A stretch of DNA of 64,000 nucleotides from Mesodorylaimus sp. YZB2_4 (lineage: Eukaryota > Nematoda > Enoplea > Dorylaimida > Dorylaimidae). Below, one piece after another: positions 1 through 64,000 of the stretch (its first letter is position 1; each line of letters begins with the position of its first letter). Made by a program: the position numbers and the translations under genes. A model generated the notes under the pieces. That model saw only the letters and a list, made by a program, of their open reading frames with translations. It was not told the DNA's origin and made no database searches. Location of the stretch: assembly GCA_030248295.1 (NCBI GenBank), contig JASANH010000055.1:248001-312000 (forward strand). The letters are read 5' to 3'.

Positions 1-1732
1 ACCGAATTGCTTGCACATATGCAACAGTGCCGTAGAGCAGATGGCGTCAATTAGATTACAAGCCACAGCCAAGTATAGCCGCCAGGAAAAAAGATGCCAA
101 TTTCTATTATTCTACTCTTCAAAATACGCAATTACGCATCGGATGCAACACCGATTATCCTTTCCATTTTGACGCGTGCCTCCCCTAATGAGACCACACC
201 GACCAATGGTTAGGTATCCCCGGGAGACTATATTTATACCACCCTACCGCTCGCATACTAAATTTATCACTGCCTATATACAATTTTCAAAATGGTACAT
301 TTTAGCCATAGCAAAAAATTATTTTTCAAATCCAGACGGAGGGAGAAATGGCATCATGAAAACATCACTGTGTTGACGTAGGGGATAAAGGCCGAGCCGC
401 TACGTTCGGTGAGCTTGTTCAGCCACGGGCCATGGGGGCGGGCAGGTAAGGAGTAGCACCCGTCTCGCATACTCATAAACACCGTCTTCACACAAGAACG
501 GCAGCTGTCGGCTAGGCAAACCCTATCGACTGACTATGTCCAACCGTGCTGGCACACCTCGGCACTACCTGCTGACCGATGGCTTTAGTGTATTATTATT
601 CGTCGCCCGGGCGTCTCTCTCGAAAATTGAAAACCAAGAGGGGCTCATATTGGACTATTTTCGAGTATTATAAGCTTCTTCACTTCAACCTAGCCGACGA
701 CTAGGACGACAGCTTGCAGGTTAGTCAACAAGCTTGTAATAACGGCAGGTTGATTAAATGGAGAAAGGCCTGTTTTCGTCGTCCCTCCCGCGCCACCGCC
801 TGTTACACACAAACCCCCCAACCGACGACTCACACACACCGGCTCCTTTTTATAATAGCCGCACCCGAGCCAACCTTGAATGTTATCGTTCTGTGCTAGG
901 AGGAGCTCACTTATACTTCCTGCCCCCTGTACAAAAACTATCCTAAAAGAAAATGGTTTAGCTCCATACATCAAAAGAACTATACCTACCCGCGGTGTTT
1001 ACCACCTATATATATCTCGAGTGTATGCAAATCGTGGTCTCGAGCGGCAAATTCCTTGCTCCCAGCTTATATTGTGGACACACGCCAAATGGAACCCTGG
1101 CCAGCACAAAAGTAGCAATCATCAAAAACGTTGCCGACGGAAAATCCTATCCAAAACCAAACCTTTCCCTGCAGCATTAGTTCACATTTACACCAAATAA
1201 CCCAACCTCCTGTACTGTAGTCATACACCCCCCCCCCCCCCCCCCGGTGCTCTCATCGTAGTCAACGTCGGTTGGAAGAAACCAAACAATTGTATAAATT
1301 CTTGCGACGACGACCTTTTAAGAAACGGGGCCACATTTGGTGGTTTCTTATAAACCAATGTCGCCGAATTTTTTCAAAACAAACTTACTTCGCCCCTTTT
1401 TCTGTAAACTTGACAGCATTGCCTTCAAATTTGAATAAGCGCGGGAAAACAAAAGGAATTCAACGGAATGCATTGTAAATGCAGGTGTCTAAACATTTCT
1501 TTAACCTGAATATGCAAATCGCATCGCAGTGCGCCTGGTGTCAACAGCGTGCAATCTAGCCTTCGTTTGGAGATGCCGATCGGGTTGGGATTCCAAAAAA
1601 GCGGAAGCCACGTTTCGACCATCGCCAGCGAGCACACAACTGGGGAAACTAGCAGAAACTGATACTTGGATGAAAAGTTCCATGTTCAGATGCACTGTAT
1701 GTGGAGGGCTCAAAATGCTCGAGGAATGACAT
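1..1732. other. No recognisable gene
   Basis: No reading frame here resembles a known protein, and no pair of splice sites joins short frames into one. The only distinct structure is a run of 18 C at 1228-1245. I see no promoter or RNA gene that I could defend. Confidence 0.5.
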
Positions 1733-2035
1733 CAGCATCAGGGCCAACAGACTGATCTGATCTGATCTGACTGCTGCATCGGCGAATCGCCATCTACAAT
1801 TTTTTCGCGCTTTATCTGCTGGAAAATGACATGGTGTGGCCTACTATACGAGAAAATCCCGTTTTTCAGCATTTAATCCAGCTTTAGTCGCTGATTAGCT
1901 GTCCCTTGTCGTTTGGAGTGGTCTGATAGAGTGACAGCGAGGAGACAGAGCAGGTTCATGAAGCCATTAATCTTTTATTTTTTGAAGAGGATAGCGATCG
2001 GGATGCAGGCCCAGGGACGGATCGGTCGATGCTGG
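1733..2035 (+). repeat. Inverted-repeat element, family A, copy 1
   Basis: The interior (about 1765-1955) aligns well with 2897-3092: both share TTTTTCGCGCTTTATCT, then GAGAAAATCCCGTTTTT, then TTTGGAGTGGTCTGA and GTGACAGCGAG. The right end reads GGATCGGTCGATGCTGG, the inverse of the left end of copy 2. This looks like a short non-autonomous DNA transposon. No coding capacity is seen. Confidence 0.7.
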
Positions 2036-2828
2036 TATCAGGACAGTGTGAAGTGTACTTGGATCAGACCCCAGGCCTGAATCCCTATCCGATACAAAAA
2101 ATTGTGTACTAACGGGATACTCGCCCGGCCATCCTCCTGTTTCCTCGTGGCCACTCCAAAGGACACAGGAGAAATAGCCAACGCCTACAACGGCGGGAAT
2201 CATTGTTGGAACTTCCGAAGACCCCTATATCTACCGCACTGGTCCCGATCCCGAACGAACGCTAGGCAATCATTCATTTCCTTCGTTGTTAGGAAACAGG
2301 TGACTGGGTCAGATGAGTGATTGATCTGACCCGTGGCCACCCTAATTAATTGCAGGCTCGTCATGGCTGGCGCACATTGACACGACAGCATATTCGACCC
2401 CCTCGTAATCAGTTTAGAAGATGATACGCGTTTGCCGATGAATTCCTAAAAAGTTGCATCAGTCGATCCTGACTTCGACGTTCGACCACAGTATTTTTTT
2501 ATCGTAACTTGCGTCCAAGTGATAAAAGCATGAGCACAACACATGGTACTTGGCAGGTACCCGTACATGGTCAGCAAAAGCAAAAGTCCAAAACAGTCGG
2601 CAGCAGTCATATCGGCCCAGACCGGGACATAAATCAGAACGAAAGCTATTTCTTGGAATGTTCTACAAACACGCGTCGTGCCAAGCTGTGCTCCTGAACA
2701 GATTTGGGGGAGGGGGCTCTTCCTCCGCTGTACAGTACGCACGCCATCATGAACGTGTACTTAGCCATGCTGTGATAACCATTCAGTCCAGCAACCCCTC
2801 ACTTTACAACAAACACTACATTTACAGT
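2036..2828. other. Spacer with a fragment of repeat family B
   Basis: No gene is recognised. Positions 2244-2262 carry the terminal sequence CCCGAACGAACGCT found at the ends of the family B elements near 22 kb and 45 kb, so this is probably a truncated copy. Confidence 0.4.
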
Positions 2829-3192
2829 CCAGCATCGACTGACCCACCCATGCAGATGAATCGATTTGCGGGGTGGATCGGCTCCCAATCTGATCCAACT
2901 GCTGGATCGACGAATCTGCAACTACACAATTTTTCGCGCTTTATCTACTGGAAAACGATAAGCATGGCATATTACAATGAGAAAATCCCGTTTTTTCTCA
3001 AATCAGCATGCAATCCCACTTAGCCGCTGGTTAGCTCCGTGTCCTTTGGAGTGGTCTGACAGAGAGTGACAGCGAGAACAAACCAGGTCCGATCCAAGTC
3101 GGACTTGGACCATCTGGTCTTGGATCAGTCTTTCGAAGCAGAGCATACTGATCGGATTGGGACTGGGCAGATCCTGGATCGGTTGATGCTGG
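2829..3192 (+). repeat. Inverted-repeat element, family A, copy 2
   Basis: The ends CCAGCATCGACTGA and ...ATCGGTTGATGCTGG form imperfect terminal inverted repeats. The interior aligns with copies at 1733-2035 and, reversed, 12070-12302. It has no reading frame of its own and is best described as a MITE-like element. Confidence 0.72.
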
Positions 3193-4395
3193 GATTTTGG
3201 ATAGTGTCCACCAAAATCCTGCCCCATAGATCATGTGAAACGTTCCAGCAACACTGCATAATCTCATACGCACCAGCGGTGTGGTCCCAAAACCTTGCCC
3301 GTACCTGGTGGTGTGATCAGTATCATCATCACTTCTGTTAAATTACCCTGCTCCTCCCTAAACTTCCCAAACATCAATTTAAACTCCTCAAACTTTCGAC
3401 TAACCTTATCATTCCTACGACTCAAACCACATCACTCCTTGCTCATTGTCATCTCTGCCCATCAATCGAACTTACACAAAACCAGTCTGTTTCCCCTTCG
3501 AGATACATACCTGGCGTTGTTAAATATTGAAGAGAAAACAGGCCCATGAGCATAAAACTAAAAATAACTGACCCGTTTCAAACAACGCTAATGGAAAACT
3601 TGGACAGGAATGGGGCGCGAAATTGCTGCCATAAACAATCACTGATTCCCGGTTTAAAATCGAGAACGGAAAAATGTAAAACGATCAATACTAGATTTTA
3701 TGAAAATTTTCCAAACTATCCCCGCATCTGCTTTATGGAGCAAGCGAGCCGAATCTCGGAAATGCGCTTTCCTTGATCTCCGAACGATACCTAGGACAAC
3801 CATTAAGGACGAACAGCAAATCGACCGAACTGCACCGCTAAAAAACGGTTAGCAACCATACCCCCGTCTAAAACACGTGTCAGGGTGAATCGGCTTATAA
3901 GGAACTAAATTCGCACTTGCACGGTACAAGCGCACTATGTAGCAGTAAAACAAAAAACGATCGGGCGATAACACGAGCCCCCAGCAACGGAACCAGCTTC
4001 CGTTGGAACCAGCTTCCGTTGCTTGTTCACCGCACTGCTCCCTCGACACCGTTCGTCTAGCACGTCGATGAGCAACACGCCACTAACCCATCCCCAACAG
4101 GCGTCGAGAAGTCGATTCGAAAAGAGCGTTTGGCATAAGCAGTGGATGATGATAAATAAACGACCCGGGAACCGAGCACAAGAAAAATAAGTGAAAATAT
4201 CTGCCTACGGGTGGTAAAGGTACACGCAGTCGTTGCTTCGAGAAAAATCTTGTTTCCTACATAGATTTATATTTTCAAGTTTCCACGCTCTGCTCTCCGC
4301 ACACCCTCCTGACTCACCAAAAAACGATCCATTCTCTTACTGCAACTAATACTCAAGTTGATTTAAAGTGAGCATCTTTTTTCAAGCAAACTTAC
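3193..4395. other. No recognisable gene
   Basis: No protein similarity is seen. A local oddity lies at 3983-4022, where ACCAGCTTCCGTTG is tandemly duplicated and flanked by AGCAACGGAA and its complement TTCCGTTGCT, giving a small hairpin. Confidence 0.4.
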
Positions 4396-4618
4396 CAAAG
4401 TTCACATCTCCATGACGATGATCGATTGTAAGCCACGAATGATGAGGCGAATATTCTGCTATTCCGATCAATGGCATTTTCTCGATCGATTCAGTGAATT
4501 GATTGGAATATGTTGAGTAAAGAACGACAAATGGTGAAACCAAGCGACGCCAACGATAAAAAACAAACGAGACTTGACCAGAATACGCGTTGTTGTTGAG
4601 AAGAAAGGCGAAAAATTC
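4396..4618 (-). CDS. Candidate internal exon of an unidentified gene
   Basis: On the minus strand a pyrimidine-rich acceptor (TTCTTATGCAG) is followed by 223 open bases and a good donor (GTAAGT). The reading EFFAFLLNNNAYSGQVSF...SWLTIDHRHGDVNFG has no stop and balanced codon use. The frame also stays open upstream to an ATG at 4708, so it could be a first exon. I do not recognise the protein and found no partner exon, so this may be a lone exon of a gene running off to the left, or chance. Confidence 0.25.
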
Positions 4619-4849
4619 CTGCATAAGAAAAACAAGTTTTAGTGATTCATAAAAGAGATGGCATGAAAAGACGCGTTGCGAGAATATCCTAGTCGATAGG
4701 AAATACATAGTTCTCCAATGAGCCAACTGAACATAGCTAGGATTAGATCTTTTTCAAAAGGCGCGCGAAAATATGTAGGATTTTTGAATTTGCGTGAAAA
4801 GTATTTTACCGCGCGCAAAGATTTGCAAAGCACCGGTTTAAAGGATTAT

Positions 4850-7199
4850 AAAGAGCGGATGAAACGCGCGTACCAACTTTAACAATGGAGGCGAGGCAGA
4901 CGTAAACACGGACCGAATGATAAGGGATGTGTAGGTGAGGTGATTGAAGGTAAAGTTAATATTGACAAGACGAGGGTACGTTGTAGAAACTCGGCCATCC
5001 GCGCAATAGGTTCATCAAAACACGTGATTCAGGCGCTTCGAGATGTTATTACAAACGGAAATTGCGACATACAGTAGGAAGGACGAATAAGGCGAGACGA
5101 GCAGCATCTGCGTCCTCATTCCACCCTGCTATAGCAACGAAAATGGCAGTGTAAAGAGTCAGCAGGTACTCGGAATCACTTCACGCTTTCTGCTGCCTTC
5201 GTCGCGGCAAGTGCACGAAGCAGTGTAACGTTCACAAGCTGGAGCCCGCTGCGTCCATTCTCCACTTGGTCCTAATTGTCGGACAGAAATGTGCGTAAGC
5301 GCCGAATACTGCAGTCGAGCTCACAATCCGAGCAGGCGAAAGGTCCAAAGATGAAACGGTGTAAACTGGATTTACGTTGTCCAAGAGCGGCTAGCAGACG
5401 GAAAGGTGGAAGATTCCATCGCGAAGTCCGCCTCCGCATGCAGTTCCGACGCTGGCCGCACCAAACCCGTCAGTTGCTCTGGCTAAAGCTACGCTAACTT
5501 CCCCGGGACGCAACTAGATAAAACAAAAGGTACATACAAATTTTCAAATTTATTAAGAGTCGACTCGACGCACCTTTTCGACTGGCAACAAAACAGGAAG
5601 CAAGTGAGTCGCAGCTCCCCTTTGACGACTTTCATTCACCCCCTTTCTTACGATTACGGGCCCCGAGTCTGACGATGAGTCGGGCGCGCATTCATTCACA
5701 AACGTTACACAAATAACACCGCCTCCTCAAGAATTTTCAAACTCGTTTTAAAAATAAACGGCTTAGCCAAAGCGCCGACCAAATTTTCGATGAAAAAACC
5801 CAAGTGCTAAGCTTAATCGAAGTTGAAACTTTTTAGTTTTCTTCGTGGTTGGATGTATTGAGTAGGAAAGAATATTTTAGAAAGATCATAATAGCTTCTT
5901 TAAGTTTTACGCGCAATCGAGGAAGTTTCGGGCACGAAATAAGAAATGGAATGGTTACAGACACAACGGCTGCCATTTCTCGAACCAAGCTCGTCATGGC
6001 ACCAGCACAGCTAAGGCCAACGATTGATGAGCAATCGGCGCGCGCCACTCGGACGCCATCATCGAACCAGTGGCCATGGTTGAATTGTCAATCACTCGGT
6101 CGGCCTGAGGCTTCGAAAGACGAGGAATTCGGCTTGGATATGACAGCGTCACAGTCGAGGTCACTCAAATCACTTTTCTGCCCCGCGCAAGATAAGAGAC
6201 GACCAAAACGGTTGATGCTCAATTCAGATAACGCTTGTCGGTCACTGCCGACGCCTGTGCGTTCGGCATTTAGGTAAGGCCGTTCGGCTCGGCCCACTCG
6301 GTCCAACATCGAAATGCGGTCGGGGCGACACAAGCGCAGCTTCGCAAACATTCGCTCGCACTACCTTCTCATTCCGACTCCTTGCTCGTATAAATAACAC
6401 CCAGCCAAACCACCCTTGTCCACACCACAGCACAGCCCGAGTCAAGGGTCAACCGTCCGACTGCACCCTCCCTCGGCAAATACGCCCCCCCCCACCCGAT
6501 CTGGAATTGACCTCGAGCATATTCCTATCTCCGTCAACCAATGACATCTATTTCCATACAGTGTAAAGAAAAACTATGTAAGACGATCCGTCATTTGCAC
6601 CCGAAAATGGCCATACGCATGGGCAAATACGAGCCATTCATGCCACCATCACAGGTCACTGTCCAAGCGAGAAAAGGTGAACTAACCAAAAAAACATCAT
6701 CTTCAACCTCGAATTTACCCAAGCAAATTGGAGAAAGAAAAAACTTGAAAATTCCTCGAAAAAATTATCGAGTTTTTTAAGAGTATATGGTCAGCAATAA
6801 TGGCGATTCGGCGAGCTGGCACGACGAGGTCGATCGTGATTCGGCACGATTCGCTTCGAGTCGACTGATTTCAGAATAACATAAACACGAAACTTGGATT
6901 TGGCCTAGGTCGATTCTAAGGAACGTTTTATCGTTGCTTACCGACTCGTTTTGGCGTAAAAGATATCGGAAAGTGATCGAATTCATTCGTTTCGTGTCAG
7001 GCACTTGGTAGAACCGAGTGCGCCGGCAACCATTTCAAAAACCACACCTAATCCCCTCTTTAAGGGCGTATGAAACGGACTGTAACTCGTGAATTTCTTA
7101 TTTTCCTTAAAATATTTTACGAAAAGGAGTAAAATATTTTAAAATTTAAGAAATATCTAAGAGAATTCAAAATCTTAGTTTTCTTCGTTCTAAAATCAG
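4850..7199. other. No recognisable gene
   Basis: Only short frames without family resemblance are present. A TATAAATA box lies at about 6391 in GC-rich sequence, but no convincing start follows it. GTGTAAAG, an octamer unusually common in this window, occurs at 5149 and 6561. Confidence 0.4.
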
Positions 7200-7715
7200 A
7201 CAAATTTCAAACTTTTATAGGCAACCTGTTCACCGGCCAAGCCCCGCCAACGAGTGCAAGCTGACGAGGGTATAAAACTGTCAAAGGGGATTCATTCCCT
7301 TGGAGACTAGCACAGACGACAGGCCAGACAGCTGTCTGAGAAGTCCGCTGACTGGAACGGAAGCGTAAACAAAAATCAAAACGACTGCATTTTCGAGTCC
7401 AGTGAAAATCAACACTCGAACACACAAAGAGGAGAGACTAGTCAAGGACGAAATCGTAAATAAAAAAGAACACCTTTCCATGCGACACAACTTGGAAAAA
7501 CCAGTCTTTGAGACATCAGAAATCAACGTCTGGTCGAAACTGGTCGACGCCTTCGATTGCACCTGGAGGAATTTGAAAATCCACATTCGAGATATCAGCG
7601 ACTTCAAATTTAGCTAAATTTGAATTCGAATTCGCCCTGGGTCGAGAAATGGACGAAATGGAAGTAGGTGAGGAAGCAGAATGAACTCTGGAGGAACTGC
7701 CTGTCTCGTCCAAGT
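7200..7715. other. Two overlapping open frames near a TATA box, strand unresolved
   Basis: A TATA box (GTATAAAA) lies at about 7269, followed by a plus frame at 7402-7617 ending ...RNLKIHIRDISDFKFS. The complementary strand is also open (7713-7516), is Ser-rich and ends ...FRPDVDF. Both look mildly protein-like and neither matches a family I know. A degraded LTR-retrotransposon leader with the start of a gag-like frame would fit, but nothing diagnostic (primer-binding site, protease, RT) is visible. Confidence 0.2.
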
Positions 7716-10255
7716 GACCCTGGCAATGTTCGTATATTACTTCTATTCACGCACTTTACACCAATCTGGCGCGTGTACGAATCGAGGCGGGATGTCGATT
7801 GAGAGAAACGAACACAAAAATGGCAACCGGTCGGTGGGTCGACTGACCATTTTACAATTTCAGTCAATTCTTGCCTGTTTCAACTCAATTGACACACAAA
7901 ACTAGGGAGAATAAAAATGGACACACCACGAAACGACCAGTCGGACATTGCACGCGGGTCGATTGGCGTCCATTTATGGAAGTGTGCTCATCGAGGCTAT
8001 TGTCCAAAAATGGTACGCCCCACGTCAGGGGGCCCTCCATGCATCTATCACAATTTTACCTCATTTATACCCAGATCCTTCCTTCCCACCAGCAAACATA
8101 AACTTGGGCGCAGAATAACAACACGGCTTAACCGTATTCAAGGCGCCCGTCAAACTGGCACCATGCGCGTTGCATATTTTGCAAAAACACGCCCAACAAG
8201 GTGCTTCGTAGGCACCTAGTACTCGCGTCCAACCTACACCTGCCCAGACATCAAACAGCCGAGCTCCCGCAAAAAAACGGTGAGAAACAGCGCCCCGGCT
8301 AACTCGCAAGATAAGGCAGTGTAAAGTACGGCCGGTCATACGATGCAGAGGCGACCACCCAAGCGCAACACAGGCTCAAGCTGTGCCAGCCGGGAGTGTA
8401 AAGTGCAACAACGTACACGCGCCAGCAGCTAAGCAGAAGTGTAAAGTGGGTTTTTCCAAACTTCTTATGGTTACTACTCGTTTTCTAGCAGAGCAAGGGG
8501 CGAAACCAGCCAGAAACAATGTTTTACCGTTATAAAACAACTACGCGCCTATCTTTAAAAAAACAAGCTTGTGATTCAGAACGGAGTCATTCGGATTCTC
8601 AAAATAAGCTTACATCGTAACGAAATTGTCGATCGCAATTTTGAACGAGAAAGCTTACATTTTTATGCAAATGGACAGGTGGAAAACTAGTTGGAATATG
8701 AAATTTCCCAATCATGAACAAACATGAGGTGTCCTGTTTTCCCACCTGCCTTCGAATATGGCCCAATGGAAAGTGTTGGCTACTTTTTCAATGAGTAATC
8801 CACATCGAAAGCCGCCGTTTGGCAAGCATTTTATGAGCGTGCAAACAAACCGAGTCCACTAGGAAACAAGATTATACAATATTCGCAGGCCAAAACAGCC
8901 AATGATTAAAAAAAGACAAGCTCAACGGGTCATCAATTTTTCTGGAAAATCAGATAAAGAAGAAATGGAAAATTGATAAAAAAGTACAGGGTGAGTGTGG
9001 ATTGCGAGGTCGCGAGGATGGATGAGTGGATAGGAGTCAGTAAATACGCCATCATCCATCCTCGCCTCGTCAAGGTCGATCACTGACGACAAATCGTCTT
9101 CTCGCTACTTGAACCGACGAAAATTTCCCCTCGTTCCCTCCCTTCTCACCACAACACAAATATGTCATTGAAAATTCTCAGCCCTTCTTACATTCAAGGT
9201 AGGCCAGAGATGGATGTTCAAGACAAGTATCTCGTCGTCGTCCTTGGCAAGGCATGGTCACAGAAAAACATCCAATTCCTCCCCGCTTAACACTAAACCA
9301 TTTCTTGTCGGCGATCGGCAAAGCGTAAAATAACAAATATTCTCTTTTCTATCGAGGTCATCCCCAAAACTATCATCTTTCTCTCACTCCTACGCAACCC
9401 CCAAAAAACTATTGGCAAGGAGCAAAGGCCGAAAGATGGATGATAAATATTCAAGGACACACCTAACTCGCCGAGGTCGCCATGCCAGAGGCCGGACTGC
9501 GATGCGGAAAAGACCCGCATTCCAACTCGTAAGAGAAAATTCCTACAAGAACAAAGTTTATATCCCCGAGCCCCCACCAAGGGTGTGGGTGCAGTAAAAT
9601 GATCCCCATATTCAATGGACACAGGTCAAATTTCATGCAGAATTTAGTAAACCCGGGATCAAATTTAATCAGTTTTTCGTTTTGTCACTGCAAAAAAGAC
9701 CAAGATTTTCGAAAACCGTGCACGAGATAGGTCATAAAAAAGCCGAATTTACATGATGTAAGGAAGTCAAGTCAGATTTATAAATCCATGGAATAAAGAG
9801 AATCACAAAATTTATGATCTGACTCGAAGAAAAACAAATTTGTTCAGCCTCCCTCCGTTGACGGAGAAGACACGTGATGGACACGCCACGCGGCCTACAT
9901 TACTCTGAATGGACCTCCATCGAAGACTGGCTACAAAAAGTGCAGGTCTCGTTTTCCGGTTTCAGAATGCGATCATCAGCAGCAGGGCAGGAAATGCGAG
10001 AGAAAAAGGGTAACAAAGCGGATTGAATTGAAAAAGTGGCCCGCCATCTGCTGGACTGGACAGCCAGTCAAAACCAGCGGCCCACAACCTACCTGATTCA
10101 TCGCCTTGCATTTGAGATAAAACGAGAAAAATCACTTCCGCCACGCGCTGGGTGGCCTTTGCTCGAAGGGCTGCTGAAAAGAAATTCAGTGCGCTCGAGA
10201 TGTGCAGGGTGCAACACTGGGGAGGGGGCTGGACGTAGAGTGTAAAGTGACCTGT
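7716..10255. other. No recognisable gene; cluster of GTGTAAAG octamers
   Basis: No coding region can be supported. GTGTAAAG occurs at 8319, 8396 and 8439 (three times in 130 bases), again at 10240, and as its complement at 7754. The rest is unremarkable single-copy or decayed sequence. Confidence 0.4.
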
Positions 10256-10380
10256 GCACGCAAGCGGGAGTCGAACTCGCACCCCTAAGACCACTTGTTT
10301 CGGGTTCTGGCCGTTACACCATCGGTAACCACCATTGGAATACGGGTGCGGGTTCGACCCCTACTCAGGCCTCATGTTTT
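10256..10380 (+). repeat. tRNA-related SINE-like element
   Basis: The segment carries a Pol III B-box-like motif in each orientation. The left one, read on the minus strand, is GCGAGTTCGACTCCCGC; the right one on the plus strand is GCGGGTTCGACCCC. The plus copy is followed by ...CAGGCCTCATG and a TTTCTGTTTCTTGATTCAA tail that recurs after the next copy. No complete tRNA cloverleaf or anticodon arm can be drawn, so I call it a degenerate tRNA-derived SINE rather than a tRNA gene. Confidence 0.5.
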
Positions 10381-10496
10381 GCATTATGTTTCTGTTTCTT
10401 GATTCAAGTCTCACGATCAGCCATTGAGGCAGTATACAGTAAACTGTGCATGCAGAAAAGCTTGCTATTTAGTGTGAAGACAGAAACAGAAATATG

Positions 10497-10640
10497 AGGC
10501 TAGACTGGGAGTCGAACATGCACCTCTGAGACTGCCAGCCAAGTATTCGAATCCTGGACCCGACAATGCAATGCGGGTGCGGGTTCGACACCCTCTAGGG
10601 TCTTATGGTTTCCATTATGCTTCTGTTTCCTGATTCAAAT
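10497..10640 (+). repeat. tRNA-related SINE-like element, second copy
   Basis: It shows the same arrangement as the copy 240 bases upstream: an inverted B-box-like GGGAGTCGAAC on the left, then GCGGGTTCGACACCC, then ...TTATGGTTTCCATTATGCTTCTGTTTCCTGATTCAA. The two copies are in the same orientation. Confidence 0.5.
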
Positions 10641-12069
10641 CTGAACCATTCTTGCGAAATCAGATGAATTGCGGGAAATTTGAATTTTCAAACAACACGC
10701 TCATGGTTGCCGTTCCTATGCTTTCCATTTGTGTGTGTTCCCAAATTGTCATAACAGGACCCACATAAATACAAGAAACAGTATATTTGGGTTTTGCTAT
10801 TCCTGGCTTTTACTGATGGCATACTAAAAAGGACTGATAAAATGGTTGGTTTTCATATTTTTTGCCTTCAAAAGTCGGAGGCAGAGCGCGCAAACTCGGT
10901 AACTAAATCACTAGTTATTCCGCACAAAATTCTGAATCGAATGCGCTTATACAGATTTTCTATCTTTATCCAGTTGGAAGATTTTGAAAAAAAATGGCGG
11001 GAATTTTGAATTATGAATATTTATTCGGTTTTTTCCCATGGAATCCATATGGAACCTCTGGTTAACGTGTGCTAAATTTGGGCCTCCGAAAATTGTTTTT
11101 ATCACAGCTGCCCCATTTGGTAATCGCAATATTAAAATATGTCACGATATGTGTAAAATTAATATCGCCGCCAAATCTATTGTAACAAAATTGTTTGGAA
11201 ATATGTTTCAACTTTGAATAACTGCAATCTTTTTTAGCGCCTGCAGGTAAAGAGACTGCTTGTTTTTTCCACAGCTATCTTCAGCAGCAAACCAGCCTAA
11301 AATCTCAAATCCTTCCAAAAAGTCGAAGCTGGCGGGAAACCTAAGAATGCGAAACTGACACTTTTCCTGCACTCAATCTGTACTTGAGCCACAATACAGA
11401 ATACCCCACATTTCTTATTGTATATACACGAGGTATATAGGTGAGGAAAAATAATTGCCAACCATTCTGGCAGTGGACAAATTCTAAGGCCCGGTTGTCG
11501 CACCGCATTGCATATTTTACTACACATATGCATGTACATACACAAAATACAATGCAGGCCCCCAATCCCCAGTGCAAAAATGAATGCACACGGACACCAT
11601 ACTTCAAACATATGCAATATAAAACACTCAATAAACCAGGTAGAATATATGAAAACCTCAGTGCATGGATTTATCAAAGGACTTATCAAAACCCTTATTA
11701 CGCAATAATTCTTTCCTCAAAAACACTTCCGTATTGCTGCTAGTTTTCATCGGCGAAGTGAAACATTTCTTAGACAGGAGGGACCGATATGTCGAGTCGG
11801 GCTGAACCATATTCGGAACACGCTGCGAAAGCAGAACAATGGCCAAATCGCAAATTGCCCATAGTTTCTGAAAGAGACAACAAAACGTGCACGAGTTTTG
11901 CTCGGAATCCGGGATTCTGAGAAGCGAAGACTGGGAATATCCGCGGGTGTGTCATGCCATGCACTTCTGAGCCCGGTTGTCGCACTGCATTGCATGTTTT
12001 ACTACACATATGCATCGACCCGCTTCAAAAAATAGAAGATAGATAGAGATGATGACGTTGGCACTGCGT
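10641..12069. other. Non-coding, with a 47-bp direct repeat
   Basis: No gene is recognised. The stretch 11488-11534 (CCCGGTTGTCGCACCGCATT...ACACATATGCAT) recurs almost unchanged at 11970-12016, 480 bases away in the same orientation. The sequence between the copies has no visible reading frame of note. Confidence 0.5.
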
Positions 12070-12302
12070 CCTCATCTACCTGCCATGGTTCCTCGCTGTC
12101 ACTATCAGCCAATCTGCTGCAAAGGACATAGGAGAGACAAGGAGAGCCTAAAGTGGGATTGCATTTGAGAGAAAAAAACGGGATTTTAACGTTACAGTTT
12201 TCACATTTTATCATTCCCCGGCAGATAAAGCACGAAAAAATATTAGTTGCCGATCCGGTCGATCCAGCAGTTGAATTGGATCGGTGGATCAGTCAATGCT
12301 GG
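12070..12302 (-). repeat. Inverted-repeat element, family A, copy 3
   Basis: This is the reverse-complement counterpart of the elements at 1733 and 2829. On the minus strand it shows CCAGCATTGACTGATCCACC at the end, then TTTTTTCGTGCTTTATCTGC, AAAATCCCGTTTTT and GTGACAGCGAGG. Confidence 0.65.
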
Positions 12303-12654
12303 CCCACAACCTGAAGTCACATTGCAGACACAGGCCAGGCAGACATACGCAGGGTCATAAGACAGTTTCGAATGTTACATAGGCAGATGCGGCCGCCAGG
12401 GGAGCACCTCGATCGTGCTAACTCATAGATCATGTCCAAGTGACACAGCATCTACACGAGCATGTGCATCCTAAATCCACCCTGGGCGGGCATGCATGGT
12501 GGTCTGTAGAGTAGAGTTCATAACCCTGTTGCGGATTATGTCTGGGCGAGGGGGGGAAAGAGCATAAACCCCCTTGCCCCAGAGATCATAGATTCAGAGA
12601 AATCGGGTGATGTCATCCAGGTTCCAATAGTATTGAAAACAGGGAGCCTACATC

Positions 12655-12840
12655 CTATTTATTGCATGAGCTGCATACCAAAATTCTCACCAAAACTTTA
12701 ATTGATAAAAATGCGTGACTATATAAGTTTGCGCACCAAGTCCAGACCTTGCCTATGCATATTTTGGACCACCAAATGGCAATATCCGCCCCTTTAGAAG
12801 CCATCAGTGAGATGCCAGCCTCTTTACATTCTGTGCTCAT
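12655..12840 (-). CDS. Candidate terminal exon(s) of the PDS5 gene
   Basis: After an acceptor (GTCGAACAG) the minus strand reads MSTECKEAGISLMASKGADI... in the phase left by PDS5 exon 20. The start weakly resembles the segment after the IKQT..PDD motif in vertebrate PDS5 (VCDVAMNIIMSKS). An AATAAA signal at 12663-12658 follows directly. An internal GTGAGA donor is also possible, and the similarity is thin. Treat it as a proposal for where the transcript ends. Confidence 0.25.
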   Translation of the reverse strand: MSTECKEAGISLMASKGADIAIWWSKICIGKVWTWCANLYSHAFLSIKVLVRILVCSSCNK

Positions 12841-13039
12841 CTGTTCGACGCGTTCAATGCGAGACTAGGTTGCCTCGAAGTCACTCTGTTCTGTTCCCCG
12901 ACTTGAACGGCCATGGCTATCTAAAGTGCTTGTTATCTGTGCCTACCCTTGCACCTCGCGTTCACCAGGTACCGCAGTGCCAACTCGAACATTATCGCAG
13001 TGCCAATTCGAACATTCAAGAAGACCAGAAAAACCAGTG

Positions 13040-13327
13040 AGAATAACAAAGGCCTGAGGATACAGAAGGAGAAGCTGGAGAGGTATTGGGGGATGATTGA
13101 ACTGATAAAAAGGAAGTAAGGGATTTGTTCTCTAATTGGTGACTCCGTTTTTTTGCTTGCCTGATTTTGAATGCGATGATAAATACTGCATTAAAATTAT
13201 CCAAGGAAATGGAGGTTTTGGCTCTACATTTGCTGGCTACTCAGAGTGGGGTGTGGGTCAGCAACAGAGAATAAGTGAAAAAATCACTGCACTCTAAAAA
13301 TCCTGATCCCGATCTAGCGAGCGCTAC
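13040..13327 (-). repeat. MITE-like element, family B (reverse, 5' truncated)
   Basis: It aligns with 44560-44826: GGGGGATGATTGAACTG, GGATTTGTT, GATTTTGAATGC, TTTGCTGGC, then CACTCTAAAAATCC and the terminal GAGCGCTAC. It lies between the last firm PDS5 exon and the candidate terminal exon. Confidence 0.65.
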
Positions 13328-13519
13328 TTTCTTGCTCAGTCTTATTTATGCCATCATTCTGCGGGGTGCGGTTCCAGTAAACAAACGGACGTCATACAGC
13401 TAATCTCTGCTGCATATGAAAGGCAAGGCATCCCTCCCCTTCCTACTGGTCTACAAGGGGTAAATTTGCTTCTACTTCAGACAAACATCAGCCAACAACC
13501 CAGCCACCACATTTCGTAC

Positions 13520-16500
13520 CTTATTCTGTTCCTCGTCATCCGGACTCTCGGCATTCCTGGTTTGCTTGATATCCTGGAACATTTTATGCAAAAACTGCAG
13601 TTTCACCGACGCTTCTTGATGCGAATGACTGAGCGCCGGCTCCATCGCAAACCAAAGGCATCTGAAAACAGGCTTAATCACCTACGCAATCAAGCCGTCA
13701 TCCAATACGCTTACGCTCGTATTTCTTGCAAAGCTTCCAAGTCGTCGTACGACTGCAACTTTTCGTAAAACGATAACAAATATATGACGTACGACAAATA
13801 GTACTCTGGCTGGAATTCTTCTGGACGGCCTGAAATTTAAACGCCTGTCAAAGTTAGGAAACAATTTCACTGAAGCCATTCCGCATCAAGTCCTGATATT
13901 GCTGGTTTGAGCCCTTGCCTGAACTTGTGCTCTGTCCCATTTGGGATGGGCTGCTAGCTCTTTTTGGCACAGTAAAGTAAGCCAGTTGAAGTGCATGAGG
14001 CTGGGCCTTGGCGCATCAGAAGGCATCGGCAGAGGAACAGGAAACAGTAGAGTTTTTGCAGCCACTTTTCTTTTTCCAGTATGACGGTGATAGGCAGACG
14101 CCGACCCCACCAAACCCAGACCCAGGCACATTGGCCTTCACTTCACTCTTCTGGCAGCCAATATTCAAGAAGTCGAGCAGCTATACGATGTAGGACCACC
14201 GCGACCCGGGTCAATACTTACACTGAACGGTTGGATTTTTGCGAATGAAATCTCGGCGACGTGACACATTGTCCACGATGTAGGCATGGATGAGGCGTCT
14301 GTAGGCCGAAACCTTTTCGTCGTCATCCTCTGATGTCGCGTGCAATGTGGGCACGTAGCAATATATGGCCATGTATTCCAGCGGCAATCTCAATATCGTT
14401 AAAGCGTTTTGCAATTTGAAGGCGAATCTTTCCCTCACATGGCGACAATCATCCTGAAACATAAGATCATATTCGTCAACGCGCCCGTCTGCATGGAAGG
14501 ATGATCTGCACCGCCAAGGCTACCCTACACCACAGTTTACCAACTCACCAGCCCACGTATGGGCATAAGGCAGCCCTCATCCCAGCTTCGTGGCCCTGCG
14601 CATTTGTCCTTATGATCTCACAAAAAAAACCCCGAACCCCTGAAGGCTCATGAAAAAACATGTGAGCCCGACCGACCAGTAAGATGATAAATTCAGAAAT
14701 AAACCATGTTGATTATAGGTACAATAGAATATGCCACCGTCGCATTTTTTGTAAAAAGATAGCTAAAGATAAAGTTTCTTGCCAGGAAGTAAAAACAGAA
14801 AATGGCCGGAAACTTTTCATGCAAGTCCCCACTTAGCGACCTTGGTCACTACATCCCTTCCGCCCGCATCGTCCAGAGCTGATCTCATCTTCTCGTGACA
14901 CTTTACACTAGCTGCCCTTTCGTTATAGTCCGTCTGTACACTATCCCTATATGCATGGTGTCTGACAATGAGTTGGTTTCATGATAATGCGGGGGGGGGG
15001 GGGGCAAGTAGTCAAGTACGTAACACTCTGCGGGTACGTTACAGTCTGTGTGACAGACAGTTGCTTCCTCAAAAATCGTTTGTCATGATGAATTCCTACA
15101 GCTCTGAGAGATCCTAGAGATTCTGGAAATTGAGCAACGAGCTGCAACTCGATATCTAATGCGAGAGAACAAACTGAAACAGAGATCCACGATGATCTCA
15201 TGGCTGTTACGGGAAGCAAGCTACCATACAACGCCAGCTTTGTTCTTTCCCATCAGATATCGAGTTGCAGATAGATGGTCAATTTCAAAGTTTCCAGGCA
15301 TTTTTCAGTTTACACAAGGCCAACTCGTCGTCATGCACCCCTCGTACATTCTGTTCTTTCCTCAATTTAGGTTTCTCCTCTGTTCCTTCTTGACCCCCTC
15401 AGATAAAATGTTAGGCGCAAGGTGGTGAAGCAGACGACAGGGTGGCTGCTAAAATATCAGGACTCTTCGCGATAAGTTTTGACCGTGACCAGGGGCCCGA
15501 TCAATCGCCACCTACGGTCCCCCTGCTGAACTCACCACAATCATTTTCGCCAAAACTCGAAATTGAGCCATCGTCAATAAACTGGCGAAAAATTTCTCTT
15601 GCAAAATTTTCAGCAAGGCTTGTGCCGCCGCCAATCGGAGTGCTGCCTTCTCCGAATAACTGCAAAACAACGACCATAAAAATGCACCCACCTCGTCCAA
15701 TTCTATACATACCTTAATCTTCCATTCTTCTTCACATCGCCGTGAGAATCCAGTACAGCGCAGAGTAAATTAATCGCCTTCGTCGCGATGTTATTCTCAT
15801 TCGATCTTTGCCCAATAACCCATCGCGGAAGAAATTTTATAGCAGCTGCCTAAAAGGTGCCGCCTAATCATTTACGACAGTCCAGGAAAAACAACAGTCC
15901 GCAATTACCTTGGCCTTGGCATGTTCAGCCAGTTCTTCCATTGGACGCCATTCCGCCACACCGTCGTCAATCGATGGAACGAACTAAATCGAATCCAATA
16001 GCTCTGTCATCGCCCTGACTACTCAATTCGATTCATCAATCAGGATATAAACACCAAAACTTGAGCCTTCAGCGGGATTCGAACCCACACCCTTCTGATC
16101 ATCGGTCCAGCATACGTACGCAAGGGGTTGCTATGAGGCTTGGGCCAACCCCCTCCTCGAAAAAGGGGTCAAGGTACAAGGTCTGCCGCATATCAGTGAG
16201 CAGGCAGCATCCGAAACTGGGGGGGGGGTGTAGCCAGGTCCGAACGATATATAGGTTGACCGATAATATCGGCCGATAATTTCATTATCGGTTATCGGCC
16301 GATACCGATAATTTGTTCTGCCGATAATGCCGATAAAACAGATTACCCTGTCAACAAAAGTTCAGGGCGAGCATATGGCCGATCGATAGTGATATGATGA
16401 GGAGCAGGGAGCTACGGATTCTTGATCGAAGAGTTCGGTGCCCAAGAAAAGTCTAGAGCTAAATGATCATGACTTGTCTATTTGGGATATCCGCGATGGC

Positions 16501-19500
16501 ATCAAAGCAGTTTACACTGAGAACAGTTGTCTGCCTGTGTGTGGCATAGGCGAAGGTGGGATGGAGGTAAGGCTTGGTCCTGTACTGGTACTCGCATGCT
16601 TCTCAACGAAGACGACCGCTCTTTCTTGTGGCGTATTGTTTGTATACCGTATACTCAGAAACAAGAGAGCCCTTCAGGCCCCCGGCACAATTCAAGACAG
16701 GTTAGGCTGGCTTAAAAAAAGGCAATGACCAGAAACTGTCACTGCAGTTCTAGCGGTCGACCTTGGGTCAGATTTTTGGGGATGGGTTAGTCTTTCCCCA
16801 TTTGGAGTCAGGGACAGGGACGAGGATGGCCTTTATGGTCTTCCGGGGCTGGAGATAACTCCGTCTGCCGAAAAAAGCTTTCTAGCTGTCGAAGTCCGTC
16901 CATCTGTTTATTTCTTTTCTGGACATGTTCAAAAAAACTTTATGAAGTTTGCCCTGCATTGCAACTACCGTATTTCCTCGAAATCCTCCCCCTCTGGTTA
17001 TTCTCCCCGTCTAGACCCCTATCAAAGTTTATTCTCTCCCCCTTTAGAAATCCTCCTACGGGGACGAATTTGAATTACCACACAGTATCACCAGGTGTGG
17101 AAAATTTTAAGGATATGAGTGTTAGCGCGATAGAAAATGTTTTCCTTGGAGAGTCAGATAATAAAGATGAGGTTGCAGACGAAGATGTCGTGCATATTGA
17201 TTGAATTCGGCTAGGAGTAGCATGAATATGGGAAGAGGATTATTGAAATTAACGAAGTTAGCGGTACTTGTTGGGAAGCTTTTGACTGTCTATCTTTCTA
17301 CAATGGCATCTGGAAAATGTTTGAGTTTTATTCTCCCCCCTCTGGTTATTCTCCGCCGGGGAGAATATCGAGGACATAGGGTATTTCTAATTAGAATAAC
17401 ATATACTGTAACTCTGCATTGCAACTCACAACATTGCGCAAAATGCTCATACAATGTTTTCTGGGCCTTTTCGTTTATCTCAACGTGGAAAAGTGTTTGA
17501 GATTTGATACCCGATGCATGTATTTCAGGGGCGAGGATCGGGGTCGGGGCCCCAGTCGAACACTACAGTCCTCACAAAGTTGTGATACGATCTGCTTTGT
17601 ATATTTTACTTATTATCCCTTCCTAAGGCAGACAAAATAAGTCTTAGACGGTTCTTGGTCTGATTCAAGGTTCCAGAATGTGCACGCACACGATTCACCT
17701 TCGCCTGCGATAGTAGCAAGAAAAATCCAACTCATAATCCAATTCAAATAAAGGAAAATTTGCTAGCTCATTAGTAACTTGCTTTTGTTCAAGCATTGGG
17801 ACCCTGTCCTGCCTGCTAGGTTTTAATATTTATTCCTCTCTTCCTGACGGTGCCACATGGCTGGTCCTCGAGGAGTCACGAGTTGCCTCAAGTAAATCAC
17901 ATCTCCACAGAAGAGCGAGCAAGTTTGTAGTTGGGATATTGCAATTTACATAGTCTTTGGGCCCGAGATTTTGGGCCTCCCGAATAATTCTAATTGGTCT
18001 TGGACGAAAGCCTAGCTTGCGAAATTAAAAAATAGCATGTTTAAGGATTGGGATCTGACCAAAATTCAAATTTCCCGCCCTAAAATTGGAGTTTTTGCAA
18101 ACGTTAAAAAATTATCGGTATTATCGGTTTTATCGGCCGATAATTGCATTATCGGTTATCGGCCGACACCGATAATTGCCTTATCGGTCGGACCTGGGGG
18201 TGTAGCCCCGTGACCCCCCCCTCTACGCTAGACAAATTGTCAATTTTGTAACGTTAAAATTTTGAAAAACGGGTCTGACCCCCCCCTCTAGACAAGCCAA
18301 AAATTAGTGACCCCCCTATGGGGAAGCAAAGAAAATCCCGACCCCCCTCCCCCATCCTCGATGACCCAAAGTTAGTGAGCCCCAACGTAATCCTGACCCA
18401 GCCGCGCCTCTGGACCAAGGGTGCAAGTATACAGGGTCAAGCTACAAAGTAAAAGTCACATTCTCGAAGTAAAGAAAAATCAGCGAGCAGAGGCTGCTCG
18501 GTAACTTTATGAGTCAGCTCGCTGATAATCAAATATTTTTAAATTTGCCGCGCCCACTGATGCTCAGGTGCAAGAACCTTATGACAGTCGGGAGGTAAAC
18601 TTGGCTAGGGCAGCGGGAGGCTTGCGCGAAACGCCTCTCATTGAGTTTTGTTCTCTGTGCAACAGAGTTACCGCGCGTTATCGGACGGGGCGTGGTATAC
18701 CCCAGCGGAGCGTCGGGGGTAGCATGGTACACATGCAAGAGTTTTGCTTTCGCGGAATAACCGATATTCAAGGAGCTGTAACAACATTATCACGGAGGAC
18801 TGAACTCCAGTGCCGGCCAGGCTGTCAGACTAAAAAACTCGTGCCCCTGCTAGAAAACGGGGACGCTGCAACCAACGTGAGACCTTTTCTGTCGATTGAA
18901 TATTGCTGCCTCCAAACCGAGTGCGCAAGCAACGGAATGCAGTACGATCACAGGGCTCAGGCTGAGCAGGGTTGGTTCCGATTTAAAAACCTTAAAAACA
19001 GTGTGAAAACTGTGCGAAAAACCTGCGAAAATCAGGGAAAATGAGAATCTGAGCCAAAATCAGCAAAAACTAAAAAAATTTGCATTCCAGGGTTAAAGTC
19101 GTTAAAATTCAGAGAATAATTTTGATTTTTGTCTAGAAAACATGTAAAAATCAGGGGGTAAATAATCTTCCAGGGAAAACTTAAAGGTTGCATTTCGAGG
19201 TTTCAAACTTGGAAATTAAGAAAATTTCAATTTTTGCCTGGGGTTTGGAAAAATCATCTTACGCGCCGTGTGTGAGCCTTATTAATGAAACAAGTTTATA
19301 ATGCATTGGTAAAAAAAATTTTTTGCTTTCTGGACCCCCTTCCCTTATAAGTCCCCAACAAATTTTAGACCCCCCTCTGGCCGAGCGCTAGGTTTCGGAT
19401 GCTGTGAGCAGGTGAGCCATCCTGCCTACGCCCCTGATCCAAGACACTATGAAAACTCTCAATAGAGTGCGAACGGACCATACCAAGTTACCCACCCTCC

Positions 19501-22500
19501 ACCTCTTGCAATCTCACTTGATCCTCTTACCTCGTCACTCAAAATAATATCCTTTACTAGCAGTTTAGCCACCATGGCCAACTCGCTTTTGAAATCTGCT
19601 GCTGCTCGAACGGCCACTGTGGTCACCACCGCCAATGCTGTCTCCACAGTCGAGCTTTTAAGATTCAATTCACTCTTCATAGTCTAAAACACACACGAGC
19701 TGGGCTGCATTTCTCAAAAAACCCACAACCACAAATATGTCACCTCCATTAACTGGCCTAACACTTCGACTCGTTGCGTCACGCTGGCCAAGCATATAGT
19801 CGCATGCTTGGCATGCTTCGGACCACTATTGACAGCCAATTCTCGCAGTTCGGAAATGACTGTATTCCTGAAGTAATCCTCTTCCCGTAGTTTTACCCAC
19901 ATGCTAAACCCGGACGCAGCCTTGGCAACCTGAGTCGTCCTGAACTTTCGTACGCGACCCTTTAATTTTTGTAGAAACCAATCTAGGGAGCGGTCGAGCC
20001 TTCCTTGGATTAACCATCCCTCGCCAGCCATACTTCCGTACGTACACATTATTTGAAGGGGAACATAGCACGTCAAAATTATCATACGGGAGACTAATCA
20101 AAATTTAAAACTCCCCCCTCACAATTTTGACTTTTCAAAAATTTTAACGTACCAGCAAATATCAGTTATCGACTGACGCACGCCACAGAAGATCAGTCTT
20201 CAGTCTACACTTTTACTGCTCAGGTAGCCAAAGATACCTGTCTCATCCACTGAGCCCCAACTTCTCCAAGACTCCATTACGATAAGCAAGCACAACTTAC
20301 ATTATCGAATCTGGGAAGAAGTTTGCTTGTACTCGTGTGCAATGCGAAATCACTTGCAGACCAACTTTGGCTAGAAAAAAAGGAAACACATTCGAAAGAT
20401 GCACAACTTTTCCAGGGTACTTATCCACAATGTATAATTGGGTCGAATTACCCGACAGGTCACTCATAATCGCCATCAGGACAGATGTCAACAGTGCAAC
20501 AACTTGAACCACCTTGGTCAGTGACACACAATGGCTACACATGTACAAAAGTCTGTCACAACAGAGGAAGCAGACCTGTGGCAGGGATCTGGGTGCAAGC
20601 GTCTCCAAAATAAGTCCCCGATGTGAAACATTACCTAGTTTATAAAATTAAGGTTTTAAAAACCTGTGAAAATGTTGGGCGGTAAATCCAAACATAGCGT
20701 ACGAAATAACCACACCTTTAGTTTTCAAGGGGCACTAAACGTTAGCAGGTCTAGCTTTGAGGACCCATAAAGGGGAAATACCCAGTTGCGCCGTTCGGAT
20801 TGCGCCGTTTCACTTACGCAGTTTCCTGATTGCGCCGTTTTGTGTTGCGCCTTTATTCTTTGGGTTCTTGGGTTTTTGGGCGGGGGGCGGCCCCCCCCCG
20901 GCTCCCCCCCATATGGGTTACTCCCCCCCCCCCCTTCCCCCCCCCCTCCCCACGGGGAAATTTAATTCCTTTTGCGTCTTTTTGTTTTTTTTTATTATTT
21001 TTTACTTTTTCCATTTAGAAAAGCTCGAAGTCCCCCCTAGTTGCATCTTTGGACACCACCTTCGATTTAGCAGGGTCAGTCTAATAGCTCCAGAATTCAA
21101 AATCAGACCTTCAGTACTGTCAAATACCCCATCGCTGCCAGCTGTCATATTAGACCAACCCACCCTCGCACGCTTGCTCACCAGCGAGGGAGTCGCCATG
21201 CCTTAGCAATGCCAGTAAATCTCGCGTCACCTCTTCGCTTCGAAATCCTCCTGGGAACGAATATGAAATGACCTGCAAAAAACTTAACTCCAGCCTCCTA
21301 AACGACCAATCTAATCAGACAACTCACCAACAACAAGTTCAATCCCCGATCCAAAACTTGTTCGTACGGTACACCTTCGACTGTGATCGAAGAATCCAAA
21401 GCAGTCAGGGCTTTCTCCACCAGAATCTTGACCCCGTCACCATCGATTATGACCGGAGCGCATCGTTCCAACAATAAACGTGCAATAGACTGCAACTCGC
21501 GCATCTTGCTGCCTGGACCCACTTTCACGAACAGCTCTTTCTAAAAATAATCACTCAAATACTAGCGTAGCGATCATTATTTTCAGGATCGGTATCGGGA
21601 CTCGCTCAATCCCGACCGGGATCGGGATCGGGATTTTTTAAAGAGAGCGCTTTTCATTGGCTATAGATGACCTACAACCCACACTGAGTAGCCAGCAAAT
21701 TAAAAGCCACAGATTCCCTTTCCTTAGATAAATTTTAGTGCAGTATTTATCATTGCATTCAAAATCAGGCGAGCGAAGAATCAGTTACAAATTAGCAAAC
21801 AAATCCCTTCCTTCCCCTCTATCAATTCAATCATCCGCCATGGTCTCTATATTTCCGCCTCTGAAACATTTTGATGGCCATGACCATCTGAGTCAGTTTC
21901 AAGCAGAATGTCGATAGCTTCTGCAGCAAGCCCACCATCTAATGATGGCAAATGCAGGCTGTTACTATATCCAACTGGGCGCAAATCGTACATCAGAAAA
22001 AGCAAGACTTGTACATTTTATGGGAGTAGTTTCATCCGATCATGCCATTATCACCCCTACAGCTCGTTTCCCATACACCAGCCCCATTCCCTGTTGCAAT
22101 AAAAACATTTTATCTCCACAATATTCAGTCCCCAATCCCGACCACTTTTTATCGGGACTGGGTTCGGGAGGGGCAATACCGACCGGGATCCCGAACGAAC
22201 GCTATTAAATACACAGGCACATTCCCGCAAAAGCTAAGTGGCCTTGGTTTCTAGTTTCATATCTTTAAAAGATGTAAGAGCCTGGCTCCAAATCCGGGGC
22301 ACGGCCGAATGAATCTTTTTATTTTATGTTGAATTTTTTTAAATGAGACAGACACGGAGAAATCGAATTCCGCGATCTCATAATAACCACTTATATTCAA
22401 AAACGGTCGTTGGCTGCTAGAAGCTGCAAATTTCTGCTATAGCTGATATCTGATCGTGAGCTGTAATCTGTCCCCAGACAGTGATCACTGCTTGCTGCAA

Positions 22501-25061
22501 ATGACTTGAAACGACAACAGCTACCTTTCAGAACAGCTTGATTCAAAGTGGAGAAACTTGCCAAAAACCTCGCCAAACGACCGTTTAGATGCAAGTGGTA
22601 TCCAATGCGACTCAGCGGGAACTCCAATTTTGGTTCTTAACATAACAAGTCTAAGTTTAGAAACTGTGCGGCTTGCTTTTACAGCTTCAGATATCAGGAC
22701 CGATAAACTTAATATTCAACACCTGCTTGCCATTAATTTCACGCTCACCCTTAGGAAGATATCGAACTTACGATAGCTTCATTCACTTCGGCCGTGGTAT
22801 AATCGTCACCAACCAAGTAGTCCACCAAACTAAAAGCACGATCGTCGGCGGACAAAAAGTCAAAGAATTCTTTTAATTGCTCAGTTGATTTGTGGGCGTT
22901 TGGAAATCGATCTAAAAACACAAAGTTCCACAACGGCGCAAAATTAAGAGTAAGTCCATCTACCGCCCAGATTCCGAATCTTCACAGCAATCTCTTCTTC
23001 GTCTCGTTCGGGCAGAGGTTTCGATCGCAGATCAAGGATAAGCCGCACCAGTAAGCGAATACTGAAAGAATAGAACAAATGAATCACTTCCTCCTGCAAC
23101 CAGCACACGTATCAATCATGGGCAAGATCGGCTGGGTAAGAGGGGGATTTGGGGAAGGGGTAGAAACCAGATCAGATAGCGAGTGAGGCAGGCCAGGCCA
23201 GGCCAGGTCAGGTTTGGGTCGAGTGAGTTGTATGAGAGATGATTGAGTTGTATGACTGTTTACATCCAGTACTGTAGGCTGGCTCGACAATTGGCTTGTG
23301 CTTGGAGGCCCAGATGCAATTTGATCGCTTTTGCTTGCTTCCTTTTCTTTTTTCCTGCTGGACCTGAGGTGGGGGGAGGGGGGTTTCGAGAGGAAGGGTT
23401 CAATGTCCTGGCCGTCCCAACAGGGGGTGGGGTTACTACTACCCCCTTGCCCATACTTGACCAGTATTCTCTTCACTCCTCACCTGTGTTGTTGTTTCAA
23501 TATCTCGTTGAAGGCTCTAAAATAAAGAATCGATAAAACTGAAACACCAAATATAATATGCCTTACTTCACGGCGTTCTCATCTAATGTACAATACAAAT
23601 CGAATAACATGCCCATTCTTTCATCAGTATCTGCCAAGTATGGGACCAACGACGTGTAGGTCAGTTTCTCGCAGAGTAGTCTAAAATGCAAATAAAAAAG
23701 GTCAGCATGAACAGACAATTATCAGGCGAGAATCGAATAGATATCCAATAACCCATAAGTCTTTTCTAATTTTAACTAATTAGCATCCGTTAGATTTTGT
23801 CGACCAACTTAAACCCCTTAAGATGCAACCTGCATGAGGTCATCAACTTTTTGCTCTACCAGCCATCCAGTCCAGTATTTGACTGGATAAACGGACATCG
23901 TTGCAGTGTTGCACCATATACTGTCAGAATGCCCCAATCTCAATGTCGCCGTACCTTGTTACTGAAAGAAACAAATCGTCGACTTACTTATCCTCGACAC
24001 CGCCAAGATAATACACGTGCAGGATTTTGTCCTTGATCCACGACAATCGCTTCATTTCGTCAGACATCTTATTCCGATTTGCTCTTCGGTAAAACGATGC
24101 CAACGTCAGCAGCGCTTGGTGTCGTACTTTATACTAAAACCAAAACATAATTTTCCTGGCTAGTTCAGAGTGGAACCTTGTAAATTCCACTTACTTTCTT
24201 ATCCAATGTTCGATCTTTCAAAACTGACAGGAACTGAGCGGTCAGAAATGAGTAGTCATGGTTAGCAACACTGGAAATGGCAACGATGGCTTCGTGCCTG
24301 ATATCTTCTTCAGGATCTCGAGATCGGTTAACAATAGCTTCTAAAACACACAGAACGAAAAAATTTTGAGACGTTGAAAACCAGCACAGGGACTTGACGA
24401 AATCAAACATATTTCCCCAGTCAGCCTCTGATCCTCGAAAATTCTCTTCTCCCCTACATGATAGACAATGCTTCTAACGTCAAAACGAAAAGCCCCTTAG
24501 GTCTACTTACCCGATATATCTGGTCGAAACTCGGGACGACTGCAAAAAATGTTTACGCAACATTGGACCATTTCAAGACGTACAGAACGGCTGACATCAC
24601 AGAACCTACAGTGCAATACACTGAAACTTTTGAAGTCATAGGGTACACGTGATAAAAATGCAATATGTTGGTTCACAGCTAAGATTTTCTCTTTCGATCG
24701 AACAAAACAAGAAACTTACCTTCCCATGAAATCCGTCCATAACGATGGATTTTCATCAGCCACATTCGATTCTGGATCAGCGAATAATTTTGCCAACGCC
24801 GCCACGCATGTCAATCGCTCATTTTCATCAACGCTCTATAATTTCAAAAAATATGAAATTTTAAAAATCTGCTACAAAAGTATAACAAACCCTCAATCTT
24901 CCGACAATTTCATTAGTTTCTAAATCTGCTCTCAAATTTGAATAATTTGCAATGGACGTATTATTGAAGGACGATTGGTTCATAGTCGAACGTTTTCGAC
25001 GTTTTGGTCTCGTCGAATCGGCATCGCTCGTTGAACCGTTCAAATTTTTTGTTTTTCCCAT
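13520..25061 (-). CDS. PDS5-like cohesin regulator, 20 exons, 3' end unresolved
   Basis: A HEAT-repeat protein of chromatin that controls cohesin loading, acetylation and release. Exons run 25061-24891, 24835-24720, 24605-24511, 24340-24195, 24133-23988, 23680-23567, 23516-23484, 23061-22964, 22911-22772, 21540-21328, 21272-21182, 20370-20301, 19867-19744, 19683-19531, 15983-15909, 15849-15713, 15659-15536, 14453-14222, 13829-13715 and 13661-13520. All phases agree, giving about 845 residues. Diagnostic matches to PDS5 are DPEEDIRHEAIVAI, LKDRTLDKK, LLVKDIILSDE, LRLPLEYMAI and DIKQTRNAESPDD. The ATG at 25061 is followed by a basic stretch (RPKRRKRS, a likely NLS). The HEAT region then begins where vertebrate PDS5 is already near residue 260. 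The frame can read on to a stop at 13472; a further exon is more likely. Confidence 0.92.
16064..16110 (-). repeat. tRNA-related SINE fragment
   Basis: TGAGCCTTCAGCGGGATTCGAACCC is the inverted B-box-like half also seen at 38238, 46508 and 62497. Only this half is present. It lies in a PDS5 intron. Confidence 0.4.
16186..19412. repeat. Outer inverted repeat enclosing the hAT-like element
   Basis: GCAGCATCCGAAAC at about 16206 recurs inverted as GTTTCGGATGCTGTGAGCAGG at about 19393. The material between is the hAT-like element, then C-rich blocks (GACCCCCC, repeated, 18218-18345) and a long unrecognised stretch. This suggests an older element broken by a later insertion. Confidence 0.4.
16230..18195. 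mobile_element. hAT-like element with TATCGGCCGATAA subterminal repeats
   Basis: The left end reads AGGTCCGAACGATATATAGG; the right end, inverted, reads CAGGTCCGACCGATAAGG. Inside each end sit several copies of TTATCGGCCGATAA-type motifs (16258-16336 and 18115-18190). GGGGTGTAGCC flanks both sides, consistent with a target duplication although its exact frame is unclear. The interior has only unrecognised short frames and two CCCCCTCTGGTTATTCTCC blocks (about 16982 and 17338), so it is probably non-autonomous. It sits in the intron between PDS5 exons 14 and 15. Confidence 0.6.
20770..20960. repeat. GCGCCGTT repeats and G/C homopolymer cluster in a PDS5 intron
   Basis: Four loose copies of TTGCGCC(GTT) occur within about 70 bases and are followed by a dense set of G and C runs up to about 13 long. 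No function can be inferred. An intervening frame of 149 residues is low-complexity and not a gene. Confidence 0.45.
21569..22203 (+). repeat. MITE-like element, family B, longest copy
   Basis: It begins GTAGCGATCATTATTTTCAGG.. with CCCGACCGGGATCGGGATCG and ends GGGATCCCGAACGAACGCT. The interior matches 45050-45487 over more than 400 bases (for example CAATCAAATCCC, TCGCCATGACCATGTGAGTCAG and CATTTTATCTCCACAA in near-identical form). It lies in the PDS5 intron between exons 9 and 10 and has no coding capacity. Confidence 0.75.
23275..23460 (+). repeat. Dispersed repeat, inverted partner at 44935-45035
   Basis: AGAGGAAGGGTTCAATGTCCTGGCCG...CCCCCTTGCCCATACTTG matches the reverse complement of the sequence around 44940-45025. 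It lies between PDS5 exons 7 and 8. No coding similarity is visible. Confidence 0.5.
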
Positions 25062-25112
25062 ATTTTGGTTGAATGGAGTGGAAAACTTTCCCCACAGAGA
25101 AACTTTTCCCAC

Positions 25113-25125
25113 TTTTTGGCGGGAA
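25113..25125 (-). promoter_or_regulatory. E2F-type site upstream of PDS5 start
   Basis: On the PDS5 strand the sequence is TTCCCGCCAAAAA, close to the E2F/DP consensus TTTSSCGC. It lies about 52 bases upstream of the proposed ATG at 25061. Cell-cycle control would suit a cohesin regulator. Against this, GCGGGAA motifs recur elsewhere in the window inside a short repeat, so the match could be incidental. Confidence 0.4.
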
Positions 25126-26223
25126 TAAACAACCACAAAATGGTATCTAGCTTTCTCTGTGCGACAGAGTATCCACGCGGGCTGATGTGCGTAGGATACT
25201 CTGTCAACTTTCGCCACCCTGAGAGCGGCCTTGAGGGTCTGCTCCAGGGTCGCTCTCGCGCGTCCTAGCAGACATGTATATGAATGCGCGAACTGTGCGC
25301 GGCTGAGTGGCTACTGTAACCGCTGTAGTTTCAGATTTTCGCTCGTGTTTTACCATTTTTTGCCTTCTTTTGCCATTCGTGAGACTCAAGCAAGCAAAAA
25401 TCACAAAACGAAAAATGCGCAAATTCAAATTCAGACCAACAGGCACATCGTTTTCGTTATATTCATCATGGAGACAAAAATACAAAATGCGAACACAGAT
25501 AAAACAAAGAAACACTAGTTCAATTCATCAATGTGATCAACAGAAGCGGGTTCTAAAACAAAAATTGTCATCTCTTAGTCTCGAGAACATTTTTTAATAT
25601 AAAAAACACTCACCTTTGTCTTACAATATTCCAATCGACAAGCTTACTGCAGACCTAATTCCGCCTTTCCGTAATTCGTCGTATTGTAAAGCACCGATCT
25701 ATAAAAGAGCATAATGAATAAACAACCTAGAAAAGTTAGCGACTGTATCAGTAAAATTGAAACTACTAATGCACATCATTGTTTTCCCCAGAGCAAGAAA
25801 GTGACTACGTGAGTCCTCGAATTTTACATAAACGGGCGGTTAATCTTTACTGATTATCACTTCCTTCCTACATTATTTTCTTTTCTCCGATAGGCCTACT
25901 GAAAAATTCCCCTAAATCCTTAAAGGATGCAAACAGTTCTCAGAATGACGAAAAAAACCACGCTTTTGTGAATTCATAAACTATCTCACCTGTCTTTCTT
26001 CGCTTCGAGAATAAAAAATGTTCCGAAGTTTGATGCGATTACATACAGGCGAAATTTTTCATGATTTGTTCCCCCAAACGGAACCTTCCCCTAAAAATAA
26101 AAACAAAAAATGAAGTAAAATTCGAATTCACAATAGCAATAATTCATTTCAGGTACTTCTAGCTACATTTCACGCAAAAAATTCCAATATAACAAAGTTT
26201 CTCGCCAAGGTTCGCTCCAGGGT

Positions 26224-28313
26224 ACTGTTTCACCAAAAACCATTTACCCATGGTAATAGATAATAGATATTACCATGGTTTTCTACCAATGGATATTATC
26301 TGTGTTTCACCACGCGTAGGTAGAAAACCATTGGTTTTACCCGCGAATTATCCATGAAAATTACCCATGAAAAATCTGATTTTCAGGCACATCTAGAAAT
26401 GTCTGCTAGGTGCGCAGACGCCACAAAAATCGTTGAAATTCGAGAAATTGGAGGCAGCACGTACAGATAAAACTATCAAAAACTAATATTTGTCATCGAA
26501 AAATGCCTTTATCGACTGATCAGAAACTGATCATATTACAAATACAGACAGATAATACAGACAAATCTGGCGAGCACGCCCCACATTCAACAGTCGCAAT
26601 CCTGGATCACAATTCAAATTCGAATTTCAACCGTCTAAAACAAAGCAATGAGTTGTCTTTTCCTGGTCATATCACCTTGGACAACGTCGTAGTCATGGTC
26701 GTCCTCGCCATCGCGATTGCGATCGAACTCGACTAACTCTTCTGCGGCTTCATCGTCATCCATTAGCAAGTTGTGCAAGGCCGAGCAGCAACGGATAACC
26801 TCGGCCGCGAAAGTCGGCACCAAATGCATCTTTTTGAACAAGCATCGAAACCGTTGCTTTAGTATGCCGATCGCGCATTCTACGAGATTGCGGGTTCGAC
26901 GATGGGCCTTGTTATAATGGCGTTCAGATCGATTCCTGGGATCGGCGACCGGAGTGACCAGGTAAATCGCAGTCGGAGTAAGCGGAGTCGCCCAATAAAA
27001 CGCCCTGCGGAATCGGCCTCCAACCCGCGTCTATTCGTCTTTTCAGGGTGCTATTGCGGAAGACACGGGCATCATGGACCGACCCAGGCCATCGGCTCGA
27101 CACGTAGTAAAACCTGAATGCCAAAATTTGTAAGTCATGTACAGCACTCGATTAGCTGACTGCTAAAGCGAGTCATGATCGAAAAAAGCAAAGACAAAAT
27201 CCCACTCACCGCATTGTTGGTCCACATACGAATAGCGAATTCAACGAGTGATTTTGATGTCGATCGATAAATTGGGGTTCGTCATCCTTTGGAGCTATGA
27301 TGTTGCAGTAGCTGCCGTCTATGCATCCAAATACGCAAGGAAAGCCTCGATCGTCCAAGAACTTATAGGCCATTCCATTCAATTTTCGTTGTTCACCTGG
27401 CCAGTCGACAACTGTTGGAAAAATATGCTGGTTCACGGGTCGCTTTACTGACACCTTATGCATCGCTGACCGATTGATATCCATCGCCCGAGGCCAAATA
27501 CCTGGAAAAAAGCATGAGCAACATGAATCTTCTGTTCCATTCTCAAAAACGATAATGCGCATTATCGTTGCATAAGCATCTTTGCATTTTTGCATATGCG
27601 TATCTTTGCATTTTCGAAGAGGAAGTGTAAAGTGGGCACTGCAGTGTAAAATGCTTATGTGTGCGTACAAAAATTAAAAAGATGAAATCAGAAAGTCAGT
27701 GTCATAGACTGCGACATCACTTACCGTAAAGACAGCAAAATCTGTTGCCGAGGATCCAAAGCGCAGTTCTTCTCGGTGTTATGCGCGATAACTCCACCGA
27801 TTCGATCCTGCAATAATTCCACGTGATTCAATGTCAGTCGAAACCGTTTTCTCGTGTCGATATTATCGAGATTGCAATAATTCCGAGGACGGAAAATTCG
27901 AGGTCTCTTGGGTGGTCGTTCGCCGTCATTTTCTTCATCCGACTCGAAGAAATTTTGTCGATGATACAGGCCGATATTCATTTCCACAAATGGTCGACAC
28001 TTTCAGATAAAATTATGTTTTTCCTGCCAATTTCCAGCAAACTTTGACGATGGATAATCTCTCTACCCACCTCCGAAGCAGGGTTAAAATTTATGGGTAA
28101 TTCTCTGCGATTTTATCCATTTTTCTGGGTTGTGCGGCATACTGTAGGGTTTTGGTGAAACGCACAGGTAGATTATCTAGGGTGAATCCGTGGGTAGACT
28201 ACCAATGGATAATGGTAGGGGTATGGTTTTTGGTGAAACACAGATAGGTGCTACCATGGTAAAACCACGGGTTTTACCATGGTAGAACCCGTGGTGAAAC
28301 AGTCCCCGGGGGG
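26224..28313 (-). mobile_element. Nested PIF/Harbinger-type element
   Basis: The ends ACTGTTTCACCA and its inverse TGGTGAAACAGT bound a 2.1-kb insert that is absent from the other copy of the host transposon at 39216-40276. Subterminal sequences are full of ACCATGGT and AATGGATAAT palindromes on both sides. The interior holds a decayed DDE transposase of the Harbinger family on the minus strand. Confidence 0.8.
26635..27981 (-). pseudogene. Decayed Harbinger (HARBI1-like) DDE transposase
   Basis: Fragments in order are an N-terminal part (27981-27723), LASGDGYQSVSDA followed by a stop, DWPGEQRKLNGM.. with GFPCVFGCIDGSY (first catalytic Asp), SRWPGSVHDARVFRNS with LLGDSAYSD (second Asp), and RRTRNLVECAIGILKQRFRC (catalytic Glu). 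At least one in-frame stop (near 27460) and a frame change between GDSAY and the Glu block break the frame. One or two introns may be present, so not every break is certain. The enzyme is unlikely to be active. Confidence 0.82.
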
Positions 28314-28950
28314 AGAGCACCCTGGAGCACACCCTCGGCCTATCCTACAGCACACAGGACAGGATCCTGTCCAACGAGGGTGGCGAAAGTTGACAGAGTA
28401 TCCTACGCACATCAGCCCGCGTGGATACTCTGTCGCACAGAGAACTGATGTGCGTGGATACTCTGTCGCACAGAGAAATCTAGCTTGTCGCTTCTCTGCA
28501 AAACTTGATGCTCAGGTACAGTGTGCTGTGATTTTAGTTGTCTGCTAAGCGCGGGAATTGCAGATCGAGCAATTTTTTTATTTGATCGCTCGTGCGCGCT
28601 CAATCATTTTGATGGGGTGAAAAGGAAATTTTAAATCGGTTTGTTTTTCGTGAAGGCGTTGGAATATCTTGTAGTGATAAATAAATACGTTACCTACCAC
28701 TTTTTTACAGTTTTTGTAATACAGGTATGGCTTAGGGGCACTTTAGCACTTTGTCCCCCAATAGGCTCATGCTGGATAGGCTGGATTTAGGCTTCGTCTT
28801 AGGCTCAGGCTTAGGCTAGGATAGACTGGATTTCGGAGATTGGGGACAATCTGCAAAAGCGCCGGTTTAGGCCTTCAGGGTAATTATATGGTTTTGTCTT
28901 TTTTACTTTTGTTTCGATTTTGAAATATTAGAAAAACCCAGTGAAGGAAA

Positions 28951-30158
28951 ATGCTAGCGGCTGCCTTTCCAAGTACCGAGTATCCGTTCGATCTATTGCA
29001 TTCGGAGATGGTCGATTTGATATTCTTGAATGTAGACGGAAACGATAAGGTACACTGTTTCCGAAACCTTTTTTTTTGTATTCCAGGTTCAACATTTAAG
29101 TTTTAAGGATGCTGTCGCCGAAGCTACGTCGAAATTGGAATTTATGGGTTTCCGTGTTGGCTATGCTCTTTCCGAAATGTAAGAATTCTTATTCATACCC
29201 TAAAGACTGGAGTTTACAGAGCCACTAAAACTGTTTAACTTGGAAGATATGAATATCTATTTTTAGATTGTCAAAGGAAAGTCCTCGGTTTGGTTCCGAA
29301 TTGGATGTCATGAAATTTTTGTGCAAAGATTTTTGGTCGTCGGCATTTCGTAAACAAGTGGATAATTTAAAAACGAATCATCAGGTAGGGTTTTTGTGAT
29401 TAGTATTCCGTAATTACTTATCTAGTTTCGTGGAGGTTGTGTCACTTGTGTTGGGGCACCGATGCACTGCAACTGTATGTGGCGTAGCCCACCTCATGAC
29501 CTCCTCCCATGATATTCTCGATGGACACGACGGTCAAAAAAGCCAGAAACTATGGTCGTTGAGGGGATTCCTAGTACGTAGTACTGGTATCTGGGCTAAA
29601 TTTTTATTTGAAATCATTTTATATTTTGGTTAAACTTGCATGCTAAAAATTGCGAAATGTTTTCACCCCTCTAATAATTTCCCTGGGCTATTATTAAGGT
29701 GTTTACTGTGCAGAAAATTATAATCAATCCTGGCAGGCGTAGGAAAGAGGTTGTCGATCGAAGTCAGCGGTATAAAAACTTTGACTGGGGCAGGCATGTG
29801 TTATGACTATACCCTGGCTGAAACATCAACCCGACGTGTTGACGCCTCCCAGCCAGGGAGAGTATCGATTACTCTCTCCCACTCGCCATGGCCTACCAGG
29901 CATGATGGCTACAAAATGTTTGGAGGGTGATAGCTTACGTTTCAGGGTGTCTACGTCATCAACGATAATCAGTTCTGGTTATTGGCCCCTTACGCTCGAG
30001 ATGACGATTGGAAAAAAGAAGCATCGAAACATTTAGCTTTCTCATGCGGTATTATTCGAGGCGCCTTGAGTAATTTAGGAATTACGGCTTATGTTACGTG
30101 CGAAACTATCGTTTTGCCCGGCGTGAAATTCAATGTGCATACGCAACAAAAAATTTGA
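28951..30158 (+). CDS. TRAPPC6: TRAPP complex subunit 6 (TRAPPC6/Bet3 family)
   Basis: A small subunit of the TRAPP tethering complexes that activate Rab1/Ypt1 and Rab11-type GTPases in ER-Golgi and Golgi traffic; it pairs with TRAPPC3. Four coding exons, 28951-29049, 29087-29178, 29267-29384 and 29946-30158, keep phase and give a protein of about 173 residues against 158-173 in relatives. Family blocks are seen in order: LEFMGFRVGYALSE, ELDVMKFLCKDFWSSAFRKQVDNLKTNHQ, GVYVINDNQFWLL, ASKHLAFSCGIIRGALSNLGI. The last exon ends with HTQQKI. The ATG at 28951 is the only start in the first exon. An AATAAA lies at 30482. The gene is head to head with PDS5, separated from it by the transposon. Confidence 0.95.
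29729..29900 (+). repeat. Folded short element with CCTGGYAGG ends (family D), copy 1
   Basis: Inverted ends CCTGGCAGGC and GCCTACCAGG enclose small stems, including GGCTG/CAGCC and GAGAGTA/TACTCTC. It lies in the last TRAPPC6 intron. Three further copies are at 32073, 32472 and 54029. Confidence 0.8.
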
Positions 30159-31133
30159 AGTTTTATCTTCAGTAGTAAGCTTGCATGCGATCTGGTCACC
30201 CAGACGGGCAGTGGATAAATCACGCCTTTGGCGCAATGGATGTCATTATTCTTGTGATGGTGGGTGGGAACTGTAATCGGCGTGTTTTGGGTTGTCTTAC
30301 AGGTCGATCAGAGATCCTATTATTCCATGTATCGCAAATTTGTATCATAAATTAGCATTGTAGCAGAGCTCTGTTTCAACGGATTCCCTGATTTACAGCA
30401 TGATCGTCAGGTGCACAGAAAAGGCGGGTTCAAATTTTGAAACCTATGACTCCCACAGTTTTCCAGCAAGATGTGAGAGAAAATAAAATTGCTTGGAAGC
30501 TTTCGAACGTGGTCGATGAAGGCTCAGGTAGTGTGGTTGCACCAAACTACAGCTTATGTGTCGTGCTTAGCGTGTGCCATGCGAGTCTTCTTACTGCTTC
30601 ATGATGCCAGCTGTGTAGCTGAAAGACCAGTAAGGCGCAGGAAACTTGAATTTTTGGCCCCTTATGCTTCTGCTATGATGCTTTTATGGGATGGGATGCA
30701 AAGTAGACATTCATTTTTATAGGGGTTAGATCGAACTGGATAAAAAATGGACAGAGGGTGGGAGTCAAAAACTTCTTTTTGGATGTCTTTATGGATAGTC
30801 CGCGGCTAGCCTCGCTAGCACTTCCTGGCTCCATGCTTTAACAGTGTGAAGCCATTCTGACCCTGAGCATGGCGTGTACTGAATCGGTCACTGTGACCGT
30901 AGAGAAGTTAGATCGATGCCAGATATACTGTAGCAAGCTGCACAAGTACAGGCAACTCCCTTGTACATACCGTACAGACAGACCGTGCATTCATATTGCA
31001 TGCTCAGAACTTGACTGCATCGCATCTGGTATCTGAACACTCTTCGCAACAGGTCACACTTTGCATCATGATCAGTCCGTTCGGCCTGTGCCTCGTATTC
31101 ATCTCCCTATCAATGCTCGTTTGCCCCAGATTC
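30159..31133. other. Intergenic, TRAPPC6 to Nramp, with a MITE fragment
   Basis: No gene is seen. Positions 30742-30804 (GGTGGGAGTCAAAAACTTC...GGATGTCTTTATGGATAGTCC) match the element end at 44030-44102. CCAGTAAGGCGCAGGAAACTTG at 30627 is a divergent copy of the GCGGGAAATTTGAATTTT motif found across the window. Confidence 0.5.
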
Positions 31134-34100
31134 TCAAAATCGATCCCCCATCGTGGTTTTAATGAATTTTCCTGTTTTGGCATTTCTAACCATGGAAAAC
31201 TGATTCCAACGTTGTCTTTGACGGGAAACAGTGTTCTCACACACTAAAATGGTAGAAAGTAGGGAAGGAAGGGAATGAAAGACAATGTGGTATCTTACTG
31301 TAAGTAACCTGTGTTCGCCAATCATGGCAACGACGCAATAGAAAGTCTAAAAAGGACCAGTAAAGCGCGGGAAATTTAAATTTTAAAAGTGAAAAGTCGA
31401 GATTCTTACCAAATAAAGCACAAAACAGAAATAAAGTAAAGTAAATATGGCCATGCCTAAGAAGACTGGCCAAGTGCGAGGTGCTTTATTGTAGATAAAA
31501 TCGTAAAGGAAGAATAAATTGATGCAAATTGCCAGAAATCCAACAATGCTAAGAAATACTCGAAATATTCTACAAAAGAAAAGAGCTGTGAGAAAAATTT
31601 GCATAAAAATTTTCACCAACTCACATTCCAGTCTTGAAATTTTGCATAACAGCAGTGGATGATGTGAATGTGAGAACTGGGATGAGGGCGAATGGAAGCT
31701 GCATCATTTGAAGAGCATTAAGCAAGTCGTTCATGACACTCAGATGCTGGATGTCTTGGAATATGGCCACTAGCAATGTGGGGATGATGGCGATGCAACG
31801 GGTGAATAAGACTCGCTTCCAGCGAGCCCAGCGCATGTTCAGGAAACCCTGAAAGAATACTTATTGTATGGCCTACTCACAGAACGGTCTTCCTCACGTG
31901 GGGACTCACTCGCACCAGTCACTCCTGTCTCTGCCAACAGTGTTTGAGAATCTGTATCGATTTCAAACAGATGCAGTGTCTTGGTTTCTTATGGGCCACA
32001 TTCAATGGGGAATTAACCGGGATGAGCTTAGAAAGCAAGCACTGCCCTTTGCACGTTCCAAGTGTAACCTGTCCTGGTAGGCGTAGGAGGGAGGTGGCCG
32101 ACCGAAGTCAGCAAGACTAACTCTTCGACTGGAGCAGGCAAGTCTTGCGACTATACCTACGGCTGTAAGATCAACCCGAGGGGTTGACGACTCCCAGCCA
32201 AGGGAGAGTATCGATTACTCTCCCACTGGCCATGGCCTACCAGAAGCGTCGACCCCGTCGCTCTTCCCGGAAGGAAGAGCTCCCCCTCTCCCAAGGGCCG
32301 ACCCTACACTGCCTTCGCAATGCGGACGGTACATGCTCCTCGGTGGCTAGCCGAGGCCTAGGTGTCGGTGCTAAACGCCCTAGACCGTGACGAACATGGG
32401 CGCACCCAGCGGACCGACAAGCTTACACCACTTTAGATGGTCCCAAGGTACGTGACGCCAATGTAACCAATCCTGGTAGGCGTAGGAGAGGCGGCGGACT
32501 AGAGTGGGATAGTCTTTCGACTATACCTACGGCTGAAACATCAACCCGAGGGGTTGACGTCTCCCAGCCAGAGGAGAGTATCGATTACTCTCTACCACTC
32601 GCCATGGCCTACCAGGCATGAGGGTTACAAGAGGACAAATTTGAAAGAAGCAGTATATTTTATACTGTGTTTAAAAGGGGGAATTACTCTCCGGTACCCA
32701 TCCTCTGAAGGTTGTCCCTAGACATGTAGCCGCACATGCACAGTATTGCAAGGCAACCTGTGTGCAACGTGTGCCTGAGGGGAGAAACGTTAGACAGTCT
32801 TCGGCGACTGTTGCTCCTCCGGTCAGGTCCTAAGACCTGTACGTGCCAGTGATCCTTTAGAGGCGATGTGTACTGTAACTGCCATGTTTGAGCTCAAAGC
32901 GAATATTTAGACCAGTGATAGACACAAATTCCAAATCTCACGCTTCTCTGACAGTACGCGCGCTCTATGTCCCGAGATGACTGGGCTGGGTACTTCACCT
33001 TCTCATAACCCTTTGAACACTTGGTTAGACAAAAGTCTGCAAAACCTGTTTCGTATGTTCAGAATAGAAGTCATAGTTTTAGCTACTACTCTAAGTAGAA
33101 ACTGGCCAATGCAAAACCAAAATTTAAAATTCACGCTTCATTGTAGAGGAATTGTGCAAAAGTGAGAGTACCTAGCCGATCACATCCTACTATTTAAGTG
33201 TCATTTTCTGAACACTGCGCGCTTAAGAAAGCAAACTTTGGAATTTGCACATTGCGTGCATCCAGTGTGACTGATCGAATACACCGTACCCCTAGTGCAG
33301 ACCGCAAGACAGTTGTGCAATGATCAGCCTCTTTTCCTACCTCCATCACGAACTGTCCAGCGTAACATCCAGCCATGGTGGAGCTTTGACCAGCGGCCAA
33401 TATACCAACTGCCCAGATGTACATTGCGGCCGCTCCAAATGCGCACCCAAGGTATATGCCTCCTTTGTATATGTCAACTTCGACCAGGTCGGTATTGTTG
33501 TCGAAAACATCAAACTGTGGGTTGTTGCTGTTCAGACATATTTCACGCTAAAATGCGAAATGAAGCTGGTAGCAATTCTCAGAAAAAAGTTGCAATTTCA
33601 CAATGAACGAAATCTTGGATCCCCAAAGTCCCCTGCTTACAGAGAGAGGCACATGGCCATCTTTCCCTCGCGTAATCAAACTCACAGCATCAGCATTGGT
33701 TTTCCCACCCAATCCTTGTCCGAAAACTGACACGACGAAGAGATTGATGATAAAGGAGCAAAGTAAGGCCAGGGCTGATTCGATGAAAAAGTACATATTG
33801 GCCTTGCTGATCGTTGAGGATCGACTACGATCGATTTTCCTTGTCTAAAAAATTGGCATTCAGGATATTCACGTACGAAATAATTCCCCTTGCAGACCCT
33901 GAAATGAGGATGTAGTTTACCTTGACCAAGGCGCTGTGCAAATACAAGTTATGTGGCATAATCACTGCCCCGATGAGACTGACTGCTTGGAGGAATATAT
34001 CCACATCGCATTTCTGGCACTGTGGAACGAACACTCCCTCCAGTACCTTTCCTTGATTGGGTGCCAGAATCACATACTAAAAAGATAAACTCAAGTCAGG

Positions 34101-37100
34101 GTTTTGTTATTCAGAAGGCAATATCAGCCTCTTGAATAACAAAAACCTTTGACTATTCACCTGGAGCCTGAATATTGGCTCCAGATGAATAGTCAAAGGT
34201 AACCGCCAGCAGACACAATCAGCTGGAATTCCCCAAATAAATGCCAGATAACTTACTTCCGCTCCAAACGTAAAACCCATGACTGCGATTAACATGCAGA
34301 AAAAGAATTCCAGTTTTCGGAATCCGAATTTATCCAAGAATAAGAAGCTCAATGTGTCCACAACAGTGATCAGGACACCGGCCCAGAGTGGGATGCTGAA
34401 AAGGGTTGCATATCACCACACTTGACCTGTGCTCTTGTGCTCTTCAGTACGAAAATGGGTCCAGCAGGGAGTGATGGAAGAGTGAGAGGCCGAGCCGGTG
34501 CGAACCATGCTTGTTTTGCATGTACGAGGGAGTTACGAAAATAACGCACTGGGATAGGGCCCATCAGCGATACTGATATTTCCTGATAAGGAGACTACAA
34601 GTACTTTTATGGCACGAAATTTTAAGACAATAATCTGACTCAAACTGTCAGCAGATCCGTGCCATCAGCGGAAGCTTGTTTCTCAATCATTGACGATTGC
34701 CACACCTCATGAAACCTATGCACTGAAAAATAGATGTGCAACATGCGCTATGACGAATATTGTTATGGCTTGTGCTCAGTGTTGTGCCAATGGGAAACTT
34801 GTTTTCAGGAGCACCCTTACTGGAGAAGATGGACCCCACAGCACAGTGGAGAAATGTATACCGCTATGTTTTCGAATTCATCAAGAGGGGAAATGAGACT
34901 GTTGCCAGCAGAAAATGTATCATAGCGAAAAGAAATTTTTTAAAATTTGTCAGCTTGTCAACAGTTTTTGCTTTTAGTCGGCCAGTAGTCAAAGCTCTGT
35001 GTACATATGATCTACGTGTGGGAGGACCAGCCTTATACCAGAGTACTCGACATCCTGCACTCACAGACACGAGTGCCTGACCGACCTGCACTGAATGACG
35101 TAAATTTGTGGACCTTGAATAACATGCAAAGAGTTATCTCCAATTCAACCTATTCTCTAAAAGCACCTGAGTGCGATTAAAAATCTGCGTCATCACAGAC
35201 CTTATTCAAACAAAGTACATCCTTTGCAGCAATAAAAAATTGATGCTTGCAGATAATGTTATCTGGTTCTGTTTCGGGAAGCTATCTAATGTCTGGAGAA
35301 GTTTCCTTTTCTGGGTCATTTTGTGCGATGTTTCCCTTCCCCCCTCGAGTGCGAATAAGCGGTAAAGCATGAACCATGTGTCTACCTGTCATGGATCGCT
35401 GGGTCAGGGTCCTTTCTATGACGAGGAAAACGAAGAAACATGTTATGGGGCCCTATAATGTCGATCCGATAATTGCTCTCATGGAAACGAGGACCCAGCA
35501 TTGTCCCTTTATCCTTTCCAAACGAGCCTATATCTAGTTCTACCTTAGGTACATACTCGAATACGGGATGTAGGGAAGGTCAGGGAAGGGTACAGATGTT
35601 ACTCGCGCCCACCACCCAATAACTAAATGCGTCCTGCCGTATTATCGCCCCCTGAGTCTAAGCGATCGACACCATTTTTGACGAATTCGAGGGGGGGGGA
35701 GCTTAAGAACTTTGCATGAAACTCAGAGTTAGCAGCCTCACGATCACATTGTTTGCAGTCGAAGTCATACAATACAATACAATACAATGACCCCCGTAAG
35801 ACTAGTGAAACATTAACTGGACTGGTGATGTGCCACTTAAACCTATCTCGAGCGCGTGTTGCATAGGCACATACTCGAGTATGGGATGCAGGAAAGGCCA
35901 GGAAGGAAGATATTCAAAGGGGACAGGGCAGAGAAGTGTCCAGGTAGGTTTCATTGGTTTTTGACTACCTACTTCATTTTGACTGAATGACTTTCATCTG
36001 GACAGCGTAAGCTCCAACGCATAACCTATTGCTGGTCAACCCCTTCTGGGATTGCCCGACAGGTGTCGGGTGCCTGGACTCACAACAGGAGGCGGTGAAT
36101 GCGGGTTTCAGCAGAGTGCTTGCATGGTCAGGAACAGACCAGGTGGTTTGATGTTTCAGCCATCTTTCCATCTGCGGAAATGTCTCATACTTGGAATTTT
36201 CTGGACTGTGGTCTCATTTCTCCAGACCCCTAAGTGGGTATTAATAATACTGTTTTGTCAATCAAGAAAACGACTTACATTCCGCTGGATAATAGAGTGA
36301 ATGCGATGGCAGTCCCGATCACTTCCTGCATATCTGCCCCAATAATGGCAACTTCGATCATGATCCAAAGAATGATCCTTGGTGCCTTCGCATAGTACAC
36401 ATGGGCCACTTCCGCCATGTGCATCCCGGATACAACTCCCAGACGAGCCGATAAACGTTGCAGCAGAAGACCAAGAATATGTGCCAGAAGGAGGACCCAT
36501 AGAAGCTGGAAGAGAATGCTATGAAGACGAGGCCACGGCAGCACCCAGGTAGAGACTTACACTGAACCCAGCCAGAGCACCAGAGCTCAAATCGGACTCG
36601 ATGTTGCCCGGGTCCAAATACGCAATACTCATCAAAAAACCAGGTCCCAAAAAGGCCAGCAGATAGCGGAAGCTGAATCGAGTCTGAAAAATGGGGGCTT
36701 TTGCCTATTTGGAGGGATGGCGGGCCTTGAATGGTCGATTAGAGAATCGTAGTTGGTGTGGGTGTCTGAGGCATTCATTGCTTGCGCATATGGTCAGAGA
36801 TATGTATGACTGTTAAGCCGCTCGAACCAGTCCTCGTACATATCGATATGGGAAAACGAGTCGGCTCGGCCTTTCTTCCTGGTCATGGGGCAGGGCTGGT
36901 CTCGCTCTGGTCCTGACCAGGGATAAAGACAAGTAGCTCATGCATCATGCGCACGCTAAATGTTTCGCGCTAACGGAGTACATTGAGGCACCTACTCCAC
37001 TGCTCATATATGGAAGATGGTCCACGGGGAACGGTAAGGACATACCAAGTGTTCTGCACTGTAGACCGTTCCAGAACGGCAGGGAATAGCCTGCACGTCT

Positions 37101-37610
37101 TGAAGGCGCCTTCAAGGAGCTCTACCCGTTTTTTGTGGTAGATCTTTGAAAGCAATGTGTTTCTGCCCTCTTGGAACGACTACAGTACATCGAGAGCCCA
37201 GCTCAGACCAGCTGGGATCTGAGTATGGCAATTAAATGCACAATGTCCCCCTTGGCCAAATGCTAGTTGTCCTCCTGCCTCTGATAAGACACCAATCCCA
37301 ATTGATTTCAGGGAGATGGGTTCACTAGGGCAGCTTTGACAGGCGGTTTCCAGGCGACATGATTCTTATGCCCCAGCATTCCAGCGGTATGTGATGCAGA
37401 CAGTGTTTACACCCAGACAGTTCAGGAAGCTGCGTGGTCATGAGATCACAATGACAGAATACAGTACTTTAGATCAACCCGGTTCGACTCTAGTCAGCTT
37501 ACCCCTTCTTTCATGTCAGGCATTTCGACCGCTTTTTCATTCATTTCATCCACAGCCGTCACCACCATTCTTTCTCTCTTCGTACCACCGTTGCCCACAT
37601 CTTTGTCCAT
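31134..37610 (-). CDS. SLC11A: Nramp/SLC11 divalent metal-proton symporter
   Basis: Moves Fe2+/Mn2+ with protons across plasma, endosomal or lysosomal membranes. Exons are 37610-37503, 36683-36561, 36505-36279, 34395-34257, 34076-33921, 33844-33686, 33514-33341, 31848-31625, 31569-31410 and 31346-31134. Phases agree throughout, giving about 560 residues, close to human DMT1 (561). The metal site is intact: DPGN in TM1 (residues 60-63) and MPH in TM6 (239-241). The family signature [20 protein letters not shown] is complete. The first exon encodes a charged cytosolic tail starting MDKDVGNGG. The last exon finishes TM12 ([11 protein letters not shown]) and adds a tail of about 55 residues unlike other Nramps, so the end is the least certain part. 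A 2.5-kb intron (33340-31849) is crowded with foldback repeats. Confidence 0.94.
32073..32243 (+). repeat. Folded short element, family D, copy 2
   Basis: CCTGGTAGGCGTAGG ... CCATGGCCTACCAG, with the internal foldbacks CAACCCgaGGGGTTG and GAGAGTAtcgatTACTCTC. It sits in a Nramp intron, next to other hairpins. Confidence 0.8.
32472..32616 (+). repeat. Folded short element, family D, copy 3
   Basis: Same ends and internal stems as the copy 230 bases to the left, but with a shorter variable arm. The bases TAACCAAT before it match TAACCGAG before the copy at 54029, so the true element may start a few bases earlier. Confidence 0.8.
34099..34200 (-). repeat. Two overlapping foldback hairpins in a Nramp intron
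   Basis: Arms 34099-34118 and 34127-34147 pair with small bulges. Arms 34145-34168 and 34177-34200 pair over 24 bases with one mismatch (ACCTTTGACTATTCACCTGG and its complement). They overlap by about three bases and lie about 110 bases from exon 34257-34076 borders, inside the intron between exons 4 and 5 of Nramp. Confidence 0.85.
35547..35915 (+). repeat. Direct repeat of about 46 bp plus (CAATA)n
   Basis: ACATACTCGAATACGGGATGTAGGGAAGG (about 35551) recurs as ACATACTCGAGTATGGGATGCAGGAAAGG (about 35873). Between them, a CAATA pentamer is repeated four times at about 35768-35787. All lie in the Nramp intron between exons 3 and 4. Confidence 0.6.
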
Positions 37611-38674
37611 TTCGTCCCTCAATTCACTCAGTCAGTCCCAACAAGCCGCCACTCCAAACACCAGACCTGAAATACGAACCCGACAATATTGTCTGCACGG
37701 GCTTGTGACAAGTGAACACGAGCATGCCCCCAGCACCAGTTCATTGCGCCTAGGTTCACTTACAGATAAACCGTCTTATCACCTCCTTTCTCGACTACTA
37801 CGTGAAAAATCCACACTGTCTTCCGCAAGCCTAAAACAGACTTGACTTCCCTGACAGTGCTTATATGGAGCACGGAGTGCCTGGCATAACTGAGGCAATG
37901 ATACAATCTTGACAAGGGCAGGCTGTGAAAAACCATATGGACGGTTCTATGTTAACAAACTTAACTTCATTTGCGGACGTTCACAAAACCAAGTTCGAGC
38001 AAGGGTGGGAGGGGGAAGGTATGCTGCTCCATTGGTGAGAATGAGTGCCATTTATCAACAATAACGCCAAAACTCAGTGCAAATCTGTCTTAGCTATGCT
38101 TGATTCCCTACAGTGTGAGAAGGAATGACATCCGCAGGAAGTCACATGACAGACGACGGCTGGGTAATCTCCGTTGCAAACTGGCAATGCAAAAAAAAGA
38201 GTAGGCGCACTGCGATGTAAAGATACGCCCACAAAATGTGAGCCTTAAGCAGGAATCGAACCCGTACCTGAGGCGTTGCAGTGTGTGGTTAGTACCCGAT
38301 GATATCAGAGGCGTGGGTTCGATTCCCGCTCGAGGATCATATTTTTGCGAGTATCTTCATCTATATTACTGAAAGATGTAAAAGTTTTAAAAAGATTTAG
38401 TACTCGGCCTACATATACTGTATGTTTCACGATCAGCGCTACTGCACCAGACATTGCCGTGGAAATGACGGAAAATACGTTGAGTAGACCGCCTATTGAT
38501 ATAAGCAGCCATCTATCCTAAGCATTTGTCTGCTGTACGCGGCAAAATAATATTCCATTACTGGCGCGCTTGTTTTGTTTTTTTTTGTTCGGCAAACGTT
38601 TTTTAAAATTTTGATATACTGCTGTGAATTTGTAATCTTGTAAACATTTCGGTGGTTTTTTCTCTTATTTGATA
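37611..38674. other. Intergenic, Nramp to p53 (divergent genes)
   Basis: The two genes run away from each other, so both promoters should lie here. A splice acceptor (ATTTCAG, about 37662) suggests that Nramp has an upstream non-coding exon. A SINE-like copy occupies 38234-38340. No TATA box near the p53 start is obvious. Confidence 0.45.
38234..38340 (+). repeat. tRNA-related SINE-like element
   Basis: GAGCCTTAAGCAGGAATCGAACCCG (inverted B box) is followed by an A-box-like TGTGGTTAGTACCCGATGA and the plus B box GTGGGTTCGATTCCCGCTCG. The two B-box motifs in opposite orientation match the copies near 10.3 kb. No acceptor stem pairs, so it is not a functional tRNA gene. It lies about 330 bases upstream of the p53 start codon. 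Confidence 0.5.
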
Positions 38675-41600
38675 ATGATTACGTCGCCGAAGAAAGAAGT
38701 AGAAGAAAGTCCGAGCAGAGCCGACGACGAAACTCGAGATAAAAGAGGCCACGACTCTGATAGTGCGTTTCTGTCGCAACCTCCGGTATTATTGGGCGGA
38801 GTAGGTTGTCCAGGAAATGGAAGCGGCAGCATTTCGTTATCGCAAATACATTTATCTCAAAATTCCGAAATTCGTAATTTATCTCAAGGTACATTCGAAA
38901 CCCTCGTGAGGACGTTGGCGGCCGAAAGCAATGACGGGTAAGGCTTTTGGTTGATTCCAGAAATGGGTTTTTAATAATGGCCAAAAACTGACATTTCGGA
39001 AAGAACTAGACGTCGATTTTTGATCAGATTGTAATCATCATCAGAGCAAAATGATTTTTATGATAAAGTTCGCCGAATGAGTTTTAACTGACATGATGAT
39101 TTTATTTGATGACTTTTGAGTTCAGTTTTGATTGTTCTTCTTTTTATTTTTACGGCTTTTTTCCCAGGTTCCCCTATTCTAGTCTCTTTCTTCCCCTCCT
39201 TTCTTCCCGTCCTAAGCATGTATATGAATCGCAATCCCTTCCGCTCTTATCTATAGTTTCAGATTTTCCTCGTGTTTTACCATTTTTTCCTTCTTTTTCC
39301 ATTCGTGACTCAACAACGAAATCACAAAACGAAAAATGCGCAAATTCAAATCAACCACAGATCGTTTTCGTTATTTCATCACGGAGACAAAAATACAAAA
39401 TCGACAAGATAAAACAAAGAAAAACTAGTTCGATTCATCAATGTGATCACAGAGCGGGTTCTAAAACATACATTTTCATCTCTTAGTCTCGAGTGAACAT
39501 TTTTTAATATTAAAAACACTCACCTTTGTCTTGCAATATTCCAATCGCAAGCTTACTTAGCCTAATTCCGCCTTTTCGTTATTCGTCTATTGAACACGAT
39601 CTATAAAAGACATAACGATAACAACCGAAAAGTTAGCACTTATCAATAAAATTGAAACTACAAATACATCATTGTTTTCCCCAGAGCAAGAAAGTGTCGT
39701 GTCCTCGAATTTTACATAACGGAGTTAATCTTCACTGATTCTCACTTCCTTCCTACATTATTTTCTTTTCTTCGATAGCCTCTGAAAAATTCCCCTAAAT
39801 CCTTAAAGATGCAAACACTTCTCAGAATGACGAAAAAACCTTGCTTTTGTAAATTCATAAACTATCTCACCTGTCTTTCTTCGCTTCGAGAATAAAAAAT
39901 GTTCCGAAGTTTAATGCGATTACATACAGGCGAAATTTTTCATGATTTGTTCCCCCCCAAACGGAACCTTTCCCTAAAAATAAAAACCAAAAATGAAGTA
40001 AAATTCGAATTTATTATAGCAATAATTCATTTCAGGTACTTCTAGCTACATTTCACGCAAAAAATTCCAATGAAACAAAGGTTCTCGTCAAGGTTCGCTC
40101 CAGGGTCTGCTCTTTCCATGCAGAGCATGACCCTCGCCAGGGTCTGCTCCGCCGTGGAGAGCATAACCCTCGGGAGAGCACCCTGGAGCACACCCTCGGC
40201 CTATCCTACAGCACACAGGACAGGATCCTGTCCAACGAGGGTGGCGAAAGTAACAAGATCCTACGCACATCAGCCCCACTAAGCTTTTTGTGCACCATGC
40301 GGTGGGAGTGCGCAAATGTCGTTCGGTATTGGTAAAGACAACATAATAGATTGGATGAGGCACTGAGACAGCTGAGGGTGCTGCATTTGGAGCTCCAGGA
40401 TGGACTGGAACCAAGGATGACAGTGATCCGTTAGAATGTTCCTTGGCATTTCATGAAAGAAGGCGGCTCAGGGCGCCAAACGATGCAGCAAAAACGAAAA
40501 TTATTTCATGTTCCGTTCACGAAACTAGGATTTCGAGATTTTTGAAAAGCTTTTTAATCCAACAAATAAATCTACAGTGCTTCATCCAGCGATCGATTCT
40601 CTGCGCAGAGATTGCAGCTAAGAAAATCACCCGTCGTGGTGATGTTCCTCGGCATACCCAAATACCATGTGTGGGCATTGTGGGCAGGGGCTACTCCCAT
40701 CCAAGGCTTGGTCGGCAAAAATTGTCGAAGGCGACCCGATCCCGCAAGGTCTCGCGCGAAAACATGCGTACCCCTACCCCTGCTATACAGTGATAGATTC
40801 AGGATTCAGAAAAACGAATATTATCTCTAATAGGTGTAATCATTTTTAGCGTCCATTCCTTCAATGGAGTCGGAGCAGAACAAGAACTTCGCACTACGCC
40901 ATCCATTTGTTCAGACTTGCTCCCTTTGAACATCTGCTCGCCTTCGGGGATTATCAGCGGAAACGGAATTCAGGTACGTCTTTTCTGCGATTCCGAAGGA
41001 CTCCGAGCTGTCCGAACGAATTACTAGGGGACATAAGGTACTCAAAAAAATCCTTCCCGGTGGCGAGTTAACCCTCGCCACTGACTGCGCACTCATTATC
41101 AGAGTGGCAGGCGCCTAACCGGCTAGATTTTGGCTGAAAGAAAATTGAATTTACTGCAGCATCAGTCCGGTGCAAAAACTTTGCGAGATCCCGAAAAAAA
41201 TTGTCCAGCCCTTGTGTTGTGTGTGATGCAACTTGTACTTTTTGGGATTAGCACGGCTGGATAAATTAGCTGTTTAGTTGATCCGTGTTTGGCTACAAAT
41301 ATGGATACATAATTAGCATTTAGTGTAACAGTTTTCTTTTTCTTTAGGCGGCCATGGTTTATGGAAGTTTATCGGTGGATACTGCTGCCATTCAATGTCC
41401 TGCAGGTTATTACGGGCCCAGTATCGTGAGTACGGTGCGTATTCATTGACACATTGAGAAGGGGCCAGCTAGCCGTGGGACTTCTGGGGTGCAGTAAGTG
41501 GACGATGCTCTTTGAGATTGGTGGTTTGGGAGAGAAGCATTCACCTGAATTTTCAACTAGTATCTTTTTATGGCTCTGTGGTTGGTACGACGTATTGGCA

Positions 41601-44600
41601 AGGTCTGGATGCTGAACGGGTGATTTGCGTGTGTGATTTTTAACTTGACTTGATGTTTTGGGGAGGAAAATTTGTCTCGCTACTTTTCACAATAGAGTTT
41701 TTTAGGAAGCTTTTGTGTGCTGAGCTCGTGCCGCCTCATAATTAGTTTCCCCAGGGACTTTCCATCCCTTTTGTCTATAGCCTGCCAGCGGTCTCGATAA
41801 GGAGCCGTAAAGCGACAAAATGTCGCGGAAGGTACCCTCAGACGACCAGTTTCCTCTCTGAGAACGGGCTTGCTAAACTGCTGTTCCAGCCGAGATAGAA
41901 CTGCGGCCTCCTGGTCAGGGTTGCTGGCCCAAGCCATGCAGAACCAGCGCCCTTAACTAAGTGAGTCATCGCGCCTCACTCATTTTCCAATGAACTGATC
42001 GTGAGATAACGGCAGCTTCTTGAGATAATTTTCTTCTGAACTCGCCCTCTTAGGGGCAGGAGTAACGCATACACGCAACCTTAGGCGGAGTTGCTGCGTT
42101 CATCCCCTTCCTATGTCAATTCAGTGAGAATCATATTGTCAGCGGAACAGTGCCGCATTAGGAGAAAGGCAGGTTTGTGTGCAGCGGGGCTCTTTTTAGC
42201 GACGCCGTTTGAGCTGTCTAGTTGTTTGTTTAGGCTGGCGGGGGGGGGGGGGGGACGTGTTCAGACTTGTCACAGGCCCGACTTGTTCGACTACGATTGT
42301 TCGTAGCGCGTATATGCTGACTGATTCAGTCTTGCTGTCTCGAGTTGCTTTGTTTCATGGGAAGATCTTTTTTCTTTCTGACGTGAAAAATTGTTTATTT
42401 TGTGAGTTTCAAGTGAGCGCAGTTTAGATAGTTCTATGTTGCAACGTCCATGCTGTTTTTGGATTTTCCACCAAATCTTGAATTTCGCGCAAATTTTTTA
42501 AAAGTTGTTTTCTAAAATATTTCCTTATTTGCCTTTTCTCAACCCGTTATAAAAAGAATAGGAGGGAGGGTCTGAGGACGTGTTTATGCTTATACGCTAA
42601 AAGTAATCCGGTCATACATGCCGACACCCTATAATAGCCTATAATCATCATAGGCTGACCTTCAAAATTTTCGAAAATTTTGAAAAAAGGCGGGGGATTG
42701 CGCAGTCGCGGCCGAGAAAATTTTTTAAAAAAATTCACCTTTATTCTGCGCGCATAAGCAAATTTTGCGCAGTCTATTCCAGCTTTTGCCTGCTCTGGTG
42801 CGTATCATTCGTTGAAGGTGTTTTCGCCTCCACTGCGCAATTGGTACTGTGTACTGGTAACGCGTGGTAATCACGTGCTTCCGTAATGACTGTAGTAAAA
42901 ATGAACCGCACAGGTTCACCAAGAAATTACGAACTTAGGTGTCTGCGCATCGAAGACAGCGAAATTTTGTGATTATGAGCCAAAAATGTCAAAATTCAGT
43001 GATTGCGCATCAAAAACAGCGAAATTTAGTCATTTTGAGCCAAAAATGGCAAAGTTCAGAGATTGGGAGCCATCCATAAAGGACGTCTACCCTGGGGGGA
43101 GGGTGGGGGTGAGCGGAAAGTTGACGGAAGTGGATGGAGGAGAGGGGAGGCTGCCGCCAAGTGGACGTCCACTTCACAAAATCGGCGGGTTATCTCGGAA
43201 AATTATCGCAATTATGATAGTATTAACGCTAGAGATACGAGTCAAATTACTAATATTTAAATCATTAAATGAAACGACTATCCGAGGACTCAGGTCGATT
43301 ATATTCCAGTTTTCCCAAACATTTTTCATCCCTTTTGGCTTCTCTTTTTCTGAGGCGGATAAAACGATTTTGGTGGTGCTGCCAGTGGCTTTGTCGCTCA
43401 ATCTGGTGTCTTGGTAACCAAGACCTGCAGGGGTGGGAGAGGGGGTTTGCTGGGCAAGTACTCTGAATGTGAGAGAGAGCGACTACATCTGTGGCTGAAA
43501 CATCAACCACGGGCCGACCTCCCCATCCAAGGCGATGGATTGCAGGCGCTAGGGGGCCATCGGGATGTCAGGGATGTTGCCCAATTATAGCACTGACTGA
43601 TCCGACCCTCGACGTGAGTCCCGATCTCGACCTGGGTGATCCGTTCAAGAAATGAGATATTTTTATGGATAAGGTTCCCAGCAGCCTGCCCTATAGTTCC
43701 TTTCCTCACTGTCCATCAAACCACTCCAAAAACTCAGGAGCACTACCTTGCACCTACATAAAGCGGGATTCAATTCTGCTTTTGGAGGAAAATTGGAGAA
43801 GTTTTAAATTGGATGAGGCATGACACATTTTCAGAGAGAGAGCGTAAAATTTTAGTTCCCAATTTGGCTGATGCAGCAGTCGAATCAAACCGGAGACTGA
43901 ATGACCCATCATTTCGGCGGATCAGTCGATGGTGGGAGCAATGCTGTTTCGAAGAGAATATTTTCCTATGTGGGGGGGGGGGGGTCTGCTCAAGTAGTCG
44001 TCCATTTTTAGGGGGGTCCAGGCGAAACGGATGAAAGGTGGATAGGGGGAGGGGAGTCGAAAAATCGCATTTTTTGGTGGACGTCCTTTATGGATGGCCC
44101 CTTGAGCATCTAAAACAGCGAAATTTAGTGATTTTGAGCCGAAAATCGAAAAATTCAGTGATAGCGCATCAAAAACAGCGAAATTTAGGGATCGCGTATT
44201 GAAGACAGCGAAATTTAGTGATTTCGAGCCGAAAGTAACAAAATTCAATGATTGCGCATCGAAAACAGCAAAATTTAGGGATTGCGCACCAAAACAGCAA
44301 AATTTAGGGATTGCGCACCAATTTTGTCAGGGGGATTGCGCAATTATAGGCTAAAGTTCAGACCGTCGGCATGTATGATCCGGATAGTGGCTGCTCTTTG
44401 AAGCCCCCCCCCCCCCCCAGCATCGACCGATCTGAATCTCAGCCTGGTAGCGTTCGTTCGGGATCCCGATAAAAAATGGTCGGGATTGAATGTTGTGGAG
44501 ATGTGAAGAAGGGGAAGGGGAGAGGAAGGGATCGGGAAGGGAGTGTTCCAGAAGGGTAAGCTGGGAAAACTTTGGTGGATGATTGAACTGGAAAGGAGGA

Positions 44601-47600
44601 AGTGAGGGATTTGTTTGCTAGTTGGTGACTAATTCTAGATGATTTTGAATGCCATGATGAATACTGCGCATAAAAATTTTAAGTTCTATATTTGCTGGCC
44701 ACTTAAGGCGGTTTGTAGGTTACCTACATCGAATTAAAAGTGAAAAAATAACACTCTAAAAATCCCGAGGTCGGCCGGGATTGAGCGAATCCCGATCCCG
44801 AAAAAAGTGATCCCGAACGAGCGCTACAGCCTGGATCCCGATCCCGTTCCAATCCATACTCTGGATCGGCCCGATCCGGCTGATCCGATCCGATCTCAAA
44901 CCAAAAACTGCACAGAATCCGGCACAATCGTTGTTTTTCATTCCAAGTATGGGCAAGGAAGGTAAGGGGGTAAACCCTCCCCCTCCCCCTGTTGGGCCGG
45001 CCAGGACATTGAACCCTTCCTCTCAAACCCCCCCCCCCCCCCATTGAATCATTGATTATCATTGAATTCAGAATCAGGCAAGCAAAAACAGCGGAGAATC
45101 CATTACAAATTAGCAATCAAATCCCTCTTCCTTTCTCTCTATCGATTCAATCACCCGCCACAGTCCCAATATTTCTCCCTTTGAAAAATTCTAATCGCCA
45201 TGACCATGTGAGTCAGTGCCGATCAGAATGTTGTCAGCTTACGCAGCAGCTGATGATGGCCCACCATCGTGACTGAACAGGAAATGGAAAATGCTGGCTG
45301 ATACCATATCCAACTGCGCGCAGATTGTATTTCGAAAAAGCAGGACTTGTGCATTTTCTGAGAGTAGTTCTATTCGATCCTGACATTCTCGCTCATACAC
45401 CAATCCCGTTCCCTGTTCCAATAAAAGCATTTTATCTCCACAACATTCTCCCGAATCCCGACCGGGATCGGGATCCCGAACGAACGCGAAGGCCAGGATC
45501 TAAACAGTGTGTTTGTATTTAGGTTCACGGATACTCGCTCTATCAACCAGTGATTGGCACGACATTTGTGAACGCTAATGCCATGGCAGCCGCTGTGCAC
45601 CACACCGATGCTGTGCCGACTGCGATTCAGCAAGTGCATAGTCCATTATCCATGGCCCGCGCTGTGGTGGCTCCAAGGGCCATAGAAAGTGCCAGTCCCG
45701 AAGTAGGTTGCATTGTAACTGTACGCACACTACTCGTGACTACAGTGTGACGCTTTTCTGCTCTAGCTATTCGCTGCCTTGCCAGTGATCTCGCCTATGC
45801 TGCCTTCGAAAATGAGTAACATTCCAATCACGTAAGTGTTTTATGGAGGCTAGGGTTACTAGGAGGTGTGTGGAGTCTCCCCGTAAAATGGTCCTGCTGC
45901 GCCTACTCTACCCCTGATCGTTAATGTCATTGAAAGGGCATATGCCACCTATACCACCTAGGATGATGGGTGCAGAGGCGGGGGAAATGTGGCTAGCAGG
46001 CCATGTTCTACCTATGTTGATTCCGATTGGGGAACCGATTTTTCATGTTACGAGAAAAATAATTTTAAAGCAGGTTCAAGTTTTTAAAAATGGCGGGAAA
46101 TTTATCACCTCTTGGCTCCTAGACCTCGCCGATACATGGTGTGCGTGGGGCTCACTTCTGTTTGAGCTCACCGATTGGGTTAGTGCTAGAAGACGGACTA
46201 CTCACTGTCAGGTTCCCAAAAAGAAAAATTTCATTTTTTATAGTAAAGAAGGCCCTTTTTTTTCCTGGAAGGCCCAAACTGATTTTAAATTTTCGCGGGA
46301 AAAATTCAATTTTTACGAGCCACCAATGACGCCGCCATGTCGCCGACCCCCGCTCCCCGGAAAGAAGATCAGACCCCCCTCCTCGCGAGCGATGTTGGAG
46401 TAGATGTACCGTATTGTGTCTTATATATACATGCAGTAGTACAGTTTAAATGCAAAGTTAGAGGTTTAAAGTGATAATCAAGACAAAAAAGCAGATATCA
46501 AAAACTTTTACTCTGAGCGGGATTTGAACCCCGTGTAATTCGCAGCTTCATTGTAGCACTGCATACGATGGATTATTCGGGTTCGCAGTATCATTCCAAG
46601 CTCCAAAAGAGAACGTTTCGAAGAAATCTGTTCCTTTTGTGGTAAGTTGTGTTTTACCACGTCGCTAAATGTGGATATGGGCATTTAAAGAAATAAAATA
46701 ACGATTTTTAATATGCCTATGCCATTTTAGTATTCGGATGTCAGAAAGAAATTGTACGTCGACATGAAAACGCCGTGTCCAGTTAACTTCAAGTGCACTG
46801 GTGGTATGCCACCGCCGGACAGTAGCATCCGATCACTGTTGATCTATTCGAAAGCTCAGGATATTGGAGATGTGGTTCGGCGGTGCAGTAATCATGCGGC
46901 ACAGGACAGTAAGTCGGGTCAGGTGCTGGATGGATGGGTGGTGATGGAGAAAGGGATGGGAGGCTAAAAGTGCGAAAAGGAGGACGATCTGGGCGCTGTG
47001 TGTGGACGCGCCGCAGTCACAAGCAGTTTTGATTTCCAGAATTTAGTGTAAAGCAAGTAGGGGCAAGGTTCAGATGCTAAGGGAGTAGGACTATGCCATC
47101 TTAGGGGTAAATATGCTTTTCCGTCAGACTCCAAGTGCGACCCAGGGAGATGGGCGGATACAAAATGGATGTACAAGCGGACTCTTGGCAGTTTTTCGTC
47201 CGGCCAAGCCTAGGGGTTACGCCCCCCCACCGCATTCCAAAGTAATGGTGTATGGATGAGTTTCGTGTTGGGACAGTGTTACGGGGCATGTAGTGTCTAC
47301 CTATACTAGGACATACTGTAACTCTTTAGATTCATATCTCGCTCTGTTATTTTGGCGACGCCCCAAGGATTTATGTATGTGCAACGTAAAGTGGCAGTTC
47401 CTAAAAAGTTGATGGGGCATCTCAAGGGAGCAGTGTAAAGCAGAAAAGTTAAACTGCAGTTTGTGGAGATTCTCTTTCTTCACAACTTATATTCGCCGTT
47501 TGCGCTGATGCTGTGTTTCATGTGCATTTGTGAATCAGCTCTTCGTAGTTCACATCACAATGCATCTACGCACAAAAGAAACTTATTTTTAGCACATCCT

Positions 47601-48573
47601 GAGAATCATCACGTTTTGCGTGTGGTGCACCAGCCATGCCAGTATGTCGATGATGCCGCGACTGGTCGTTATTCGGTTGTCGTTCCGTGGAATAATCCGT
47701 CTGTTGGAACAGATTACGTGACAGTGTTTTATCAATTCATGTGCTATAGTTCGTGCATTGGTGGCATCAATCGTCGACCTCTGCAAATCGTATTCACTTT
47801 GGAGAATAAGTAAGTCTACTGGAAGTCTTATGTGTAGGAGGGTGCTGTAATGACACAGGGGTCACGAGACGACTATTGTGACCAGAAATATGCCTTGGGT
47901 GGGCGGTGGGAGGTCGAGTGAGGGCAGCTCGTTGTTGACTAGTCGTCGGAGAAAGCTGGTCTAGTCGTGAGTGTTTTGCAGTGCGTGTGAACTCCTGGTG
48001 CCCTCCCGAGTCAAGAAGCGAGTTGCTTCTTGACTCGGGAGGCACCAGGAGCACGTGGAGGTAATGGGCTAGCGTGTTGTAGTACTGCCAAAAAATCAGC
48101 AAACATGTACGAGTATTGTGTTTACTCATTTCAGTGGAACGGTCCTGGGCCGTCAAACAGTCGATTTACGTATTTGCGCCTGTCCTGGTCGTGATTGGAA
48201 AAATGATGAGGGTCAGGATGTGGAACCGAGTGCGAAGAAGCGTCGTCTTCACAATACGCGGGTAAATTTGGGGGAATCATCGCACAAAAGGCATTGCCTG
48301 GGGCTGCCTCGTTTGGCGCCTAGACCCGAAGACGCGAACAATTGCTCGAGTCGACTGACGTTGGGCAGTGGAGATAAGAATCGATCACCAGTCGTCGACG
48401 AGGATCAGTATGAAAAGGACGATGACATGGTTTATAATCTGCCGATTCGGGGACGACGAATGTTCAAGTTAATGGCCTCGATGTACAGGCAGATTCGCAG
48501 AGAAGTTGCATATCAACGCGATGATGCTGCCAATGAAGCGAAATTTAGCATGGATAAAGAAAAAGAAGGGTGA
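38675..48573 (+). CDS. TP53-like: p53/p63/p73-family transcription factor
   Basis: Nuclear stress-response transcription factor. Exons are 38675-38937, 40850-40973, 41348-41425 (or to 41434), 45523-45702, 45767-45831, 46557-46641, 46731-46908, 47539-47809 and 48135-48573. Phases agree, giving about 560 residues. An MDM2-box-like LSQGTFETLVRTL lies near residue 74. The DNA-binding domain starts at about 240 (DGLFGFAVSF). Zn ligands are present in RRCSNH and FMCYSSC. DNA-contact arginines are in GGINRRP (R248) and RICACPGRD (R273, R280). K120 aligns with KKSVPF. A basic NLS-like KKRRL is followed by the tetramerisation strand-helix VYNLPIRGRRMFKLMASMYRQ. No SAM domain follows; the stop comes about 25 residues later. 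Position R282 is W, Y220 is W and R337 is M. Intron 1 carries a transposon copy. Confidence 0.95.
39216..40276 (+). mobile_element. Second copy of the hAT-like element, in p53 intron 1
   Basis: It aligns along its length with 25270-26220 and then with 28314-28410, skipping the nested Harbinger element. It lacks the outer part of both TIRs (the right side stops after TCCTACGCACATCAGCCC). Relative to the other copy it shows dozens of one- to three-base losses. Confidence 0.85.
42930..44335. repeat. Tandem array split by an inverted-repeat insertion, p53 intron 3
   Basis: Units of roughly 50 bases (GATTGCGCATCAAAAACAGC + GAAATTTAGTGATTTTGAGCC) repeat at 42930-43075 and again at 44103-44335. Between the halves, GCCATCCATAAAGGACGTC (43069) and its inverse GACGTCCTTTATGGATGGC (44081) face each other, marking an inserted element or pair of elements of about 1 kb. 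The insert also holds a probable family A copy at 43590-43936. Confidence 0.75.
43590..43936 (+). repeat. Probable family A element (divergent)
   Basis: It has ends GCACTGACTGATCCGACC and GCGGATCAGTCGATGGTGG, which resemble the CCAGCATCGACTGA ends of family A in inverted form. The interior is too diverged to align by eye. Confidence 0.35.
44448..44826 (-). repeat. MITE-like element, family B, short copy with both ends
   Basis: Ends TAGCGTTCGTTCGGGATC and (inverted) TAGCGCTCGTTCGGGATC bound 379 bases. The interior matches the 13-kb copy in the same orientation. It lies in p53 intron 3. Confidence 0.75.
45050..45487 (+). repeat. MITE-like element, family B
   Basis: It matches the 21.6-kb copy from the AATCAGGCAAGC block to the terminal GGGATCCCGAACGAACGC, 35 bases before p53 exon 4. 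The left terminus is missing, replaced by C-rich sequence ending in a run of 15 C. Confidence 0.7.
46505..46550 (-). repeat. SINE fragment abutting a p53 splice acceptor
   Basis: CTGAGCGGGATTTGAACCCCG is the inverted B-box half of the tRNA-like family. It ends about 30 bases before the p53 exon that starts at 46557, so part of the acceptor's upstream region is repeat-derived. Confidence 0.45.
47992..48051 (+). repeat. 27-bp foldback hairpin in the last p53 intron
   Basis: CTCCTGGTGCCCTCCCGAGT.. is followed after a 5-base loop (GAGTT) by its complement. The arms are 28 and 27 bases, with one unpaired C and no mismatch. It lies 84 bases upstream of the final exon, which carries R273/R280 and the tetramerisation domain. 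Confidence 0.92.
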
Positions 48574-48750
48574 AAAGTGACCTCGTGTGAAACTGCGTTT
48601 AGACACCTCTGTGTCACTCAAGGTAATTTGAATTTTCGTTGATTGGTTCAGGATGGGTATTACAGTGTAAGATTTTTTAGTTAGTTACAGCTATAATATA
48701 TCGCACAGCGATTATCTTAAAATAAGTACAGTATTAAAATTTTTCGTTAT

Positions 48751-48756
48751 AATAAA
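48751..48756 (+). terminator. Candidate poly(A) signal for p53
   Basis: AATAAA lies 178 bases after the p53 stop codon, in the 357-base gap before the convergent transporter gene. The hexamer is the sole evidence. Confidence 0.5.
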
Positions 48757-48930
48757 TCGTGCTCCCGCTGTTGGATGTTGATGGCGCTGTTGGTTCGGCG
48801 GGTGCAGGCGATACTGAAATATTGTCTGGCATGGCCAAAAAGAGAATCTGGCAGAACTTTTGTGCGGCTCCTGGAAAAGGAATTGAAAAATGAGGGAAGC
48901 GTGCAAAACAGAAGGAAGGCGAAACGAAGC

Positions 48931-51900
48931 TTAGTTACTGTCAATTTTGATGAGAATGGATGGCAGTTTTTTGGGATAGACTAAAATGAAGTAGACGATG
49001 AGGCCGCTGAATGCCACGCCGAAACCGACTGCACTGACCAGTGGGGCTTGGTATGTGGCGACCCCGACGACGAAGGCGTTCATAAGGAGGAAGAAGAAGT
49101 GGAGAGGAAGGGGAACCTGAAAGAGGGGAGGCACACTCGATAAACTGTACACCTCTGTATCCTCTGGTGGATCCGTCTTCGTTATGCGCTCAGGAGAACG
49201 TACCGTGGTGCACACGTGATTGGGCAAGCCCACCTATCCCACTGACTGTCCATACGTCGACATACGAGTATACTGTAGCCTAGCCAGACGGCTGACAGCC
49301 AGGGCTGCCAAGGTGGGTAGGCAGGACAGGACTTTCAGTCTCGTTTGGGACTGGCAGCAATTGGTGCGTACATCGACCCATCCCAGTTGCCCTGTCTAGG
49401 ACCTCGAGGTACACAGTCTGATTCCGACTCTATTGGTTGGTTGATAACGCTTTTTATCCGCAGCTGCTCCCTCTCACCTTGACTGCGTTATCGTGCACTT
49501 GTATTCGCTTCAGCCTTATCCAGATCAGAGCACTGATAACGAAAAATCGTTGCAGCCACAGCACGAAGACCACGTAATTGATTAACTGGTCCACACCAGC
49601 AACGTTGGCCATAATGATAGCCATGATAGCCTGCAAGACACTCAGGGTCAAGCAACGCACTGCATGTGTGAGCAATGCTGTCCAGCAGTGTTTGCTGTTG
49701 ATATGCGAAGGTGACAGTGGAGGAAAGTGTCGGACAAATGACTGCTCAGGAAAGGAAAGGAAATGAGCGCAGTAGAGGAAAGTGACCGCTCCAATGAAAC
49801 CCTTGGGAAACTATTTCAAACGGGTCCGATGCGGGAAAATAAAACAGCAGCCCAAAGTGGCATCGAAGTCCACCACAATGGCTGATAATTTTATTCTCAA
49901 AAGAGCCTCGCACCCTCGCAGCATACCTATGAATTCGCTAAATTACTTTAGTTTCCTCGCTCACTCTTCTCTTCTCTATCGTGACCGTCATGGAAGGGTG
50001 CATCCCCACAGTCCCAAGAAAAATATTTGAGGGGCTGTGAATTATAACTAAATGGGTCCTAGGAGGGAACGTGAGTGAGTAGTTACACTAGGTACACACC
50101 GCCATTGTTATACCATGCACAAAAAACACAGACTTACATAAACGCATAAAGCAGGTTGAGGGGTCTCGTGTTTTACACTCAGCAGTTTCATGAAGCTGGG
50201 GAGGTGGCCTTGACGAGCGGCAGCATAGAAGTATCTGAAATAGGAATTGTCGCGTTGTGCACGGCATGAATGAAGACTGCGGGATGGCACCTGCTGGAAG
50301 TGAACAATGAGGAATTGAGGGTGCCCATGATGACCACACCAACTATCGCGGGTATCGCGTACGAAAAGCCGCCGAGCATGACTTGGCTGAATGTCTGAAA
50401 TGCCAAGGTATAGTAGAGTGTGGATCGGTTCTGATTGCAAGGACATGCCCAGAGTTCCTCAGGGATATTATCCTGGACTGAATGCCTACTGCATACCCAT
50501 TCTCTGCTTACCTGTGCAACAGCCTCCGATTGCAAAACACCATCTTTGCCCAGGACTGCAAAATAGGCAACGTTCGCCATCAGATATATGATCATGACGA
50601 TACTGGTGCCACCAAAAATCGATAAAACTAGTGTTCTGCATGCAAATGTCACCTGGGAACTATCTGATGACAAAACTTAACATAACATACCTTTTAGGGT
50701 TGTGTAGTTCCTCCACACCAAAGTTTAGAGTATCCCAGCCGTCGTATGCCCAGAGACCACCATAGAAAGCGATCACAATATTTGTGCCCCATTCAGAACC
50801 TTGCATCGAATTGCTCAAATTTGATGCGCCATCTGCGAAAACAAATAATCAGGTCCAGCCATCGGCAAACCACACATCATGTGCTGTATAGGCCAGCAAA
50901 AACACACTGCGCACAAACTGACATTGTGAGAATCTTAATTTCTTGAATTTAACAAAAATCGAGGTCACTAAATTTGAGTGCAGTTTCAGTCGAACAATGG
51001 TCCAACGGTTTGTGACACCTGTAGAAACGACTTACTAGCAATCAGAGCGTAAATTCCAGTGGCAATAATCAACACCAATGAGCCGACTTTGCATGCTGTG
51101 ACCACAATTTGGATCTTCGCAGCGTACTTGGTCAAGTGATAAAAATTGATCCAAGTCAGGAGTACTGGAAATGACACCAACATGCACTATGACCTAGCAT
51201 GGTAAAGCCAAGGTGAGGGGGTGCTCGAAGCGGGGGCTTTACCATGTCGCGATACAGCATCATGTATTTTTTTCCATTTGTAATCACACACTACTGTGCC
51301 AATAAACTTTATATGACGATGCGTCTTGGGTTTTTCATACAGCTGCTACAGTACATCCCTGTAGCAAGAAAAAGTATTTTTAAATGTTTTCTCACGATCA
51401 GACGGTCAGACAGTCAGAGAATAGGAAAAAGTTCAACATGCGTCAGTGTGACTTACCGCGTCTACCAACCGCCCTAATTTCCTGATAAGACCGTGTTTAT
51501 CAGTAGCGATTAAGTGTTTCTTGATCATGTCACTGGTGTTTGATATTGCATCAGCTTGGGCAAAGATAGATTTTTGAGACGTTCACTAGACGCACATACG
51601 AAGTGCCCCTCTCGATCGCTTGTAGGAATGACTTTATGAAAAACGAGATCAGTGCACAGGCGTTCTGTGTTCTGGCCAAAGGAGACATCTGAGGAATGAT
51701 CCAATGTCACGTAATCGTTGAATGAATTTTGACACACTAGCCAATCATTTCAGGCAAACTGGTCGTGAGATAGGTGTCATCAAGTCGAGGAAAAATGAGC
51801 ACTACTAACTTACTGCATTTGACTAGGATAAACTGTATTCGTTCTTACGCGGTGGGATGGCCATAAAATTTTTGAATGATTTCGCATCTGTAAGCTATCA

Positions 51901-52456
51901 TATTGGCCTCACACGTTTCTGCCAGTGGTCAGTCGGCGAAGCTCCCCAACTTAATTTGACCCAAGGGCAGTGGAGTGGGTGCAAGATCCCCAACCAAGTG
52001 AGTTCAAGCGGACTTACACAATAATAGGAATCCAATTAATTTTCCCGCCACATCAGCAATATAAGGTGTGAAGCAGTAGAGAGGGGACAAGGCTTGTAAA
52101 ACGTACGAGCCGAAAGTTTTTACCAAAATAGCAATACTACAAGGTTTATAAATAACGAATGTTGTCCAGAGAAAAGCAAATGCCAGAGGGTACCATTTGA
52201 CGAAACACAAATAAGCAAAATCACCACCAGAGACTGGTATGCTAGTGCCCAGTTCCACGTAACACAGGGCGCCCACTAAACTCAAAAGTCCGCAGGTTGC
52301 CCACACGAGTAAGGACAGGCCGATAGAGCCTGTATTTTGCAGTATTCCTTGGGGTGTGATGAATATACCAGATCCAATAATATCGCCAACCAAGTAGGCT
52401 GTGGATGCAGTCACTCCCAGACGACGTGGTTCGGTCAGTGGGGCAGATGCAGCCAT
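48931..52456 (-). CDS. SLC7A: SLC7 light chain of a heteromeric amino-acid transporter (LAT/y+LAT type)
   Basis: A 12-TM exchanger that pairs with a SLC3 heavy chain at the plasma membrane. Exons are 52456-52018, 51164-51036, 50832-50691, 50635-50512, 50394-50291, 50234-50138, 49630-49478 and 49116-48931, all in phase, giving 457 residues. Matches to the family: GDIIGSGIFITPQGIL (TM1 substrate motif), GALCYVELGTSIPVSGGDFAYL, WDTLNFGVEELHNP, FTSSRYFYAAARQGHLPSFM, and DQLINYVVF. C128 (SPLYCFTP) sits where the light chain makes its disulphide to the heavy chain, so pairing is likely conserved. The donor of exon 5 (GTGCCA) is weak. The start ATG is the first in the frame; both termini are short. 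It converges on p53, with 357 bases between stop codons. Confidence 0.94.
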
Positions 52457-54028
52457 TCGTCCAATGAGTGAGCACAGCTGTTAGCCTTGTTAAGTCTACG
52501 AGCTCTCTTAAGCAGTCTCACATCGGGCGCAAAGAGTTTATGGACGATATATTTGGTGAAGCTAAGAGCACGGCCACAATGTACTTGGCAGCTTTTGTCG
52601 CCTTTGAAGAGGCGAATGGTTGTTCTGCAAGTGGGCGATAGGTGGGCAAACATTGCGTCAGGGCCAGAAGTTTGGCCTTGATGATAACAACAAGACTGTG
52701 CAGGTCACATGTTGACGCAAGCGAGACAAGAACAAAAACTTTTGTTTTTGAAGGCGATTACTCGCAGAGTTTATGAAAATGGTGTCATGTGGCAGAAAAT
52801 AAGACACATTGGCGTGTTCGCAGGATATAATGAGGCATAAGATGCAGTAGAAATATTTGCACCATTTTTCTTTGTTTCAGTTGCAAATATGATCAATTAA
52901 GAGCATGCACGAAAAGAAAACAAATGAGATCAGGGATTGACTTGTTTGTGGGGAACGCTCAAGTGGGTGCTGAGGGTGCTGGAAAAACTCTAGTACACTG
53001 AAGCCAGTACAAAATTTTCCGCCACTTGAAATATCGCTCTGAGGTTTGAAGCGATATACTTTTGTTACAGTAGGATTCACGGTAATCCAATCTGATGGTG
53101 AGTCTTGCGTTTCCAAATCCTCCCTAAGCGTATGGCATTTCCAGAAACAGCTCTGGCTCTGCCTGGCTTCCAGAAACTGATGGCTTTTCTATTGTGCTTT
53201 CTCTGCCATTCTCTGAACTCCTACGACTGAGAAGCTGTGCAATACGCGGCTCCTGCTGGGGGGGGGGGGGGCTCGAGGGAGGTGCACGCCCCATTGGATC
53301 AGATGTATCTGATCAAGATTTTAACCCCAACGACCCGCTATTACGAGCCAAAGGTCGCTCCCTCACACCACCCCGCTGCGAGCAGTTGGATAATAATATC
53401 CTCTCACTAGCACCAACTTTCAGATCTACCACCGATTTGACCTGGGAGGCGACACCAGCGGGAAATCCAAAGAGTCGCCATCAGACTTTACTAGTGCAAG
53501 ACCAGATATTTCAGGTTCGCTGGAGGCATCGAGGAAGGAAACATGAATTTTTGATTTTCTCATAGACTTGTCACGCAACACGGTCAGTTCCAAATTACCA
53601 AAGCTTAGGATCGTCAGATGTACTGTATTCCCTAGATGGACAGGGCGGTTCCCTAGTCCTATGACGTGCCCTAATTAAAAAGGTGCCCTTGGCTTACTGT
53701 AGGGTTGTGAGGCTCCCTAACTGAGGAAGTCAGTTCCGAATACTTGTCCTTTTTTTCTACCAACTTTGGAGCCTGCTGATTTTCAAGATCGCACTTTTGC
53801 TCTTCGCATTCTCAAGAGAGTTTTGGCTACACCAACACATTCCCATCGTAGACACTTCAGACAAAATTATGTTGGCAGTGATTTTGAAATTAAACAGACA
53901 GTTAGCTTCCAACACGGCTGCTGCTTTGATTGTTTTATATCAATTTGCTATTGTTACCTGTACCCCTCCTTTTAGGTTCCTTCAGGTAGAGATCTTTTGT
54001 CTTTTTATGCGAGACAGCTATAACCGAG
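52457..54028. other. Upstream of SLC7; no gene seen
   Basis: Presumably it holds the SLC7 promoter. A run of 14 G lies at 53258-53271. An open plus-strand frame at 53194-53565 spans that homopolymer and has no family resemblance. Confidence 0.45.
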
Positions 54029-54140
54029 CCTGGCAGGCGTAGGACCACACCTACGGCTGAAACATCAACCCTACGGGTTGACGTCTCCCAGCCAGGTGAG
54101 AGTATCGATTACTCTCTCCCACTCGCCATGGCCTACCAGG
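54029..54140 (+). repeat. Folded short element, family D, minimal copy
   Basis: At 112 bases this is the shortest copy and the clearest fold: outer stem CCTGGCAGGC/GCCTACCAGG, then GTAGG..CCTAC, GGCTG..CAGCC enclosing TCAACCCtacGGGTTGA, and GAGAGTAtcgatTACTCTC. Confidence 0.85.
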
Positions 54141-54324
54141 CATGTTGCTAACACAGTCACAGAGGATGGCCAATAAACACAGATCTGCTTTTTTTCCTAG
54201 CATTTCAAATATCGTACATTATTTACAGCAGGCATCGACGATAAATGCAAGGACGCAAAAACCTGAACCCTGTTTGTGCTATGACAGACCAAAAGTGCAC
54301 ACCAATCGACGGCATAACCATAAA

Positions 54325-55002
54325 TCATTGCTCGCTTGAAACAGAGAATCTCAAAAATAAAATACCATTTGTACAATGTGACTTGATTTGCACGTGAGAC
54401 TCGCTTGTGCTTCGTTTTGTATCTCGTCGAGAAACTTGTTTGGTCGTGTTCTGCACAGAATTAATGCCCTTGACCACACCGAAGGCAGGTTGTTCGACAG
54501 TTCCGGGCCCTCGAGTTACTTCCATACATTTGAGGCTGGCCCCAGTTTTGTCCTCGCCATCTTTGGTTCGTTTTAGCCATTTATGGCATGGAAATCGAAA
54601 TGTCAGGCGTAAAGCAGGGTCAGATATTTCAATGTACTCAAGAAACCAGGATGCAGCAAAACCTGCAAAAGTTGTTCGTAGATTGGAAAATAAAATTCAA
54701 TTTTTCTAGAATATACCTTTGTTATCATGCCAAAGGCAAATATTTTTGATCTGACCAATGTGAGGCACACTTCGCAATACAAATCGATCCAAGTGGCCGC
54801 GTTCAAATTTATTTTTATAATCGTTTTCGATATTATTTTGAGCATTTTTAGGTGTTTTCAATCGCAAAACATCCGTTTGTCCATTTTGCCCAAACATTTG
54901 CAAGAATACGTTCGCATCAGTTCCAGCACCAAAACGATTTCCTGTTTTTACATATACTATGTAGCTAGTGGTTGGCGGAGCGTCTTCAACACACGGAACC
55001 AT
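54325..55002 (-). CDS. PLAT/LH2-domain protein
   Basis: PLAT domains are beta-sandwiches that bind lipids or partner proteins in polycystins, lipoxygenases and LOXHD1. Two exons (55002-54717 and 54662-54325) are joined by a 54-base intron in phase and give 207 residues. The domain is plain: YIVYVKTGNRFGAGTDANVF, KFERGHLDRFVL, KNICLWHDNKG, then WFLEYIEI...RFPCHKWL. After it comes a Ser/Thr/Lys-rich tail ending FSVSSEQ. A TAA lies just upstream of the ATG in frame, so this may be the true start. But an AG within ACCACTAG at about 54955 could be an acceptor, making this the last part of a longer gene. Which of the two holds cannot be settled here. Confidence 0.85.
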
Positions 55003-57050
55003 TTTGGATTATTGTCCCTTTTCCACATTGTACTGACGAAAACGTTTTCCGAGCACCTTTTAATAGGCAGTCAGAGTGTTTGGGGAGTAGTTGGCTTGAA
55101 ACTAGGCCAATTTTAAGTAACGAGGATCTGCTGCACAGGGCGTGGGTTCCGTGGAAACGTGCGTAGGTGTATGTGTATTCATGGTTGGACTGGTCTTGCC
55201 TGTTCTATATTTAGAGTTTCATGTTTTCAAATTCAGGTGGCCAGGGTGGCGATTACTGATGTTCGCTACTGGGGTTTTTCCAATGATGTCAATGATTTGA
55301 CAGATGCATGTAGTCTTGACATACTCTGTGCGCGGAAATGCTGATTTTTCCAAATGATGCGATGAAAAAAACGCCAGTTTAAATTTAGAATTTTTCAAAA
55401 CAAAGCGAAGACCTTTTAAAATGACCCGCAGATGATTCTAGTCAACCATATATTCTAAGATGCAGAAACATGTGCCATTGATTGCTGGCTCATGAGTAGC
55501 AGCAATGAAGATCAGGCGAACCATAAAATAGGAGTCGCCTGAGCATGTGATCGCATTCGATTGAATCTCAGGAAACTGCCGTTCAATTGGGCTCAGCTGC
55601 TCCATTCCACTCCATCGGACCAATTAGCCGCGCTGGTCCAAACTTGCGCCTCGAACGTTGAGGTTCGTTCAACTCGATCTTTTAGCGTTTGCGGAAAGGT
55701 CCGAGCGGAGGAAAGGGGAAATGCGAAGATCCTACAAAACAGGGATAAAACAAGGGTAAATTCTCATTTGTTACCCCGGGGTTTTGAAAGGGCTCTAATT
55801 CAGGGAATAAATAAGGGGCTTACACGATTTCGGACAGCCCAGCCAGCTTATACAGTAGTTCCCGGTAAAATATGCCTGATGTTATTAGGCCTCCTACGTA
55901 CTTGCACTGTATTTAGGCCCTAATATCTACAGTTATGACAAAAAAATAATAATGGGCGAATGCTTCGAATGTATATTATAATTCAGATACTCACATTTCA
56001 CATACTGTACCCTGGGAGAATGTTGTAAGTGAGGGGGCTAAGGGAGGGGTGCAAAGTGAGGATTTACATACATTTCCGACAGCTGCAGATATTCGTAACT
56101 CGAAAGTCGACAGAGTCAAGATTTTTTGTGGCTTCGACTTACTAAAGGCGGTGGCCACGCAAGTTTTAAATCGGTTTGTGAACTTGCTGGACTCTTTCCC
56201 TGTGCCCGGGTGTGACCAAGCCTAGCGCGAGGAAGAGAATGTAGCAGAGCCCCATGGGACCCAGACATGCAGTAGAGTAACTGTCAGTAGGACTTTCTAC
56301 TGTTTCTGCTGAAGGAGCAGTCTACTAAGCGCAGTGACCGCGGACAGGAGCCTGCGCAACCATTTGCCAAAACCAGGGAGCATACAAATAAGTATTTGGT
56401 TCGTAAAGACCGAGTATCCTCAGCCTTTTCGAACGGCTTTCTAAGCCAAGTCTGAATCGCTCGTTCAGAAAGCTTTTCTCATGCTCTCCAGAAGCACAGC
56501 ACTCGAGTATTCATGGGATTAGTCCAGAATTAGAAAGGGAATATCACAAAATGCTGGTTCATTGACCTCAGTCTTTGTCTGACACGCATTACCCTGTTGT
56601 TTTGCTGAATATGATTCACCTGCTTACAGTAGACTCCTTCTGCTCGGAACCCTGAGCAGTAAAAACTGCTGCTTAACCATCGGTGCTAAGAAAAACTGCC
56701 AGATCGAGCGGTTGCGCCTCAGCCTCGCAATGAGCACTTTTTCCGATAGTCTTCGGTTGACTCGCGAGTCTCCTTGTACCCGTCTTCCGCTGAATACAGG
56801 CTAATCTTCCACACCTTTGCTCGATTCTTTCGTCACATATTCAGTGACCATCCCAGTGGCCTCAATGCCTATACCCTCTAAAGAAAATAAACAGAATCAT
56901 CAACGTCAACAATGCACCCTGAAATGAACCACAATTATTGTCTTTGGAGAAGCTTTTCTGTTGGGACAACTAATCCCAGAGGCGCTGGTTCGAACCACAC
57001 TCAAGGCTCACCATTTGTGTATGCATCTTGATTTCAAATCCTCCTTCTAT
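55003..57050. other. No recognisable gene; SINE-like fragment at 56965-57015
   Basis: CAGAGGCGCTGGTTCGAACCACACTC with the trailing ..CTCACCATTTGTG, then CATCTTGATTTC matches the right half of the tRNA-like family. The rest shows no coding similarity. Any 5' exons of the PLAT gene would have to lie here or to the right. Confidence 0.4.
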
Positions 57051-57740
57051 TCAAACTTTCGACACAGTGAAACAAGAGTTTCGCCATCTAGCCAGTTCTA
57101 AGAAACCAGTTTGACACCTGTTCAATTGTGTCTGCTTCGTATTCCGTGCGCGATGTTGTCTAGCTGTCATTTTTGGGATGAGATGACACACATCCCACAG
57201 TCTGCATTGTATATATCTCGTCCAACTACAGGTTCCATATCCCATTCGAGTTACGTTTACAAACTTTTCGGCAACTTTGCTTGAACGAGCACCTCGATCC
57301 TGCTACTCCGTTGCCCGCTAGGACATCGGAGTGAGTCGTTGCCGGGTGCGATGAAAACATCGAAACAGCTTCCTCTACCCGTCTACGTTCAGGATGGCTA
57401 ATGCAGTCGCATCGATTTCTTTGCCCCATTTTGCAGCTACAGGGGCTCGTTAGTCTGCCCAGCTTTCATTCGTGCACTGAATGTTAGCTTTGTAAAAAAG
57501 CGGTTTTCTTTGCGATTTCGGTGTGAATAGTTTGTTTTGTGAGTGGTGGATTGGCATTGCGGAGGTGGCGCCAAGTTTGAAGGCCATTGTGGTTGAAGTA
57601 TGGCTAATAGGAAGAGCGCGTAGCTTTCTGTTTGCACAATGACGATGCCTCGTTATGTCATGAAGCGCAGGCGTCGCCAAGATAAGATTTTTCGCCATAC
57701 GTCTTGCTGGACTCCAATGTATATCTGTGCTGTGTGTCAT
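57051..57740 (-). other. Open frames divergent from the exchanger, unassigned
   Basis: Three minus frames follow one another: from ATG 57740 (MTHSTDIHWSPARRMAKNLI...), 57429-57226 after a possible acceptor CCCTGTAG, and 57245-57051. The first starts 70 bases from the exchanger's ATG on the other strand, so a shared two-way promoter is possible. None resembles a known family. They might be 5' exons of the PLAT gene or an unrelated small gene, or chance. Confidence 0.22.
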
Positions 57741-57810
57741 CTTGCAGATTTTGTTGCGTAAAAGAGAGTCCTTGATTTTATGCGCTTTATTTCGATAATT
57801 TTATTCTAAA

Positions 57811-60800
57811 ATGAATTCGTATCGAATAATTTCGTTGATCTCAATTTTTCTTTCCTTGACTTATGGACGTTCGATAGAAAATTTTGGAAATAGCACAATT
57901 GGCGATGAGCACGAGCTGCATGGAAAAACTGGGTCTCACAACATGAGTGGTTCTATTCATGATAAAGTTCACGACATTCACGTGGCTTCGTGGAATTATT
58001 CTTACGTTGGCCAGCCATTACTCATTACTTTGTTTATTGTTGCTGTTTGCATTATCAAAATACGTAAGTCGAAACCAGTCACTCGCGGTCAATAGAATCA
58101 GTGAGTCCACTGATAAGGGGCCCAAGGAACATTTGGGGGTAACAAACTGGTTTGAAGCGAAGTTTGGGAACAGGGCTTGTCCTTCGACAATGGCGGGTTT
58201 CGTCCTGTTAGACTATACGTGGGTAGCAAAAAATGACCATACTACAGAGATGAACTAGGATTGTTTCCCCTTTTGAAGAAATCAGTTAGAAATGTGTCAT
58301 ATTTTGTCATCTTGGCATGATTTCAAGGTCTGTGTTCAGTGATGAGTAGTCAGAATGGATCCGGAATCCGAATTTATCCGGAATGATCCCATGGGAATGA
58401 AGAACAGCGATAGCGGTTGAATAATGACAGTTAGGATGCTCTATCAAGTGTACCACAAAGAGATACTCTTTGAAGGACACAGTTTTCCGCCCAGCCCAGA
58501 GTCTGCGTTCTTTTACACTGCTATCACGGGATTCAGCATTCAGAATTGAATTTAAAAGAAATTGTTCTTTTCGCTAACTTGAAAATAGCTAACTAGATAA
58601 AAGAAAATGAAAGTTTCGTTCTTACGGCGCACCCAATACATCGTATGCTGAGAATAGTCAGAATCAGCTGCAGCCTAGGAAGTTTGTTTGGAATAGATTG
58701 GTGTGGACCACCCGCTGTGGCTACGTACAAAAGACTGTAGGTCGCAGAAAAAGATGTCCAGAAAGGCTTTCAGGATCGATTTATTTTCTTGATAACAAAC
58801 ATCAAGTTACAGTCCCGCTATCAACTTCTACACACTAAAAAAGACTTATAAAATCTATCTCAATCTAAAAATTTTGACCTGCGCATCAAGGCGGGTGGAA
58901 GATGGCGTGGAAGACATCAAAGCACGTACAGTACTTTCCAGTCAAACTGGTATGATGTCTTCCGCGAGGGGTGTCGATCTTCCGCCCGACCGGGAGCTCT
59001 AGGTTACGCTCTGGTGTTTTAAAGACCAGGGGTTTCCCCTCTGACCTGAATCTGACCTTGACCGACCCCTCATCTGATCATCCAACCCCTGATCTGACCT
59101 TGACTTTGACAAGGGATGTCAATAAGAGTTTTGACATATTTCTAACTTTGACCTTGAGATCATTTTGAACATCAATACACACTGAATCAGAGAAGACCAG
59201 GCTGGCTGGACACTGAAGAATCTCCCGAACGGATAAAACTTTTACAATACATACTGACAAGGCTCTTCTGTACTCATGCTGTTTTTTAGTTTTGCACCAC
59301 GCGAAACGACTGGAAAAATTAATACCAGAATCGTGGTAAGTACCCGAGATTTTTTGGCTTTTTAATGATTTTGAGAAAGTTCACACATACAAAATATATT
59401 TTTGGGGGGGGGGGAGCAGATCTTTTGTACAATAATACGCATCGCGACCATTCACTTTGATCTTCTGATCGCGTACGAAACGCTATCTGCTGGTGTTTGT
59501 AGACAGCTCGCAATCATATGCATTTTACAAAACACCCTAGCCGTCCCGTTCCGTTCAGTCTTTGGCTCCAAAAACTATGGGCTGGCAGATACAGAATTTG
59601 CTCTGCACTGCACCGTTTTTGAATGATATTTGAGTAGTAGGCAGATAACTGATACTGAATAAGAACAGCTGCTAGAGTAAGTCGAAGAACTTCCTGTAGA
59701 AGGTACCATTGGGCCATTCAAGTCAAAAATGGTGCTTTGACTGTCGAATCAGGCATGATCGATTTTCCATGTTTTGATGTGCTGGACCGATAGCAGCCTA
59801 AAGCACTGTATGTGACAATTGGCGTATGTGGTGTCCATGCTTCAGCCTTGTTCATCTGCCTCGTGGCACTGAAAATTGCGAAATTTCAGCATACTTGTGG
59901 CTCACAGTGTCCTCGGCTCTTTCTTTTGTGCCCGCGGCCCCTTCTGCATTGTGTTGTGCGTAAGAATATACCATTTCAGAATCTTATCAGTGGGCAGTGT
60001 ATGTGGTTATTTCTAGAAGAACACTGCGAAAATACTGCACTCTATACCAGTTCGGTATCAAGAGTATACTGACATCATAATGCCACGTTTTAATGAGTTG
60101 ATAAATGCAACCTCTTAAATCTGTACAATTGAGTTTTGCTTCCTTCTCTAGCGACTAGCAAGGGAACATCGCCAAACGTTTTAAGTCGAGCTTTGCAAAA
60201 CCAAAAGTTGTTACGTGCTCCTAGCTGGATGTAAATAAAAGAAAGCTCTGAGCAAAATATTGGAGGCTTCTGGTTAACTGGTCAGAAATGGTCAGCGCCT
60301 ATAGTCCTGTGAAATTTTTTGATTCTCCTGGGTTTTTTTATTTTACAGTCCCACAACCAGAGTGTTGCAAGCTAAAACTCAGAGCCCGAAACCCGAAACC
60401 CAAAAACCGAAAATTGAAAACCGAGTTTGCTAAGAGTCCTGCATGTTTTTTTCAACGTTCGGCTTCCTTACCACACAAAAATTCAAAACTTCACGGGACT
60501 TTAGGCGCTGACCATTGCTGAGCGGTTGGCTAGACGTCTCTAATATTTTGCACAGAGTCTTCTTTAGGACCTTGGAACAAATTTTAATTTTGGCTTTGCA
60601 AATTTCGACTTAACGGTTGGCGATGCTCCCTTGTAAGTACTGACCACACCTAACTCTACAATAAGTGACTCACGATTTCAGCAGACTTTGTCACCGCACT
60701 TACGAGTTAGCAATAAGTCAAAGCATCCGTTTTCTGATTTCAGTCTACTTATTCTCCTTGGCATCATTTTCGGATTTTTATTCCTTGTGGAAGGCGCGCA

Positions 60801-63257
60801 AACAGAATTGGCATTTTTTCACTTTAGTCCACGATCATTCTTCTTATTCCTTTTACCACCGTAAGCATCATGCCACAGAAAAAATTTGGATCCTCGCATG
60901 ACAATTTCGATGTGTTAATTTTCAGAATCATACTAGAAGCGGCTTATTCATTGAAAGATCGAGCCTTCGCCGAAAATTTGGGCACAATCGTTTTGTACGC
61001 AGTTGTGGTACACTTTAGGACACTTTGCCATGAAGAAAGGAAAGCAAGAAATTTGTTTCAGGGAACTATTCTAAATGTGTTCATCGTCGGCCCAACCTTA
61101 TTCGGGTTTTATCTGGCTGGTTTCATGGGAGACTCGATGACACTCAATTTCCTCGAATGCCTTATTTTTAGTGCTATAATCGCTGCTGTTGATCCAGTTG
61201 CAGTGAGTCAAATATAATTTTAGGAGGTTTTTCTCATAAAATTGGAAATTTTTAAGGTGCTTGCTATTTTCGAGGAAATTGGTGTCAACAAAATGTTATA
61301 TTTTATGGTTTTCGGAGAGAGTTTGTTCAATGGTGAGAAAATTTCAGTGGCTACTCGTACTGATGCTGTATGTGAATCTGGAATACAAAAATGTCTGTTC
61401 AAGTTCAGGGTGTCAGCTGCATCTTCGACGAGTTCTTACAAAGTTTCAGGCTCCCCAGCCAGTTTTAAATTTTTGCGGGAATTCAAATCAGTGTGAATTT
61501 TAATGCTTGATGCTTTACTTGGTACATTAGTCGAGCTGGATACTTCTTACAATTTCAGATGCTGTGACTGTGGTTCTCTACAATATGGTCCTATCATTTA
61601 TGCAAATTGACCAATTGGGTGTTCGCGAATTCGGTCTTGGTTTCGCTGCCTTTTTATGCGTCAGCCTTGGCGGAATGGCAATCGGAACGTTTTATGGTTT
61701 TATGACAGCCCTGGCCACAAAATACTCAACTAAATTGAGAGGTAAAGTTTATAAAAGGTGATAAAATATTTTTTTAATTGATCATAACTTTAGTTCTGGA
61801 ACCCGCTATCATTTATGGGGTGGCGTATTTGTCATATATTTCGGCTGAACTATTCCATTTTTCTGGAATAATAAGGTGCAAAGTTTTACAAACTCACTCG
61901 TGCAAAATGCAACATAACTTGATTTTAGCATCATTTGTTGTGGCCTTATTCAATCATATTATGCGGCTGAGAATATATCCTCAAAGTCGTTTATCACCGT
62001 ATTTCATTTTAGCAAAGTGATGAGGTGAGATAAATTTAATCATATTTTTTTACGTTAGAGATGAAAAATGTGTAGACCAGTGGAGTATCAGGCATCACAT
62101 GTACAAGAAATGACAAAGAACATGCAGTGTGGTTAGTTTTTCTATTCCTGCGCGCATCACAGCCAATTCAGCAGTTACTTGAGTAGTAACTATGTGTAGC
62201 CTTACGCACTAGTAATATGCATCGTTTAGTATGTTTACCTCTAACTGTGGCGTGCTGAAAATGACGTGAGCATACGAGTACATGTGCATGTATATGGTAT
62301 TATATGTATTATACATATATCACAATATATGTATAATATATAGTATATTCTACATATATTTAAATATACATTATTATATGTGCATATAATACTTATTATA
62401 AATATATAAACATATATATGTATATATATATACATACACACACGGAATCAAGATCTTTGTATGAAGAGACGCTGTACATTGCACAAAACTTGACCTTTGA
62501 GCGGGAATCGAATGCTCACCTGATATTCACCTTGAGGCTAAGGCAGGTTTTGTGTGCATATGCATATCTACTACCAGTTATGAGTCTCTTTCCAACGACA
62601 GCTGACACGCCCGCATTGGATATGTGCGTGACATATAAAGTGGATGTCAACGCGTACACATAGAATTAGGGATAATTTGTATATCTTAGAGTTATATCAT
62701 GTGCCTGGTATATCTTCTTGTCGTCACGTTCTTACAATACATATTTGTCTATTTTGCAAAGCATAACAAATTTATGCCATTCTAGCAGCATAGCGGAATC
62801 GCTTATTTTCATCATCCTTGGTGTTATGCTTGTCAACGAATATAAATCCTGGGCAAACTTCAACGTCGGATTCTCTTTAATTGCCGTCTTCTTGTGTATT
62901 CTTTCGCGGTTTGCCGGTAAGTACAGTGTAGCAGTAGGACAGTGAGCTATATTGTGGGTAAGACTTGGACGGCTTGGGATGATTTTAAAATTTCCATCCA
63001 TTTTAAACTCGTATTTTCGACAAAAATAGTTTTTCCCCTGATCTGCTCCCTGCTGGCAATAATTCACAAGCTTATCGTGAATCCATCCTCTTAGAGCAGG
63101 GGTGGAGCAGGAAAATTCCCCTTCCTCCCATGCCCATTCGCGATAACCAACAAAGAATGGTTTCCGACAATTTCTAGTGGTGTTCTTTCTGGCGTACATT
63201 GTGAACAGCGTGGTCGTCAGCGTGAGAAAAATCCGACGCCAAGAACAGTTTATTATG
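57811..63257 (+). CDS. SLC9A: SLC9 Na+/H+ exchanger, 3' part outside window
   Basis: Plasma-membrane-type Na+/H+ antiporter of the CPA1 family. Exons are 57811-58063, 59290-59335, 60744-60860, 60926-61007, 61062-61202, 61257-61332, 61559-61741, 61794-61875, 61929-62024, 62786-62916 and 63178-63257, in phase. A hydrophobic leader (MNSYRIISLISIFLSL) is followed by a loop with NST, NMS and NYS glycosylation sites. Family marks are IPESCLLI, the amiloride-region FFLFLLPPIIL, NLGTIVLYAVVGT, AAVDPVAVLAIFEE and FGESLFNDAVTVVLY (catalytic Asp pair retained), and AELFHFSG. The last exon ends RRQEQFIM just before the expected YGGLRG block, so at least TM10 onward and the regulatory tail are missing. 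Similarity is closest to the NHE1-3/5 group. Confidence 0.94.
62259..62445. repeat. AT-rich TATA/TACA microsatellite in an exchanger intron
   Basis: Alternating TATATG, TATTATA and TACACACACAC sequence, about 180 bases, likely slippage-prone and cruciform-forming. No function is inferred. Confidence 0.8.
62497..62545 (-). repeat. tRNA-related SINE fragment
   Basis: TTTGAGCGGGAATCGAATGCTC carries the same inverted B-box half as the copies at 16064, 38238 and 46508. It directly follows the AT-rich tract in the same intron. Confidence 0.4.
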
Positions 63258-64000
63258 GTAAGTGGGTACTCCTGTTTGTCGAAAGTGCTAGACGTCAGTC
63301 CAGTCCAGGCAGTGGCTAAACCTACGAAATTCAAAGTTTGCTCACACCTGGGCCATTTATGTATGGGATAATGTACGTCCACTGGCCTCTAATTGGAGGC
63401 AGAAAGTGACTATAGCCCTCGGTATAACTCCCATTGCAGTTTCGACACTGCATTGTGCCTGCTTACACATCAAGACAGCAACAGAAGGCGCCACGGGTTC
63501 TATACAGGCTGACGTGGTGTGGATAGCTCGAATCTTCCCAGCATATAATGTCGCAGAATAGAGACTTACTCTTATGATGGCGTGTACAAATAAGGTCTGA
63601 CTAATGGAGTACTGGCAGCAAGATGGGGTATTTACATTGTCGCAGCATTTTCTAAATTTGAATTATTCATGATAAAACTCTCGCTCGCAACATGTCAAAA
63701 ATAGTCTTCCTTTTTCGTCACACGTGACAACCACTGCCAGCGATTGCACTCGGTCTCTCTTGATCCATTATCTTTTGCTCAAGACAAACCTGTTTCGAAA
63801 TTATTTCCTCGCTATCCACGAAAGAATGTGAAGCGCCTAAAATTTTGTCGGACGACACAAATAGACAGGGAGAGACTGACTTACTGACATGGATCGCCAG
63901 TTATAGAGGAACAGCCAGCCGCTAAAACTAAAGGGGCGTTGTCTGTCTCTGTTCTTCCCTCACCTCGCTGACACGAGTCTGTCGTGGGGATGGAGAGGCC
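63258..64000. other. Intron of the exchanger gene
   Basis: No exon encoding the expected YGGLRGA motif is visible before the window ends, so this is taken as intron. No repeats or RNA genes are recognised in it. Confidence 0.55.

What the first reader, a model, noticed from the sequence alone, without database searches (positions are those of the whole stretch)
48135..48230. p53 with tryptophan at the R282 position
The conserved H2 segment reads CACPGRDWKND. In human p53 it is CACPGRDRRT, and p63/p73 have CACPGRDRK. Thus the residue at R282 is W, the same change as the human hotspot R282W. Y220 (human SVVVPY, here SVVVPW) and R337 (human RGRERF, here RGRRMF) also differ, both sites of known human mutations. 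A working protein would need compensating changes, making this a natural test of how the fold tolerates R282W.
Basis: partly seen in the sequence, partly recalled or inferred. Interest (0 to 1): 0.75.

Follow-up and report, generated by a model that had tools for sequence, protein, structure and literature searches.

The report
Invertebrate p53 with natural R282W residue
An intact-looking p53-family gene of an unidentified animal carries, as its own residue, the tryptophan that in human p53 is a well-known cancer mutation, together with a changed partner residue that may make it tolerable; this can be tested directly in the laboratory.

Summary
A whole p53 DNA-binding domain lies on the + strand in five exons (45767-48573; Pfam P53 193.1 bits, cut-off 27). 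Codon TGG at 48196-48198 puts Trp at human position 282, gap-free in CACPGRDW. Zinc ligands are kept at 4 of 4 and DNA contacts at 7 of 8 positions checked (the eighth is Lys as in p73); of seven hotspot positions checked, 220 and 282 differ. Best PDB match: the Alvinella (annelid) p53 domain, which has R282. The telling neighbour is T125, the published hydrogen-bond partner of R282: Thr in 3 of 3 comparison proteins, Val here, beside a loop L1 three residues longer. Stabilising residues (Y239, L133, F236/I253, F255/V270) are present but are wider traits. Best reading: a working p53 in which a polar link became a hydrophobic contact. Against: the domain is fast-evolving (20 of 79 otherwise invariant columns changed), so T125V may be coincidence, and changes do not cluster significantly near L1. 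Species, reads, expression, relatives and structure remain open.

The parts
41348..41425 (+). tentative upstream coding exon; exon end and reading frame uncertain
   Evidence: ttctttag acceptor; ATC|gtgagt donor with a frame that fits the next exon; another frame of the same stretch reads FMEVYRWILLPFNVLQ; no homology support
45523..45702 (+). exon of the N-terminal region (60 codons)
   Evidence: tttag acceptor, GAA|gtaggt donor, open frame in phase; no homology support
45767..45831 (+). exon leading into the DNA-binding domain (...SNIPIT)
   Evidence: gtaagt donor, phase 2 joins exon 46557
46557..46641 (+). DBD exon: N-terminus and loop L1, three residues longer than human; ends at codon 125
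46639..46641 (+). codon GTG, Val at human T125, the hydrogen-bond partner of R282
   Evidence: partner role from PMC3855832, passages
46731..46908 (+). DBD exon: S2-S2' to helix H1, zinc ligands C176 (46884) and H179 (46893)
47593..47809 (+). DBD exon: W220 (47688), F236, C238, Y239 (47745), C242, R248, R249, I253, F255
48135..48573 (+). last exon: end of DBD with helix H2, linker with KKRRL (48235-48249), tetramerisation-like motif, stop
48196..48198 (+). codon TGG, Trp at human R282
48430..48534 (+). tetramerisation-like motif VYNLPIRGRRMF..., Met at human R337
   Evidence: (PF07710 11.5 bits, below its cut-off of 20.7)
48751..48756 (+). AATAAA, candidate poly(A) signal 178 bases after the stop
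   Evidence: an ATTAAA also lies at 48733

Best explanation
This is a working p53-family transcription factor of an invertebrate, apparently without a SAM domain, in which the normally conserved R282 has become W. In human p53, R282 ties helix H2 to loop L1 and strand S2 partly through the T125 side chain; R282W breaks this and costs about 3 kcal/mol, while the mutant still binds DNA. Here T125 is Val and L1 is rebuilt, so the polar link is probably replaced by a hydrophobic contact of W282 with V125/F124. The cost is carried by a p63-like, stabilised domain (Y239, L133, F236/I253, F255/V270) and probably by a body temperature below 37 C. Shown: the residues, the open spliced frame (a model, without transcripts) and the conservation pattern. 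Inferred: folding, the W282-V125 contact, DNA binding, body temperature, order of changes.
For: Open frame through the joined exons with only the terminal stop; 5 of 5 introns between 45703 and 48134 are GT-AG, 4 of 5 with GTAAGT. Zinc ligands 4 of 4 and DNA contacts 7 of 8 checked identical to human, the eighth (283) Lys as in p73. In 14 functional columns that I picked, 0 changed, against 20 of 79 invariant columns overall (hypergeometric 0.011). T125 is Thr in 3 of 3 comparison proteins and Val here; R282-T125 hydrogen bond, and poor density for residues 117-121 in 2J21 (PMC3855832, passages). R282W destabilises by about 3 kcal/mol (PMC13179279, passages) yet keeps significant DNA affinity (PMC8642532, passages), and the stabilised full-length R282W binds all five tested response elements. 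Y239 equals the suppressor N239Y, about 1.2 kcal/mol; F255/V270 is the invertebrate core (PMC8901663, section 8). Natural p53 domains of low melting point exist: C. teleta 39.1 C, trout 37.5 C (section 7).
Against: The window protein departs at 20 of 79 columns invariant in the other three (two of the 20 are gaps), against 14 of 73 for human p53, 7 of 66 for Alvinella and 3 of 62 for p73: it is fast-evolving, so T125V may be coincidence. Changes are not significantly concentrated around L1-S2-S2' (4 of 9 against 15 of 69, Fisher p 0.21). If 282 itself is counted as functional, the constraint test weakens to 1 of 15, p 0.057. In stable p63 the change of the same residue to Gly (R313G) abolished DNA binding although destabilisation was marked only '+' (PMC10113246, passages), so global stability alone need not rescue. 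Y239, L133 and F255/V270 are wider traits, not specific answers to W282. The tetramerisation motif is below Pfam's cut-off. Function, expression and structure untested.
Confidence: 0.6

Rival explanations
1. A duplicated or decaying p53 copy under relaxed selection: W282 is a loss-of-function change, tolerated because another copy does the work.
For: 20 of 79 otherwise invariant columns changed; tetramerisation motif below Pfam's cut-off (11.5 against 20.7 bits); for the leech Helobdella two p53 homologs are predicted, one with a changed DNA-contact residue and no intact tetramerisation domain (PMC8901663, section 5).
Against: No stop or frameshift across the model and good splice sites; zinc ligands 4 of 4 and DNA contacts 7 of 8 kept. 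No second copy lies in the window: besides the gene's own exons tblastn gave one hit, E 7.0; the genome could not be searched.
Confidence: 0.2
2. The W codon is an assembly or sequencing error or a rare allele of a CGG or AGG arginine codon (one base away).
For: One substitution separates TGG from CGG or AGG; no reads are available.
Against: The partner residue 125, about 1.5 kb away in another exon, has changed as well, and the surrounding exon is open with no sign of disturbance.
Confidence: 0.07
3. W282 is adaptive: with the longer L1 (three added residues, N116, P123) it forms an altered DNA-reading module with changed target preference.
For: L1 and H2 together serve major-groove binding, and R282 links them (PMC3855832, passages); L1 is three residues longer than human.
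Against: K120, A276, C277 and R280 are kept; no binding data; L1 also differs in other invertebrates (one residue longer in Alvinella, shorter in fly and C. elegans; PMC8901663, section 5).
Confidence: 0.12

Closest known systems
Alvinella pompejana p53 homolog DBD (PDB 7pc6, PMC8901663)
   Same: Best PDB match by sequence (201.8 bits); 93 of 186 aligned residues identical; aromatic 239, Q268, F255/V270 core, R248/R273/R280
   Different: Has R282, T125, W124 and Q220; shorter L1
Human p53 R282W in the stabilised T-p53C background (PDB 2j21, 9suk) and R282W-DNA complexes (7b4e, 7b4f, 7b4g)
   Same: W282; in 2j21 also L133 and Y239 as here
   Different: Engineered or tumour-derived; residue 125 was not printed and is taken to be Thr; residues 117-121 ill-defined in 2j21; I255/F270 core
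Human p63/p73 DBD
   Same: L133, F236, I253 (p73 letters); human p63 domain is the most stable of those measured (Tm 60.4 C)
   Different: Arg at the 282 equivalent; p63 R313G is a disease mutation; p63/p73 have a SAM domain
Spalax p53 with Lys at 174 (a residue change seen in human tumours)
   Same: Natural species residue equal to a human tumour mutation (PMC3790848, passages)
   Different: Conservative Arg-Lys change at another site

Membership tests
p53 family (PF00870) | P53 DNA-binding domain above Pfam's cut-off | tested here: met
   193.1 bits against 27, residues 4-189 of the 307-aa draft model
p53 family (PF00870) | Zinc ligands C176, H179, C238, C242 | tested here: met
   4 of 4
p53 family (PF00870) | DNA-contact residues 120, 241, 248, 273, 276, 277, 280, 283 (list partly recalled) | tested here: met
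   7 of 8 identical to human; 283 is Lys as in p73
p53 family (PF00870) | Tetramerisation domain (PF07710) | tested here: inconclusive
   11.5 bits against a cut-off of 20.7, E 0.2, in the right place with LPIRGRRMF
p53 family (PF00870) | Transactivation domain | tested here: inconclusive
   A pattern scan of the + frames of 28000-45520 gave many chance-like matches; one stretch at 41343 is suggestive but its frame needs a poor splice donor
p53 family (PF00870) | Arg at 282 (conserved, not defining) | tested here: not met
   Trp; Arg in 3 of 3 comparison proteins
p63/p73 type with C-terminal SAM domain | SAM domain after the tetramerisation domain | tested here: inconclusive
   None in the 307-aa model; stop at 48573 and AATAAA at 48751; an amino-acid permease gene on the other strand follows. 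No dedicated SAM scan was run and alternative exons are not excluded
Destabilised R282W-type mutant | Lowered melting temperature, disordered L1 | not testable with these tools
   Needs expressed protein or a solved structure

The most novel reading that the evidence does not exclude
W282 and V125, with the extended L1, are a co-evolved hydrophobic replacement of the R282-T125 polar lock: a natural, complete local rescue of a human cancer hotspot, which when transplanted (T125V plus L1) would restore human R282W.
Probability: 0.25. Interest if true: 0.7.

Novelty: new variant of a known kind. Interest (0 to 1): 0.45.

Why it matters
R282 is among the seven most mutated p53 DBD hotspots (PMC3855832, passages), and R282W has not been a focus of drug discovery (PMC13179279, passages). 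A natural p53 that uses W282 with an otherwise intact DNA-binding surface would show which local changes let the fold bear it, as the F270V/I255F pair of invertebrate p53 did for another site (PMC8901663, section 8). It turns the question whether rescue needs local repacking or global stability into a small mutagenesis experiment. Species that carry a human disease residue as their normal residue are a known general class, so the kind of finding is not new; I saw no earlier report for this site in the searches listed under Tried and rejected.

Tried and rejected
Relatives: the search for related loci with a 98-aa DBD segment gave 18 pattern matches in viral contigs and 79 in genome contigs, none confirmed as a relative by tblastn; those collections are viral and prokaryotic. 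The whole genome is not held. No tRNA (ARAGORN) and no Rfam match at gathering score. So species and copy number stay unknown.

Print: the motif CACPGRDW occurs in two papers of the held library, both on neoantigens in blood cancers by their titles (listing only). The other nine paper searches showed no report of a natural W282 in the listings or in the passages that I read. Many listed papers were not opened, among them both; subscription journals, figures and supplements were not seen, so alignments printed as figures could show one. PMC12068700, on p53 and lifespan across orders, gave no match for '282' at a word start; PMC11303390, on elephant p53, mentions R282 once, in a list of key residues. 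Two papers by Joerger and by Calhoun were not held.

Rejected: R337 and Y220 as signs of disease-like change. My recollection that p63 R304 is the counterpart of R282 was wrong: it is R313. Clustering of changes around L1 was tested and is not significant. A count of stops per exon ignored the reading phase and was not used. The first exon table had wrong ends for the tentative first exon and the last exon and was replaced.

Not run: structure prediction.

Full report
What is there. The window holds a p53-family gene on the + strand. A 307-aa draft model, whose exon junctions were not yet refined, matches Pfam P53 with 193.1 bits (cut-off 27) and, as best PDB chain, 7pc6 (E 1.6e-58), the Alvinella pompejana p53 domain of PMC8901663 (listing; aligned letters). 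The refined coding exons are 45523-45702, 45767-45831, 46557-46641, 46731-46908, 47593-47809 and 48135-48573, with a tentative exon 41348-41425 before them. All five introns between 45703 and 48134 are GT-AG, four with GTAAGT, and the joined frame is open to its stop. The junctions after codons 125, about 187 and about 261 lie where human TP53 has introns (recalled, not from a call). No start codon or transactivation domain was settled. The gene ends with a stop at 48573 and AATAAA at 48751. There are no transcripts, so all of this is a model.

The residue. TGG at 48196-48198 is Trp at human position 282, gap-free inside CACPGRDW. Among human p53 chains the best is 2j21 (155.5 bits), R282W in the stabilised background; 1uol, the same background with Arg, scores 149.2 and 1tsr 143.7. 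One search prints the letters that show the difference. Alvinella, p73 and p63 chains score higher than all of these.

What is conserved. Against human p53, human p73 and Alvinella, the window domain is identical at 74 of 187, 89 of 184 and 93 of 186 aligned positions. Zinc ligands are kept at 4 of 4; of eight DNA-contact positions checked, seven are identical to human and 283 is Lys as in p73; of seven hotspot positions checked, 175, 245, 248, 249 and 273 are kept, 220 and 282 differ. Of 79 columns invariant in the other three, the window departs at 20 (two of these are gaps), more than any of the others when each is left out in turn (human p53 14 of 73, p73 3 of 62, Alvinella 7 of 66). It is therefore a fast-evolving member, yet none of 14 functional columns changed (probability 0.011; with 282 counted in, 1 of 15, 0.057). 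I chose that list of sites myself, partly from recall, after seeing the alignment.

Why the substitution may be tolerable. In human p53, R282 hydrogen-bonds the T125 side chain; the R282W structure loses this bond, and density for residues 117-121 of L1 is inconclusive (PMC3855832, passages). R282W costs about 3 kcal/mol (PMC13179279, passages), but the mutant keeps significant DNA affinity (PMC8642532, passages). In the window, T125 is Val, C124 is Phe (Trp in p73 and Alvinella), T123 is Pro, and L1 is three residues longer than human, while E286 and D281 are kept. The loss of the arginine therefore coincides with loss of its partner. The domain also carries L133 and Y239, as in the engineered superstable human domain, F236/I253 as in p73, and the F255/V270 core of invertebrates. 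[quoted passage not shown] These are background, not specific answers to W282. Natural p53 domains can have low melting points (C. teleta 39.1 C, trout 37.5 C; section 7); that this animal is cold-blooded is an inference.

Evidence against. In thermostable p63 the corresponding R313, when changed to Gly, abolishes DNA binding with only '+' destabilisation (PMC10113246, passages), so stability alone need not suffice. The changed columns are not significantly concentrated near L1-S2-S2' (4 of 9 against 15 of 69, p 0.21). With so many changed columns, T125V could be a coincidence. One sequence from one assembly cannot exclude a rare allele or an error. The tetramerisation motif scores below Pfam's cut-off, which leaves room for a decaying copy.

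R337 is Met here, but the R337-D352 salt bridge is absent from p63 and p73 (PMC4155161, passages). Position 220 is Trp here, Tyr in human p53 and p73, Gln in Alvinella; it is not a family-wide constraint.

Which animal. No genome is held. Y239 and the apparent lack of a SAM domain resemble what is reported for the leech Helobdella (PMC8901663, sections 5 and 8), but they also fit other lineages; this is a guess.

Verdict. A real, probably functional p53 with a human hotspot residue as its own residue; the co-changed residue 125 gives a specific, testable mechanism.

Noticed in passing
41343-41402: One frame of the tentative first exon reads ...FRRPWFMEVYRWILLPFNVLQ (printed), which recalls the p53 transactivation/MDM2-binding box with its LLP...NVL stretch (human letters recalled). 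To be coding it would need the poor donor CAG|gttatt, which keeps phase 0 into 45523.
   Followed up: partly
47992-48051: Near-perfect hairpin (arms 28 and 27 bases, one bulged C, 5-base loop) in the p53 intron just before the W282 exon; RNA fold of 47975-48075 is -63 kcal/mol, z -8.1, 0 of 200 shuffles as good. The 12-mers tested from its arms occur nowhere else in the window.
   Followed up: partly
42930-43116 and 44089-44305: Six partly overlapping copies of a repeat, four of them spaced 30 bases apart, in the long stretch before 45523.
   Followed up: no
44450-44470 and 45467-45487: Exact 21-base inverted repeat about 1 kb apart around GATCCCGA-rich, C-run-bearing DNA; looks like a mobile-element remnant.
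   Followed up: no
26638-27030 (-): DDE transposase fragment (PF13359, E 3.3e-11; also Plant_tran, E 3.8e-8). The neighbouring ORF 27209-27673 gave no Pfam match.
   Followed up: partly
50191-52480 (-): Amino-acid permease gene, next after p53 on the opposite strand (AA_permease_2, E 6.3e-11 for the ORF 52007-52480; the ORF 50191-50676 matches below cut-off, 17.5 bits).
   Followed up: partly
60828-61214 (+): Sodium/hydrogen exchanger exon (PF00999, E 1.8e-7).
   Followed up: no
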